DNA of 64,000 nt from Phorcus lineatus (Eukaryota; Mollusca; Gastropoda; Trochida; Trochidae), in NCBI GenBank assembly GCA_921293015.1, contig OV121085.1, positions 17,013,731 to 17,077,730 of the forward strand. Direction: 5' to 3'. Of the stretch, positions 1-64,000 are shown one piece after another; the stretch's first letter is position 1, and every line of letters begins with the position of its first letter. The notes under the pieces are model-generated. The model was not told the origin of the DNA. It saw only the letters and a program-made list of their open reading frames with translations, and searched no databases. A program made the position numbers and the translations under genes.

Positions 1-3000
1 AATGCATATCAAGAGTCGTTGAGTGGTAACCTCTTATATTGGTTTGACAAACAGTCCAGTACTTGTATCATTCAGCTTCCAGCTGACATACTGATAACAC
101 ATCGAGAATACTTCTCCTTATGAACCAAACGCCTGCTCTGTTCATTTCAATGAAGGTAACAGAAATAGAAATTCAATTGAAATACATTGATAAAGAGCAG
201 GGTACTTTGTTGAACTGTTGATTCAGTCACCCTCCTACGTACTTTAGCTGCTTGGCTTGAAAATATAGACATAGCACTTCTCACAGTTATTTCCAATGAT
301 CACTGATTGGAATAAATGACTCATACACATCATATTTCTGTACATATGAGTAAAAGTAGGCGACATGCAGTGTTCAGTTAGTTGACCGCCTGTCAGCAAA
401 TTGCTGGTTAATTTTAGATGGGGCTTTTTTCTAATTTGACTAGCTACCCTGCTTTGCTTGTGTGATTTCCAATAAATTAAGTGTCAATTCATGCAGAGCT
501 TTCCATGTTTTTAGAAGGACTGGTTGATTTATGAAATCTAGCCATCCTTGCCAGTAAAGACAGAGCATTTTATACTTAGTCCAGGGCTCCAGATAAGGTG
601 CGTATCTGCGTAAAATACGCACAGGTTATTCAGATATATACGCGTTGAAAAAGAAATCAATGAGTGACTGATACGCACAATTTTCTCAGAATACGATTCA
701 GATATTTGTTTACAGGAGTGATTCAGTGGATTAATGGTATTACTCATGTTTCATACTGAAAGCTTTTAAGGATGTTTTTTAATGATCTTTAAAAACATTG
801 TGAGTCTAAAATGAATATTTTCTGTCCAGTCAGAGTAAGCTCATGCCATAAACTCCTATGCTAACCTCTGTTGTCAAATGAGTCATTCTCGGGCTTGGAG
901 TGAAGGAGCCTGCTTGGATGCAAACAAAGTTATTTGTACAATAAGAATGTCCTTTCAAAGGAAAAGCCTCAAATATTTCCATATGCTTTAGGAGAACTTG
1001 AATTTATTCAACTTGGCACTTTTTAGTCTTCTTCACATTGTCACAGTGACTTAATATAACAATAGAATCATGTTTAAGGGGTTTTTCATTGGTTGTGATT
1101 TGGAGACAGTTTGTGTTTCATCGCTGCTGAGGAAATTCACTGGAAACTCAAGAAGTGCTCATATTAGAACAGAGGTTAGCTCAGGATTTATTGACTTAAG
1201 CTACCTTAGTCGGGAGAGGATGGTAAGCCTGTCATTGGAGCATGCATCTCTAAGTCCTGCAAATCGGCAATTTAGAATAATTGATACTAGGATCAATTAT
1301 GTCTTAAGTGTTGAGGGGATACATTTGTTACAAGAAAGCCAAATTTGTATTAAGGAGATTCTAAGAAATATTTGTGTATCAATGTGTTTAATCATTAATG
1401 CATGGTATAGAACTTTCTTTTCAAGTTTAATGCACAGATATACATTCCTGGCAAACTTGCATAAGTATATTTCTTTTTAGCTAGGTTGGCATTAGACAAA
1501 GTACATTTGAATATTTGCTGTGTTGAAAATGTTTCATAAGAACCAGGTTAGTTTCATCTATATTGAGCCAAGGTTTTTTCCCTTGCATCTGCTATACACT
1601 GAGAGCTGGACCGGGAGAAGGAGACTTGTCGTCAGTCTATAAGCCTGTGATCGTTGAAGCATCTCTCTGTAGGGGACGTGTGTCTGTCATAGTGTGTGTA
1701 TACAGACTCCAACACTCGTCTTACGGTGTAAGAAATAAGCGTTTTATTATGTCCGATGTTATAGAGGCCTTCTGACTCATACCTAAACAGAAGGGATGTG
1801 TTTTTAACATATTTTTGAGGAGATGGAAGAAATATTCGAACATCAGATGATTCATAAAGCGTCATATGGATTATGAATATTTCCTTCATGTGAAATTGTT
1901 GATTTAAATCAATGTAGAACTCAACAGAATTAATTGAAATGGATTTCTATCTATGTATCATGTTATAAATATGTATAGACAAAAAATTTTGCAAATTTTT
2001 TAGTTTTATTTCAAATGTGATGAACATGAAGTTTTATATATTTGAGAATCTTCAAATTAACTCTTTGTCTCATTACTTTTTCTTATGAGGTGTTTGAAAA
2101 TTTCTTTACCTAAGGTGACAGAAAATGAAAATTTTTTTTAAAGGCATTTAGATGTTGAAAACATTTACGTTACAACTTCCTTGAGTGTGGAAAATAATCT
2201 TAACTAATTCACAAGTTGAATGGTGACTCAATCTTGAAATAAAGGCCAAAAATATACTCGAAAACTCAATGTTTTCCCAATAGAAAAAGTTGTTGTCAAG
2301 GTTACTTGCTTTTCCAACTAAATTTTTTATATTTCACAACAAATTTAACCTGATGAAGCGGAAACAAGTCCTGAAGCTTGTGTAGGAAATAAAATGTTTA
2401 TTCCTCGACAGTTAATGTGCTAGTTAAAGGGGCATAGCAAGTTTTTTTAGTGAACGTAATCATACAAAAATAATTGTTTCCAATTGTGAAAAGAATTCTC
2501 TAAAAAAGCAGTTTTTAAATGAATGTTCAATGACCCGTTATGCTATGCAAATCCATTTTCCTACCACAAATGATTAAAAGGTGTCACAGGTTTCTGCTTG
2601 AGGCTTGATTGTTTCCACTACAATTGAATATACAGTGGGTCGAGTAAAGAGATGTTTTAATCCTCTGAAGGTATGAACTTATGTTTAATGGGAAATAAAT
2701 TTTCGAGAAATAAATCTTTTGAAAAATATGCTTCTGCTCCTTTAAAGATCAAATTTGTAAAATTGTGTATGTTTCTTCAATTGTCCCAGGGTAACAGTAT
2801 GGGGAAACCTTTAATTCCAGTTGCTGACCCTCATCCCCTATTGTAGTATGCACAAAGGGTTTGATGGAGTGGGCATTGTCCGTAATCAGTCCTGACAGCA
2901 AATTAGACCCTGCTTGTTGCCTAAGCAGCTTTAGACAGATTAGATGAAGGGGGCCCTATTTGCTTGCTTAGAGAACTGACAATCAATATGAAATTTGTCA

Positions 3001-5958
3001 GTCTAAACCTTGTACCTGGTCGCCTACGTTGGACACAAATATTTTGTTTGTTTTACGTTCGTGTGTTTCCGATACTGTTAGCAAATTCCCTTATACATGT
3101 TGATGTTTTTTTCTCCCAAATCTTACACTATAGACTGTTTCGTGGTGCTTGAACTATTTTTTTCTTCAATTGGTTTATGATCAAGACTGATAAAGATGAA
3201 TCTTTCTTTACCGATTCCTTGAACATCACCTTTGACCAATGTGATAGTGTAGCTAGGCTTATATAAATATTTTGTAAGAATTTGTGTATGTCAACTGTTT
3301 TTCAGTAACAATTAGTCTTCATGTACATATTTCCAATAAATATGCTTCTTGCAATACAAGGACATGTTCTTTTAGCATAAACATTCAACTATTTATCTTT
3401 TGAGACAGCAATTAAAGAGGCAAAAGTTGAAGTGTTGCTTGCTTTAAGAAAAAGGAATGATTTTAGGTTTTTTTAGACCTTTAATCAATATTTTTAAATA
3501 AAATTTGAAAATGAGAAAGTTGTTTCTCCGGAACAAAGAGTCGATTCAGGTTTTCAGTATTCCTGGCATTTCATTAAATAAATTAGAGGTTTAACAATGC
3601 AATCTTTATTGTTTTATTGTTTAAAGTGTATTTTGTCAGGTTTGCTAACATTAAGCTTGTTACTGCTGATGTTTGAATTCTACATCTGCCATATTGTCCC
3701 CAACAAAATTTAAAAAGCAGTTTGGAAATAAAACACAGCTGAAGAGGTCAACGTTGTGTTAGCAAAGCAAAACTCAATGGCAAACATCTGTTGAGGGGCA
3801 CATGTTCTAAATTTTTGCATACCACTACTGCTTTTAAGGTGTTTGAATGTTTATATATACATTCTCCAGTGTTGCATGTGTTTTTGCTACGCACAGAATT
3901 ACAATGTCTCTCCATTGTTTATCAGAATATAAAGGGTTTTACTCAAGGTAGATGTGCTTTAGGGAGTAGATTTTGTTTGTGTGGTTTAACTCTTCCTATG
4001 CATTGGGCAGTTTTAGTTGCCCTTGTTTTTTACATGTCAGAATAATCTTAGTGAATGATATCACAATTTCAACATTTTATTTGAAAAATTTCAATAGGCG
4101 TTGTGTGCATGTGATGTTATTTATTGATCAAATCTTCACTGACTGTTTAAAAATTGATTTTCTTAAACAGGTGTCTGTCGGTTGTAAAATGTGTACAAAA
4201 GGTGTAAAATTAACCGTCCAAATTTATCCATATCAGAGGAAAATTCTTGTACTTTACTATAAAACACATAAAAATTTACACTTACACAGCATACTTTTTG
4301 CCTTTAATGTGGTAGTAAGTGAAAATGGTATATTTTCATAAAGATGTCTTTTTTAATGAGAATCTTATTCAAAGATGAACAAACTTTATGCCCTTAAACT
4401 CTAATGACTTTGAAGATTTAAGATTTCATGAAATGATTTTCTGATTGTTGTTTTGTAAATAAATGGGATAAAGACTTTTGTTTATTTTGTTTAAATAGGG
4501 TGAGATCCAGGAGCAGAGAGTTATGAAATCTGTTTATTTGATAATTTGAAATTAAATTAATGGGAAATAGCAATTTTTTTAGATAATAAAAGTGGTCTCA
4601 CAAAATTGAAGATAAATGTTTCCAATTGAGGACAATGTCTTTAAATTGAAAGAAGCAGTTATCAACTAAATGTATTAACATTATATGTTAAGCTACGCAA
4701 GTCTCTTTCCCTTCCTTAAACAGTTAAAAGGTGTTCAAATATAAATGGCCGCCACTTAGATACTTGATTATTTCCTCAATAACTACAAATGATGGGTTTG
4801 ATAAATGAGTTGTTTTGACCCTCTGAGGGTAATATATTTAACATAAACTAATGTTTTTGGGGGAAAATGACCAAAGTGAATCTTCGAAAAGTTTGTTACT
4901 GGCTCTCAAATGTAATATTTCTGATGTTCATATTTCAACCAATTTTTGTTTTGTTTTGCAACCATTGGTTATGTCACATTGACATGATCAAATATGCAAC
5001 AACATTTGACAAGATAAATTTTTACATGATATTGAAACACATCGCCATCTGTTGACTGACTTATATATAGCCATTTGTTGCCATTATTCACAAAACAATC
5101 ATTTCAATGCATAAAACATTTGTCATGATTTTTCTCATTTTAAGTGAATTATTGAAGTGGAGATGTATATTATAGAATCACACTTAGAATAAACATTTTC
5201 TAATAACATCTCCTTTACCAACTAAAGTTTAATGAAGGTGTCAGTGGATTAAATCTACTTGCAATAATAATAATAATAATAATAATAACCATGAAGATGT
5301 CTTTAGATGTGTAATATTTCTAGTTTATTCGTGATTTCTGAACTTCTTCTCATCTTATCATCAGAAATATGGTCAGAAAAATTATATTTAATGTATCTCA
5401 AAGTTTTGTACAGTGGTCATTCATAGGTTTCACAACAATGCATATTCAACATGTTGTTGCAGGCATTCCTCCTGCCAGTTTGAAAGATTATATGTATCTT
5501 ACTTGTTTAGTTGTTTTCTCTCCAAAAGGTCTGACAACAGCCTGTACAGAAGCATGTTCAGTTAACATATGGTGCAGTCAATAACTGGTCATTCACTTAC
5601 CAATCATTATGAAATTTTTCACTTGAGTTACTTGACCCTAACTACTGATACCTTAGGAATGTACATTAGATCACTTGGTTGTATGGGCTGTTCTCAGACA
5701 AATATCAAGAAGATACCCTCCAAAGTTCATATCCAATATTTTAAATATGTATGTCAATTTTTTCAGACTGTCTTCCCACAATTGTAGTATAGAGACATTT
5801 CAATTGACAGCAATAAGAAACTGAAATGCCGCTGCAAATGAATATTCATATACACGAAGCTTCTACAATTTTAGGATACAAATTCCCTCAGGTAGCAGGA
5901 TGTAGACTTGCATGTTGCCATCTTATCAAAGCATTCAACCGTTGTGTCTGTGTTACAG
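1..5958. other. AT-rich flank and/or 5' intron of WDCP, no supported gene
   Basis: The open frames here are short, AT-rich and low in information, and none resembles the missing N-terminus of WDCP, whose first recovered exon begins at 5959. I see no splice-flanked, GC-richer segment of the kind that marks the real exons further on. The stretch is best read as a large 5' intron of WDCP or as intergenic sequence. Apart from a short AAT microsatellite it holds no repeat I can define. Confidence 0.6.
5263..5288. repeat. (AAT)n microsatellite
   Basis: An uninterrupted AAT trinucleotide run of about 8 to 9 units in the AT-rich flank. Confidence 0.9.
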
Positions 5959-6119
5959 TAATGTCCAGAGCCTGCACTGGAGCAGTGATGTAGATGGCGA
6001 CACCTGCTTCCTGTGCGCAATACATCAACAGAACGTCACCGTCTGGAAAGTGACAGGCTCCGCCCCCAAACTTGGATTCAAACAAGTCCGCAAGATCAAT
6101 GTTAAACCCATTCCGCAAG
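5959..6119 (+). CDS. WDCP: WDCP exon (first visible): propeller strand
   Basis: The acceptor ends ...tgttacag and the donor is gtgagt. The exon carries SLHWSSD...NVTVWKVTGSAP, matching the human segment ending HVTVWQLCP. It enters with one base completing a codon, so an upstream coding exon must exist; it was not found in 1-5950. It leaves after one codon base. Confidence 0.93.
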
Positions 6120-9100
6120 GTGAGTGTACTTCTTTGACCTTGTTTTCTTTTAACCATTAATTTGATATTTGGATTGGTGTTTTAGTTCAAGCTTTGCTGA
6201 CAGGTTTCACCACAATGTGGTACTTTATTGGTTTTGCATGCTTTCTCCCTTGTAAAGTATCAACTGCATCATTTATGACATTGTTTAGAGCTTAAAAGAA
6301 ACAAATCATTTATATTTGTAAAACCCTAAGTTCATGTCAACCCATTTCATGGTGAATTAACATTGTTTCTATAAAGACAAGTTACAGTTAAGCTATTTTT
6401 ACAAGAAGTTTGCTAGTTCCGATCTTCATTGCCAACAGGTTTCACATCAATGTACAACCACATGGTTTTTAAAGTCTTTCTTTCTTCGTCCTCAACTGAT
6501 TCAATCTTTTTACAACATTCAGGACTTCATGTAAACTGTGTCTGTTTTAACAAGATCTGTAGCTACTTCAAACCCTTTTGCTGACAATACACAGTGATGA
6601 TATACTGGGGGGTTAATTTTTGCGCTTTTCACGCAAAGCCATAATGCGCAAATAATAAAACATCGCGAAATATTATGAACATGAAGAAAAACAATTACAG
6701 ACAAGTAAATCGGTTAACACATTTTATTACTCACAGGAATGTTTTGTTGGTTCATTAATGACGAGTCACTAATTAGAGCTCTTAAAAGTATGTACGCCGA
6801 TATGCACAATGTTTGTCACGTGTCGAGGTCACATACGGGTCAATGACTTTGTTAACAAAACGTAACATGGACGTAGCAATTACATGAGAACCGACAGGTA
6901 ATTACTACTAGTATCACTGTAATCTTTTTCTGCAAGGTGCATGTAGTTTTGCTCACCAAATTTTTGCTATTGCTTAGTCGATATGAGCCAAAATTAAACC
7001 ATGCGAATCAGTCATTTTTTATGTTTGAGCGAAAATAACACCCCACAAAAATAAATTATTTTACAGTGACTTTCTACTTGTTGTCATGACTAACTGCAAA
7101 TATCAGAGCTTCATGTTACCAAGCCATCTCTATGCAGTACCCTTGTTGTGTTCCTACAGGATGTCTGTGGCACCCCGAGAAGGAGGTGCTGTGTCTGCTG
7201 GGGCGACATCAGTGCAGCTTCTACTTCAGACATCTCGCCAACAAGAGCAGCTATGCATTCCCACAGCTTGAGAGGTAGGATATGTATTTGAATCTCCTAA
7301 CTGTTAGTCTCTGGATAACTTCCACTGCAAGTCATAACTTGTGCCTTTAATATGAGCCTTGCTGCATGTAAAAGTTGTGTTGGTTTTTTGTGAGCGCTCT
7401 CGTCACTGATTTATAGTAAAAAACATCTGGAGCTATCTTTGACTATCAAGTTGGGGTGGAGTAAGCTGAAGAGGTGGCACAGAAATGTGACAAATGCAAC
7501 AAGGCTTAAATTTTACAGTTGTTGAGAGTGGCATTAGTTATATATATCAATTTCATATTGCAGATATTAAAAGGAAGTTTACACAAAAAATCAGTTCAGT
7601 GACTTATGCTTTTAACCTTGTAAGGTATGGTTTGACTATGATTTCCTTGCTTTCCTCTTGAGCTTGCTAAACATGGAGTCTTAAATTGTTCAGATTGAAA
7701 ATGTTTCTCTATATCATTAAGGAGCAATTAACTGTTTAAGTCATTCTCAAAGTTGGTTTTACAGAAATCAAATGGGTTTAATGAATTTTCACAATTAAAT
7801 ATCAAAATCTAAATACATAAACATCACCTTTGTGAAAATAAAGAAGTTGATCATTCACAAAATCCCTATGAAAATCAAAGATCAACAAATCCAGACTAAC
7901 ACTAAAGAATGTTCAATGCAGAATTTCAGCCAGTCTTTTTATGGCACTGAAGCGAAAGTGGATTTCAAATTTCACAGAATTTATAAATCTATCCTGTTTC
8001 TAATGCTGGTTGTATCCACAAGTTTGTTGACCCAGCATTTTATATAATTGACATTGCTTGTACCAGGTGGAAAGAGCAGAGGTACCCATTAGGCTTATAC
8101 ACAGATCAATGGCAGCTTTGTTCTGTATTATCAAATCTGAAGACATCAATACCTAAATTGATTGTTTTCTGATATAGACTCTTGGACGGTATGATCTTTA
8201 AACCTGACTACTTCAGGAAAATGAATGAAGTAAAAGTTGTTTTGCAATTTTACAAAAAGTATACACAAAACTATGTTTCTAATAATAGGAGGTAATGGAA
8301 ATGTTTTTTTCTTGAATAACATGAACAGTGACAACTCGTTAAGTAAAATGCCATGGGGCCTTAAAAAATATATTTATCCAAGAATTTTAATTATGTAATT
8401 TGAATTCTGTTGAAATGTTGAAAAGAGACATTACTCATCCAGTCTTTACTTAACGAGTTGAAACTGTCTATCATTAAAATCAACATATCTAAAGTTCAGT
8501 TCATTTTATGTTTACTGTATGATCCCATAAGACTATTGAGATCAAAACTATACAATTAATTAATTATTATCTCTCCTAAGTGGGAAGATAACATGTGGGT
8601 GCTGGTCAGACGATGGATGTCGCCTGGTACTGTGCGTGGGATCAGTGGTGTTGGTGAGTAGATTATCTTCCTTGATACTTCTGTTTCGAAGTCAATGATA
8701 CGTACGTTACTGATCAATACTCTCTTTTCAGATGAAATAGAGTCATAACTCTTCATACTTTTGTTATTAGTTGAAGATGGAATATGTCATATCATGAAAA
8801 CACACTCGATTTTCTTTAAAAAATCGTTAAAAATATCTACCATACCACTTTCTAACATCATATTGAATGTCGTCTTGAAAAACATCAACAAATTAACAAG
8901 TTTCATTAAGCTAGAAATACATTCATAAACGATCTCTTATGGTCTCATTAGATATTTCTTTTCTCACTGACGTTAATTTTGACAATATGTCAATCAACAT
9001 TCTCTCTGAGACAAGTCCATGAAGGTTTTCCTTCCATAGAAATATTTATTGCTGTTTCAGTTATACACATGGACAGACATTGAGAAATCCATATCAGATT

Positions 9101-12100
9101 TTGCACCAGCAGCCTGGAAAATACCTGGGTGAGTTGATGAATTAGAAAATCTCCACCAAAACCTCCATCCTATCCTCAGTTTTTGGGGAAGAATGAGTTT
9201 GAAACTAGAGTTTTGTGGGCTTTTGCTGTTTTGTGAACATGTTACAAACTTAGACCTAGATGTATATACAAGTTGCACAAACTGTAGTAAATGTCAATTA
9301 TGAACAATAGAACCTTTTTGAAAAAAATTTTTGTTTGTTGTGCACAAGGGTTCATCTAACTTGAACCATCATTTGAGGCCAGTAATTTCACTAAATAACC
9401 TCTAAAAAGTAATTTGAAAAGTTTAATAATTACTCAGTTTCAATATAGTTGTTATTTTTCCATATGTCATTATTTCTCAACAACAATTACTTTATTTTGA
9501 AAAAGACGTATCTTCAGATTTAAACTGAATATTGAAATATCATCCGTATTTTCTTTCTGTTGATCTGTGTTGTGATGATTTCATGACCGCTATGACTAAC
9601 CTAACTTGTGTCTGCATATTTTAGCCGAGCCATGTGCAGGACTCAGTTACTCTCTAAGATAAATCTGGCATGTTTTGCTTCAGGAGAACAACAGTGAATC
9701 TTTTTATGACCTAAATGTTTTAAGATGAATTCAGCTGCTAGCATTCATAGTTTGAAATGTATATCTTTATGGGGAATAGTTTTGAAGCCAAATATTTATT
9801 TGACCTACATTAGTGTTGGGGAAGTAATTAAATTTGCACAAATATTTTACTGGTATTGTCATAACTTCACTATGTGTTGAAATTTGGTTCAATTTAATGT
9901 CTCCCATTAGGCAAAGGAGTTGAAAACATAAGGGTAAAAGAAAAAGCAAACAACAAACAATAACAAAAGATTGCCGTCCTTTATTAAAAATTGGAAATTT
10001 ACCGTATATTACCGTGTATAAGTCGAGTTTTTTATACCAGAAATTGTGGGGTCAAGGAGGGGGGTCGACTTATATATGAGGTAGTAGTTTCAGACAAAAA
10101 AAATCAGAGGTCGAGTGACGATCTGCCGGCCGAAGGAAACGAACAGACGAGATGCAAACCGGAAGCAACGATGTCAAAACGTCAAAATAATGGAATAAAA
10201 TTACTTTAATAATTATTACATACTTAACTGTTTGTTATATATTACCATTAATAGTTAAAAAATATTATAATCCATTGAAATAAATTTTTAATCGACAATT
10301 TTATGGACGTACAGTAACGATTCAAACCGGAAGCCACGATGTCAACACGTTGTCAAAATAATGAAATTAAGTTACTTTAATAATTATTACATACTTTACT
10401 GTTTGTTATATACTGCTATTAATAGTTAAAGCATATTAGAATCTATTGAAGTGCATTTCTAATCGACAATTTTATAAACATTCAGTAACGATGCAAACCG
10501 GAAGCCACGATCTCAACACGTTGTCAAAATAATGAAATTAAGTTACTTTAATAATTATTACATACTTTACTGTTTGTTAGTACTATTTATAGCTAAAAAA
10601 TATTATAACCTTATATATAATACATTTCTAATTGACAATTTTATAGACAGACCGTTAATTACGATTCCAACTACGACATGCTTATCGATCAATATGGCGA
10701 GTGTTTCATAACAAGTCATATGACCTGGGCCAATGAGATTCTACGATCATTCATACACATAGGAACCGGTGAAACATGAGATTGATCCTCCTGATATATA
10801 CGATGTTTTAACGTTTTGCCAAAACAAAAGCGTAATATTCAAATCTTTTTAAATCTTGGTAAACTAGTGTTATCTTTACAATTTTAATTTACATTCAGTA
10901 CATATATTGACGAACGCATCCAGTAATTATATCAGCTTTGATCTGCATTGTATCAAATTAACAATACCGGTAATTGATTTGGAAATAGCGTTTGTCCTTA
11001 TTTACTAGGTAACAATTAAACAATTCACCGCAATTTCCGAGAAAAGCAGTGAGAGAGGTTACGACAGAATCACATACAGGCATTTTTATGTTAGCGCGAT
11101 TTGTCACATGTTATACTGAAGTGTAGTCACATCGGAAATATTATCGGCACGAATTTTATCATGTACCCCTACCTCTTTAGTTAGACGTATATTACCTCGC
11201 TCTCGTGAAAAAATCAATTACTGTTCTAGCTTTCTTTGAATTTGATGAAGACATTAGGTTTGTTTTTCACCGCGTAAAATACTCGGAATTTCACGACTCC
11301 GACTATCAATTTCCGAGAAAAGCAGTGCGAGCATTACATACGGGCATTCTGAATTAGCCAATTAAATTTTTCCATTTGTCTGAGGTCACTTACGGGTACG
11401 AGTTCTTGGTAATGTGCTATAAATAGTTACGGGAATTTCCAAATTTCGTTATGAAAACCGTAACATTAAAATTGAGTTAGAAACCGAATGCTACGCACGA
11501 TATGCATATAAATACGTACTTAATGTTTATTGCGCATGGTGTGGCCCAGTAGTTATCATTTTTTACGCCACATTTCATTATAGATGCGTTATTTACTAAT
11601 TACACAAATACGCACTCTAGGTGCAACACTGCGCATGTACCGAGACGTAAATGACACAAAATTTTTTTTTTTTAAAAAGAACAAACACCAGCACACACAT
11701 ATGTATTTTTTATTATTAATATATTTATTACAACAATCTCTTATTAAACAAATGCTTATACTGTATTGCAAAACACTGACGTATTACAACTCACTTTGAA
11801 AATTACCGATACATCAACTTACCGTAACTAAATCTCTCAACTTGCCGCGTGTTTCATGTCGACCTGCCTCCGACCTGTCGACCTGCTATTAGGGGGGTCG
11901 ACTTATAAATGAGGTATATGATTTTGACAGCAATTTGGGGGCCTGAGAAAGGGGGTCGACTTATACACAGGGTCGACTTATACACGGTAATATACGGTAG
12001 GTGTTTTTTTATGTGTGCACAGTTCAAACATATATGGAATACCTGTTTATATAGGTGTCACTACTTGCATGCATTGGATTATTGAATTATTTACTTTCTT

Positions 12101-15100
12101 CTGACATTCGTTATAGTTTCTATTCAGACATAACAGTTACTGTTGTCAGTAAAATACCTGCATATATGTATATTAATTTGGATCTGGGATTGATAGTTTT
12201 CTGAATATCAAATGAATTTTTTTCCATATAACATTTAAAATTACTGTTATCAGTTCATTCATCATATCATAAAAATGCACAATAATAATTAGATTTTGTC
12301 AATGCAAAGTATTTTTATTACTATCAAGTTGGCAGTTTTGACTTGGACTTATTGATAGGTAATAGAATTATTTATGCAGATACAAAACTGTAATGTAAAG
12401 AAAATGAAAAAAACTCAGTGAATGGACAATTAGCATACAACCGCGTAAATCTTTATTTTTATCATGTTGCGAGAAAACTGAATCTTTATGCATTCTGTAA
12501 GAGGATCTTTTGGCTAGCTGTTTGTACAGGATGAATTTAAAGTGGAGCATGTTGATTCTGATTCAGTTTCACTCAGTTTTTATTTTAATGCTGTTAGATA
12601 TTTTAATATTAGTGTCGAGTATGTAAATAGAATTTTTTTTATCGATTGTTTGAATTAAAGTAAGAGATATCATTGGCATAATTTCGATCAATTTTGAATA
12701 TTTTTCTAAAATTTGAATTAAAAATGTCACTTCAAAGCGTCTATTTTGAAAGAATACGAAAGGGGAGGACAATCCACAATGGAAGACGTAGAATGTTTTT
12801 GAGAACGTCTCACTTTAATTGGGTAATGTTTCAGGTGCCTCCTTCGCCTTGCAAAACATTGCCTGATTCAACATATTGGATTAAAAAACATGCATTGTCT
12901 TCCTTTGTTGATGTCTCTATCTTTGTAGATATGGAATTCAAACATTTAGGTATGCAGGACAAATAAGTGATTGTAATTTCAGATTTCTCTACACAATTTG
13001 ATCAATGTAATATTTTAAAAGTCATTCTTATTAAGCAAACTTTAGTCTCATGCAGTCAGTTTATCAAGTTATCAGAGGAGTTAGTGTGATCACCCTCAGA
13101 TGTTTTCTCAATATACACCGCCAAACTAACTGATTTATAGTATTTCTCCTCCAATGTTTCTCGTCTCCTACATATTTTATCAAAATAGAAGGAATTGGAT
13201 TACTTGAATCAAATAATAATTCAAGAATTCACTGACAAAATTGAAGATATGATGAAGGTATGTGTTCTCTATTTCAGACTGGACGGCAGTATTACGTCAA
13301 TCCTCTCTCTGTCCAACAACTCGCTAGTGTGTGCTGCTGAACTGCCTCTAGAGTCCCTGTGTAAACAACAGGACATGTTTCTTGTACCAGGTACCAACCA
13401 AATTTGTCATGAAAACACAGACATTGAGCTCTAGCATTGTCCATAAATCTATTACCCAGCCACAACCTGTAAATGATTTTAGCATAGATTTTTATTTCAA
13501 TGTGTTTGTTTTGACCCACTTGTTATTTAGGAAACTGATTCACGAAAAAAAATTCCTAGGTAATAAATTTAGGTTTATTTGAGGTTTGTCTCTGTATTTT
13601 TTTATTTAATCCCATACTTCTCACTTAAATATATATAACATAAATGAATATGGTAATAATATTGCATGAATAGTTATGGTGGTTTACAAAGATAATTCTA
13701 TATTCATCAGTGGTAATGATAACAACGGTAATTACCAGTAATATGTTTATTAAAAGATCCAAAATCAATTTTTTACGATACTTTTGTCCCAGATGTGAGC
13801 TCTAACAAAGATGAAGGAACTGATCAAGGGGAGATAATCGGTGCTATCAAAGACAAGCAGACCTCCATCAAGGACAGCTTGTTAAACCTGGAAAGAAATC
13901 CACAGGTAAACTGAATTACTTAGTATTGATTTCATTTTAAGCATTGAATGTGTGTGAATCTCTCTTTTTTAATCTGGTGAAATTTGTTGGGATTCCGATC
14001 ACTGATACATGGAATGCAAGCATTTTGCAAATTTGATGGGCACTTTCAAAAGATATAAAAGGAATATGTAAGCTAGTATTATGTTTTTCTAGTGTTGGTT
14101 ATTATTAAAAGACATCTGGTAGCAAGAGTGCAGAACAAGATTTGTTCTGTCCTTAAATTGCTAGGCATCAAGCAAGGAGGCAAGAACTCCCATCTTTTAA
14201 AGGCTTCTGGTATGCTGTGACAAGAAATCAATCCCTTTTTCTTGACTAACCATGTTTTATAGCTTAAGATGAGGTTGAATCATGCTTATATAAATGTTTT
14301 CTACCAAACGAGATGAAATAAACATAGTATTTTTGAAGAAAACACAGATTTTCTTTTTTTTATATATGACCATTATCTTTATATTCAAAATAAAATCAGC
14401 TTGCATATATAACAAATATATACAGTAAGTATGCCTCAGAACAAGCCTGTTATCTCGGTAACAATATTCATGAATGTGTCTATATGTCACAGCAATGTAT
14501 TTGACATCAGAACATTATTGTTATCAGTCGCTAGTCGCTGATAACACAGTTTATTTTCTTTGATGGATCCCAGTATTTCACCACCATTCAAATAATGTCT
14601 ATAGATAAAGTTGCAAATGACAGTGTTCTGTTCTGCAGAGCCTGGTCCAGGACACGTGTCAGCTGGTGGTGATCCAACTACAGGACAAGCTGCAGGACCC
14701 CACCGTCTCCACCTCCATCAATGTACGCGGTCTCATCACTCCAGATGTTCTCGTCCACGAGGTATGTACTGACACACTAACTCTTTTTATCAAAATGGAA
14801 AGGGCTGATGATCTCTTTTGTAACATCATATCAACGAATTCAAGTTTTATATAAATAGCAAACGGAAAGGTCAACAGTCAAAATTAGTATGTTGCTTGTT
14901 AGGGATCTCTTTGAATTGGGAATATCATCCTTCTGTTTATCCCTAAAAGAAATATATTTGTTGGATGTTTGGATGATTGTAATGACTATGGTAATCTGAA
15001 TGGTTTGTTGTCATTGCATCAACTTCTTGTTACAGGGTTGTATTCAAATTCTAACTTATCTTCAAATTGTATGACAGGCTGATTGTATAATAGGAAATTT

Positions 15101-18100
15101 GATATTAATAAGGCTTTAATGTCTCTTTGAATGTTTGGTGACCACATAACCTCTCTCTCCCTGCAGCCAAACACCAACTCCATCCTGGTGGGCAGCAACA
15201 CACAGAGTTTGCTCCAGATCTTCACCTTCGTAGACGGGGCGCTGCTCAAGGTCTCAGACATTGTGAGTACTTGATATTGACGGTAAAAGAGAACAGTTTT
15301 TGAGTACTTGTTATTCTACGGAAAGGGACAGTTGTTTTGTGATTAGTCTTTGAATGTTTCACTTTCTGCACTCAAGTTTCTAATCATGATACTTAGTCCT
15401 GTTGAAACTTATTCCTACATCAGTGGAAATTGAAGAGTCAAGAAATCCATAATTATGCCAAAATTTGTCATCCCTTCAATAGCCCTGTGTAATAGACAAG
15501 CATTTTATGATTTATGCTTGAATTATTTCAGCAACTAGAGAAGTCACAGCGCCCAAAAGGGTCGTGTCAGGTACCAGACATCTTCTCTCAGATGAGTGAT
15601 GGTGTGTTGGTGATACTAGGGGAGCGGGACGCGGCCGACGTAGCTTTTCCTTCATCCTCTAATATTGCCCAGTACAAGCTCACCCTCAGATACATCCCTG
15701 TCAAAGTTGGTGAGTAATATTTAGCTTATATCATATATTGGTTACATGTTTGTAATGTAAGCTTATAGGCAGAGCACTATACATTTCACGCTAGACATTT
15801 CAAGGGAGATAACTCCTTTACTACACTCTGTACATTGTACACAAAGAATGACTGGATAATTGAAACTGAGTGATGCGCTCATTAAATGTGTTTAAGGAGA
15901 TCACAAAACATCAAGTACCTGTCTTTACATTGAGCTTTAAAAATGTTTCCATCAAGAATATTCTGGTTTCTTTCTGGGACATTACAGAAATCCAGGTGTT
16001 GAAGGATGAGGAAGGCTATTTGTTTGGCTTAATAAATCCCTTATTCTGGGAGGGCAATATTTAGACATATATGCTTATAATGTTTTCATTTATTGAATGA
16101 TGAAAACGCCAATAGCTTCGATGTCCACACATCACCTTCCATGATATGAAGTTTTATATCCATAGGTATTGCCTACAGCATCCTACAATATTCGGGGTCA
16201 TTTGGGTACATTGGCAAACTGTTTTGAAGTTTAAGATACTCTGAGGGCTCCATTTGTTTCATGTTTTGTTTTTCAATTTCTTTCCCCTGTCAAATATCAA
16301 CAGTAACGCTGTTTAATTGAATAGTGCAAAGCTTTCTGAGTTGCCATGGAATGAAAAAATTTTGAACATTTTTTACACAATAGCATAAGTTCAATACAAC
16401 AAAAATTCCTTCTTCAACTCTGTCAAACCCTGCTATTTAACAAAACTTCAAATGATCCAAAACCTAAAAGCCAGGGTCCCGTTGCACAAAACACTAAGGT
16501 ATTCTTAAGTCACTAAGGTAGCCTTAGTGTTGAGTTGCTTTGTGCAACAACCCCCTGACCATCATGTCAGCCATATGCAAATGATCTCACGAGAAGTTAA
16601 CAAGCTATTGGCTTGCAGACAATCAGCTAATCTGAACATTAGTTGTGTAACAATTGTCATATGACTTTCAAGGATATCATGTTTATTCATTGCCTATCAT
16701 CATTCCAGACAAATCCCGCCTACGCAACAGCTACTCCACAATGCCCAAGACCCCAGTATCAGAAACTCTGAAACAGGAACAGAAGGTGAAGAGTCTGAGT
16801 GGGTCCAACCTCCCAGCTCAGACATCATCCAGAACTAAGACCTCCACTGTGTCCAGAACCACAGACACCATTGTGACCAGCCAGCGTGACAGTCTGGACT
16901 CTGGTCCGATCCAGATTTCTCTCCCGACATCCCAGTCCTCGCCTCGAGATCCTCCTGAAACCAACAAGCTTGTCGTGGACATGAACTCCAAAGAAGACTC
17001 AAGAAAACTAGAAACTGAAACTGTGCAATTCTCAAGTCAACCGGCCAAGTTCCAGAACTCCCATGTGGACAAATTCTTCAATGACTCTGTACCGAGGGGA
17101 GGTGTGAATGGGTATAAAAGTGTTCAGTCTAAGAGTGAGAGGACTATAAATTATACGTCGTTAACTCGTGACGATGGTTGTGTCATGGAGGATTCTCTCT
17201 CAGATCCAGGAAATTCCAGCAGTATCCATAGCGACGATGGATGTGACCTTTTAGAGAAACAGATCAAATCTCAGGCAAGTAATGTTGTATTGTAGATCTA
17301 TGCTTGTAGTGTGTTAATGAAATGTATTTAAAGCAGGTTTTGTAAATTAATTATCCTAAACAAGCCAAACAGACTCCAAGCTGGAGCAAAGGTTACCAAG
17401 GATACAGACAGTTTGCAGTTACATTGCCCTTCCAGAGGGGATGGTGTAGATTTGTACAATATTTTTTCAAACAAAAATCTGATGTATCAGTGTGGTCAAA
17501 AAAAATCATCCAGTTTTCTTCTCTTTTAACCAAATTTAGGATTAAGGTGCACTTGGTAGAGCAATGCGTAAGTCTATCAATGACATCAACTTCAGAGTAT
17601 CAAAAAAATTTTTATAAGCCTTGTGTCTCTTACCCTTTATTTCTGTATTCAATTCTCTGAGTTTCTAATTTGTACTAATATCAGTTTGACCATGTTTCAG
17701 AATGAACAAATTGCAGCTTTGCAGAAGAAAATTGACTTTTTATCCCAGTAAGTAATTCTAACAAGTTTCTTTGATGCTTAGGACTTCTCAACAAGAGGTT
17801 TATAGACACGACAGTATTCTCCTCATCACTATTTTGAATAGTCCAGAACTCATTATGAGCGCAAAAAATTTTAACCTTTGAATTTAGTATTATCACCCTC
17901 CAATACCATGGGCATAATTATTTGTATCTGTAAAGCTCCCACAATAAAAGCATTGAAGAAATGATAATAACAATTTTCAATTAGAAGTCAGCATTTTTGG
18001 GAGATGTCATATCTTTTCCATCTATGGAAGCTGTAACTCAACCTACAAGTTCCCTTTAATGACTCATGTAGATAAAGCTGTGTTGTGGTGTTGCAGAGCG

Positions 18101-20428
18101 GTGGAAGACACGTCCTGTGTGTTCCCAACAAAGTACCAGAGTTCAGACAAACCAGGTGAGCCCGAAATACAATTGTTGGGAAATAAAATATTTGAATAAT
18201 TGGTGTATATAGATAATCATAGATAATGGGATTTTGCAATTCTGTCCTTTATCTGTGTTTCCTGTTATATTCTGAGATAGTATAGCTTCAGCCTTTTACA
18301 AAGTTTGGATCAACAAAAATGCAACAAAGAATTGTGTGATACTTATGATTCAGGAGTTGAAATGAATATTTATCAATGCAGTATCAAACTTATGAAAGAT
18401 TGATAAGCTTGCTAAAAAATCAACATATTAAAGAACCGTCTCTGAGATAATGTTGGCAAAATTTTGAAAAAAAGATATTCCTGATTACAATTTCACTGAA
18501 TGTTTTGTCAACTTTTCAGGACATAACGATACAATTAAGCTTGAACTGGCGTTTACATGATGTCATCCTGCTTCATCAGCATAATTGAATCCGCTGATCA
18601 AGCTCCTTCCATATACCCTGATCTCCTTCGAGCCAAATCCCTCGTACGGCTGGCGTGACTTTATGTTCGTGGCTGTGCCCACCTGTTAATGTTTCAGCAA
18701 ATGAAATGTCGTTATCCAGAGAGCTTGAAGCTACTCTTTTTAATTTTCCATCCAGGTTGTGCCACTGTTGCTGGATGCGAGTCGTCTCATTGGCTGGTTA
18801 GATAGCTAGTGATACAAGTCTTTTGGCCTAAAGGATATCAGGGTATATGGAAGGAGCTCGATCAGCGGATTCTATTACACTGATGTAGCAGGATGACATG
18901 ATCTCTGTTCCTGGTTTCAGTTCAATTTTAGAAACAATCAAGCAGAAAACATGTACAGTGTAATCATTGAAATTTTCAGATACTATTGGAAATGTCCTAT
19001 CTTGTTTCAACAGATAAGGTTCGGATCCAGTGTAGGATGCCAGAAGGGGACATACAGACAAGATCATTCCTCCTTGATTCAGGCCGCTTACAGCTTGATC
19101 CCATCAAACAGGCCTTCAGATTAGCCACTGTGGAACTCATTATCGGTCAGTTTACTATTGTAAGGTTATCAATTAAGCAATTCTGTATTGGCCCAGTTAC
19201 AGGTCCCAGGTGTGTTGTATTGGGTCAAAATGAGATGATGGACCAAGAACTTGTAACTTGGCCAAAACAGAAACAATTAATGACAATTTATCAATCAACA
19301 TCTTTGTATTTTACTTGCACCATCGTAAAGAGTTCATTTTCATGAAAATTAAAATTATAAATGAGAGATATAACTGATGAAAGTTTTGAGGCGATAGTAC
19401 GGCTCTTTCTTTATTCGTGAGTCTGCACATGCTTAAGGTTGTATGGCCCTGTTTTTCCTGTAGTTTAAGAATCATATGGCCGAGGTCGTTATTAATGTAT
19501 ATAAGTGCCATACAATTTATATAATTCATTAATAATAGTATGTATAGGAATGCGAGTACCTCAAAACAATTTGATTTAAACCATTTTTCGGTTTTCATCG
19601 AAAATACAGGGTTTGAAATCCAACCAGTTATAGGTACTTGAAAATGAACTTTACAGATATAAGAAAGTGAATTTGTAATGACATATCTGCCTCTGTGATT
19701 ATCTGTAAGGCAAATCTATAAAATTCTCTGTTTATGTTCAATACATAATGTGTGTATGATGAAAATTAACACTGTTTATATTATGAATTTACAAAAACTT
19801 ACAAGAATATTGAAATATACCACTCAACAAAAGTTAGTCTTAGCGCTGAATATAATGTCATAGAACTAGAGGCTCTTATCTACATGTTTTAGAATAAATG
19901 CAGTAACAAGGATGTAAGGAAACATAAAACCTTACATTCGACCACAGCAATGTTAAATTGAGTATCGAGGTTATCCTAATGACATGACAAGTGTTATTCA
20001 GCAAAGTCCATGGACTTCTGAGCTTTTGCCAGTAAAGTTTCATGACGCAAATGTTTTTGAAGATAAAAAAATGTGAAATGCATGACACTTCAGTTTGAAG
20101 ATAGTTTTCAGTTTATAGATAGTTCTTGAGCGAGCATGATTCTAGATTTCAAACTCCCATGAGTTTCTAAACTTGTGAATAGTGGTATAGATAGTTATCA
20201 AATCCAAGTAATAGTAACTAATTAATGTCATGTTTGTTGAGGAGTTAAATCTTTGCCTTTTTTGCAGATGATGAAGATCCATGTGTGCTTGGGGCCAACA
20301 TCGACGGCTACATCCCCATGAAATTCAACCCTGGTGCTACTTTGTCTATCACAGGTGTCCCAGCATGCAACACTCCGCCAAGGGAGACAACTCCTGGGAA
20401 GGACCACCTGGGAACAAGTCGATGCTGA
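5959..20428 (+). CDS. WDCP: WD repeat and coiled-coil-containing protein, 14 exons, 5' incomplete
   Basis: Fourteen exons join without a phase conflict into 668 codons including TGA. The order of blocks matches vertebrate WDCP (C2orf44, 721 aa in human). An N-terminal propeller strand ends in NVTVWK, and a GCLWHPEKEVLCLL block corresponds to human GCVWHPKCAILTVL. A later block reads LEKSQRPKGSC (human LENTERPKGIC), and a short coiled coil with EQIAALQKKIDFL follows a Ser/Thr/Pro-rich linker. The C-terminal domain has LLDSGRLQLDPIKQAF (human VLLCDGKLRLSTVQQTF) and DGYIPMKFN (human EGFIPLTFT). WDCP is a cytosolic scaffold-like protein; the human protein oligomerises and binds the HCK SH3 domain, and there is no enzyme active site. 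The exon or exons for roughly the first 60-80 residues are missing and presumably lie left of the window. Introns contain MITE-like elements. Identification is firm; the role in this animal is inferred from orthology. Confidence 0.95.
6605..7066. mobile_element. TA-duplicating MITE (family 2), WDCP intron copy, left end eroded
   Basis: This is the same family as the complete copy at 57202-57971. The shared parts are the left segment with taatttttgcgcttttc and cataatgcgcaaata, the centre with tcattaatgacgagtcact, and the right end gaaaataacacccc...ttttacag. The outermost left TIR is deleted (tactg runs directly into ggggttaat) and the right-hand TA has become TG. The open frames in it are shared by copies only as DNA and do not look coding. 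Confidence 0.8.
7160..7274 (+). CDS. WDCP: WDCP exon: GCLWHPEKEV block
   Basis: The acceptor is ttcctacag and the donor gtagga. The exon encodes a WD-type strand pair with WHPEKEVLCLLGRHQCS, collinear with human GCVWHPKCAILTVLTAQDVS. It begins 93 bp after the end of a MITE in the preceding intron. Confidence 0.94.
7275..8580 (+). other. WDCP intron, nothing recognisable
   Basis: This is an AT-rich intron of 1.3 kb. I see no repeat end, RNA gene or extra exon in it. Confidence 0.6.
8581..8653 (+). CDS. WDCP: WDCP exon: KITCGCWSDDG block
   Basis: The acceptor is ctctcctaag and the donor gtgagt. KITCGCWSDDGCRLVLCVGS matches human RIHCACWTQDGLRLVVAVGS. The short exon ends in phase 0. Confidence 0.94.
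9061..9128 (+). CDS. WDCP: WDCP exon: LYTWTDIEKSI block
   Basis: The acceptor is gctgtttcag and the donor gtgagt. LYTWTDIEKSISDFAPAAW continues the propeller blade (human SYIWDSAQKTLHRC region). It leaves two bases for the next codon. The next exon is more than 4 kb away across a transposon-bearing intron. Confidence 0.9.
10002..11997. mobile_element. TA-duplicating DNA transposon (family 1), non-autonomous, 2.0 kb
   Basis: The ends are inverted: ccgtatattaccgtgta at the left and its reverse complement at the right, each running into a gtcgactta-rich subterminal zone. A TA dinucleotide lies on both sides (10000-10001 and 11998-11999). The body carries three tandem 170-bp units and no transposase-sized frame. 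A second inverted copy lies at 24648 and a terminal fragment around 57.2-58.05 kb. The TA duplication suggests mobilisation by a Tc1/mariner-type enzyme, but no coding evidence exists here. It sits in the 4.1-kb intron between the WDCP exons ending at 9128 and starting at 13278. Confidence 0.85.
10151..10660. repeat. Three tandem ~170-bp units inside family-1 transposon
   Basis: Units begin at 10151, 10319 and 10490 with gatgcaaaccggaagc or a close variant. Each contains the landmarks cttaataattattacata and aatcgacaatttta. Spacings are 168 and 171 bp; the third unit decays near 10660. Confidence 0.85.
12000..13277 (+). other. Rest of the 4.1-kb WDCP intron
   Basis: AT-rich sequence with frames too weak to support an exon; nothing else is recognised. 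Confidence 0.5.
13278..13390 (+). CDS. WDCP: WDCP exon: LVCAAELPLESLC block
   Basis: The acceptor is ctatttcag and the donor gtacca. SITSILSLSNNSLVCAAELP matches human VCSITATVDSQVAIATELP. The phase agrees with the exon ending at 9128 on one side and the one starting at 13793 on the other. Confidence 0.93.
13793..13905 (+). CDS. WDCP: WDCP exon: acidic/polar linker
   Basis: The acceptor is tttgtcccag and the donor gtaaac. It encodes a polar segment ending LLNLERNPQ, in the position of the variable linker between propeller halves in WDCP. Similarity here is weak; phase and splice sites support it. Confidence 0.85.
14639..14761 (+). CDS. WDCP: WDCP exon: NVRGLITPDVL block
   Basis: The acceptor is tgttctgcag and the donor gtatgt. 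It carries CQLVVIQLQDKLQDP and NVRGLITPDVLVHE, collinear with human HLVLVTF...VTIPGILVPDLIAF. GC content is clearly above that of the introns. Confidence 0.93.
15167..15262 (+). CDS. WDCP: WDCP exon: NSILVGSNTQSLLQIF block
   Basis: The acceptor is ctccctgcag and the donor gtgagt. The exon is 32 codons in phase 0. NSILVGSNTQSLLQIFTF matches human HVVAVASNTCNIILIYSV. Confidence 0.93.
15532..15709 (+). CDS. WDCP: WDCP exon: LEKSQRPKGSC block
   Basis: The acceptor is attatttcag and the donor gtgagt. This is the best conserved exon: QLEKSQRPKGSC, GVLVILGERD, FPSSSNIAQYKLTL. It aligns without gaps to human RLENTERPKGIC, LLLILVGKQK and LPSSKSDQYAISL. Confidence 0.96.
16472..16557. mobile_element. 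86-bp palindromic hAT-like MITE in WDCP intron
   Basis: It starts cagggtcccgttgcacaaa and ends tttgtgcaacaaccccctg, giving imperfect TIRs of about 19 bp with the CAGGG terminus usual for hAT elements. The centre is rich in cactaagg and its inverse, so nearly the whole element can fold back. I do not see a matching 8-bp target duplication. Confidence 0.6.
16709..17274 (+). CDS. WDCP: WDCP long exon: Ser/Thr/Pro-rich linker
   Basis: The acceptor is cattccag. The 566-nt exon encodes a polar, mostly disordered stretch rich in S, T, K and P, leading to LLEKQIKSQ, which starts the coiled coil. In human WDCP the equivalent linker contains the proline motif that binds the HCK SH3 domain; here I see only short motifs such as SSPRDPPE. 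The donor is GC (cag|gcaagt) instead of GT. Reading through that donor would add four residues and a stop. Confidence 0.9.
17275..17280 (+). other. Non-canonical GC splice donor of the WDCP coiled-coil intron
   Basis: The exon/intron junction reads tctcag|gcaagt, a consensus donor in every position except the T of GT. The acceptor partner is catgtttcag at 17700. Phase 0 on both sides and continuation of the coiled coil support use of this GC-AG intron. Confidence 0.75.
17701..17747 (+). CDS. WDCP: WDCP micro-exon: coiled coil
   Basis: The acceptor is catgtttcag and the donor gtaagt. It is a 47-nt exon encoding NEQIAALQKKIDFLS, a two-heptad coiled coil like human VEILSRNLVEMQRCLSEL. It leaves two bases for the next codon. 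Confidence 0.88.
18097..18155 (+). CDS. WDCP: WDCP exon: CVFPTKYQSS
   Basis: The acceptor is gtgttgcag and the donor gtgagc. The 59-nt exon encodes AVEDTSCVFPTKYQSSDKP, in the position of the human SSPVYPLSQDLPY linker. The start after gcag, not gcagag, is the only one that keeps phase. Confidence 0.85.
18557..18902. repeat. Fold-back element with ~65-bp inverted arms in WDCP intron
   Basis: The left arm (18557-18622) and right arm (18837-18902) are near-perfect inverted copies. Shared landmarks are catcctgc, atccgctgatc and ctccttccatataccctgat. The spacer is about 214 bp and no coding content is seen. It lies between the WDCP exons ending at 18155 and starting at 19014, so the transcript could form a long hairpin in this intron. 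Confidence 0.8.
19014..19145 (+). CDS. WDCP: WDCP exon: C-terminal domain LLDSGRLQLDPI
   Basis: The acceptor is gtttcaacag and the donor gtcagt. FLLDSGRLQLDPIKQAFRL and VELIIG match human VLLCDGKLRLSTVQQTFGL and SLIEML. It is strongly conserved and diagnostic for WDCP. Confidence 0.95.
19146..20267 (+). other. Last WDCP intron, nothing recognisable
   Basis: AT-rich intron of 1.1 kb, with no convincing repeat or exon. Confidence 0.5.
20268..20428 (+). CDS. WDCP: WDCP last exon with stop
   Basis: The acceptor is cttttttgcag and the TGA is at 20426-20428. NIDGYIPMKFNPGATLSITG matches human DSEGFIPLTFTATQEIIIRDG. The tail after it (about 28 residues) is shorter than in human and not conserved. 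Confidence 0.93.
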
Positions 20429-20500
20429 TTTGTCTTATCTCTCGATTCAACCTGTGTGTAAGGGAATGGACGCTTGGGTTCAACAGAAGGGGGTTATTTA

Positions 20501-20648
20501 AGAATGTTTACCAGATTCATATTATCATCAAAGTTTTCGTGCAAATCCTGGTCCAAGATCATGACCATTTTTTAAGAATGTTTACCAGATTCATATTATC
20601 ATCAAAGTTTTCGTGCAAATCCTGGTCCAAGATCATGACCATATCTGA
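20501..20648. repeat. Tandem duplication of a 74-bp unit just after the WDCP stop
   Basis: Two nearly identical units, starting at 20501 and 20575, share agaatgtttaccagattc through gtccaagatcatgaccat. The unit lies in the presumed 3' UTR, 72 bp after the TGA. Near identity suggests a recent duplication. Confidence 0.9.
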
Positions 20649-21352
20649 AATACATGTAACCCTCGCTGGGCTTTGTTCCGATACTTTCTTGATTTGATTA
20701 GGTCAAGATACATGTATCACACACCTCTGTAAAATACAACATACTTGCAGAGAGATACCATTTTACATGATCTTAATTCAATAATTTTAACGAGAGTTAG
20801 GCTAGTAACCATTATTTGAACACAAAAAATTCCCCAAGCAAACCTATCTATGAATCTCATATTTTAATTTTGTTGCCAATTTGAACATTTAACTGAATTC
20901 CTGAATTGAAATTTGCTAGAATTTGATTTATGTTGAATGTATTGTGCATAGTATCACGAACTGAACCATGGCAATGCTTCAGTGTACATTGACATCCCTA
21001 ATAAGCCAATCTGGAAGTCTTTCTGTGAGTCATCGTATAATCCTCTTTGCAATGTTTTGAAGCTACATACATCCATCATCTCTTTCCAAGTCTTTTCCTT
21101 GACATGACCAAAGGGCATGCAAGTTGAGTAGGAGTTTTCTTTTTGATAGATCCAAGGGGTGGTTTTGGCCTGCTGTTGTAAACTTTTAATCTTGTATATG
21201 ATAAAGTGGTTGTAAATGTTGAAACTCTTGTACAGTTACAGTTGTTGAAATACCAATTATTTGTTTTAGTACCACTCATGTGTCTATCAGCCAAAAACTG
21301 ACCTATTATGCATTTTTTTTATCATTGATATATTTTGTATTGGAAATATATC

Positions 21353-21358
21353 AATAAA
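21353..21358 (+). terminator. Candidate WDCP polyadenylation signal AATAAA
   Basis: A canonical hexamer about 0.9 kb after the WDCP stop codon, followed by aataataaagg. It is chosen on position only. Confidence 0.4.
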
Positions 21359-22119
21359 TAATAAAGGTAATGACATATACATGATGTTTTTGTTATTTAA
21401 GATAATGAAGTCTCAGTGCTTCCCTGCGTAGCTTTGCGTCTACAGCATAGATTGCAAAGTATTACTATTGAATTTAAAGTATATATAGTAAATCCTCTAA
21501 AATCAGTCCTCTCAAATCACATACGACAAGTTACAAGACAAGAAGATTGTTTCCTTACAATTCACTAAGCAATACGGAATTTTCTCGCACACTCTCACAT
21601 CAAAAGTTCAGATGTAAATGATGCCAATTTACTTTTCTATTTTGCATCATCTTCAATGGAAATACTATATGGTGAAATTTTTACCGTTTCTGTTAGCACA
21701 TGATTTGATGTGCAGAAGGATCATTCTTCATTGAGAAGATGACAATTTTGAGTACATGCTTTAGCACCCATATGATACAGGATATCCGTTCAATTCATCA
21801 TCATAAGGTCTTCAGTGGCACCCTTGATATTATGATGATCTGTCTTTGATGCCAGCATGGAAGACTTTGTGTTAATCAAAGCCAGAGACTGCATTTCTGG
21901 ATACGCCATGTTCACATTCTCTCCAACAGAGGCTAGGCTACCAAGTCATTTCTTCCCGAATACCCTCTGTTATAAGTGGACACACTTTTTGTTGAGTCAG
22001 TCCCCATGCAGTGAAAATTTACTACAGCGGAACCATCCTTATTCTTATTTAAGAATTTCATAAAATATTGTTTTTCTTTTCTGACTGACCTCTCTTGCAA
22101 GAAAAAGGTTATCATAAAG

Positions 22120-22294
22120 CAGGGATTGGGAAAGGCAGGGGCCAGGGGCCATTTTGCTCTTTTGAAAGAAAAATGGCCCAATCAAATAAGAAATTTTACC
22201 AATGCTACTAAGGGGAATGGCCCATTCAAAATTCTGAAAATGACTGAAAGCCCTGAAAATGACCCATTGTCAAAGGTGTCTTTCCCAATCCCTG
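22120..22294. mobile_element. 175-bp hAT-like MITE with perfect 15-bp TIRs
   Basis: It begins cagggattgggaaag and ends ctttcccaatccctg, a perfect 15-bp inverted repeat. It is flanked on both sides by ATAAAG (22114-22119 and 22295-22300), a 6-bp target duplication. The CAGGGAT terminus and the duplication length fit hAT subgroups with short duplications. There is no coding capacity. Confidence 0.85.
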
Positions 22295-22300
22295 ATAAAG

Positions 22301-23867
22301 GTGAAGAATCTTTTGTCCTTTCAACTTTTAAAGGATAAGATAAAATGTTCAGCTTGAAAAAAATCACTATTACATGAATCCAGGCTGGCTCAACTGGACA
22401 ATTATTATTTTGCAAAGTGTGAAATTATTGCAATTTTTACTCTGAATTATCGAGGAGGCAAATAACTTTAACTGTAACCAATAAAGATTCTGACTTGCTT
22501 CCCCACAAACTGCTTCAATCATAACAAAGTACAGAGGAAAGAAATGGCCTAGAAACCTGTGGGAGGTGGTCAAGGTTTGTTCAGACTCTCAAATTTACAG
22601 GGATCATCAAATGAAAAAAAGTCAATCCAAAAGAGAATCAATCTTTTTATTTTCAAACATGTTGACATAAAAAAACATGCCATGAGAACAATTCATTATC
22701 TTGCATAATGAAAAAAGGGAACATTTTCCCTTGTACAAACATATCAAGCACAAAATAAAATTCACCAATGTTTCTTGTATGATCATGGACTGATTTGAAA
22801 GATAACAAACGCCTTTTTTTTCAAACATGCAAACATCTGGAAGTCTATTAAAAGAATTTCAGTTTTGGCAGTGTATCACACAAGAATACAGAATATGATT
22901 TATCTTGAAATTAATAAATAAGGTGACAGGCAAAATAAATTGAAGAACTGAAGCACAATCTCAAACCTTTATTAAGCTAGAGCAACAGAGTAACTTGGCC
23001 CTTTCATTAAGAGTCTTAAAAACAAGATTTCTGACAAGAAATATTGCTATGACTACAAAATATCATTTTCATTTGAACTTGTAATAATCCTTGAAAAAAT
23101 GGAATGATGAAAATGCTTTTTACATTTAATGAATCCATTTCTAAATTCATATTCACAATAAGCAAGATGTTGACGTTTCATAATTCTTGGAACAGCCTAC
23201 AGGCTGTAGAACAGACTTAACTGGCTATACATATTTATATTTTTTCTATCATTTTACATTGAACTTAAGTGGATTAAGGTTGTCTTTACATGTGTATATA
23301 TATATATATATATATTTGACTGAAAAGAAAACCTATATTGATTCCAATATGCACTATAAACTTGCAATTCGAGCTTTGATTAAGTGAGCAATTCAGCACA
23401 AAGAAAAAATTGGTTGGTTGCTTCAGTTGGCTTCTAGAAGTTGTTGAGACGGATATTGAAGACCATTAATGGACAAACAACTTCTTTATTTGTTGTCTAG
23501 AGAGTAACCTAACACTGACATGTATAAGAATCTATGTCATCTATACAGAATAATGGGGTTGTTTAACCACATACAGTCATCGCTCCTCATGTTTTTATAC
23601 TGGTATCTCTAATGGTTGACATTTATACTGGAATGAAACACCTTCATTGAGCCTTAAAATTTAAGAGGGAAAAATTTACGATGTTTGATTGCTATTATAT
23701 GGTCACCTGTGAAATATCACTATCTGTCAGTGAAATAAACAAGTTATCAGTCCACAGTAATGAAAACATAATTTTCGCCGAGTAGAGTGAAAATAAGATG
23801 AAATTACTACTCAAGTGTTAAAGTTCATATAACAAAAATCTATCATCATATGACTCCTTTTCTATAG
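22301..23867. other. AT-rich spacer
   Basis: No gene is supported here. It contains a TA microsatellite at 23295-23314 and otherwise unremarkable AT-rich sequence. Confidence 0.5.
23295..23314. repeat. (TA)n microsatellite
   Basis: Ten uninterrupted TA units. Confidence 0.9.
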
Positions 23868-24142
23868 GTGAAAGTCCCCCTTTCAAAATTCCCGGATCAG
23901 CCACTGTGTCAGCACATCTCTTTCTCACCCTTAACACAGCAATTTTCTGTAATCTGACAACAAAACAAAAGATGTGCCCAACTGCCTCCAGGGAGGAGAA
24001 GCAGGATACGACTTATGTATACGCCAAAGAGGAACTAGGAAGAATTCTCTTTGACTACATGGAATCGATTGTGGGTGCCACTCATCAAGACATTGTTGGA
24101 ACATCTATAATCCTTAGCCTAACAGAACCATGTGATGGATGA
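23868..24142 (+). CDS. Orphan terminal-exon candidate, unknown protein
   Basis: A possible acceptor (cttttctatag) is followed by an open frame of about 90 codons to TGA at 24142, with an AATAAA at 24207. The segment contains AKEELGRILFDYMESIVG, which looks like a helical coding stretch. If real, it enters with two bases of a codon and would be the last exon of a gene between WDCP and the next host gene. I recognise no family and no upstream exon. Confidence 0.25.
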
Positions 24143-24458
24143 GACTAAAGAACAAACTGTTCTTTGCATACGTCAACTAGCTCTCGCGTAGCAGGATTCA
24201 GTCATGAATAAAATCTCAATTAGCAATGTTTTTAAAATGATTAAATATTTATATAAAATATAAACAGAAGAGAGGTTGGTGTAATGTATAATTATTTTTC
24301 TAGATGTACAGATACTAGCTGGCCTAAGGAGAGGCCAGTTAACGCCTGCTAAAAAAAAAATGCACCTTGAAATGGTAACTCAAATGTAAAACTGTACCAT
24401 TTTGTACTATGAGTCTTATGGCCTTTATACAAATTTAAATCTTCTTCTTCTTCTTAAG

Positions 24459-24577
24459 AGAGGACAGAGGACTAAGAGAACTTCAAGGAAACCCATCATG
24501 GAAGAAAACAGGCAAGAAACACCAGTCACCAAGGAGCCCAAGGTATTCAGGGAATCATCGGTCAACAGTGAAGAAGA
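24459..24577 (+). CDS. Unknown host gene, exon a
   Basis: A strong polypyrimidine acceptor (cttcttcttcttcttaag) and a gtaagt donor flank an open 119-nt exon encoding a basic/acidic polar stretch ending VFRESSVNSEE. Its phase-2 end fits the next exon. Confidence 0.5.
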
Positions 24578-27500
24578 GTAAGTTGAAGTACTGGTAAAGA
24601 ATACTTTAACTTTGAGAAATTCTACTTATCTTTTTTTCTGATACATACCGCATATTACAGTGTATAAGTCGACCCTGTGTATAAGTCGACCCCCTTTCTC
24701 AGGCCCCCAAATTGCTGTCAAAATCATTTACCTTGTATATAAGTCGACCCCCTAATAGCGTGTGTTGGAGGCAGGTCGACATGCATGAAACACGCAGCAC
24801 GTTGAGAGATTTAGTTACGGTAAATTAATGTAACGGTAATTTTCAAAGTGAGTTGTAATACGTCAGTGTTTTGTAATACAGTAAGCATTTGTTTTATAAG
24901 AGATTGTTGTAAATTTATCATAATAAAAAATACATACGTGTGTGCTGGTGTTTGTTCTTTTTAAAAAAAGAATTTTATGTCGTTTACTTCTCGGTACATG
25001 CAGTGTTGCACCTAGAGTGCGTATTTGCGTAATTAGTAAATAACGCATCTAAAATGAAATGTGGCGCAAAAAATAATAACTACTGGGCCACACCATACGC
25101 AATAAACATTAAGTACGCATTTATATGCATATCGTGCGTAGCACTCGGTTTCTAACTCAATTTAAATGTTATGGTTTTCATAAAGAAATTTGGAAATTCC
25201 CGTAAGTATTTTACGCGGTGAAAAACAAACCAAATGTCTTCATCAAATTCAAAGAAAGTTAGAAGAGTAATTGATTTTTTCACGGGAGCGAGGCAATATA
25301 CGTCTACTGATGAGGTAGGGGTACAAGATGAAATTCGTGCCGATAACATTTCCGATGTGACTACACTTCAGTATAACATGTGACAAATCGCGGGGTGTTA
25401 TTTTCGCGCTAACATAAAAAAGGACTGATTTGCGGGGTTTAATTTTCGCGAATATCGACAAAGCAATTGGTGAGCAAAACTGCATGTACCATGCAGAAAA
25501 ATTACAGTGATACTAGTAGTAATTACCTATCGGTGCCCATCACATGGTTTGCCCATGTGATGGGGAAAATCAGGTTAAGCAGCCCCAGCTTCAAGCTGAA
25601 AAAAGTCATTGACAGGTTTTTTGGGCCTGCTGACTTGGGCAACAGGACTGCTGCCCAATTCAAAATGGAAAATGCAGCTATCCTGCAACCAATCGAAGGT
25701 AAATTTTGTTAAGTTGACATTAGATGTTGCTGCTTTTTTTAATTTTGTATATTCAATCTTCCCACTCTCAGTTCAAAGTTCAAATGATAGCTGGTAGCTG
25801 ATATTTGATTATAAAAACACTTGCAATATCAACTTTCAAATAATTATTAAATGTTTAATTACAGTATTTGCTGGTGAACACCTTGGAATGGCACCAGTGA
25901 CATTCCCGGATCAGCTTTTGAAAAAGATCTGCAGTCTTCGGAAGGCTTATAGACACATCAACAAGCCTCCAGGTATGTATTCATTGTTATTAGTAACTTG
26001 GTGTGTTCTGAAATTGTCGACAGTTGGGGTCGACCCAAAAAATCCTTTGATGTGGCGTGTTGTTTTTGTGATGTTGTTTCAACGGATTAAAGTGTGGGTG
26101 TCACTGAAAGTTGAACTCAGGTGCGAAAGATATGTTGAGATATGTTCACCTATTAGTTAATGGAGCTGACTATTCGAGATGTGTTCACCAATTAGTCAGT
26201 GGAGTTCACTTACTTTACTATCCGAGATATGTGTTCACCAATTTAGCGAATTCACTCAATTTACCTAGTTAATCTAAACATATGATGACTTCACTCAATT
26301 TACTTAGTGTATCCAATCATTGTCACTATATGGGTCATTTTCAAAAAATCGGCGAATTTCTGTCCGAACATTTTTAGATACTATATTTCCTTATATTTCA
26401 TGAATTAGCTGTTGCTTTTCATGAATATATGTTGTGAAATAAGTTTATTTATCATTCCCCAAAAAATATTTAAAAAGATATTCTTCATTTTTATTTTATT
26501 TGTAGATTTGTTGTACATATGCGCCCAAAACAGCCTGTCCGAAAATTTAAAACCTATGTTTACACATATAAATTTTTAATATTTCCAAAATAAAGATAAA
26601 AAATTTATTTACAAATAACTTCAATCTGCAGTTAACAAACATAATTTAAGTGTTTTAAGTGTATTCATATTGTCAAATCCTGAAAAATTTGTGTTTTGTA
26701 TGTGTCCGGGATTTTGGTGTCTATGCTGTTACCATCATATGAATCATTATGAAATAATGATTTCTCCTCCACGAATGAAAGTGAGGCTCAGTGTCAATGA
26801 GGTCACTTCCTGTGCAGTCAAGATGGAGGACATGTGGATGCTCTCAAATTGAAATCAAACTTGATCCAACGAATCAAAGGTCCAAGGGGTGAGTAGTATA
26901 TTTTAACAATGTCCATGCTGTTACTGTGTTTTTGATGAATATATCTATCTATTTATGTTTTACTCATATGTCATATAAGTGTTATATGACACATTTTAAT
27001 GTCCATGAATCTCCACTTAAGGGAAATCACGCAGTTTGCAATGAACATAAAAATAACTAAGTTTTTTCTATGCTGTTACGTTTTTTTTGGTAACAGCATG
27101 GTATCCTGCCAAAATGCAGAACTGCAAAACGCAGAATCCCAATTAGCAGAAATGAAAAGTTCATTGTCAGGCTGGTCACACCTATTCAATTAAGTAATGG
27201 ACTGGTCCACTCTGACAGTGAGTAGAGCGACACAGTCAAATTAGCAGATCACTGTTCAACAGTATGAACCTCCCGGTATATGTTTATATGAAAATACTGA
27301 GTAGTAACACACTGTAACAATATATTCAGCACTCTATCAAAACATTGTTAAACAGTATAATCCTCCCAGGTACATGTGTTTATATGAAAATACTCTATCA
27401 AAACATTGTTTAGAGTATGAACCTCCCGGTATATGTTTATATGAAAATACTGAGTAGTAACACACTGTAACAATATATTCAGCACTCTATCAAAACATTG

Positions 27501-30500
27501 TTAAACAGTATAATCCTCCCAGGTACATGTGTTTATATGAAAATACTCTACCAAAACATTGTTTAGAGTAAACAATTAAACTTTAATCTCATACTTCCAT
27601 ATATATAGGTGTTAGAAACATGGCATAGACATTCCAATTCCACAATGGCTGGGTTACGGAAAGTAGAATATGTGATGTCTCAGAAAGGTGCTCCACAAGT
27701 GTTACTTGACGGATACTTGTATGCTAAGAACAAGGATAAGGGGGACACTGTTTACTGGCGGTGTGTTAATAGGTCATGCAGTGGCAAGTGTACCACCGTC
27801 ACAGACTTCGTGAAGATAACAACACAACACGGCCATCCACCTAGTGACGACCGGGCCCTGAAGTTTGTCAGCACGCTGAGGAAGAGAGCTAGAGAAGAGA
27901 CGACGCCAATGCAGCAGATCTATAACAACGAGGTGAACCATCAGGAGGAAGATCTTCTAGCCCACCTGCCGTCTTTCCCCAGTGTGAGCAGCGCCATGTA
28001 CCGTCACAGACGCCACAACATCCCACCACTGCCTGCATCAAGAGCTGAGGTGGACCTTCAAGACCAGTGGACCACAACTCAAGATGGCAGAAGATTCTTG
28101 CTGTTTGCGGATGGAGAAGAAAACAAGATCCTGGCCTTCTGTTCCGAAGAGTCCCTGGAAGCCTTGCAGTCTGCTGACTACATCTACATGGACGGCACCT
28201 TCTCCTCCTGTCCGGCTCTCTGGAACCAGGTGTACATCATACATGCCATGTCAGGATCGACCATGTACCCACTGGTCTTCGCCTTACTCCCAGACCGCAC
28301 GAGAGCTACCTACACCAGACTGTTCAACTTACTGAAGACTCACGTGCAGCAGACCCTCAACAGACCGCTCGCACCTTCAGTGATCCAGACTGACTTTGAG
28401 CAAGCCAGCATTGTTGCTGCAGAGACTGTGTTCCCTCAGGCCACGTTGAAGGGATGCCTCTTCCACTTCTGTCAGGCAATATGGCGCAAGACGCAAGACC
28501 TAGGACTTGCGGTTGCCTACAAGGAAGATGCTGAGGTTAGGAAGTGGGTTCGCGGGTGGGGTCTCCCGCTGCTTCCCCTGCTCCAGGTCCAGGATGCGTG
28601 GCTCGATGCTATGAACCACTGCCCAGACGTACTACAAGCTGATGCGTTCAACGACTACATCGTCGCGACGTGGGTGGATGACGATGCCAGGTTCCCACCC
28701 CGACTCTGGAACCACCATGGAACACAAGGACCCCGCACCAACAACAACCTTGAAGGGTTTCACTCCCGGATCGGCAAGACACTGCAGCACAGACACCCCA
28801 ACGTCTACAGGTTCATTGAACTGATCAAGAACATTGAAAACGGAGAGAAGGCGAAGGTCATCCAGATCAACTTTGGAGCTGCTCCACCACCCAAGAAAGC
28901 AATCTACAAAGAGAAGGAGCAGCGCCTGTCTCGTCTGAAAGATCAGCTTCGCCGTGGTGAGAAGTCACCAATGCAGTTCCTGGATGCAGTCGGACCTCTC
29001 ATGATGATGAAGATGTGAATGAAAGCACAGATTGAACAATGAACAATGATAAGCAATGTTGTAAATTGTAAAATAATCAATATCCAAGATGATGAAAGAA
29101 TCCAACAATGGAAACATATGATTAAAAAACATGCACAATACATGTTTACACAACAAATTGTATTTTTGTCTTCATTTCATTTCCTATCGGGCCGTTCCAT
29201 TATATTATGAGGGTTCAGGTGTGTGCAACCAACCATAAATGTTGTTGTTTTAGCAGTTCTGCGTTTTGCAGTTCTGCGTTTTGGCAGGTAACCAACAGCA
29301 TAGATAGAATTAGTAACAGCATAGAATGATATTTTACCATAAGTTTATTGTTTCTTTCATATTTATATAATCTGTTAGTTATCATATTAACTTAATATTT
29401 GTAGATTAACCATTAGAGCTGCAAATTGTAATGAAAATAGAGAAAATAAATAGCTGTTTTCCTCATAATGTGATTTGGTAACAGCAGAGAACATTCGGTA
29501 ACAGCACAGAACTAGCAATTTGAAAGAGCTTTCTAGTTATTGTTAATTGCATTAATCCTTAAAACATTTTTTATCATAAACATGTTTAATTCAGTCTTGT
29601 TCACTGTAATGAAATTGCAACAGCAGCTTACTGCATTTGCAACATACACTATGTTTGTGCGTACCATGGTAACAGCAAAGACAATTTGGTAACAGCAGAG
29701 AATATTTTGGTAACAGCACAGAAAATGACAATTTGAAAAAAGGGTTTCTTGCCTACTGTACTCATCCACAAAATCTTTTGTGTAACCAAAGTATGGTAAT
29801 AATCTGTTCATCATCAATTCTCATCAAGAATATTAACATAAGAAAGGAAGTTCATCAAAACATCTGTCGAGTAACAGCATAGAATTCTTCAGTAACAGCA
29901 TAGAACTATCATAAGATATTTCAATTATTTCTGTTTGTATGTATTCATACCCTGTCATATGATATGACAAGATGTGAAATATCATTATAGTTAATTTGGC
30001 TCAAATTTCTTTTTTTGTAGATATTGCTAAAGATGGCGTTATCAGCTGCCGAAAAGCAACGCTGCTACAGGGCCAGGAGAGATGCAGATCCTGAAAAAAG
30101 ACAGGCTTATGTGAAATCCCAAAAAGAAAGATACCAGAAACAGCTAGCAACAGGGAAAAGAAAACTTGCAAAGGATATGACACCAAGAGAACTAAGAATG
30201 CAAAGAAAAGAGTGGCGGACATACAAGCAAGATGCGAGGAAGCTAAAGAAAGCTGCTGAAGTTCTTCTCACTCCACCTCTTTCACCTGCAACACCTGGTC
30301 CAGCTGTTCCCCCTGTTCCGCAACCTGATTCTCGTCAGAGGAGACAAGCGAAAAGACTGAAGAGAAGGGAGAATTCAAGGCTGTATAGAAAACTGAACCT
30401 TTTGGAGAAACATGTTGCAGTGGAGAGACGGCGAGCAGATATGCTTCGAAAGAGACTTGAAAGAGCTACTCCAAGCAATAAAGATACCCCAAGGTCAAAA

Positions 30501-33500
30501 ACAAAAAAACTTTTGGGAAGATGGAATAAAAATAGCAAAAAAAACGTCCGGAAAACACTTGCCTTTCATTACACATTGATGAATGAACTTAAGTCGAACT
30601 ATGCTTCTAAAAGAAACAAAAAAACAATAGCAGAAATCGTTAGGGGAGACATCCTGCGAAAGTATAGATTCAGACATCACGCCGAAAAAGAAATAGGATG
30701 CCGAATAAGAAATACAAGAAAATCCAAAGCAACATCTTTGTCACGAAGACTCTCAAAGGATGTTAGGGAATTTTTTGTGAGAGATGACGTTTCAAGAATG
30801 TCAACAGGTATGAAAAATACCATTACTAGGAGCAAAGTTAAGCGACAGAAAAGGCTCCTCAATGACACCCTTTCCAATTTGTACTTAAAGTACAAATCGG
30901 AAAAAAATGTCCGAATCAGTTACACAACCTTCACGAGACTCCGACCTTTTTGGGTTGTTCAACCAAATGAAATTGACAGGAATACATGTTTGTGCAAACA
31001 ATGTGAAAATGTGAGATATGTGGCCGTCAGACAGCAGGATCTGGGTATCATCTCAAAGTGTGGCTTGCAGGAAATAGTCAAGTGTGTGGCATGCGACATT
31101 CATAACCAAAAATGCATGTATGGGGCCTGTTCAGTGTGTCGTGAAAAGAAAATCATTGAAAATGTGAAGCATGTGAATGATACAGTATCATGGGTGCAAT
31201 GGAAAAATGTTAAAGAGACAAGGGTCATCAGAGGAAGTCCAAAGGAGATCGCCCTAACAACAAAAAGTACAGAAAGTGGTACCATTGGTGATCTTGTTGA
31301 TTCATTCCATGAGCAAATTTGGCGTTACAGAAAACATCATTTTAATATCAACAATCAGCATACCCACTACAGAAATCTTCGTGAAAAGCTCACTGAAAAG
31401 GAATGTCTAGTTCACATAGACTTTTCCGAAAATTATGAGGGTAAACTTGCAAGTGAAATCCAAAGCATGCACTTTGGAGCTTCTAAAAACCAAGTGAGCC
31501 TTCACACAGGGGTCTATTATGTGAGAAACAAAAACGAGATCAAATGTGTTCCCTTTGCCACAGCTTCTGACTCAATGCAGCATGGACCAGCAGCAATATG
31601 GCAACACCTGAAGCCGATTCTCTCAGAAATTAGCAAGACATATCCATCTGTGGATTGCGTGCATTTCTTTAGTGATGGACCATGCAGCCAATATAGACAA
31701 AAAGGCAACTTTTATTTGCTGTCCGAGAATATTTTCTCCATGGGATTTACAAAAAGCTTATGGAATTTCCATGAAGCAGGACATGGAAAGGGAATTCCTG
31801 ATGGCGTTGGGGGAACATTGAAGAGGATGGCAGATCGCCGTGTCAGATATGGAACTGATATCATGACAGCAAATCAGTTTGTTGATACACTGAGACAAGA
31901 AACAAAAATCAAGCTTTTTGTCGTAGAGATATCTGAAGGTCAATCTGAGAAACTGAAAAAGAAATCACTGAAAGCTGTTCCAGGAACAATGGCTCTGCAT
32001 CAGATTGTAATCACTGAACCAGGACACCTTCTTTACAGAGATGTCAGCTGCACATGCACAGAAAAGAACACCTGCAAGGACCATGCCTTCAAAGAGTTCA
32101 GTTTTGAAAATAAAGATACAATGCAACCAAAACTGAGGAAAGAAGATGCTGTGAAGCTTGAACAGCCTGTTGATTCTAGCGAGAATTTCAACAGTTTAAT
32201 AGACAGACTACAGACATGTAAGAATTTTAGTGAACTCAAAGAACTTTGCCAAAACCTAAACCTTGAAAGCATAACGGGACGTCAAAGAAGTATTTTGGGT
32301 GAGAAGTTGGACGTTTATCATCAAGCTCTTGACATGTACCCAGGAGATGTTCCGGGGACTGAAATCCTGTTCCCAGTTTGTGTCATGGCTGATGGAAATT
32401 GTCTACCGTCAACTGGAAGCATCTTTGCCTGTGGTGATCAGGAAAGAACCCATGAAATGAGAGCACACATTATTGTTGAGCTGGTAAATCATCAAGACAT
32501 GTACTTGAATCATGAGTACCTTGGGAGAGGACTGCAAGAGCCAGCAAAATACAACTTGCCAAAGTCATTTGTCCCAGGAATTGCTCTTACTGCAGACACT
32601 GTGAAAGAAGTATTTGAACAGGAAGTGCTTCAAATAAGAAAGCCGAAGACAATCATCGAGACATTTGTATCTCAACATCTGCAGTCTTGCTCTCAAGCTG
32701 TACAGATCTCTAATTAGCGCGCTCCCGCCTAATTACCGCAACATACCAACCAAGCCCAACCAGCCAACTAGCGTTTCAGGACCCCTGCCCAGGCCCCTCC
32801 TAGTAGACCTGGACATATGCCTGCAGTACCTGGTAAAAACCTACTCCGTCGTCAATAACTTTGAGGACGGAGAGAAGGTCTTCACCATCGTGTTCGACAC
32901 GAAGCGGAGAAAGGGACAGAAGCCAAAACGGAGGGCTAAACCATCCCCGGAGGCTTCTGCACCCGCTCCCCCACCCCCAGGTCTCCACCAGTCCAGGAAG
33001 CGAAGACAGGTGCAGAGAAACCACAGACCCCTACACCAACAACGACGCCCACAACGCAGTCGACCCCCCAACAATGGACTCCCCCTTCCACGGCATCACG
33101 ACCGAAGAGGAAGTCCAAGACCAAGGGAAAAAGCTCCACCGCCTCCAACAACGACAGCCGCAAGGAAGTCCAGGAGACTCAGGAGACCGCAATGGAACAC
33201 CAACCGGCGCACCCCACTACGCCACCCACACAACCCGTTTAAGTGGGAGCAGAAGTTGGAGGCTCAACCTCCGGCGGAAGCTCCTACGCTAGCGACAGGA
33301 AACGGCAATACTTGCAGGTTGCCGAAATGAACCGCCTTCAAACCACCAAGGCCGTTCAATCCACCCAAGGGAACTCGCATATCCTGTATGTAAGGAAGGA
33401 TGACCAGATGCGAGCATTGAATCACTTCGCCCTCACATACAGGACCCCAGCAGGATCTAACAAGGGACATCGTCTACAAAGGAGCCACGTTCCTGTTAGA

Positions 33501-36500
33501 CGATGACTTCCTCTACTGGATGACAATTGCCTACATCAACAAGACGGGAGACATCAACACTGGAAACAGCAAGGCGGACCAGGCCATGGACCGCATCTTC
33601 GCTAAATTCATGTAGCACCTGCCCTGTCAGTCTTCCCCCATGCCACGTGGAAGGGCTGCTTCTTTCACTACACACAGTGTGTGTGGAGGAAAGTTCAGAA
33701 CCTTCCTGGAACCACTTCGAGACAGACGGCCCACGCACCAACAACCACCTGGAGGGATGGCCTGGACGGATGAAGAAGGTCATCAGCAAGGCACATCCGA
33801 ATGTCTTTGAGATGGCCAAATTCCTGCTCGACGAGCAGAAACTCAACGAAATACGCTTGATTCAGTACAGAGCTGGTCAGAAACTCCCTGCCAAGAGAGT
33901 GTGCTCTACAGAGACCCTTGCTAAGCTCGCCACGCATGGCTAGAATTGTTGCATTTGATTTACTTGTTTCTTAAAATCGTATTATTACTTTCAGTCAACC
34001 AGCCCTCTCACAACTGCCAACTGACTGAACTCAATACCAACTGCCACATGCCTCACACCAGCTTTTTTTTTATTAAAACGTTTAAATGAGTGTGTTTCTT
34101 TTTTCATTGTTTAATGCATGCTTCTCGCATCAATGCTGGTACTATTTTATGACTGGGATGTACTATGGCAGAAGCTTCTGAAGCAAACTTCAACAGCTGC
34201 TTTAGAAGCTTCTGCCAATTTGCAGTACGTGGAATATCAGTAACAGCATAGCCAGAATCATAAATTCATGACGGGACGCATGTGCATACTTGTTAGAGGC
34301 ATTGGTGGGTGTCAACATTAATGACACTAGGGAGTATGCACATAAACCTAGCGAGGATCCCGTCCTGAAGGATGTATCAGCATACTCGTTAGAAGCACCG
34401 GCTGCTGTAAACTTTAACGACTTAAGGATGCAACCACATAGTCTCTAGAGGCACTGGTTGCTGTAAGCTTTTACGACATAATTACACCTTCAAGATACAT
34501 CCACATAGTCTCTAGAGGCACTGGTTGTGGTAAACTTTTACGACCTAATTACACCTTTAGGATGCATCCACATAGTCTCTAGAGGCACTGGTTGCGGTAA
34601 ACTTTTACAGCTACAATCACTTTTAGATTTTGAAGATACATCCACATTGTCGCTACAGGCCTGTACATTTTACGACTTTCTTACCCCTTGGTGAAGGTGA
34701 AAATGTACTTGCCAATGCACTTGTGGCAATGGTAAAATTTTGCTTGCTGAGACACTGTGAATGTGTTTTGAAAGGGGAAATTTTTTAATAGGGGATCACA
34801 AGCAATATCAAATATGACTTGTTCAGACAAATGAAACCATTCTGGGTTAAACATCCAAAAGAGTCAGAACGATGTACATGCTTATGTAAACAGCACGAAA
34901 ATTTCAGATTTGTTGTTGAAAAACTTCATAAACTGAAGGTCATAGACACTCATGACTTGGATAAAGTACTTGAAAAGACAGTATGTCGGATGAGCAACAG
35001 AACCTGCATGTATGACCTGTGCATCAAATGCAAAGACATTTCCTTGGATCTACTGAAAGCTTACAGGAACCAATGTTGACCCAAAGTGAAGACAATGAAA
35101 ATGACGCAACTTGGAAAACCCAGACATTTGACAAATACAAAGAATCATTTGAATGTTACATGACAGGAAATCAAGAAAATAAAGACATTGCTTCAATGAC
35201 TGGAACCCCAGACAAAACTGAAAACAATGAGTTGGATAACGACAGGCTTGAATATTTTCAGGATATGCTGAATCAACTCAATTCATGTTCATCATTTTCA
35301 GACTTGAAAGATAAATGCTTTATACTCAATGAAAACATGAAGTATGAAGTGCAAGGAACTGCAAGATACATAATGGATGGCTCTTATTCTGTTGATCTAA
35401 ACACTCTTGAGATCTGTCCGAACGATGTTCCTCATTCCGCTACTCTCTTTCCAATAAATGTTCAAGCAGATTGAGATTGCTTGCCCCATGTGGGCAGTGT
35501 CTTTGCATTTGGGCACAAGAGCTACAGTGACGAGATGCGTGTCCGCATTGTTTTAGAACTTGTTCAGCACCAAGAATTGTATCTTTCACAAGAGCGTTTG
35601 TCAAGTGGCCTATGTTGTGACCATGATTTCAAGATATCAAGCAATCTAGTCGGTAACTTTGTTCAGTATTCAGAGAGCTATGTACCAAATAGATCTTTCA
35701 ACAATGATTCTATGAAAACCATCTATGAAGAGGAAGTGATGTCTATCACAAAACCAAGAAAGTACATGGGAATATGGCAGGTGTTTGCATTGTCTAGTGT
35801 CTTGGGGATGAACATATTCTCTGCATATCCATAACTTGGCAATACCAGTGTTAGAAATGACTTAAATCGATTGATACATCCACGAGTTTTAAAGGACCAA
35901 GAAACAATCCATCTGATGTGGACAAGTACGCGAACAGCAGATATGAATTCTGCACACTGGGTGCCAAATCATTTTGTTCCACTTATGGAAGTTGATCACA
36001 CTGCCGCTTCTGTGGAATCTTCAGCTACTGAATGCCCCAAACCTGCTGACCTGAAAAACACATTGCCAGAACCTGATGGACTGCTTGGCAAATTTGTAGT
36101 AGTGTCCTATGATGGCCAGGCATACCCTGGAAAAGTTCTTGATTTAGAAGGACGAGACATGTATGTTGAGTGAATGCATCACGTCACAAGAGAGAACAAT
36201 CGGTTCTTTTGGCCACGCATGCGTGATCGTTGCTGGTATAGCTACGAAGATATCTTGGCAGAAATACCAGAGCCAAGGGCCATTGAGGCATCAAGACACA
36301 GGAGAGTCGATTCCAGAATATGGAAAGCTTTAACGGGCCAATAGATAGCTGAACATTAACAAAGCTTCAGTAAAGTGACAATAAAACAGTTTGAGACATG
36401 ATTTTTAAACTTAAACAGCAACCGGTACCTGCAAATTTAGTCAATTGTTATTTTTTATAACTTATCTAAAGATGATAAAATGAAAACTTTTGGTCTGTAG

Positions 36501-39500
36501 TGTCTGAAATGTTTTATAACTGGTGTGGATCTTACTTGGATAAAAAGAATTATTGTGGAAATAGTTTTTACATGTAAGGCATTTGGTTGAATATAAAAAT
36601 GTCAAATTTTTGTCATTTTTAGATAAATAAGCAAATTGACTGAGTTGTTATGAAGTTTAATCTGTACCTGTCATGATATTTCTGCACGTTTTAAAACAAA
36701 CATGTTAAAGTCATACTGTGTCACTTGACTCACTTACGTTACTTGTGAATGGTTCTAACAACTTTTATGCTTATACGAGTCTTTTTCAAAATATGCAAAC
36801 ATTCTTGTCCTGAGTGAATAAAATTCCATTTGGTACAAATACATATATTTTTTTCAGTTTATCTGATAATATGAGCCATAATCGTAGCATTATTAATTTT
36901 ATTTAAGATCAAATGTATTTGAATTTTGTGTAACAGTACTTTAAATAGCCAAAATGTAGCTTTTTTGGACGTCTCTCAGTCAGTGTGCTGTTAGACTTTA
37001 ATCCATATATTTATAACTATAACATATTTTTTAATTTTGTAAATTTTGTAAGTTGCATTTAACATTATACTTACTGATGAAACAGAATTTAACAGGCCTA
37101 TCCTCAATATTCTGTAAAAAAAATGATATGTTTATGTTGTCTCTCAGTATTTGTTCTTTCCCGTAACAACAGCTTCAAATTTGAAATAATGTATGGTCCC
37201 TGCTGCTGGGAAACCCACATTTCCTGTCATGCTCTTTGGCACTTCCTCTTTCTCTTGAAACCACATGCTCAAGATGTTGCAGTGATTGAGACCTTCAGGA
37301 AAATTCCCCAAAGGTATGAATTTTGACAGTATTTTTCTTTAGCATCTTTACTGTAACGCTATTATGACACTAACAGATACATTATTCCAAAATCTTGTTT
37401 TCATGATCACATTAGAATGTTGGAACATTTGAAACTTAGATATTGCAAACTTTCTTAGGGAGCGTTTATTTTTCAATTATGCTGATTGAGTTCATGTAAT
37501 TCTTTCCCGTAACATTCTTTACTGTAACACTAAAAATTGTTACAGGAAAGAGTGATTTTGTTACAGTAAAGAAAAATTCATATATTAAATGAGATTTTGA
37601 TGAAACTATACTTTAAACTAAATTTATTTTTTGTGTGAATATTTTCTAAGACATAAATCTAGTGCAAAACATTTTTTAAAAAACTTATTTGTGTGAAGCC
37701 TGATTGTCATGCAACACTTTCTCCAAAAGGTGTTACAGTAAAGAACAATTATTGTTACGGGAAAGAAAACACATGCTCTTAATATTAGTGTATCGGTTAT
37801 TTCACCAATATTTTAACATTTTGTAATGACAATTATGGCATGAATATAATATCCAATTGCAAGTGTTTTTTAATGAAAACATTTATTGGATTACATTTGC
37901 ACAAACTCACAATATATGTTACCGTTACAGTAAAGAAATGCATTTTGTTACAGTAATGATTTATGATGTTATGGAAAAGAAAATTTACATATAAAGATGT
38001 ACATAATGACCAAGTTCTTTAATTTTTTAATGTGTTTGTCATGCAGACTTGTGGAGATTTTTAGACAGATAGTTCATTTAATTAAAAGTATAATATTATA
38101 TTAAAATAAATTAAGAGGTACCATTTATCCCTTGAACCGTTACAGTAAAGAATGATAAATGTTACAGGAAAGAAATACTTGTTCTGTTTTCTACATTTGT
38201 TTAATACCAAATCCAATGTCTGGCCTTTTACAGTTATTTTGAATAAAACAATCATATATCTTACAGAATATGCATCAAACTTAAAGCAATTGACAATGAA
38301 CATACTAGTAAAATCAAATTAAAGGTTTACGTTACAGTAAAGATTCATTAATGGTGAAAAACTCAACTCTAAAGCAAAACCATTATCATTTCTGTATTGG
38401 AATGACATGAAGATTTATTTTGTTTTACAGCATCACTATGGCTATGAGCAACGCAGAAAGGCAGAGAAAATTTAGAGAAAATCGGGACAAAAATCAACAG
38501 AGGCGACAGATATATTTGGCGTCAGAAAGACAGCGGTATAAGAAAGATAAAGAAAGTGGGAAGAAATCCACTACTAAAGATCTATCTGAAAGAGAACGAA
38601 GAATATTGAGACGGAAATGGAGAAAACAAAAAGCAGTTCAAAAGAAACGTGAGAAGGACGCTAAACGTAAACTTGAAAACCTGCTTACACCGCCAATGTC
38701 TCCCGAAACTCCACAAAATCCTAGGGAGGCATCATCACGACAGAAGAAGCAGCACATTAAGAAAATGAGGAGAGAGCAGGCGAAGTGTTATCGTGACAAG
38801 GCATCTCTACAACGTGATTTGGAAAATGCTAACAGAAAGGTCTTGATGTACAAGAAAAGATGTGACAGATTGCAGAACCTGAAAAAAGATTGCCTGGGTG
38901 ACACCCCACGTTCTAAAACAAGAAAATTGCTACGAAATGCTTCAAAAAAGATAGTGAGAAAAACTTTACTTTTTCATAATGCCCTACTTGATCAAATGAA
39001 GGTATGGTATAATAACAAGAAACGGAATCAGAAAAATGATCTTGCTACAATGCTCTCAGGACCAATACTTCGAAAATACAAGTTCAAGTCAACAGCATGG
39101 CATGCATGTGGCGTACAAGTAAGACGAAATCAGAGCAAGCACATTCACAACTGCCTATCTATCAGAGAGAAGGTGACAATCAGAAACTTCTATGAGCGAG
39201 ATGATGTCTCACGCCTAATGACTGGCATGAAAAAGACTGTCACCTACAAAAAACAGACAAAGCAGAGGAGAGTCTTAACAGACACTTTGAGGCACACGTA
39301 TTTGAAATACATCTCTGAGGGAAATACAAATGTCAGTTTCACCACATTTTATCGACTCCGTCCTTTCTGGGTGATATTTCCAAAACCCAGTGACAGAAGT
39401 ACATGCCTCTGCAAGTTATGCGAAAACACCCAGTTCATGTTGTCTGCCTTAAAGACTGCCAAAGCTATCAATAGTGATTCAACTGAGAACTTTGTTAAGC

Positions 39501-42500
39501 ATGTATCCCGTGATATCACATCACAGACATGTATGCATGGCAAATGTACTACATGCAAATCCATCCGAGTACCATATGACAAATCAAGAAAGGACACTGA
39601 AACCCAATGGTTCCAATGGATTACGAAAACTGAACGCAGGAAGATTAAACATAGACAAGAAGAAGTTGAGAAAGATGTCTCATACACAGTGAAGCAAATC
39701 TACAATGGCAGTGTCATTGATCTTTTAGAATGGCTGGATAAGAGCATAGACAGATATAAAAAACACTATTTCAACATAAGGCATCAATATGAATACTTCC
39801 GACAACGCAAAGAAAATCTGATGAACAATGAGTGTGTAATCCATGTCGACTTCTCTGAAAATTTTGTGTGCAAGTATTCTGAGGAAATCCAAAGCATGCA
39901 CTTTGGTGCTTCAAAGAAGCAACTATCTTTGCACACAGGTGTGTATTATGTTGGCCAAGAAAAGCACCATACATTCTGCACAGTAACAGAAGACCTTAAC
40001 CATGGACCTGGTGCAATATGGGCCCACCTCGAACCTCTGCTTGTGCAAATATCTAGTACTTATCCACAAGTCGATACCTTGGAGTTTTTCAGTGATGGCC
40101 CTACTGTCCAATACCGTCAAAAGGGGAATTTCTTTCTCTTGACTACAAAACCCAGAGAGTTTGGTTTTGAACATGTTTCTTGGTCATTTTTTGAGGCTGG
40201 CCATGGCAAAGGTGTCCCAGACGCTGTTGGTGGAGCTGTAAAAAGAACAGCTGATGGATCTGTCAAGTATGGGAAGGACATTGCATCTGGAGAGGATTTC
40301 ATTAAGGCTGTCAGTGGCAGTGCTGTAGATTGCATTCTGGTACCTGTTGAAGACATTGTCCAAGGAGTATGTTATGCATCTCAACAAAGGCTTCAAGCAG
40401 TCAAGGGAACAATGAACTTGCACCAAGTGTTTTCCATCTCAGAGGGTGTAGTGAAGTATAGAGATACAAGCTGTTCTTGTACGTACCCGAATGAGTGTTC
40501 TGAGCATACTCTAAAAAAGGCAAACTTATTGCTAAAGCGAAAAGAATCAACTCCTCAAAGAAAGGACATCAACGATACAGAATCAAATGTGAATGCAAAG
40601 CCATCACAGGAAAAAAAACTGAAAAGAAGAAGAAGAACTCAACCTCGGAGAAACCAGTTTGATATTATCCTAGAAGATATGGACAGGTGTACTACATATG
40701 AAATGCTTCAGAAAAAATGTGAAGAGATTGAAAAGTGTATCGAGCCCTTGACCAAAGTGTCCACGTTTGTAAGCTTTACAACTCAGCCTTTGGAACCAGA
40801 TGTTCAAGCTATGGATATGATACCATCAGATATTCCTGATAAAAGAACTCTGTATCCATGTCAGGTTGATGCAAATGGAAATTGTTTGCCATCATGTGGA
40901 AGTGTCCATGCCTTTGGTCGCACTACAGAAAGTTCAGAAATAAGGGTTAGAATTGTTTGTGAACTTGTTTTGAATGAGGAAAGATATCTGAATAGCAACT
41001 ATCTATCAAGAGGAACAGAAGATCACCAAGGAAAACCCAAGAACTGGCCATATCTTTACACACAGTACTCCGATGTTTATGTTCCTGGCATCCATCTCTC
41101 AGATGATATTGTGCAGTATTTCTACAGATTAGAAATGCTCAAAATCAGAAAGGACAAAAGTTTTATGGGTATGTGGCAGTTGCATGCTTTGGCTGAAGTC
41201 CTTAATATGCCAGTCTATTCGGTATACCCAAAACTGGGAGCCACTTGTGTTCGACAAGATTATCATCGTGTTGTGTATCCAAGTACTGACGAAAGATGCG
41301 CTGACACACCAGCTTACATCTTGTGGACGAGTACCAGGGATGACATGAAGAGAGAACATTGGGTCCCTAACCATTTTGTGCCCCTTCTCCCAATAGACAT
41401 TGAAGATGATGGCATGGAGGTCGAGTCAGTGCTTGTTAAAACTTCTGATGAAGAGATTGAAAAGAAGGGTGATGGGCAACCAAGGAGTGTGAATGTTGAA
41501 AGTTGTGCTGAGATTGAAAAGAAGGGTAATGGGCAACCAAGGAGTGTGGATGTTGAAAGTTGTGATAAAGAGATTGAAAAGAAAGGTGATAGGCAACCAA
41601 GGAGTGTGGATGTTGAAGGTTGTGATGAAGAGGTTGAAAAAAAGGGTGATGGGCAACCAAGGAGTGTGGATGTTGAAGGTTGTGATGAAAGGGTTGATAA
41701 GAATGGTGATGGGCAACCAAGGAGTGTGGATGTTGAAGGTTGTGATGAAGAGGTTGAAAAGAAGGGTGATGGGCAACCAAGGAGTGTGGATGTTGAAGGT
41801 TGTGATGAAGAGATTGAAAAGAAGGGTGATGGGCAACCAAGGAGTGTGCATGTTGAAGGTTGTGATGAAGAGATTGAAAAGAAGGGTGATGGGCAAACAA
41901 AGAGTGTGCATGTTGAAGGTTGTGATGAAGAGGTTGAAAAGAAGGATGATGGGCAACCAAGGAGTGTGCATGTTGAAGGTTGTGATGAAGAGATTGAAAA
42001 GAAGGGTGATGGGCAAACAAAGAGTGTGCATGTTGAAGGTTGTGATGATGAGGTTGAAAAGAAGGGTGATGGGCAACCAAGGAGTGTACATGTTGAAGGT
42101 TGTGATGAGGTTAAAGGAAAAGGTGATGGGCAAACAGGGGGTGTGGATGTTGAAGTTTGTGAGGTTAGTGATGCGAAAGTTAAAATAGAAGGATACACAT
42201 TGAAGGTTTCTAGCCCTAAACGATGCATAGGCAAATATGTGGTAATTGACTACAATGGAGTGCCATACCCTGGCCGTGTAAATGATGTTTCAGAAACTCA
42301 GTTGCTTGTTGAATGCATGCACCGTGTTTCTAAAATTGAGAAGAATGATTTTTTCTGGCCTAAGAAAATAAAAGACATTGAGTGGTATGATCATGACAAT
42401 GTCATTGCCATGATACCTGAACCACAGCCAATCTTGTTGTCATCTCATTCCCAAGTCCATCCAGTGGCATGGAATGAAATCCTAGGATTGGGCTACTCCA

Positions 42501-45500
42501 AGAATGGCTAAATGCTTCCATTTCAATTGTTTGAAAGTTTAACATCGTTACTGTTTTTTTTAGAGTTCAGTCACATTTTCTTATGAAACAGCTCAGAAAT
42601 AGATTTCCTGTGGTTGATTGATCAAGTTTGCCAACCAATTTAGTTTTTCTTTCACTCGTGTCATTGAAGACTTATTTGAGGTTGCTGTATTTGAGAATAT
42701 TCAAGAGTTAGAATGATTGTAGATTTGGCTAAATTCTTTACTGTTACAATAAATTCTTTACTGTAACGCATCATAGGTACAAGATATTTGTTACATTAAA
42801 TAGCATTGGCCAATTTCTCAATCATTGATATTTTAGATTCATTGTTGAACGCTGATGTTACCTGTTTGCAGAAATTGTGTTTGTTTTATCTACAATTTTT
42901 CTTTAATGTGAGTCAAGATCGACATTTTCTTTACTGTAACAATATTTTACTTTCCCGTAACACACATTTCTTTCCCATAACGACAATATTTCAATAATAT
43001 TTTAAGGTTTTGAAGAAGCCTATTGCTGTGAAAATTTGCTTAAAAGACATCTGTATTGTACCATTATTTTTAATGAAATGAAATCTTTTAAGAAGTGAGG
43101 TCTTTCTTTTGAACTTTAAATAGAAACATCAGTCTACATACTGTTTAAAAATATGTTTGCATACAACAGGGGTTTCAAATAAAAAACATTGAAATTTTCA
43201 AACATTTATGCTAATCTGGTGAACATCTAAGTTGCTCTTTGTGTCTGTAGTACAATATTGCAAAAAATGTCATTTGTTTAATTATAAAATGCCTTAGTTG
43301 TGTCGTTACGGGAAAGAAAACAATTGTTGATCCTACAAGAAAACATGATTTTCCCAAAAATATGAATGACAATTAAGGGTCAATTCTGTTATGTTTAGAA
43401 CGAATGTTACTTTACAATGCTATAAAAAGAATAAATTTCTATATTTTCACACATTGCATTTTGTCATTTCATTGAAACCAAATGTTGGCAAATTTTGAAA
43501 AAGACTCATACATGTAGTGTAGTGCAGTGTATGAACTTTATTTCAAAGTATAAATGACTTGATACTGTCTTACAATTATTAGACATTGTTCACAGCACAG
43601 TCTCAAGTAAACATCAATGCAAGTTATAAATTTTCAGCTATGGTCAAACACAAAGTTTGATTTTATGCTTGCACTTTTATGGTCTTAAAATGTAAATCAA
43701 ACCCGTTGCCACAGATGCCAAGAACAGTTACCAAGTAAAAATGATCTCAAAGAAATGTTCAGTTATGATAATTTGTGTTAATTTTTTTAATGTTTTTAAC
43801 CAGTTTCTTTAATTGCCACATGTTTTACAGTTTTAGAGATTTAAGTGAAAGTTAACCTATCAATTTTTGGACTTTCAAGAACGAATGTCCAAACCGTTAC
43901 CAAGTCAAAACCGAAACCGTCCATGTCCTGTACCCTTACCCAATTAAATTTGCATGTTAATTAAAAAGTATTAAAAGAAATTAAATCATAATTATTCATA
44001 AGATTGGTTGTTATATATAATAATATTTAGGAATATAGTCACTTCCTTAAAGAACAAAATACATTATTGCTTCCTATTTGATAAGATTAAAGCCAATTTG
44101 ATTCAATCAAGCATTTTGGAAATGTTCTCTGAAAACAAATTGTAAAAATGGCTTCATTGGAAAACATATTGCAAATAATATTATTGTCAATTCAAATAAT
44201 CAATTATGTATGTGGTGAAACATTAACTTAATATTACCATTTGGTTACAGTATTGACAACTTTATCAAAGTTAATTAATTAAGTGTTAATTATTTACAAA
44301 GTTGGTTTTGTTAAGATTGCATATTTTGTTGTTATGAAGTTAAAAGAGTTTGTATTTGTTTGGAATAAACAAAGATTGCAAAATTCAACTTTGATTTTTT
44401 GTTTTTTCGCATATCCAGATTTGGACTCTTCAGCAGTTTGACTCATATCTCTCTTTCGGAGAGATCATACAGAGCGTGTTTTTTTAGTGGTGTGCGTGTT
44501 GTTCTTCCCCGATTATCTCCCCTAAGTTACCTCCCCTGAAATTCAAACTCAGCTGACATTAGACGTTAAACGAGATCAAGCAGATGATTGCGTCCCTAAC
44601 TTCCAACATGGCATCCATGCAACGAGAATCAGCTAAGCGCTTCTCTGCACTCAAGACCAACCAGGGAGACCCTGCGGTAGCAGGCCGTGTGGGCGACCAG
44701 CCAGGACCTCTGTCCAACATCACGTCCAGCAGCCAGCCTCCCTGATCCTTGACTCAGTGGAGGGGGCGGTCGGCTTAGCTCCTCTGCCTTGCTAAGGAAG
44801 CACAGGTCAAGGGCCCGATGTTCTCCACGGCAGGCACGAGCCCAGATTGTTGATTGCCTCTGACCCGCTTCTGAATGCCATGGCAACTGAGGCGCACGGG
44901 CTTCAGTGGGTATTCAGAGAGCGCAGGAGGATCTCGTTAAGCGGTCTGTTAGCACGGATTTACCTGCAGCTGCTGGCGAGGTGGGTGGCCGCACTTCTGC
45001 ACGTGCGGTCCGTGATCAACAGCAGGAGTTCATCAGCATTGACAATCTGCCTTTCATTTCCGTGCTTCAAGACTCTAACGGAATCACGGCCTTCTGTCAC
45101 TCTGTCACAGACACAGACTCCATGGATTTTACAGGTCTACCCATGAAGGACAGTTGATAATTCCATCCGATGATCACTCCTCCTCTCTTAACCCAGAGGG
45201 GAATTTAGGGGATAAACTCCAGTACTTTTACAGTTTTTTGACAGTATCAAGTGTTATTCCAAAGAATTTCTGAATCTAACAGTATTTAAGATTGAAGGCC
45301 AAATGTTTCTGATGCGAAACGATGTTTGGATAATGAAACTGATAGCAAAGTGATAAATTGCTTAAACCACAACGAGAGAATTTTGAAAACTGAAACTTAA
45401 TTACCTGCAAGTAATTTATTATTTCAATTTTACAAGGAAAAGTAGGGGAGAGCGGGGTCAATTGTAACACGGGGCAATTGTAACAAGGGCCATTACTCGA

Positions 45501-48500
45501 AATGTATGTGCTCAGAGTCTAAATGAGTAGAGTTACTTCCCTTTTTGTTCTTCTTGTTAACATCCGGGCGTTTTCGAGCTACTCACACATCGAAAGTTAC
45601 AGTGGAGAAAAAACCGTTTTTGACTAAGGTAAGTAATTTTTTCAGAAAAATTGATAAAAGTTTTTTAATGCAGTCAATCTTGATATATATGAGATAAACT
45701 TTTCACATAATACCTTGAATCATTGCGCCATACTTTGAAATAGAAATGGTTGAGCTGTCAAACTTGGTTAACTCGTGGTATGGTGTGAAAGATGGCCGAT
45801 ACCCAAAGGGGCAATTGTAACACAGTGTTACAATTGCCCCACATAATTTTTATTGATGTTACAATTGCCCCTTATTGTTTCGACATATTAAAACTGACAT
45901 AAGTATAATGTCTTTTGTTACAGGATGCTTGTGGATGGCTTAGATTGGGCCGTAAGTGGAGGACCTGTTTTTAAGCAGTTGTACAAACGAGAAATAGGGT
46001 TACAGAGAAAAGATTCAAGACAGATTGAAACCAATTACCTTACTCTATCGTTGTCAAAACTATTCCTCTCAGAAACTGATGATGACCTGCAGTGTGAAAT
46101 AATCTTCCTTCTTATCAATCTTGTGACAGATAAGACACATTTTGGGGTTGTAAGTGCTCAAACGTTGAAGGACATCTGTTCAACATATGACTACACATAT
46201 GAACCTTTATCTGTGCTTCGTTGTGCTCGACTTTATTTGCAACGATTGGCCCCTCTTGCTAACAGCAATGACATTTATGTTTGTCAAGAATACCATTTGA
46301 TAGAGGCTTTAGTTGATGAACTTAGATCCTGAACAGCATGGTGCGAGACAGGAAAAGGACCACAGATAGAGGGAAAGGCCTACATAATCTGGCATTAGCA
46401 AAACAGGCTGTTGATCAGGGTCGATCTGTTAGGAGTGCAGCCCAAGACTTTGATCTGTGTCATGTTACCTTGGCACGATATTGCAAAAAAGCTGATGTGG
46501 ATAGCAGTGACAAGTCACATAGATTTGGATATAATCCTCATAATAGAGTATTTTCAAGTGAAAATGAAAGAATACTTGTGAAATATTTGAAAAGTGCTGC
46601 TGAAATCTTTTATGGTTTAACTCCAAAAGATGTGCGGCAACTAGCCTACGAGTGTGCAGTGAAACATAAGTTATGGTATCCTGATGCATGGAATGAAAGC
46701 AAGATGGCTGGCAGAGACTGGTTTACTGGATTTATGAAGCGTAACAGCACACTGACGTTGAGGAAGCCCCAAGCAACAAGTCTGGCTCGGGCTACTTCAT
46801 TCAACAAAACTACTGTCAGTGAATTCTTTGACAATCTTTCTAACGTGCTGGGTCGATTTCAATTCCCGCCACATGACATCTACAACATGGATGAAACAGG
46901 CATCACCACGGTACAACGCCCAAGCCATATCGTTGCGGAGAAGGGGACAAAGCAGGTTGGGGCTCTTACCTCTCAGGAAAGGGGGACTCTGGTGACGTGT
47001 GCAGTTGCCATTAATGCAACGGGAAACAGCATACCTCCAATGCTGATTTTCCCAAGGAAGAACTTTAAAGATCATTTCATAAGAGATGGACCTCCTGGCT
47101 GTACGGGAACTGCAAATGGATCCGGCTGGATGCAAGAAGATGACTTTCTTGTATTCTTGATGCATTTCCACAAACACACGAAACCAAGCCTCGAAAAGCC
47201 GGTTCTTCTCATATTGGATAACCACGAATCCCACAGATCGATAAAGTCACTGGATTTCTGTAAGGACAAGGGCATTGTACTTTTGTCACTACCGCCGCAC
47301 ACATCCCATAAGCTACAACCTCTGGACAGAACAGTCTTCGGACCCTTGAAAAGAGCAACAGGCAGATGTTGTGATTCATGGATGATGAATCATCCTGGTC
47401 AAACGATGACCATTTACAACATTCCAGAAATTCTCCGAGAAGCTCTCCCCTTAGCCATTACACAAAACAATGTGATCTCAGGGTTTCGATGTACTGGAAT
47501 TGTTCCTCTCAATCGGGATGTATTTCAAGAAATAGAGTATGCTCCATCTCAGGTTACTGACCGTGTTGACCCGTCAGCAGTTCCTGCGGTATCGACCCAG
47601 CAAGAAACTGGTCCTGGAACTTCGACCCTACAAGAAACTGGTCCTGGAACTTCTGGAACTTCGATCCGACAAGAAACTGGCCCTGGAACTTCGACCCGAC
47701 AAGAAACTGGTCCTGATACTGATGGCTCTCAGTTCTCTCCAGTAGCAGTCAAACCGTTCCCTAAAGCAGGACCTCGAAAACAACAAAAAGGCGGCCGAAA
47801 AAGAAAAAAATCTGAAATACTTACCGATACACCTGTCAAAGCTAAATTGACGGAAGAAAAGCTGCAGGCTAAAGAGAAAAAGAAACCGAAACCGAAACGT
47901 TTGACGTTCAAAAAGAAGAAAACAGTCCAGTATGAAGACGATTCAGATTCGGAAATGAACATTTGCTTAGTGTGTTGTGACAGTTTCACAAATAGTCTCC
48001 CAGGCGAAGAATGGTTGCAGTGTTCATCGTGTAAGTTTTGGGCTCATGAAGACTGCACGCCAAAACAAGGTTTTTACATTTGCCAAAACTGTCAATCGGA
48101 TGATGAGGATTGTTGAAGATGCCTCTAGTTCAGTGTTATGTGTTGACAGCGTTATGCAAACTTTTGGAGTTTACTTAATATATTTTCTGACAACGCCACA
48201 TGAAGAATTTCTTAGTCGTTGAAGCTCTCTTGAGAGTTCTTTATAAGCTTTAAATGTTGGTATAAAAAATTCATTTGCATTATTTCCTCTTTCTGTTGAT
48301 ACAGTTTTTTGGGAAAAAACTGCTTTACTGCATTTGTACTCATCAGAGCCGAATGGAGTTCTTGGTTGTTTACCATGCTGTTGGACTATTTATCGTGAAG
48401 TTGGACATTTTGTTTCTAATTAAACCCCAATTATGAAACTTTATGCAAAAAATAATTTCAAGGGTGAACAGTGTTGGTATCGTTCCTTTTAATGTATTTG

Positions 48501-51500
48501 TTGCCTGTTAAAGGCACAAAATACATAAAAAATGTCAATGATGACGAAGATTGTATGACCATTTACTTTTTTTGCTATTTGTTCATGTTTTGTTTGATTG
48601 TATTGAAAAATAAAAGAGCTTTCAAATATTATGAGTCTTGTGTTACAATTGCCCCACTCACCTGTTACAATTGCCCCTTGGAAGGAGTCGATTGTAACAC
48701 TTGGAGTGACTGCATGTAACCTGAAATAACTGTGTAACGATGTGATATTGAACCTTTAGAGACACTGTAATTTACAGCCGAGATGTCAATTTACCAGATG
48801 GTACCGAATGATTTGGTGATATGTGTACTACTTTCATAACACAACAAGTTTTGTAAAAACTGTTACAATTGACCCCGCTCTCCCCTACATAACAATCTTT
48901 AACAATCAAAATGGCGACCGTCAACGAGCCTTCTGCCAGCGTGTGATGACATGATTTGTTGGGGTATTCGCTCGAAGTCGAAAATATAGTTTCAGGTATT
49001 CGCTCGAAGACGAAAAGCGGTGCTCTTTGATGATTGGTGTTGTTTTAGTAAAGTTTTGATAAAGGATTAAGGACGGATTATCGCCTTCCGCGTGGTGAGC
49101 AAGATGTGAACTGTTCTCACGTTGACATGATTTTTCACACTGTCAAAATTATGAGTTGATTTCAATCAATTAAAAAAAAACAATTATGGTACCTATAAAT
49201 TAGTTTCTTCTCCAAATTGCAATCACTATCGGTATTGCACCATGGCTAACGCACAAGTAGAGTACAAGTATGTTCCCACTTCCAGAGGTGGTAGATATCT
49301 TTGTGTTGGAAATTTCATGTATCGAATTAGCAAGCGAGGGGCAAATGACGTCGACTATTGGAAATGTTCCACTAAGAATTGCCCAGGAAAGATAACCACA
49401 AGACAGGATATACCGCTACGTGGCGATTCGACCCACAACCACCCACCAGTTCGGAAGGACATCAAGGTAAGATAAGATAAGATAAGATAAGATAAGATAA
49501 GATAAGATAAGATAAGATAAGATAAGATAAGATAAGATAAGATAAGATAAGATAAGATAAGATTTTACTAACTGTCTCCTATATAAATTTTTAATTTTTG
49601 TTTCAGTTGCACGAGACTTTGCACTCTCTGAAGACGAAGGCGAAGACGTCCTTGGCGCCCATGCAAGGCCTGTACGAGGAGGAGATCCGTGCTCTCCGAG
49701 ATGGACCCTGGAACGATGCCAACCGTACCCTCGTGGAAGCAATACCAACATTCCACACTATGAAAGATGCCCTATATCGAGCTCGTCTGTCCACATTTCC
49801 TCCACTGCCAACTCATCGAAGAGACCTTATCGTCCCCGAGCAATACAGAACAACCGACGCCGGTGACCAGTTCCTCATCATCGACGATGGAGACGACAAC
49901 AAGATCCTGGGATTTTCTTCCGCTCGTAACTTAGAACATCTCTGTGCTGCTGATACCATATTTGGAGATGGAACCTTCTACGTAGTCCCAGCCATATTCT
50001 GTCAACTATACACGCTCCACGCCGTCGTCGCTGACAGAACGATGCCATTGGTTTACCTGCTGCTGCCCGACAAGAAACAGACCACCTACGACAGAGCTTT
50101 TAGACTTGTCAAAGAAGCTGCAGAAGCAAGGGGTCTTCGTCTACAACCAGATTGTGTCCAGGTAAGTTTCTTATATTTAGCTTCCTATAGTTTTATAGTT
50201 TTAGTTTAAAGCATAAACACTGTTCTTTGTTTGGTCAATTGTAGTATTAGTCTTACTTATGTAAATGTATTTCTGTTACAGATGGACTTTGAAGTAGCAG
50301 CAAGGAACGCCGTGAAAGTCGTCTTCCCTGGAGTGGAATGGAAAGGGTGTTTTTTCCATTTTACACAGTGTGTCTGGCGAAAGACACAACAAGTTGGACT
50401 GCAGATCGACTACAGTGAGAACCCAGACGTCAACCACTTCGTCAGGCTCTGTGCTGTATTGCCTCTAGTGCCAGTGGCTGATGTAAGTATTTTCGATAAT
50501 AAAACTAAATAATATAGTAACCTGTAATTCTTGTCTCTTTAATAAATTATCATAATCATAAGAAAAAAATCAATAATTCCATTCTATTTATGTTTAAGGT
50601 TGAGGAAGTGTGGCTGCAGACACTGGCTGAGATGCCAGATGACAACCGATGCATACAACTAGCAGACTACATCACCAGCAACTGGATAGAGGGTAGTCTG
50701 CCGATTGCTTCATGGAACCACTACCTCACCACTGGACCCAGGACCAACAACAACCTGGAGGGATGGCACGGACGCCTGAAGAAACTGGTTGGGAAGGCTC
50801 ATCCAAACATTTTTTAACTAATTCGTTTCTTGTTAACTGAGCAGAAGACAACAGAAATAAAAACGGTGCAATATGCTGCAGGACAACGCCTCCCGCCAAA
50901 GAAGAAGAAGTATGAGGACCTGCAGAGGAAGCTGAGCGACCTGAAATCAAGACTTGACTCCGGACACATCGCCGTGTTCGACTACGCTGCCAGAGCTTCC
51001 CATCTTCTCAAGCTAGCTTAATTTCCTGAAACATTGTCCATTATAAATAACATTTTGAGGTTAGTACATTAAATTAAGATAATGATTAAAAGTATTATGT
51101 CCAGTCTATGTATTTTATTATTTTGTATTACTGTGCTATATATTTGTATTTATGTACAAAAATGTCTGACCAATATGTAAGAAATAAAATAATAATTGTG
51201 ATTATGTAAAGTTTTTTTTATGTGGTCACTAGGTCGGGGGAACCACCGTTCGATTTGTGTGTCGAAGATCGGAGTTGTTTTGACAAGCGCCTATTGTTTA
51301 ATGTAGATTGGAGTCGATTGGGAGGGAGCTACCGTTCGCTCGAAGACGAAAACGAAATTCGCTCCATGTTTATACACGCCGAAAATTTTCGACTTCGAGC
51401 GAATGAACCGATTTGTTCCCACTTTGCCACCAGGCCACCAAGGATTAACCGGGATTAAGATTAACAATGTTTATACGAGCACGGGGGTCGTATCAAATGC

Positions 51501-54500
51501 TGAAATGAGCTCACCCCTTAATAATATCCATCGTAGTCATTGAATACTGAAATGTTTTCACCACCTAGATAGATGTGAAACATGTTCACTCATAAAATTG
51601 GTGAGCGATTTTCCGTATTTATTGATTAACTAATTACTACTGATAAGTGATCACTGTAGATACTGATATATAAGAAAGTTCAGATTAAGTCATTCATTGC
51701 AAAATGGCAAATGCACAGGTAGACACTCAGTTCATTCCCAACAACCGTGGTGGTAGAAGCCTTGTATATCAAGGTTATAAGTATCGTGTGAAGAGAACCA
51801 GAGGTACCAGCATCCACTGGAAATGTTGCATATCAACATGTCCAGCTACTATCAACACATCCAACGACTACATCACGACAGTTAACAACATCCACAACCA
51901 TGGTCCAAATCATAGCAAGATCGCGTTTGACAAGTTTTATTCATCAGTGAAGGACATGGTTAAGGAGGACAGCAGATCGATTCATTCAATTTATCTTTCC
52001 GGGTTACATGGTATGTATGAGTAAAAGTTTTGGCTGTTTTTACTTCTGATTTAACTTGATTTATATATGTTTATATATTGTATATTACTGTTATACATAA
52101 TTGGCCCTCTGCCTTGAAACAAAATATATTAACAGTAGAATTATCTTATATTATCATACTGACCAGACTATTTAATCTAATTTTTAATCTGTTTTCAGAA
52201 ATGCGGAGAGATGAAGCCGAAGTTGTTGCAGAAGCACCAACGTTCTACAGCGTCCACTCCAGTCTCTACCGTGCCAGAGCCAAGGCACTTCCACCTCTAC
52301 CTAGTCAACGCTCAGAGATCGACCTCCCTGACATCTACACGAAGACCTCGAATGGTGACAACTTCCTGCTCCATTCCGATGACGACATGCTCGTCTTCTC
52401 TACTAGATCCAACTTGGAGCACCTTGCAGCAGCTGATACCATATATGCTGACGGAACATTTAATATTTGTCCAAAACTCTTTTACCAATTGTATACCTTT
52501 CATGCTTTTGTTGGTCAGAAAATGTATCCCCTTGTCTATGCTCTCATGTCTGATAAGAAACAGTGTACATATGTTAAAATGTTCAATATTGTAAAGCAGA
52601 AATGTGTTGATCTCCATCTCCAGCTGCAGCCCAGTTACATGATGACAGACTTTGAAACTGCTGCCCAAAATGCTGCCGTGAATGTGTTTAATTGCGAACC
52701 CAAAGGTTGCCTTTTCCATTTTAGACAATCCATCTGGAGAAGTGTTCAACGGTTTGCCCTACAAGGCAAATTCTCCTCTGATCCTGTGGTGAATCTTTTT
52801 GTTCGCCGTGCCTCTGCTCTGCCCCTCCTGCGACTGTGTGACATCGACGAAGTTTGGCTTCACGCTTTGGAAGAAGTCGACATGACTGACCCTGCCATCC
52901 TCCAGTTCGCAGACTACATGACGGAGACGTGGGTTGAGGCTCCTGGCCGAGCCATGTGGAACCACTTCAACAACGACGGTGCCAGAACAACCAACCACGT
53001 TGAGGGATGGCATTCCAAATTGAACAAGTCTGGACCCTGCCATCCAAACCTCTTTAAATTCATAAGCTTAATTCAGAAGGAACAATCATGCAACGAGATT
53101 GTTATGTGTCAACTTGCTGCAGGTGGACGTCAGCCACCACGGAAGAAGAAGTATAGGGAGTTGGACCAGCGCCTGCGAAGGGAGAAGGACTATCTCCTAG
53201 CTGGCACCAAAACTCCAACTGAATATGCAGATTCAGTATCTCACCTTGTTGGACTTTGAAGTCTGAATGTGTCTGAATCTCGTGCTATAATTTATTTATT
53301 GAGACGACCCCCTGCCACCTCGTGCTATAATGAAATTGAATTCAATGTATAATGAATTTATATATCATGTATGTGAAATGATGTCTCAAATATATTGAGA
53401 TGAAATGTATCTGTATATTGAGAATGTTAGTTTGAATAAAATTTATTGAGACGACCCCCTGCCACCTCTATTGTTTTACCAATTAGCATGCATGACCAAC
53501 TTTGCCACCGAGAACAATAGGTGGTGGCAAAGTGAGAAGACACCGATGACATCAGTACCTCATAAACCACAAATCTTTGATCTATTTAAACAGTATCGTG
53601 GATGAGCTAAAGAAGGTTACGATGTCAAGTGCTGCGGATCCACTGAGCCACATTTCGACCTTAGGTTGTTGACGGGGCGTTTGCCACATGTGATGTTATA
53701 AAGAATTTTGGGGTCAAATCAATCAGATTCAGTTCTTGATGTTGTGTACGTGCAGATGAGCATTCATTAAATGTTCAAATGGTTACAACATAATGACACG
53801 TGTTTATCTTAGATGTACAAAAAGAAATTTTTTAAAAAAGGGCCTAGCTACCTACCTACCTACCTTAATTCTGATACTAAGGAAATAGGAACCATAACAC
53901 AACAGAAACACACACCAAGACAACCTTAAACATGTCACAAAAATAATTCATTCATTATAAAGATCTCTAGGGTAACAGTACTCATGCTTGTCAGATTTCT
54001 CCAATAGTTGACAGGTAAGATCTACAGCACATACATCCTATTCATTTAACCTCCACCCCAATTCACGGTCATAGCCTGCAAGCCTGGAGCTGTTGCGCCC
54101 TTTACCCTGTATTCCCAAAAGAGAAATCAGAATTACTTGCCCCTTGTTGGTCTTTAAATTTGTAACAATCAATTTTTTTCTTGTTTCACAAAACCAGGAA
54201 GGAACAGAGTTTAGACAAAGAAAGAATTCCTATGTCAAAGTAAGATTTTCAAATTCTCATCAGAAATGTGAAATGTATGTTTTGTTTCATATCATACCGT
54301 AAAAGTCCGAAATATAACCATTAATAATCAGACAAATGGAATCATCAGCAAAGACAACTTGTCATGTGCAAAGGTTGTAACATGTGCAACCCACATTTCT
54401 CCTGGAGAAATAAAGAAGAACTCCCCTTACTTCAACCTTATAATGAAGGTAATTGTAACAAAAAGATATTTGGGATTCAACAAAGACAACTTGTCTGAGT

Positions 54501-57500
54501 GTGAGGGTTGTAACATGTCAGCCCGCATGTCTTTCACAAGATACGCAGAAGAAATTTCCTTTTAACCTGACCTTATCAAAAGGTTATTGTAATAAAAAGA
54601 TATTTCGATTCAACAAAGACAACTGGTCTAAGTGTGAGGGTTGTAACATGTTAACCCACATATCTTCATTAGATATGCAGAAGAAATTACCTTTTTACTA
54701 GAACCAAGGTAATTGTAAGGAAAACTAACGATTAAGGCTTTTGAAAGGTGTGAATATCATTTCAACCTATACCACTCTATGTGACTAAAACTGGCTAATC
54801 TAGAAGGAGAAGAATAATGTGGTGTACCGTATTTGACGTGATAAGCGCCTGGGGCGCTTCAAAAATTGGTAAAAGGGGGCGCTTATTAAAACGATAAAAA
54901 TTGTCCTCAAGTTTAGTCTTCAAAGTGTTTTCTTACGATACACATGTCTTTGAAATATGGTTTTGTAACTTTTATAATTTTGATGGTGGCTGGGGGTCTT
55001 GAAATACCCTGTATTTTCCACTTTAGTGGAAGTAAAAGACTTATTGAAAGCCTGAAAAAACCTTCTTCAATGAATCAGCATGCAAGGTAAGCAATGTTGA
55101 GAGGTGGGCGCTAAATCAGGACGCATATTGTTCAGTCAAAAATGTGGTGGGTGGGCGCTTATAGGGGAGTGGGCGGTTATTAAGTCGAATACGGTAATTT
55201 CTTTTCGAACGGACAAAGACACATTAGGGCTCTTGGTACTGAAACAGCTGTAGGAAGATCATTTGTAGAATATCTTTCAAGTCTACACATTTAACACCGA
55301 CAGTCTCTAGCTGGTGTATTTTTTTTAAGAAGAGGATGACAACTCCAGGCTATCTGGTGCTGAAGGAGTTACAAGAGGAACATTACAAGAACTTGTGAGA
55401 ATGACAAGAGGAACAAAGCAATGATGTGCTAACAAATTAAAAATGTAAATAGTAAACTGATTTCAAGTTCAATTCAATAAGTTTTCAACACAAGTCTATA
55501 GACTTTAAACTGACAATCTCTTACTGGTGTATTTTTTTTGGAACAAAGGATGACAACTCTAGCATACCTGGTGATGAAGGAGTTATAGAAGAAGAAAATA
55601 TCTCAAGAACTTGTTTGAATCACAAGTGTAACAAAGCAACTTTGCACGCACATAAAAACTTGTAAACAGTTCAAGGAAACATCTTTCCATCGATCTCATT
55701 CTTTCCCTAAATGTGGAACTAGCTTGCATTTTCAATTCAAGCTACGGCGTATTTTATTATAGATCTACTCTTTTTAATGTTTTTTTTTAAATATAGGAAA
55801 GCACCTCTTGGGTTTTTGGTACTGAAACAGCCACAAGAAATGTTTCAAGAACTTGTATGAATTACAAGAGGAACAAAGCAATGTTGTGCTAACATATTCA
55901 GGGATAAACCTAGGATGCGTTTCTGCGGCATTTCCGCATACAAATGAAAATTCCCGCACATATAAATTGAAGCTGCACCCCTTTAACGCATTCTTTTGTA
56001 AAATAACGCAACTATAAAATCCGAATGCGGCCTATATTTATAAATGAAAGTAAATTGTAATCTAAAAACTCCGTCACTAAATCACGATCATTCGCCACAA
56101 GCGCTCAGACAGTGAACCAGTTTATCGACCGACGACGATATGCATCAACGTCCCTGATTGGCCATTGTAATATTCTCAGCCAATGGAAAAGCGTGTTAGT
56201 TACGGATTTGTAACTTCGCTGTCTAATCTCGCTTTCACTTTCGGTTTCATTTCCCGCACTAATATACAAATGGATCATGTCGCAGAAAAATATTTTGAGT
56301 TTCTTTAGCAAACAAACAGACAGATCACAATCGTCTCCTCCTATAACGAAGAAACGGACACTTGTTGATTATGATTATGATAACGACAGCGATTCTGAAT
56401 CTGACGAAACGGTTCAAACCAAAATTCAAAACCACTTGACTTGCCTTTTTCAAAATATCACAACTCCATGGAATAGGCACTAAGATGCTATCCCACCATT
56501 TAATTAAGTTTAATGCTGCAGCTGGGATAGAATTTTTGTTTCCATTCTATGGAGTTGTGATCTGTTGCTCAAGATCTATCATCTTTGTGCAAAATTCATG
56601 CTGTGGTAAGCATATTTATTCCATTCCATTCAATTATAACTTGTTCATGTTGTCATCACTGGATGTGTCAATTTTATGCCATAATAGTATTTTTTTGCCA
56701 TATTTTAAAGTTCAGAGATATTTTGATTTTTGTATGGTCAATGACAGTTGATGTACCATTTATATGCAAGGAGAGCATGTCTGTTTCCATATCATGGAGT
56801 TGAGATCTTTTGTGGTTCTTGTGTGATGAATAAAGAAAATTCATCATGTAAAAACTGTGATTTATTTATTTAAAAAAAGTATAAAAACTTAATGTGTAAC
56901 AGTTTATTCAAACAAGTTATTCTGAAAATTCAAACGCACAGTGAAACATTCTGAAAAGGCCCACCTTAATTGATCAGGTGGGGCCCTTGGGACCACCTCC
57001 CAAAAAAATAGGGCCCACCCAAATTTGACCAGGTGGGGCATTGACCCACCCCAAAAAAATCCTAGGTTTATCACTGCATATTAACAATGTGAACAGTAAA
57101 GTGGATTCAAGTTCGTTGTATCGTGATAAGTATCGTATCGCATTGTGAAATTTCTTTTGATACTCAGCCCTAGTAGGAGGGGTCGCCTAATATGGGAGGT
57201 ACTGTAAAATCATAATATTTCGCGCGGGTTTAATTTTCGCGCTTTTCGCGCAAAGTCATAATGCGCGAATAATAAAACATCGCGAAATATTATGGTTATG
57301 AACGTGAAGAAAACCAATAACAGACAAATAATTTGGTTGACACATTTTATTACTCACAGTAATGTTTGGCTTGTTCATTAATGACGAGTCACTAATAGAG
57401 CTCTCACAAGTGTGTACGCCGATATGCACGTTGTTTGTTGTGCAAACACAATCATCACAATAATCCGGCCTGGCGGAATCCACTCTTGATCGCCAATATG

Positions 57501-58335
57501 CGTGTCCTGATGTTTTGATTGCAGTACGCTTGAGCTTCGATTCGGTGCGTATTGCGGTACAGGACCCTCGGTTCAAACATATTTTCGGTTCGATATGATA
57601 CTTCTTTGAACGAGATCTCGAGGATTCACATCATTCAAACACTATTGTTGGGAGTTAAAGATCAAACTAAATCGTTCCGAATGTTTACTTCCGGGAAAAC
57701 TTGGCGACAGGTAATGTTACCACTTCAAAACTTGAAGACGTTTAATGACAATAAATAAAATTTTGATCGTTGACGTTTTGAATAAATATTATTGTTTTCA
57801 TTGTTAAATACTACTAGTTTCAGTGTAATCTTTGCTGCATGGTGCATGTAGTTTTGCTCACTAAATTTTTGCTATTGCTTAGTCGATATGCGCGAAAATT
57901 AAACCCCGCGAATCAGTCATTTTTTATGTTTGCGCGAAAATAACACCCCGCGAAAATAAATGATTTTACAGTATATGATTTTGACAGCAATTTGGGGGGC
58001 TGAGATGGGTGGTCACCTTATACACCAGGTAGACTTATACATTGAAATATACGGTACTCAATATTTATCATATTTTCTTATTTCTGATCCAGTATTGGCA
58101 CCGTCCCTGCAAGTTCTTTCTGACCTTGGGTTGCTCCAAAGCTGGACAGCAATGGCTAAGGGCAGTGGTGTTTCCTTTGGGAAGCAGGCCGAGTTTGATC
58201 AACTTTCTCAGGTTGCCTACAGCGGAGAAGTTGATGATGAAGTATTGAACACGCTGTGTGCAGTTGCTCCTTCACACCTAACGAACAGCGAGAAGGTCAG
58301 GTTCATGGAGATTGGTGTAGCATCTATTCCCAAGA
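24459..58335 (+). CDS. Unrecognised host gene with at least four exons across a 32-kb transposon-filled intron
   Basis: Four splice-flanked segments on the + strand fit each other in phase: 24459-24577 (ends phase 2), 25574-25698 (enters with one base, ends phase 1), 25865-25972 (enters with two bases, ends phase 1) and 58093-58335 (enters with two bases). Translated together they give about 198 residues. First comes a Lys/Arg/Glu-rich start (KRTSRKPIMEENRQET). It is followed by helical segments FKLKKVIDRFFGPADLGN, DQLLKKICSLRKAYRHINK, APSLQVLSDLGLLQSW and SEKVRFMEIGVASIPKS. I do not recognise the family. Neither the first nor the last exon was found. The link of the fourth exon across 32 kb rests on phase and strand only; it could be a separate gene. 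Nearly all large transposons of the window lie between exons three and four. Confidence 0.45.
24648..25470. mobile_element. Family-1 transposon, inverted and truncated copy
   Basis: It starts after a TA with ccgcatattacagtgtata and repeats, in reverse orientation, the right half of the element at 10002-11997. Shared landmarks include the gtcgaccc-rich end, the caacacgc...gtttcatg block and the gtgcaacactg region. The far end is not the expected family-1 TIR but about 100 bp resembling the end of family 2 (gcggggtgttattttcgcg), so the copy is truncated or recombined. It lies in the intron between host exons a and b. Confidence 0.7.
25536..25564. repeat. Perfect 12-bp inverted repeat (hairpin) before exon b
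   Basis: Arms cccatcacatgg and ccatgtgatggg are separated by five bases, ten bases upstream of the acceptor of exon b. It could be transposon debris or affect splicing; I see no more than the hairpin. Confidence 0.7.
25574..25698 (+). CDS. Unknown host gene, exon b
   Basis: The acceptor is gaaaatcag and the donor gtaaat. It encodes LSSPSFKLKKVIDRFFG and GNRTAAQFKMENAAILQPIE, of better coding quality than the surrounding DNA. It follows directly after the end of transposon debris. Confidence 0.55.
25865..25972 (+). CDS. Unknown host gene, exon c
   Basis: The acceptor is tttaattacag and the donor gtatgt. It encodes FAGEHLGMAPVTFPDQLLK and ICSLRKAYRHINKPP. Its phase agrees with exon b, 166 bp upstream. 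Confidence 0.6.
25973..26718. other. Intron sequence with degenerate ~45-bp repeats
   Basis: Three diverged units containing gagatatgttcacc (26133), gagatgtgttcacc (26177) and gagatatgtgttcacc (26223) lie in otherwise AT-rich sequence. No coding feature is seen. The left end of the large element described next lies at or before the end of this stretch. Confidence 0.5.
27261..27566. repeat. 153-bp tandem duplication in MULE-A leader
   Basis: Two units starting at 27261 and 27414 share agtatgaacctcccgg, cagcactctatcaaaacatt and tcctcccaggtacatg with very few differences. It lies between the left TIR and the transposase start codon, in the probable promoter or 5' UTR. Confidence 0.9.
27645..29018 (+). 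CDS. MULE transposase with FLYWCH zinc finger (MULE-A), intact
   Basis: Open frame of 457 codons. An FLYWCH-type finger lies at about residues 20-70 (LLDGYLYAKNKDKGD, YWRCVNRSC, TTQHGH). The MULE transposase core follows: D183 in YMDGTFSSCP, D250 in QTDFEQA, the KGCLFHFCQAIWR Cys/His motif, and E370 in RTNNNLEGFHSR. These are the expected DDE residues of an RNase H-fold transposase that cuts and pastes the element. An upstream in-frame ATG at 27609 exists, but 27645 (MAGLRKVEYV) aligns with the starts of the MULE-B and MULE-C proteins (MANAQV...). It is the only one of the three without introns. GC content is well above the surroundings. Confidence 0.92.
   Translation: MAGLRKVEYVMSQKGAPQVLLDGYLYAKNKDKGDTVYWRCVNRSCSGKCTTVTDFVKITTQHGHPPSDDRALKFVSTLRKRAREETTPMQQIYNNEVNHQEEDLLAHLPSFPSVSSAMYRHRRHNIPPLPASRAEVDLQDQWTTTQDGRRFLLFADGEENKILAFCSEESLEALQSADYIYMDGTFSSCPALWNQVYIIHAMSGSTMYPLVFALLPDRTRATYTRLFNLLKTHVQQTLNRPLAPSVIQTDFEQASIVAAETVFPQATLKGCLFHFCQAIWRKTQDLGLAVAYKEDAEVRKWVRGWGLPLLPLLQVQDAWLDAMNHCPDVLQADAFNDYIVATWVDDDARFPPRLWNHHGTQGPRTNNNLEGFHSRIGKTLQHRHPNVYRFIELIKNIENGEKAKVIQINFGAAPPPKKAIYKEKEQRLSRLKDQLRRGEKSPMQFLDAVGPLMMMKM
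30033..32717 (+). CDS. DDE-like/OTU-like transposon protein, copy 1, C-terminally truncated
   Basis: 894 codons. Order: basic Arg/Lys-rich start (LSAAEKQRCYRARRDADPEK), coiled-coil region (about 100-155), a conserved block with RDDVSRMSTGMKNT and RLRPFWVV, a Cys cluster (CLCKQCEN ... CMYGACSVC), then a DDE-like core: D463 in HIDFSENY, D548 in FFSDGP, E581 in FHEAGHGKG and D590 in IPDGVGG. An OTU-like signature follows: MADGNCLP with Cys790. Against copy 3 (38438) homology stops near residue 873, before the OTU histidine and the SH3-like module. The last codons and TAG are foreign or frame-shifted sequence. A splice acceptor (cttttttttgtag) 11 bp before the ATG suggests a 5' UTR intron. The family is widespread as uncharacterised proteins in marine animals; transposase function is inferred. 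Confidence 0.75.
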   Translation: MALSAAEKQRCYRARRDADPEKRQAYVKSQKERYQKQLATGKRKLAKDMTPRELRMQRKEWRTYKQDARKLKKAAEVLLTPPLSPATPGPAVPPVPQPDSRQRRQAKRLKRRENSRLYRKLNLLEKHVAVERRRADMLRKRLERATPSNKDTPRSKTKKLLGRWNKNSKKNVRKTLAFHYTLMNELKSNYASKRNKKTIAEIVRGDILRKYRFRHHAEKEIGCRIRNTRKSKATSLSRRLSKDVREFFVRDDVSRMSTGMKNTITRSKVKRQKRLLNDTLSNLYLKYKSEKNVRISYTTFTRLRPFWVVQPNEIDRNTCLCKQCENVRYVAVRQQDLGIISKCGLQEIVKCVACDIHNQKCMYGACSVCREKKIIENVKHVNDTVSWVQWKNVKETRVIRGSPKEIALTTKSTESGTIGDLVDSFHEQIWRYRKHHFNINNQHTHYRNLREKLTEKECLVHIDFSENYEGKLASEIQSMHFGASKNQVSLHTGVYYVRNKNEIKCVPFATASDSMQHGPAAIWQHLKPILSEISKTYPSVDCVHFFSDGPCSQYRQKGNFYLLSENIFSMGFTKSLWNFHEAGHGKGIPDGVGGTLKRMADRRVRYGTDIMTANQFVDTLRQETKIKLFVVEISEGQSEKLKKKSLKAVPGTMALHQIVITEPGHLLYRDVSCTCTEKNTCKDHAFKEFSFENKDTMQPKLRKEDAVKLEQPVDSSENFNSLIDRLQTCKNFSELKELCQNLNLESITGRQRSILGEKLDVYHQALDMYPGDVPGTEILFPVCVMADGNCLPSTGSIFACGDQERTHEMRAHIIVELVNHQDMYLNHEYLGRGLQEPAKYNLPKSFVPGIALTADTVKEVFEQEVLQIRKPKTIIETFVSQHLQSCSQAVQISN
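32718..33602 (+). other. GC-rich coding-like block of unknown origin, frames broken
   Basis: Base composition jumps to about 60-65% GC. Coding-like stretches switch frame. One frame has DICLQYLVKTYSVVNN and FTIVFDTKRRKGQKPKRR. Another has a Ser/Thr/Pro/Gln-rich low-complexity stretch up to about 33241, then LHILYVRKDDQM-like sequence (SHILYVRKDDQM). A third has DIVYKGATFLLDDDFLYW and INKTGDINTGNSK to a stop at 33615. It looks like a once-coding fragment from a different genome compartment or element that replaced the 3' part of copy 1. I recognise no family. Confidence 0.5.
33603..33943 (+). pseudogene. MULE transposase remnant (MULE-D)
   Basis: Two joined fragments of a MULE transposase. 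One has the Cys/His motif WKGCFFHYTQCVWRK (from 33630). It is followed directly, in another frame, by WNHFETDGPRTNNHLEGW (from 33707) and the C-terminal helices to TAG at 33943. About 80 codons between the two are deleted. The sequence is closest to MULE-B (GPRTNNNLEGWHGR). FLYWCH and the first two catalytic Asp are absent, so it cannot be active. Confidence 0.85.
34167..34216. repeat. Hairpin with 18-bp arms
   Basis: ggcagaagcttctgaagc pairs with gctttagaagcttctgcc (one mismatch), with a 14-bp loop. It lies between the MULE remnant and the last 14-bp motif of copy 1. Confidence 0.8.
34280..34690. repeat. 67-bp tandem satellite, about five units
   Basis: Core units start with gtctctagaggcactggttg at 34441, 34508 and 34575 (period 67) and end with aattacacctttaggatgc or variants. 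Diverged units extend to about 34280 at the left and 34690 at the right. It separates copy 1 from copy 2. Confidence 0.85.
34801..36344 (+). pseudogene. DDE/OTU-type transposon protein, copy 2, decayed and lacking the DDE core
   Basis: It begins at the conserved KPFWVKHPKESERCTCLCK block and the Cys cluster (CMYDLCIKC). It then jumps to the spacer before the OTU domain, so the whole DDE-like region is deleted. The OTU part has VQAD-stop-DCLP where relatives have MADGNCLP: a TGA at 35472 replaces the Gly next to the catalytic Cys. Further stops lie at 35832 (TAA) and 36171 (TGA). Between them are the expected WTSTR...HWVPNHFVPL motif and the SH3-like module (GKFVVVSYDGQAYPGKV, FFWPRM). The frame ends with TAG at 36342. 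Single-base stops and the deletion indicate neutral decay. Confidence 0.85.
36345..37153. other. AT-rich spacer between copies 2 and 3
   Basis: No gene is seen. A lone gtaacagtac at 36932 resembles the 14-bp motif and could be the last trace of the right end of copy 2. Confidence 0.4.
37154..38344. repeat. Left subterminal motif array of copy 3 (GTTACAGTAAAGAA)
   Basis: Inverted copies: 37154, 37344, 37500, 37515. Forward copies: 37539, 37560, 37732, 37754, 37924, 37947, 37968, 38139, 38161, 38331. Most occur as pairs 15-23 bp apart start to start. The motif differs from that of copy 1 mainly at positions 3, 8 and 10. Confidence 0.85.
38438..42511 (+). CDS. DDE-like/OTU-like transposon protein, copy 3, full length (1357 aa)
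   Basis: Domain order: basic N-terminus (MSNAERQRKFRENRDKNQQR), coiled coil (about 105-160), block with ERDDVSRLMTGMKKT and RLRPFWVIF, Cys cluster (CLCKLCEN ... CMHGKCTTC), DDE-like core with D471 (HVDFSENF), D553 (FFSDGPTVQYR), E586 (FFEAGHGKG) and D595 (VPDAVGG), i.e. D-x81-D-x32-E. An OTU-like cysteine peptidase module follows: Cys816 in ANGNCLP, then LWTSTR and His979 in HWVPNHFVPL. Next come twelve 20-residue repeats and a C-terminal SH3/Tudor-like module (GKYVVIDYNGVPYPGRV, FFWPKK, WYDHDN). I chose the ATG at 38438 because copy 1 aligns there; a splice acceptor (ttgttttacag) lies just upstream. No stop or frameshift is visible, so the protein could be made. Transposase and peptidase roles are inferred from motifs. 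Confidence 0.8.
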   Translation: MAMSNAERQRKFRENRDKNQQRRQIYLASERQRYKKDKESGKKSTTKDLSERERRILRRKWRKQKAVQKKREKDAKRKLENLLTPPMSPETPQNPREASSRQKKQHIKKMRREQAKCYRDKASLQRDLENANRKVLMYKKRCDRLQNLKKDCLGDTPRSKTRKLLRNASKKIVRKTLLFHNALLDQMKVWYNNKKRNQKNDLATMLSGPILRKYKFKSTAWHACGVQVRRNQSKHIHNCLSIREKVTIRNFYERDDVSRLMTGMKKTVTYKKQTKQRRVLTDTLRHTYLKYISEGNTNVSFTTFYRLRPFWVIFPKPSDRSTCLCKLCENTQFMLSALKTAKAINSDSTENFVKHVSRDITSQTCMHGKCTTCKSIRVPYDKSRKDTETQWFQWITKTERRKIKHRQEEVEKDVSYTVKQIYNGSVIDLLEWLDKSIDRYKKHYFNIRHQYEYFRQRKENLMNNECVIHVDFSENFVCKYSEEIQSMHFGASKKQLSLHTGVYYVGQEKHHTFCTVTEDLNHGPGAIWAHLEPLLVQISSTYPQVDTLEFFSDGPTVQYRQKGNFFLLTTKPREFGFEHVSWSFFEAGHGKGVPDAVGGAVKRTADGSVKYGKDIASGEDFIKAVSGSAVDCILVPVEDIVQGVCYASQQRLQAVKGTMNLHQVFSISEGVVKYRDTSCSCTYPNECSEHTLKKANLLLKRKESTPQRKDINDTESNVNAKPSQEKKLKRRRRTQPRRNQFDIILEDMDRCTTYEMLQKKCEEIEKCIEPLTKVSTFVSFTTQPLEPDVQAMDMIPSDIPDKRTLYPCQVDANGNCLPSCGSVHAFGRTTESSEIRVRIVCELVLNEERYLNSNYLSRGTEDHQGKPKNWPYLYTQYSDVYVPGIHLSDDIVQYFYRLEMLKIRKDKSFMGMWQLHALAEVLNMPVYSVYPKLGATCVRQDYHRVVYPSTDERCADTPAYILWTSTRDDMKREHWVPNHFVPLLPIDIEDDGMEVESVLVKTSDEEIEKKGDGQPRSVNVESCAEIEKKGNGQPRSVDVESCDKEIEKKGDRQPRSVDVEGCDEEVEKKGDGQPRSVDVEGCDERVDKNGDGQPRSVDVEGCDEEVEKKGDGQPRSVDVEGCDEEIEKKGDGQPRSVHVEGCDEEIEKKGDGQTKSVHVEGCDEEVEKKDDGQPRSVHVEGCDEEIEKKGDGQTKSVHVEGCDDEVEKKGDGQPRSVHVEGCDEVKGKGDGQTGGVDVEVCEVSDAKVKIEGYTLKVSSPKRCIGKYVVIDYNGVPYPGRVNDVSETQLLVECMHRVSKIEKNDFFWPKKIKDIEWYDHDNVIAMIPEPQPILLSSHSQVHPVAWNEILGLGYSKNG
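41453..42150. repeat. Coding 60-bp minisatellite in copy 3, 12 units
   Basis: Units encode variants of EIEKKGDGQPRSVHVEGCDE. Eleven are close copies and the twelfth is diverged (VKGKGDGQTGGVDVEVCEV). Changes are in multiples of three (one unit is 57 bp), so the frame is kept. The second half alternates QPRS and QTKS units, showing a 120-bp higher-order duplication. It sits between the OTU-like domain and the SH3-like module. Long open frames on the other strands here are by-products of the repeat. Confidence 0.95.
42734..43318. repeat. Right subterminal motif array of copy 3
   Basis: Inverted copies lie at 42734, 42754, 42927, 42948 and 42968, with a forward copy at 43305. The copy at 42734 reads GTAACAGTAAAGAA in the forward sense, intermediate between the copy-1 and copy-3 motifs. 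Confidence 0.85.
43319..44579. other. AT-rich spacer
   Basis: No coding feature is seen. Short gttaccaagtaaaaa (43726) and gttaccaagtcaaaa (43893) segments loosely resemble the neighbouring 14-bp motifs; their meaning is unclear. Confidence 0.4.
44580..45160 (+). pseudogene. GC-rich degenerate coding-like fragment, unidentified
   Basis: GC content is clearly above the flanks. Short open pieces in different frames include MASMQRESAKRFSALKTN near 44609 and QEFISIDNLPFISVLQDS near 45020, with stops in all frames between. It looks like a decayed retroelement or gene fragment. I do not recognise a family and see no flanking repeats. Confidence 0.35.
45445..45469 (+). repeat. Left TIR of the pogo element
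   Basis: 25 bp, identical in reverse complement to 48861-48885. Directly inside follows the first ggggcaattgtaac repeat (45471). Confidence 0.97.
45471..45871. repeat. Left subterminal repeats of the pogo element, with a 33-bp palindrome
   Basis: ggggcaattgtaac lies at 45471 and 45808, with inverted copies at 45827 and 45858. The pair at 45808-45840 forms a perfect palindrome with 16-bp arms around one base. Matching inverted copies lie on the right side at 48642 and 48664, with a partial forward copy at 48690. They are probable transposase-binding sites beyond the TIR. Confidence 0.9.
45629..45923 (+). other. Predicted 5' UTR intron of the pogo element
   Basis: Donor aag|gtaagt at 45629 and acceptor tcttttgttacag at 45923. 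Splicing would place ATG 45925 one base after the junction. Much of the left subterminal repeat array lies within this intron. Confidence 0.6.
45925..46332 (+). CDS. Upstream ORF of the pogo element, unknown 135-aa protein
   Basis: The ORF begins right after a predicted splice acceptor and ends with TGA five bases before the transposase ATG. It is predicted all-helical, with no zinc finger or catalytic motif (LFLSETDDDLQCEIIFLLIN, SVLRCARLYLQRLAPL). Pogo elements normally have a single ORF, so this is an added or captured gene, or a 5' extension used by an alternative splice form. The acceptor-like ctgaacag at 46336 could allow the transposase to be read from a second transcript. I do not recognise the family. 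Confidence 0.6.
   Translation: MLVDGLDWAVSGGPVFKQLYKREIGLQRKDSRQIETNYLTLSLSKLFLSETDDDLQCEIIFLLINLVTDKTHFGVVSAQTLKDICSTYDYTYEPLSVLRCARLYLQRLAPLANSNDIYVCQEYHLIEALVDELRS
46338..48116 (+). CDS. Pogo-like DDE transposase with C-terminal PHD finger, 592 aa
   Basis: An N-terminal helix-turn-helix of pipsqueak type (about 14-55: ALAKQAVDQGRSVRSAAQDF) is followed by a CENP-B/Tc5-like DNA-binding region (about 70-145). The DDE_1 catalytic core follows: D185 in NMDETGI, D294 in LILDNHESH, D330 in KLQPLDRTVFG, with 35 residues between the last two. After it comes a low-complexity repeat (QETGPGTS units), a basic nuclear-signal-like region (GGRKRKKS, KEKKKPKPKR) and a C4HC3 PHD finger at about 543-584 (CLVC, CSSC, HEDC, CQNC). 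The finger could bind histone tails and influence target choice. No stop or frameshift is seen. The order CENP-B-like to PHD is known from pogo-type proteins of marine animals. Confidence 0.93.
   Translation: MVRDRKRTTDRGKGLHNLALAKQAVDQGRSVRSAAQDFDLCHVTLARYCKKADVDSSDKSHRFGYNPHNRVFSSENERILVKYLKSAAEIFYGLTPKDVRQLAYECAVKHKLWYPDAWNESKMAGRDWFTGFMKRNSTLTLRKPQATSLARATSFNKTTVSEFFDNLSNVLGRFQFPPHDIYNMDETGITTVQRPSHIVAEKGTKQVGALTSQERGTLVTCAVAINATGNSIPPMLIFPRKNFKDHFIRDGPPGCTGTANGSGWMQEDDFLVFLMHFHKHTKPSLEKPVLLILDNHESHRSIKSLDFCKDKGIVLLSLPPHTSHKLQPLDRTVFGPLKRATGRCCDSWMMNHPGQTMTIYNIPEILREALPLAITQNNVISGFRCTGIVPLNRDVFQEIEYAPSQVTDRVDPSAVPAVSTQQETGPGTSTLQETGPGTSGTSIRQETGPGTSTRQETGPDTDGSQFSPVAVKPFPKAGPRKQQKGGRKRKKSEILTDTPVKAKLTEEKLQAKEKKKPKPKRLTFKKKKTVQYEDDSDSEMNICLVCCDSFTNSLPGEEWLQCSSCKFWAHEDCTPKQGFYICQNCQSDDEDC
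48609..48614 (+). terminator. Polyadenylation signal of the pogo element
   Basis: AATAAA about 0.5 kb after the transposase stop and inside the right TIR region. Confidence 0.55.
48861..48885 (-). repeat. Right TIR of the pogo element
   Basis: Perfect inverted copy of the left TIR, followed by the TA target duplication. Confidence 0.97.
49242..51021 (+). pseudogene. MULE-B transposase gene, four exons, one nonsense mutation
   Basis: Exons 49242-49466, 49607-50161, 50282-50482 and 50599-51021 all join in phase 0 with consensus GT-AG sites. Exon 1 encodes the FLYWCH finger (YLCVGNFMYRISKRG, YWKCSTKNCPG). Exon 2 has GDGTF, exon 3 MDFEVA and WKGCFFHFTQCVW, and exon 4 GPRTNNNLEGWHGR. At 50815 the frame reads TAA where relatives have a Glu codon, after HPNIF. 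Beyond it the C-terminal helices stay open to TAA at 51019. The stop removes about 65 residues but leaves the three catalytic residues, so residual activity cannot be excluded. Confidence 0.88.
49471..49560. repeat. (GATAA)18 microsatellite fused to a splice donor
   Basis: Eighteen perfect pentamers continue directly from the donor gtaagataa of MULE-B intron 1. The array occupies most of that 140-bp intron. It probably arose from slippage of the donor hexamer itself. Confidence 0.95.
51704..53259 (+). CDS. MULE transposase with FLYWCH finger (MULE-C), two exons, intact
   Basis: Exons 51704-52010 and 52199-53259 (GT-AG, phase 1) give 455 residues. FLYWCH finger: YQGYKYRVKRTRGTS, HWKCCISTCP, NIHNHG. 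MULE core: D187 in YADGTFNICP, D253 in MTDFETA, the PKGCLFHFRQSIWR Cys/His motif and E371 in RTTNHVEGWHSK. The ATG context and MANAQV start are shared with MULE-B. No inactivating change is seen; with its TIRs this is a plausible autonomous element, although its left terminal 8 bp are now separated by MULE-B. Confidence 0.92.
53300..53475. repeat. Direct repeats in the 3' region of MULE-C
   Basis: tattgagacgaccccctgcc occurs at 53298 and 53446, and cctcgtgctataat-type segments also repeat. It is an imperfect 148-bp spaced duplication between the transposase stop and the right TIR. Confidence 0.7.
53553..54826. other. Spacer with CTAC microsatellite, no gene seen
   Basis: A (CTAC)4 run lies at 53848-53864. 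The rest to about 54330 is unremarkable; from there to 54720 a 132-bp tandem repeat follows (listed separately). Confidence 0.5.
54330..54720. repeat. Three tandem ~132-bp units
   Basis: Units contain aaagacaact at 54350, 54483 and 54615, followed by gagggttgtaacatgt and gcagaagaaattacctttt or variants. They translate to similar peptides in one frame (DNLSECEGCNM), but with frame breaks between units, so I read this as a minisatellite, not a gene. Confidence 0.8.
54827..55194. mobile_element. 368-bp TA-duplicating MITE (family 3)
   Basis: It begins ccgtatttgacgtgataagc and ends, inverted, ccgtattcgacttaataacc, with TA on both sides (54825-54826, 55195-55196). Both ends run into gcgcttat-rich sequence. 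No coding content. A likely fragment of the same family lies at 63130. Confidence 0.88.
55220..55892. repeat. ~215-bp tandem array, left part
   Basis: Units carry gacagtctctagctggtgta (55299) or gacaatctcttactggtgt (55512), then aggatgacaactc, a variable gaaggagtta, aagaggaacaaagcaatg and gctaacaaatta. A third, more diverged unit ends at 55892 where the hAT derivative is inserted. The array resumes at 57083 and again at 59225. Confidence 0.7.
55899..57076 (+). mobile_element. hAT-like transposon, internally deleted derivative, 1.18 kb
   Basis: Ends cagggataaacctaggat and, inverted, cagtgataaacctaggat differ at one of 18 positions. CATATT is duplicated at 55893-55898 and 57077-57082. The empty site gctaacatattaacaatg agrees with other units of the surrounding array (gctaacaaattaacaatg). 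It keeps a 5' coding start but no catalytic or dimerisation region. Confidence 0.88.
56277..56483 (+). pseudogene. N-terminal fragment of a hAT-type transposase with PIP-box-like start
   Basis: The frame begins MSQKNILSFFSKQTDRS and runs into an acidic Asp/Ser stretch (NDSDSESDETVQT), then loses coding character and stops at 56481. QKNILSFF fits the PCNA-interacting PIP box (Q-x-x-I-x-x-F-F). Similar starts occur in some hAT-family proteins. The remaining transposase is missing. Confidence 0.6.
57164..58054. mobile_element. Terminal fragment of family-1 transposon, interrupted by family 2
   Basis: taggaggggtcgcctaatat at the left and tatgattttgacagcaattt at the right of the insert are the two halves of the family-1 terminal zone seen intact at 11890-11997. 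The right end closes with the degenerate TIR atatacgg before TA at 58055. Only the last 120 bp or so of the element remain. Confidence 0.8.
57202..57971. mobile_element. Family-2 TA-duplicating transposon, complete copy, 770 bp
   Basis: Begins ctgtaaaatcataatatttc and ends, inverted, ctgtaaaatcatttattttc, followed by gcgcggg/gcggggt and taattttcgcgc-type subterminal repeats. TA lies at both sides. It has no transposase frame. It inserted in the terminal zone of family 1 and is therefore younger there. Confidence 0.88.
58093..58335 (+). CDS. Unknown host gene, exon d (candidate)
   Basis: Acceptor tatttctgatccag and donor aaga|gtgagt flank 243 nt of open, GC-richer sequence encoding APSLQVLSDLGLLQSWTAM, FDQLSQVAYSGEVDDEVL and NSEKVRFMEIGVASIPK. 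It enters with two bases, which fits exon c. It lies 38 bp after the end of transposon debris. Coding quality is good; membership in the same gene as exons a-c is inferred. Confidence 0.5.
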
Positions 58336-58394
58336 GTGAGTTTGTTTGGAGTATCCTCACACAAATCACAGTAGTGAATGACCATAAAGTCGAG

Positions 58395-59215
58395 GGGTGG
58401 TATTTATAAAAAAAACTAAGTCAAAACTTTTTTGTTTTTATTTTTTGACTCAGCCAAGTGCCAAGTGGAAAACTTAAGCAGTATTCATAAAGAGACTAAG
58501 TAAAAAACTTAGCTCAGTCTGTGAGAAAAGCTTAAGTCATTTTCATAGTATGCGCGTGCACGCATGGTTGTTAGGGGGTTTACCATGACGTAAACATCCG
58601 GTTAAAGGGAATTCCCTGTGTAAACACAGCAGACGACTTTTTGTTGAAAATGACTGAGATCGAGAACAAAAAACGGCGACCGAATTGGATAAAAGACGAG
58701 TGTTTGCTACTAGCAGACCTCGTGAAGGCCAAGAAGACAACAATGAAAGGGAAAAATACATTAATCCTTCAACACATAGTTGCGAAAATGTATTCTCACT
58801 TTAGATTTTTAAGGCATTTCTACAAGATGAAAATAATTCTCAATATCTTGATCTAAAGAACTCGGCGTAACTAACTGTGCATTATAACAAGGTCATACAG
58901 ACGTTTTGATCCAGCTTGGTTGTCGATTACAATGAAAGCTATTATGCAACGCTGGAAATGACAGATCAAGCCACAGCATCAACACCAGTGACAGCATCAG
59001 GACAAGCTATAGCAACATCATCCTCAACAGGGAACTCTCTTGTGATGGAGGTTCTCTTAAAGGAAAAAATTAAACTTGAAATAGAGTGTTTAAAGTTGAA
59101 AAAAAATATTACAAAATTAGAATCTATAATAATGTTGTGCCTGCCTTGCTTCTGTGTGTCGGGACAACACTTGATCAGCTAAACCGCAAATAAACAAGAT
59201 CGAACCTCTGTCAAA
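58395..59215 (+). mobile_element. Harbinger-like element fragment with Myb/SANT-like ORF
   Basis: It starts near ggggtggtatttataaa, resembling Harbinger-type ends, and has a second gtattcataaagagactaag block inside. No right TIR is recognised. It carries the two ends of a Harbinger accessory Myb/SANT-like gene with the middle deleted, and no transposase. Confidence 0.55.
58650..59182 (+). pseudogene. Harbinger Myb/SANT-like (NAIF1-type) protein, internal deletion
   Basis: The start MTEIENKKRRPNWIKDECLL and ADLVKAKKTTMKGK is a Myb/SANT-like trihelix start. The C-terminal coiled coil, NSLVMEVLLKEKIKLEIECL, lies about 230 bp further on, in a separate open stretch (58916-59182). The sequence between does not code. 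In Harbinger transposons this protein helps import the transposase and bind the ends; here it is broken. Confidence 0.6.
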
Positions 59216-59224
59216 ATAGTACCG

Positions 59225-59735
59225 TGCTTCAGGAATTTGTATGCATCTCAAGAGGAACAAAGCAATGTTGTGCTAACAAATTAACAATGTGAACAGTAAA
59301 GAGGATTCAAAGTTCATATTACCCGCGTAATTTATTCTTCAATACAACTCTACACACCTCACATTGACAATTTCTAACTGGTGTAATTTCTTTTTGAAAC
59401 AGAGGATGACGACACTAGGCTATCTGGTGCTGAATGAGTTCAAAAAAGAAGAAAATATCCCAAGAACCTGTTCGAATTATAAGTGTAACAAAGCAATGTT
59501 GTGCTAACAAAATAACAATATGAACAGTAAACTGATTTCAAGTTTACATTAATTCATTCTTTAATACATATACACACTTAACACTGACAGTCTCTAACTG
59601 GTGTATTTGTTTTAAACCAAGGATAACACACAAGGTTATCTGGTACTGAAAGAGTTTCTAAAGAAGAAAATAATTGAGTTACAAGTGCAACAAAGCAACT
59701 TTGCACTCACATAAGAACTTGTAAACAAAAGTTGC
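59225..59735. repeat. ~215-bp tandem array, right part
   Basis: Two units with gacaatttctaactggtgta (59366) and gacagtctctaactggtgta (59586), same family as 55220-55892. Confidence 0.7.
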
Positions 59736-59739
59736 TGAG

Positions 59740-59813
59740 CCCCTGGCGGGATTCGAACCACAGACTTCTTGATCCGAAGCCGAATGCGCTAACCACTGCA
59801 CTATCCCGCTCCC
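59740..59813 (-). tRNA. tRNA-derived pseudogene or SINE head, Arg(TCG)-like
   Basis: On the minus strand it has an intact A box (tagtgcagtgg), D stem GTGC/GCGC, an anticodon loop cttcgga that would read TCG, and a perfect B box (ggttcgaatcc). The acceptor stem does not pair, the T stem keeps only two pairs, and the anticodon stem has a mismatch. So it is not a working tRNA; promoter boxes are kept, as in tRNA-derived SINEs. Confidence 0.6.
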
Positions 59814-59815
59814 TA

Positions 59816-61059
59816 GGTTAAGGTGAGCTGCAAGTTTGTGTTATATATCTTACACTCAACCTCTCCTTTGTTTACTGTCAGAGGTAAGATCACATGCCAA
59901 TCAAGTAATGTTACTTAAACTATTTGGCTGACAAGATCTGTCAATACAAAGCATCAAGTGTCCAGTTCATAATTTCAATTTACTACTACATAGCATCACG
60001 CAAATAGAACAAGAGGTAAAACAAATAAGAATTCAGAGGTTTCACTCCGATCAAGCCATTCAATAACTGGTCCACTGCTTGCCCTACCGACCAGTTGGAC
60101 ATGGAATAAGGGCAAGATCTCAGAGCTGACTGCTTTTAAAAAAGGAACTTTCTGGATAGACAAGATTTTATTGAAGGGACAGGAAAGACAATGTGAGAAA
60201 GGAAATCATAAAACGATGTTCATAGGTTCTTGTATTGCCTGTAAATTATCACTTTGTGTCATTCTCATTTTTATTTTCTATTTAACGTTTATTTTATCGG
60301 ATGTACGATCCTGCATCAAGTCTTGCAAACAACAAGACATAAAATTGTTCTGCAAGGACTGATGGCTGCAGGCCTATGTTGACAGTGATGCCACTTTTCA
60401 TGAAAGAACGCCCCTTGAAAACAATACCTCAGTTGACAGACAATAAATGACAGTTACTGCAAGACACAGAGAAAACTTTCATACAATAATTTCAAATTTT
60501 GTAGTCCTCACCTCAAACCTTTTTTTCATAGTTTTGCATTTTTCTTCACATTTTATGTTAACTGAATATCATTGATAGTTTAACTAATAGAATCTTGTGA
60601 ATACAATATCAAAAGATCGAACTATGCAATTTCCCTGGTAATCATAGATTATTCAGAGAGTCATGTGTTGGCCTATGATGGCCATGAGATGTTGGATAGA
60701 AGACAATAGAAACAATGTCAATCATAATGCAATCACTAACTGAAAAGTCGAGCACAAGAAAAAGCTGCATCGCAAAGAACATGGAAAACTACACATAATT
60801 CTCTCTCCGTAAGTCCATCTTATGACTTTCATCGGGAACAATGTTCATTCTTATTTTTATTCAATGTTTATTCATCGGAAGTACAATTGTGCACAATGTC
60901 TTGCAAACAACAAGACATAGAATTGTTCTGCAAAGATTGATGGCTACAGGCCATGTTGACAGTGATTCCACTTGTCATAAATGACAACATCCCCTTGCAA
61001 ATACGATTGTGGCATACTGCCGGACACAAGCAGAGGGAATTTCTACACAATAATTATAA
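59816..61059. repeat. Diverged 578-bp duplication in spacer
   Basis: Around 60290-60440 and 60870-61010 the same blocks recur in order: gtcttgcaaacaacaagacat (20-base core; 60320 and 60898), aattgttctgcaa, gatggct(g/a)caggcc, atgttgacagtgat and cccttg. No gene is supported; the remaining sequence is AT-rich spacer. Confidence 0.65.
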
Positions 61060-61205
61060 ACGTTGTAGGTCTTTATTGACATTTCAAAAGTGGGCATGAG
61101 CCGTTTAATGGAAGACAATATAGAAGATTCGTTGCCTTTGTTATTATTATCCGTTACAGCTTCCCAGAATTCAGGCAAGGACTCCTCAAGCTGTCTATCA
61201 AGGAT
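61060..61205 (-). CDS. Minus-strand exon candidate, unknown protein
   Basis: On the minus strand a strong acceptor (ctttcatatatcctctcag) precedes an open stretch starting ILDRQLEESLPEFWEAVTDN and continuing SSILSSIKRLMPTFEMSIKTY. The helical, charged character looks coding. I find no consensus donor at its left end, and the frame runs on to a stop at 60975. The family is not recognised. Confidence 0.35.
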
Positions 61206-62750
61206 CTGAGAGGATATATGAAAGAAAAGGGTCAGAGAAGGACCAGCGGAGACTATCATTACTCTACACAGACGGCACAATCGTAAGCAGTATTGCAAGC
61301 ATTATTTAATGGCTGTGGTAATGTTATGTAGCAAGAGTTACCCCCCTTTGACCACAAACTTCTCAATTTGGCAGTAAGTATAAGCTAGGTGATGATTACT
61401 GCCACAAGAAGCATGGAAACAAAACTTAACAATACCCAGCCCAATCACATGATTATGCTGAAATTGTGGAAATACCTGACAGAGAATATATCAATGTCCA
61501 ACCAAGTGCTTCTCTGCCAGGGTCAGCACATTGACCACGAAGTGACGAAGGACAAGAATGGGCAAGAAATGCCTACCAACACAACTAATAAAGTGTCGTG
61601 CTGTCAACTAGTTTATACTCGACACACATGAAGCAACAAAATCAACAACAGCAGTCTGATGATTATTTCCAGAGCTACAAACAGGTGTTCACATTAGAAG
61701 GCTAAGTATGATTTTTAATCAAAAGACTGCCTTGGTTTCTTATGGATGGCTTATAAATATAATTTCATGTTACAGTTTCATGAACGGATCTTTCAAATTT
61801 TTATAACTTTGAATTGAACAGTTAAACTAAATCTTCATCAACAATAAATAATGATGTTTAGCATAACAAAACTGCTGAAATTCTCAAAGACCACTTCTTC
61901 AAGAGGTTAAACTATTACCTGAACGTGACATTATTTTCACTCTTGTCAGTGAAAATAAAAGCTTAATACTGTGGACTGATAACAGTTTAATTTCACTGAT
62001 AAAAAGTAATGTTTCCCTGGCAACTATATAATGTCTAACAAGTTTAGCCTTGGACTGCCATATGGATGACATCGTAATAACGTGCATATTATAAATCATC
62101 ATAGATTAGAATCGAAAGTTTTAAGCATTTGCATATTAAAAAAAAACACGTTTTAAAACCTTACAATTTCACTCATTCGATTTCAGCAAATTAACTGCAA
62201 ATTCAACAGTAGAAAGTAAACAAAAACAGCAGTGATCGAAAAACTGGTTTTCTAATTGTACTAACGTTTTATAAAAATTTGGATTGATATTCACTAGAAT
62301 TTGGATTATAAACAACATCTTGTAATGTGAACTGAACCAATGGTTCACAAAATATTATCCTATTGAAGCACCATATCAAATAAACTCTCATATCCGTATT
62401 TTCATAAGGTGATGAGATTAAAAACTGCTTTCAAGAGTAATATATTTACACAGGTAGATTTGTTGCTTGGGATAATAAAGCCTGCAACTATATTATGACT
62501 TTTTGTAGTGAAAGCTTAAAGGGGCAGAAGCACATTTTTCAGAACTGAACTTAGTTTTTGGACTACTTCTTTTGATTCATAAACATCGTCTTGCAATTGT
62601 TAGCATTTATTTTAACTGTTGTGAGATCAGTTAATATCTAATAAAACGTGCTACTTCCCCTTCCACAGAGCGAAGATAGCACTGTGAACAGCTTCAAGCA
62701 TTATCTCTAGAACTTACTGCATATAGATAAGTTGGTAGAGACGTAGTAGA
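61206..62750. other. AT-rich spacer or intron, no gene seen
   Basis: Short frames only. No repeat ends or RNA genes recognised. Confidence 0.4.
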
Positions 62751-62930
62751 AACATTATGACCGATGTCACTAATTTAAAACATGCTGAGCATTTCATGAT
62801 AAATCCTTTGGTATCTTGACATAATAAATTATTCACTTCAAACATTATGACAGATGTCCCTAACAAACATTCTAAACATTTCCTGATTAACCTTTTGGTA
62901 TCTTGACATGGGAAATGAATCACTTCATAC
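62751..62930. repeat. Diverged 90-bp tandem duplication
   Basis: Units at 62751 and 62841 share aacattatgac, gatgtc, catttc and ttggtatcttgacat. Confidence 0.75.
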
Positions 62931-63012
62931 CAGGTTGACAAATACTGTTTGGATGATTTCTGGTTGTTCATTCCATGACTGTAAATACAAAAGTAAAAAC
63001 TTCCAAACTTTA

Positions 63013-63084
63013 TCATGGCCATGAAATCCGTTTCAGCTTCTTTTTCTGAGGTTTTGCTTCGCCAGCTTCAGAATCCGTAGATTC
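63013..63084 (-). CDS. Minus-strand terminal exon candidate with basic tail
   Basis: After the acceptor ttattattttcag (minus strand) 24 codons read ESTDSEAGEAKPQKKKLKRI and end SWP-stop. An acidic then Lys-rich tail of this kind is common at the C-terminus of nucleolar or chromatin proteins. The upstream exons would lie to the right, partly outside the window. It rests on one splice site and one short frame. Confidence 0.35.
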   Translation of the reverse strand, partial: ESTDSEAGEAKPQKKKLKRISWP

Positions 63085-63129
63085 CTGAAAATAATAAATA
63101 TATGATTCATATCCATAATTTATCAAATA

Positions 63130-63180
63130 CCATATTTGATTGACGCAATGAGTGCCCTCTCCCTATGAGCGCCCCCTTGA
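63130..63180. mobile_element. Family-3 MITE fragment
   Basis: Following TA, ccatatttgattgacgcaat and a gagcgcccccttg-type segment resemble the left end of the MITE at 54827. No right end is seen. Confidence 0.45.
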
Positions 63181-64000
63181 CACATTTTAACTTAAAAGAA
63201 TTAGGGCTGCTTTCTGATAAATTTCCCTGTGTGCTAAAGCTAGGTATTTTCAATAGAAAAAAAAAGTCTCACTCTTTATTCCAATAAAGTCAGAGAGTTG
63301 CATATCTAGTATTCTTATTGCATTAACTGTCTTTTTATTCCATATGGTGGCAAGCGAATACTTAAAGCAAATAAATTTTGAACATATTTAGATGGCAGAA
63401 TTTGTCCTTTTTAAAACCTTTGAAAAGCCATTTTAATAAGCCAATTTGTTTCTAATTTCTAGGCACCCAGAAAAATGAATACATGAATTGAGAAATACAG
63501 TTCGCTCTACCCCAATGTGTTTTGTAATAAAGTATAGTTTTGCCCTGAACTATTATAGTTAAAGCACTAGGACGGTAGTTGTATTGGCAAACTCGTCAAT
63601 ACGATAAACATTGATAGGTATAAGCCATGTTGATCGAGATTAAAAGTTACCTTGGACGCGTGATCATGAGGGTGCAGCGAGGAAGAGCGGATATAACGTC
63701 ATTCAATTGTTACGTCATGAAAAAACTATACCTTTATTGTCTGATAAAGTTTTTTTTTTTCGATTGTCCCAACCGTAGGCATCTTAGAATATGCTACAGA
63801 GGAATTTTACACCAAAATGATATCGTTTTTCAAAGAATTTTTTTACTCTAATCACTTGGAAAATTATATTTGACAATTTTAACTTAGGGTAAAAATCAAT
63901 GAGAATATTATCCAATTTCCATGACTGTTTGCTAACTTTTATTTCCACTAGAAATTTTTTTTCTTTCACAAAATTCCACTTCTGACTTTGGCATGTTACC
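63181..64000. other. Right flank, nothing recognised
   Basis: AT-rich sequence without a supported exon, repeat end or RNA gene. Confidence 0.5.

Follow-up and report, generated by a model that had tools for sequence, protein, structure and literature searches.

Two of the three divergent copies of one gene family in the window (the whole 64,000-nucleotide stretch analysed) probably represent two subfamilies of a single cut-and-paste transposon, whose protein carries an OTU domain and whose subterminal regions hold arrays of each subfamily's own 14-bp sites. The transposon is apparently autonomous and its branch apparently undescribed. The layout of the sites is conserved between these two copies (copies 1 and 3; Table 1) despite the divergence of the DNA between the sites. 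The initial annotation had already suggested a superfamily of autonomous DNA transposons, or an undescribed branch within one; the predicted core and OTU folds, the arrays, the terminal inverted repeat of copy 3, the left end of copy 1 and the lack of Pfam transposase matches in the rows scanned agree with an autonomous element from such a branch. The DDE triad named there is not supported.

Table 1. Coordinates of the three copies and their associated features in the window.
Feature	Position	Strand	Remarks
Copy 1 probable left end	26327..26365	+	resembles element 3 left end
Copy 1 outer-left inverted sites	26719..27079	-	26719, 26911, 27066
Copy 1 predicted 5'UTR intron	26889..30020	+	donor GGG|GTGAGT, acceptor TTTGTAG|; includes MULE; by eye
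Copy 1 inner-left forward array	27090..29905	+	27090, then eight sites at 29313-29905; MULE in between
MULE transposon (FLYWCH and MULE domains)	27100..29293	+	inserted into copy 1 site
Copy 1 gene	30033..32717	+	894 aa from ATG; D463, D548, D590; DGNC kept, WVPNH lost
Copy 1 outer-right forward site	34240..34253	+	
Copy 2 remnant	34801..36338	+	tblastn pieces, three-frame translation
Element 3	36774..43510	+	6,737 bp, bounded by terminal inverted repeats
Element 3 left terminal inverted repeat	36774..36803	+	30 nt, imperfect
Element 3 outer-left inverted sites	37154..37528	-	37154, 37344, 37500, 37515
Copy 3 predicted 5'UTR intron	37314..38430	+	donor CAAAG|GTATGA, acceptor TTTTACAG|, ATG at 38438; by eye
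Element 3 inner-left forward array	37539..38344	+	10 sites in 5 clusters (2, 2, 3, 2, 1)
Copy 3 gene	38438..42511	+	intact ORF, 1357 aa, within element 3
Element 3 inner-right inverted sites	42734..42981	-	2 + 3 sites, 159-bp spacer
Element 3 outer-right forward site	43305..43318	+	
Element 3 right terminal inverted repeat	43481..43510	-	30 nt, imperfect

From its N terminus, the copy 3 protein consists of a helical, cysteine-rich part, an RNase H-like core (D471, D553, D595), an OTU domain (C816, H979), acidic 20-aa repeats and a C-terminal domain of unproven fold. The homology claimed between the products of copies 1 and 3 is borne out by 39.6% identity across 922 columns. The C-terminal end, previously described as SH3/Tudor-like, is aligned in many relatives, but none of the searches identified its fold: PDB sequence comparison gave no match there, and no Pfam match exceeded the cut-off (in copy 3, HAS-barrel reached E 0.17; in the relative P0119, Tudor_4 reached E 0.043). 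The 5'UTR introns of both copies were predicted from splice consensus sequences judged by eye.

Element 3 is bounded by inverted repeats with 90% complementarity across 30 nt, the local alignment score being 45 against a null maximum of 31 (30 resamples). At the edges of this one element, no more than a TA can be read as a target duplication. The limits set by the motifs need correction, as element 3 reaches beyond them, from about 36774 to 43510. A terminal inverted repeat was found for copy 3; copy 1 yielded only a similar left end, and no right end was found. The score of this left end against the element 3 left repeat was equalled in 0 of 500 resamples, and that against the right repeat in 6 or 43 of 500, depending on which of two scorings was used. 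For the right terminal repeats of copies 1 and 2, nothing rose above the null.

Structure prediction, suggested earlier as a check for RNase H and OTU folds, produced and matched both. The predicted core of copy 3 adopts an RNase H-like fold, with integrase and Mos1 among the matches; since Argonaute-type PIWI domains come near the transposases with scores of 7.1 to 8.7, the fold can be called RNase H-like in a general sense only. Foldseek alone gave no match for the core below E 0.001 and a BFVD search none at or below E 0.001; a family missing from the structural match lists is not thereby excluded. The core signature reads DFxEN...SDGxxxQY...HGKxxxD. Judging by hit names, relatives of the core occur in molluscs, insects, echinoderms, hagfish, a catfish and a jellyfish; among viral contigs, 69 stretches fitted a pattern for related loci and none was confirmed.

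The catalytic triad differs from the one initially named. The pattern D-x81/84-D-x32-E is present as letters (x81 in copy 3, x84 in copy 1), but its glutamate, E586, is not family-wide. Whereas D471, D553 and D595 are kept in 213, 214 and 217 of the 220 core rows, respectively, E586 is kept in 120, and G, A, C or V occupies its position in 98, OTU-bearing rows included; we therefore replaced E586 by D595 as the likelier third acid. Conservation and the structural model together indicate that the triad is most likely D471-D553-D595. The model of copy 3 places D595 third in the helix that follows strand 5, and E586 two residues past that strand. The third acid of RNase H-like enzymes is described as D, E or H, with its canonical place in the helix after strand 5 and, in some enzymes, a shifted one between strand and helix (PMC3985635). 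Close to copy 3, 27 of 29 checked rows have the glutamate, and E586 might still act in these near relatives. Two narrower alignments show almost no variation at D606, in the same helix as D595, but only 133 rows of the wide set have D there; beyond it, alignment A1 holds no nearly invariant acidic column.

The OTU protease fold predicted for copy 3 includes the catalytic Cys and His, which are kept in all relatives wherever these positions are aligned. As to the OTU signature reported earlier, DGNC is found in copy 1 and WVPNH in copy 3 and in the copy 2 remnant (35958), but WVPNH is absent from copy 1. The same type of OTU occurs in P0129, a pogo-type transposase, which points to a mobile accessory module.

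The abundance of homologous 14-bp motifs beside both genes proved to be far above chance. With up to 2 mismatches, GTAACAGCATAGAA has 13 matches in 26700-34270 (null mean 0.05, maximum 1) and GTTACAGTAAAGAA has 17 in 36770-43515 (null mean 0.2, maximum 1), the null being 60 first-order Markov resamples. When 30 of the 14-bp sites were used to train a weight matrix, it retrieved 13 sites in copy 1 and 20 in copy 3. The form of the site is fixed within each copy and differs between the two. Motif and weight-matrix scans also reproduced the orientation plan described for them: outer-left inverted, inner-left forward, inner-right inverted (copy 3) and outer-right forward. A pattern scan found no inner-right sites in copy 1 and no array at copy 2. 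A few additional degenerate sites picked by eye at phase positions were dropped, the weight matrix giving them no support.

Twelve left-arm sites agree between copies 1 and 3 in order, orientation and spacing, with matched intervals differing by at most 16 bp; this comparison covers 12 sites per arm and leaves out sites 37500 and 38331 of copy 3 as well as the right arms. Clusters consist of 2-3 sites placed 20-23 bp apart, that is, on the same face of the DNA. The eight inner spacers measure 147-159 bp (156-158 bp in the inner-left array of element 3, which lies within the predicted 5'UTR intron) and have no convincing sequence in common. What stays nearly constant, for two-site and three-site clusters alike, is the gap that follows a cluster's final site. 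The outer-left spacers (178 and 141 bp in copy 1, 176 and 142 bp in copy 3) and the last right spacer (323 bp) are off-pattern. These values come from two copies, with null models picked after the pattern was seen. Within and between copies, spacer similarity reached z > 3 in 3 of 66 pairs, one of which pairs the two outer-left copy 3 spacers in inverse orientation and barely exceeds its null maximum.

The nucleosome core particle comprises 147 bp, so that an inner spacer would correspond to about one nucleosome and the clusters would fall in linker DNA. Nucleosomes find no sequence-based support, because the 10-bp WW periodicity is flat in the eight inner spacers (eight of the twelve spacers) and the spacers are AT-rich (0.69-0.77, against 0.63 in the whole window). 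In the mechanism that we propose, the transposase would bind the subterminal 14-bp sites belonging to its own subfamily, probably via its helical, cysteine-rich N-terminal part. Most of these sites lie in the predicted 5'UTR intron just past the promoter, and fewer at the right end, in the opposite orientation. Binding would let an oligomer gather the ends, synapse them and damp its own promoter; the RNase H-like core, through D471-D553-D595, would cut at the terminal repeats, and the OTU domain, with its complete Cys/His pair, would most likely deubiquitinate the transposase itself or chromatin close by. Nucleosome-length spacing kept across deep divergence would allow a direct test of whether transposon ends have evolved for being read in chromatin, and of whether a fused deubiquitinase acts at chromatin. 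A bolder version, in which the ends are built for chromatin as a phased nucleosome array instead of bare DNA, the transposase reads clusters in the linkers flanking positioned nucleosomes, the OTU acts on ubiquitin there and the elements form an undescribed superfamily of animal DNA transposons, seems unlikely to us.

Several other explanations have to be weighed against a transposon reading its own sites. The spacing could be dictated by how a large oligomer of the transposase loops free DNA, nucleosomes being irrelevant, and we regard this as possible but not probable. Each ~220-bp terminal inverted repeat of Sleeping Beauty contains one outer and one inner site, according to PMC7827188, and Hermes is described as using an octamer with several subterminal repeats (PMC10368747); the AT-rich spacers without WW periodicity fit such loops as well. 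However, the distances of 161-173 bp from site to site do not amount to a fixed number of helical turns, which a rigid loop would prefer, and a 147-bp core particle plus about 8 bp fits the gap. We find it very unlikely that the spacing is the remnant of a tandemly amplified unit of ~190 bp under no functional constraint: inner-left clusters do recur at 186, 191 and 202 bp in copy 1 and at 193, 192, 215 and 192 bp in copy 3, as in a decayed satellite, yet the spacers lack convincing likeness. Moreover, neutral decay would have brought many indels at this level of protein identity, and the constant gap follows the last site of a cluster regardless of whether the cluster has two sites or three.

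The remaining alternatives assign the sites, or the genes themselves, to the host. That a host DNA-binding factor rather than the transposase binds the sites is distinctly unlikely; the position of most sites in a predicted intron beside the promoter would suit it, but a different fixed site variant for each copy within one genome, and the mirroring of orientation between the ends of copy 3, argue against it. We give similarly little credence to a host or domesticated gene family whose products act as chromatin or transcription factors and whose transposase core has degenerated, the arrays being regulatory sites around the predicted promoter. Long ORFs in many animals, the OTU and a possible chromatin-reader end would agree with such a family, and the host gene Vertnin, whose OTU-like domain is inactive (as presented in PMC10318531), illustrates that host genes can contain such modules. 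Against it stand the state of the three copies, which have diverged from one another, are broken in two cases and form a nested arrangement with MULE and pogo-type elements, as well as the terminal inverted repeat, the arrays at both ends in mirrored orientation and the three acids conserved among relatives.

The preferred reading, an OTU-bearing cut-and-paste transposon, invites comparison with known systems. No Pfam transposase model matched copy 3 or any of the 47 relatives scanned, revealing a gap in transposon annotation. This applies to DDE_1/DDE_3-type models, with which only fold likeness exists, to the MULE transposase domain, and, as far as Pfam covers them, to Academ, Novosib, Sola, Zator, IS3EU, Zisupton, Transib, piggyBac, Merlin, Harbinger and EnSpm. 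Ginger1 is reported as an animal DDE-type transposon with a C-terminal OTU (or Ulp1) protease, terminal inverted repeats and a Gypsy-type integrase with a zinc finger and a GPY/F motif (PMC2836005). On this description copy 3 shares with it the DDE-type character, the OTU domain and the repeats but not the integrase, of which Pfam, at its sensitivity, found no domain in copy 3 or the 47 rows. A PDB sequence search gave no match for copy 3, and the A1 profile no integrase match; unlike retroviral integrase cores, copy 3 probably has DDD instead of DDE. The RNase H-like core aligned without large insertion to those of Tc1/mariner and pogo, Mos1 being among the best folds, and Sleeping Beauty likewise carries sites at its ends. 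Copies 1 and 3 differ from them in the D1-D2 spacing of 81-84, in another kind of cysteine-rich N-terminal part and in possessing 13-20 sites instead of four. Hermes and other hAT elements resemble the proposed copy 3 system in that a transposase oligomer reads subterminal repeats, as described for Hermes, but differ in that strand 5 of the copy 3 model is directly followed by the helix with D595. Against the values given for Dada in PMC3706591, the conserved core of copy 3 ends at about 690 and D553 to D595 span 41 residues. No motif as defined in PMC9587614 lies between D553 and D595 of copy 3; a CSEH does occur at 687, so that this comparison depends on D595 being the last acid. UniRef gives the name Vertnin (VRTN) to relatives P0015, P0123 and P0212. 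Vertnin is connected to copy 3 by its OTU relation and these names alone, and the human form of its OTU-like domain is listed without a potential catalytic site in PMC10318531, whereas copy 3 has the Cys/His pair. Among open-access full texts, with most subscription papers and Repbase reports lying outside this body, we recognised no paper describing this core together with the OTU and phased arrays.

Copies 1 and 2 are broken in different ways. The frame of copy 1 stops within the OTU, with MULE-like sequence after it, and the MULE transposon inserted upstream is flanked by an 8-bp target duplication, AACAGCAT, at 27092-27099 and 29294-29301. Copy 2 retains the cysteine-rich region, the OTU and the C-terminal domain, interrupted by in-frame stops, and lacks the catalytic core. 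Pfam MULE domains were detected in neighbours at 27609-29018 and 52060-53259. An unrelated pogo-type neighbour carries groups of 15-bp sites one or two such spacing units apart; were the ends indeed built for chromatin, these would represent the same solution evolved twice.

The 14-bp sites around the two transposase-like copies 1 and 3 (see table) have a conserved, nucleosome-sized layout, a feature absent from the initial annotation. The abundance of the motifs that it described is confirmed: allowing up to two mismatches, 13 matches are found in the copy 1 region and 17 in the copy 3 region, against means of 0.05 and 0.2 in 60 first-order Markov resamples each (maximum one match). A wider pattern and a weight matrix (training set: 30 of the sites) give 13 sites for copy 1 and 20 for copy 3. 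These 33 sites score from 12.1 to 22.6, the top score elsewhere (46 kb of the window) being 13.2, so that the four weakest overlap the background and the remainder are clear of it. The picture does not extend to copy 2, where no site array was found.

Twelve left-arm sites (outer-left inverted and inner-left forward) pair one to one between copies 1 and 3 in order and orientation, once a MULE inside copy 1 is subtracted by coordinates and the partnerless copy 3 sites 37500 and 38331 are omitted. The 11 successive intervals are 192, 155, 24, 21, 165, 20, 171, 20, 21, 161 and 21 in copy 1, and 190, 171, 24, 21, 172, 22, 170, 23, 21, 171 and 22 in copy 3. Random placement equalled this agreement in 0 of 200,000 trials, redrawn long intervals in 2 and permuted copy 1 intervals in 34 (200,000 each). 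The eight spacers between inner clusters (151, 157 and 147 bp in copy 1; 158, 156, 157, 156 and 159 bp in copy 3) average 155.1 bp (SD 4.1) and are about equal whether the preceding cluster has two or three sites. The outer-left spacers are unlike the inner ones, yet alike between copies (178 and 141 versus 176 and 142 bp), and the final right-arm gap, 323 bp, is about two inner units. Among 66 spacer pairs no convincing shared sequence was found (three with z > 3, one barely over its own null maximum).

A nucleosome core is 147 bp, and one core would fit the inner gap. The main rival is that oligomer geometry sets this gap: paired subterminal sites in Sleeping Beauty (PMC7827188) and multiple subterminal sites in Hermes (PMC10368747) build a synaptic oligomer. 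The unusual feature of copies 1 and 3 is that the array is long and its inner gap stays close to 155 bp. As to what binds the sites, a single host factor serving both copies does not easily account for fixed letter differences within one genome: consensus position 3 is A in 11/11 sites of one copy and T in 18/19 of the other, and position 8 is C in 11/11 versus G or T in 18/19. Two cognate transposases, each putatively binding its own copy's variant, would account for these differences.

Directly upstream of the ATG, copies 1 and 3 each carry a consensus splice acceptor, and a consensus donor follows a short stretch between their first two sites; most left-arm sites would therefore lie in a predicted 5'UTR intron. 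The window has three plus-strand occurrences of the word CACTTCCT, which stands 85 and 86 bp past the first site in copies 1 and 3, respectively.

Coordinates of features within the window
Feature	Position	Strand	Remark
Probable copy 1 left end	26327-26365		
MULE inside copy 1	27100-29293		FLYWCH-MULE type
Copy 1 coding stretch	30033-32717	+	broken off within OTU
67-bp tandem repeats	34369-34608		between copy 1 outer-right site and copy 2 remnant
Copy 2 remnant	pieces within 34801-36338	+	coding stretch related to copies 1 and 3
Copy 3 inverted repeat	36774-36803 / 43481-43510		30 nt
Copy 3 gene	38438-42511	+	coding stretch, intact, 1357 aa
Minisatellite in copy 3	41446-42162		60 bp, 12.1 copies
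Pogo/Tc1-type element	45442-48888		
ORF of this element	46326-48116		DDE_1
Downstream frame	49595-50209		MULE-like, by reading alone
Downstream frame	52060-53259		matches Pfam MULE

The copy 1 and copy 3 proteins are 39.6% identical over 922 columns. For the proposed D-x81/84-D-x32-E motif, the first spacing holds, whereas E586 is the less likely third acid: its column in 220 core rows reads E 120, G 90, A 6, C 1, V 1 and gaps 2, with E in 27 of 29 checked rows near copy 3. D471 is conserved in 213/220 rows (7 gaps), D553 in 214 (5 gaps, one H), H589 in 218 (2 gaps) and D595 in 217 (2 gaps, one A). The predicted structure places D471 within strand 1 or one residue beyond its end (by two readings), D553 directly after strand 4, E586 two residues past strand 5, and D595 where the helix after that strand begins. 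In RNase H-like enzymes the third acid canonically sits in this helix, with exceptions (PMC3985635). Because of this position and the column conservation, we read the copy 3 triad as a predicted D471-x81-D553-x41-D595 (D463-x84-D548-x41-D590 in copy 1).

The WVPNH signature attributed to both copies is absent from copy 1, whose OTU (ubiquitin-protease-type) domain is truncated. Cys816 is conserved in 71/72 OTU rows and His979 in 61/72, the remainder being gaps. In the 220 core rows, a query-driven sample whose counts describe the matches and not nature, OTU was detected in 66 and was undetected in 60 with a tail of at least 150 residues; 94 were too short to judge. A single FastTree tree, built on 207 rows, has OTU in separate parts, and parsimony gives five changes with short rows scored as unknown. 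The domain might act on the transposase itself or on chromatin; for Ginger1, OTU and Ulp1 have been proposed to take part in transposition (PMC2836005). One protein, P0129, is a pogo-type transposase (HTH_psq and DDE_1) with the same OTU type, which suggests that this module passes from one kind of transposase to another. In a relative, P0188 (Apostichopus japonicus), a fusion with a DFF40 nuclease domain is predicted (Pfam E 7.6e-33), which may be a gene-model artefact. The minisatellite encodes 20-aa repeats between OTU and the C-terminal domain.

The inverted repeat flanking copy 3 scores 45, the best of 30 resamples reaching 31. The probable copy 1 left end resembles the copy 3 left repeat (0/500 resamples equally good; 6 or 43 of 500, by the scoring used, in comparison with the right repeat) and lies 392 bp ahead of the first site, versus 380 bp in copy 3. 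A right end of copy 1 was sought and not found, and reading the edges of the copy 3 element gave no convincing target duplication. The MULE insertion, with an 8-bp target duplication (AACAGCAT), split one of copy 1's sites.

The element of copies 1 and 3 likely belongs to DNA transposons at large. It shares OTU with Ginger1 but has no Pfam-recognisable integrase; Pfam also sets MULE and pogo apart from copies 1 and 3, and in Dada the last acid lies much farther away. With Kolobok, hAT and P, the C/DxxH criterion hinges on the position of the last acid, and the element may still belong to Academ, Novosib, Sola, Zator or others. It is a real, well-built element and, judged by Pfam and the descriptions compared, most likely a transposon of an undescribed branch.

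This region consists of nested transposons. The pogo/Tc1-type element, whose ORF weakly matches PHD (E 0.078), has a perfect 28-nt terminal inverted repeat and GGGGCAATTGTAACA sites of its own in nine places (one with 3 mismatches); a 337-bp interval among them also occurs in copy 3.
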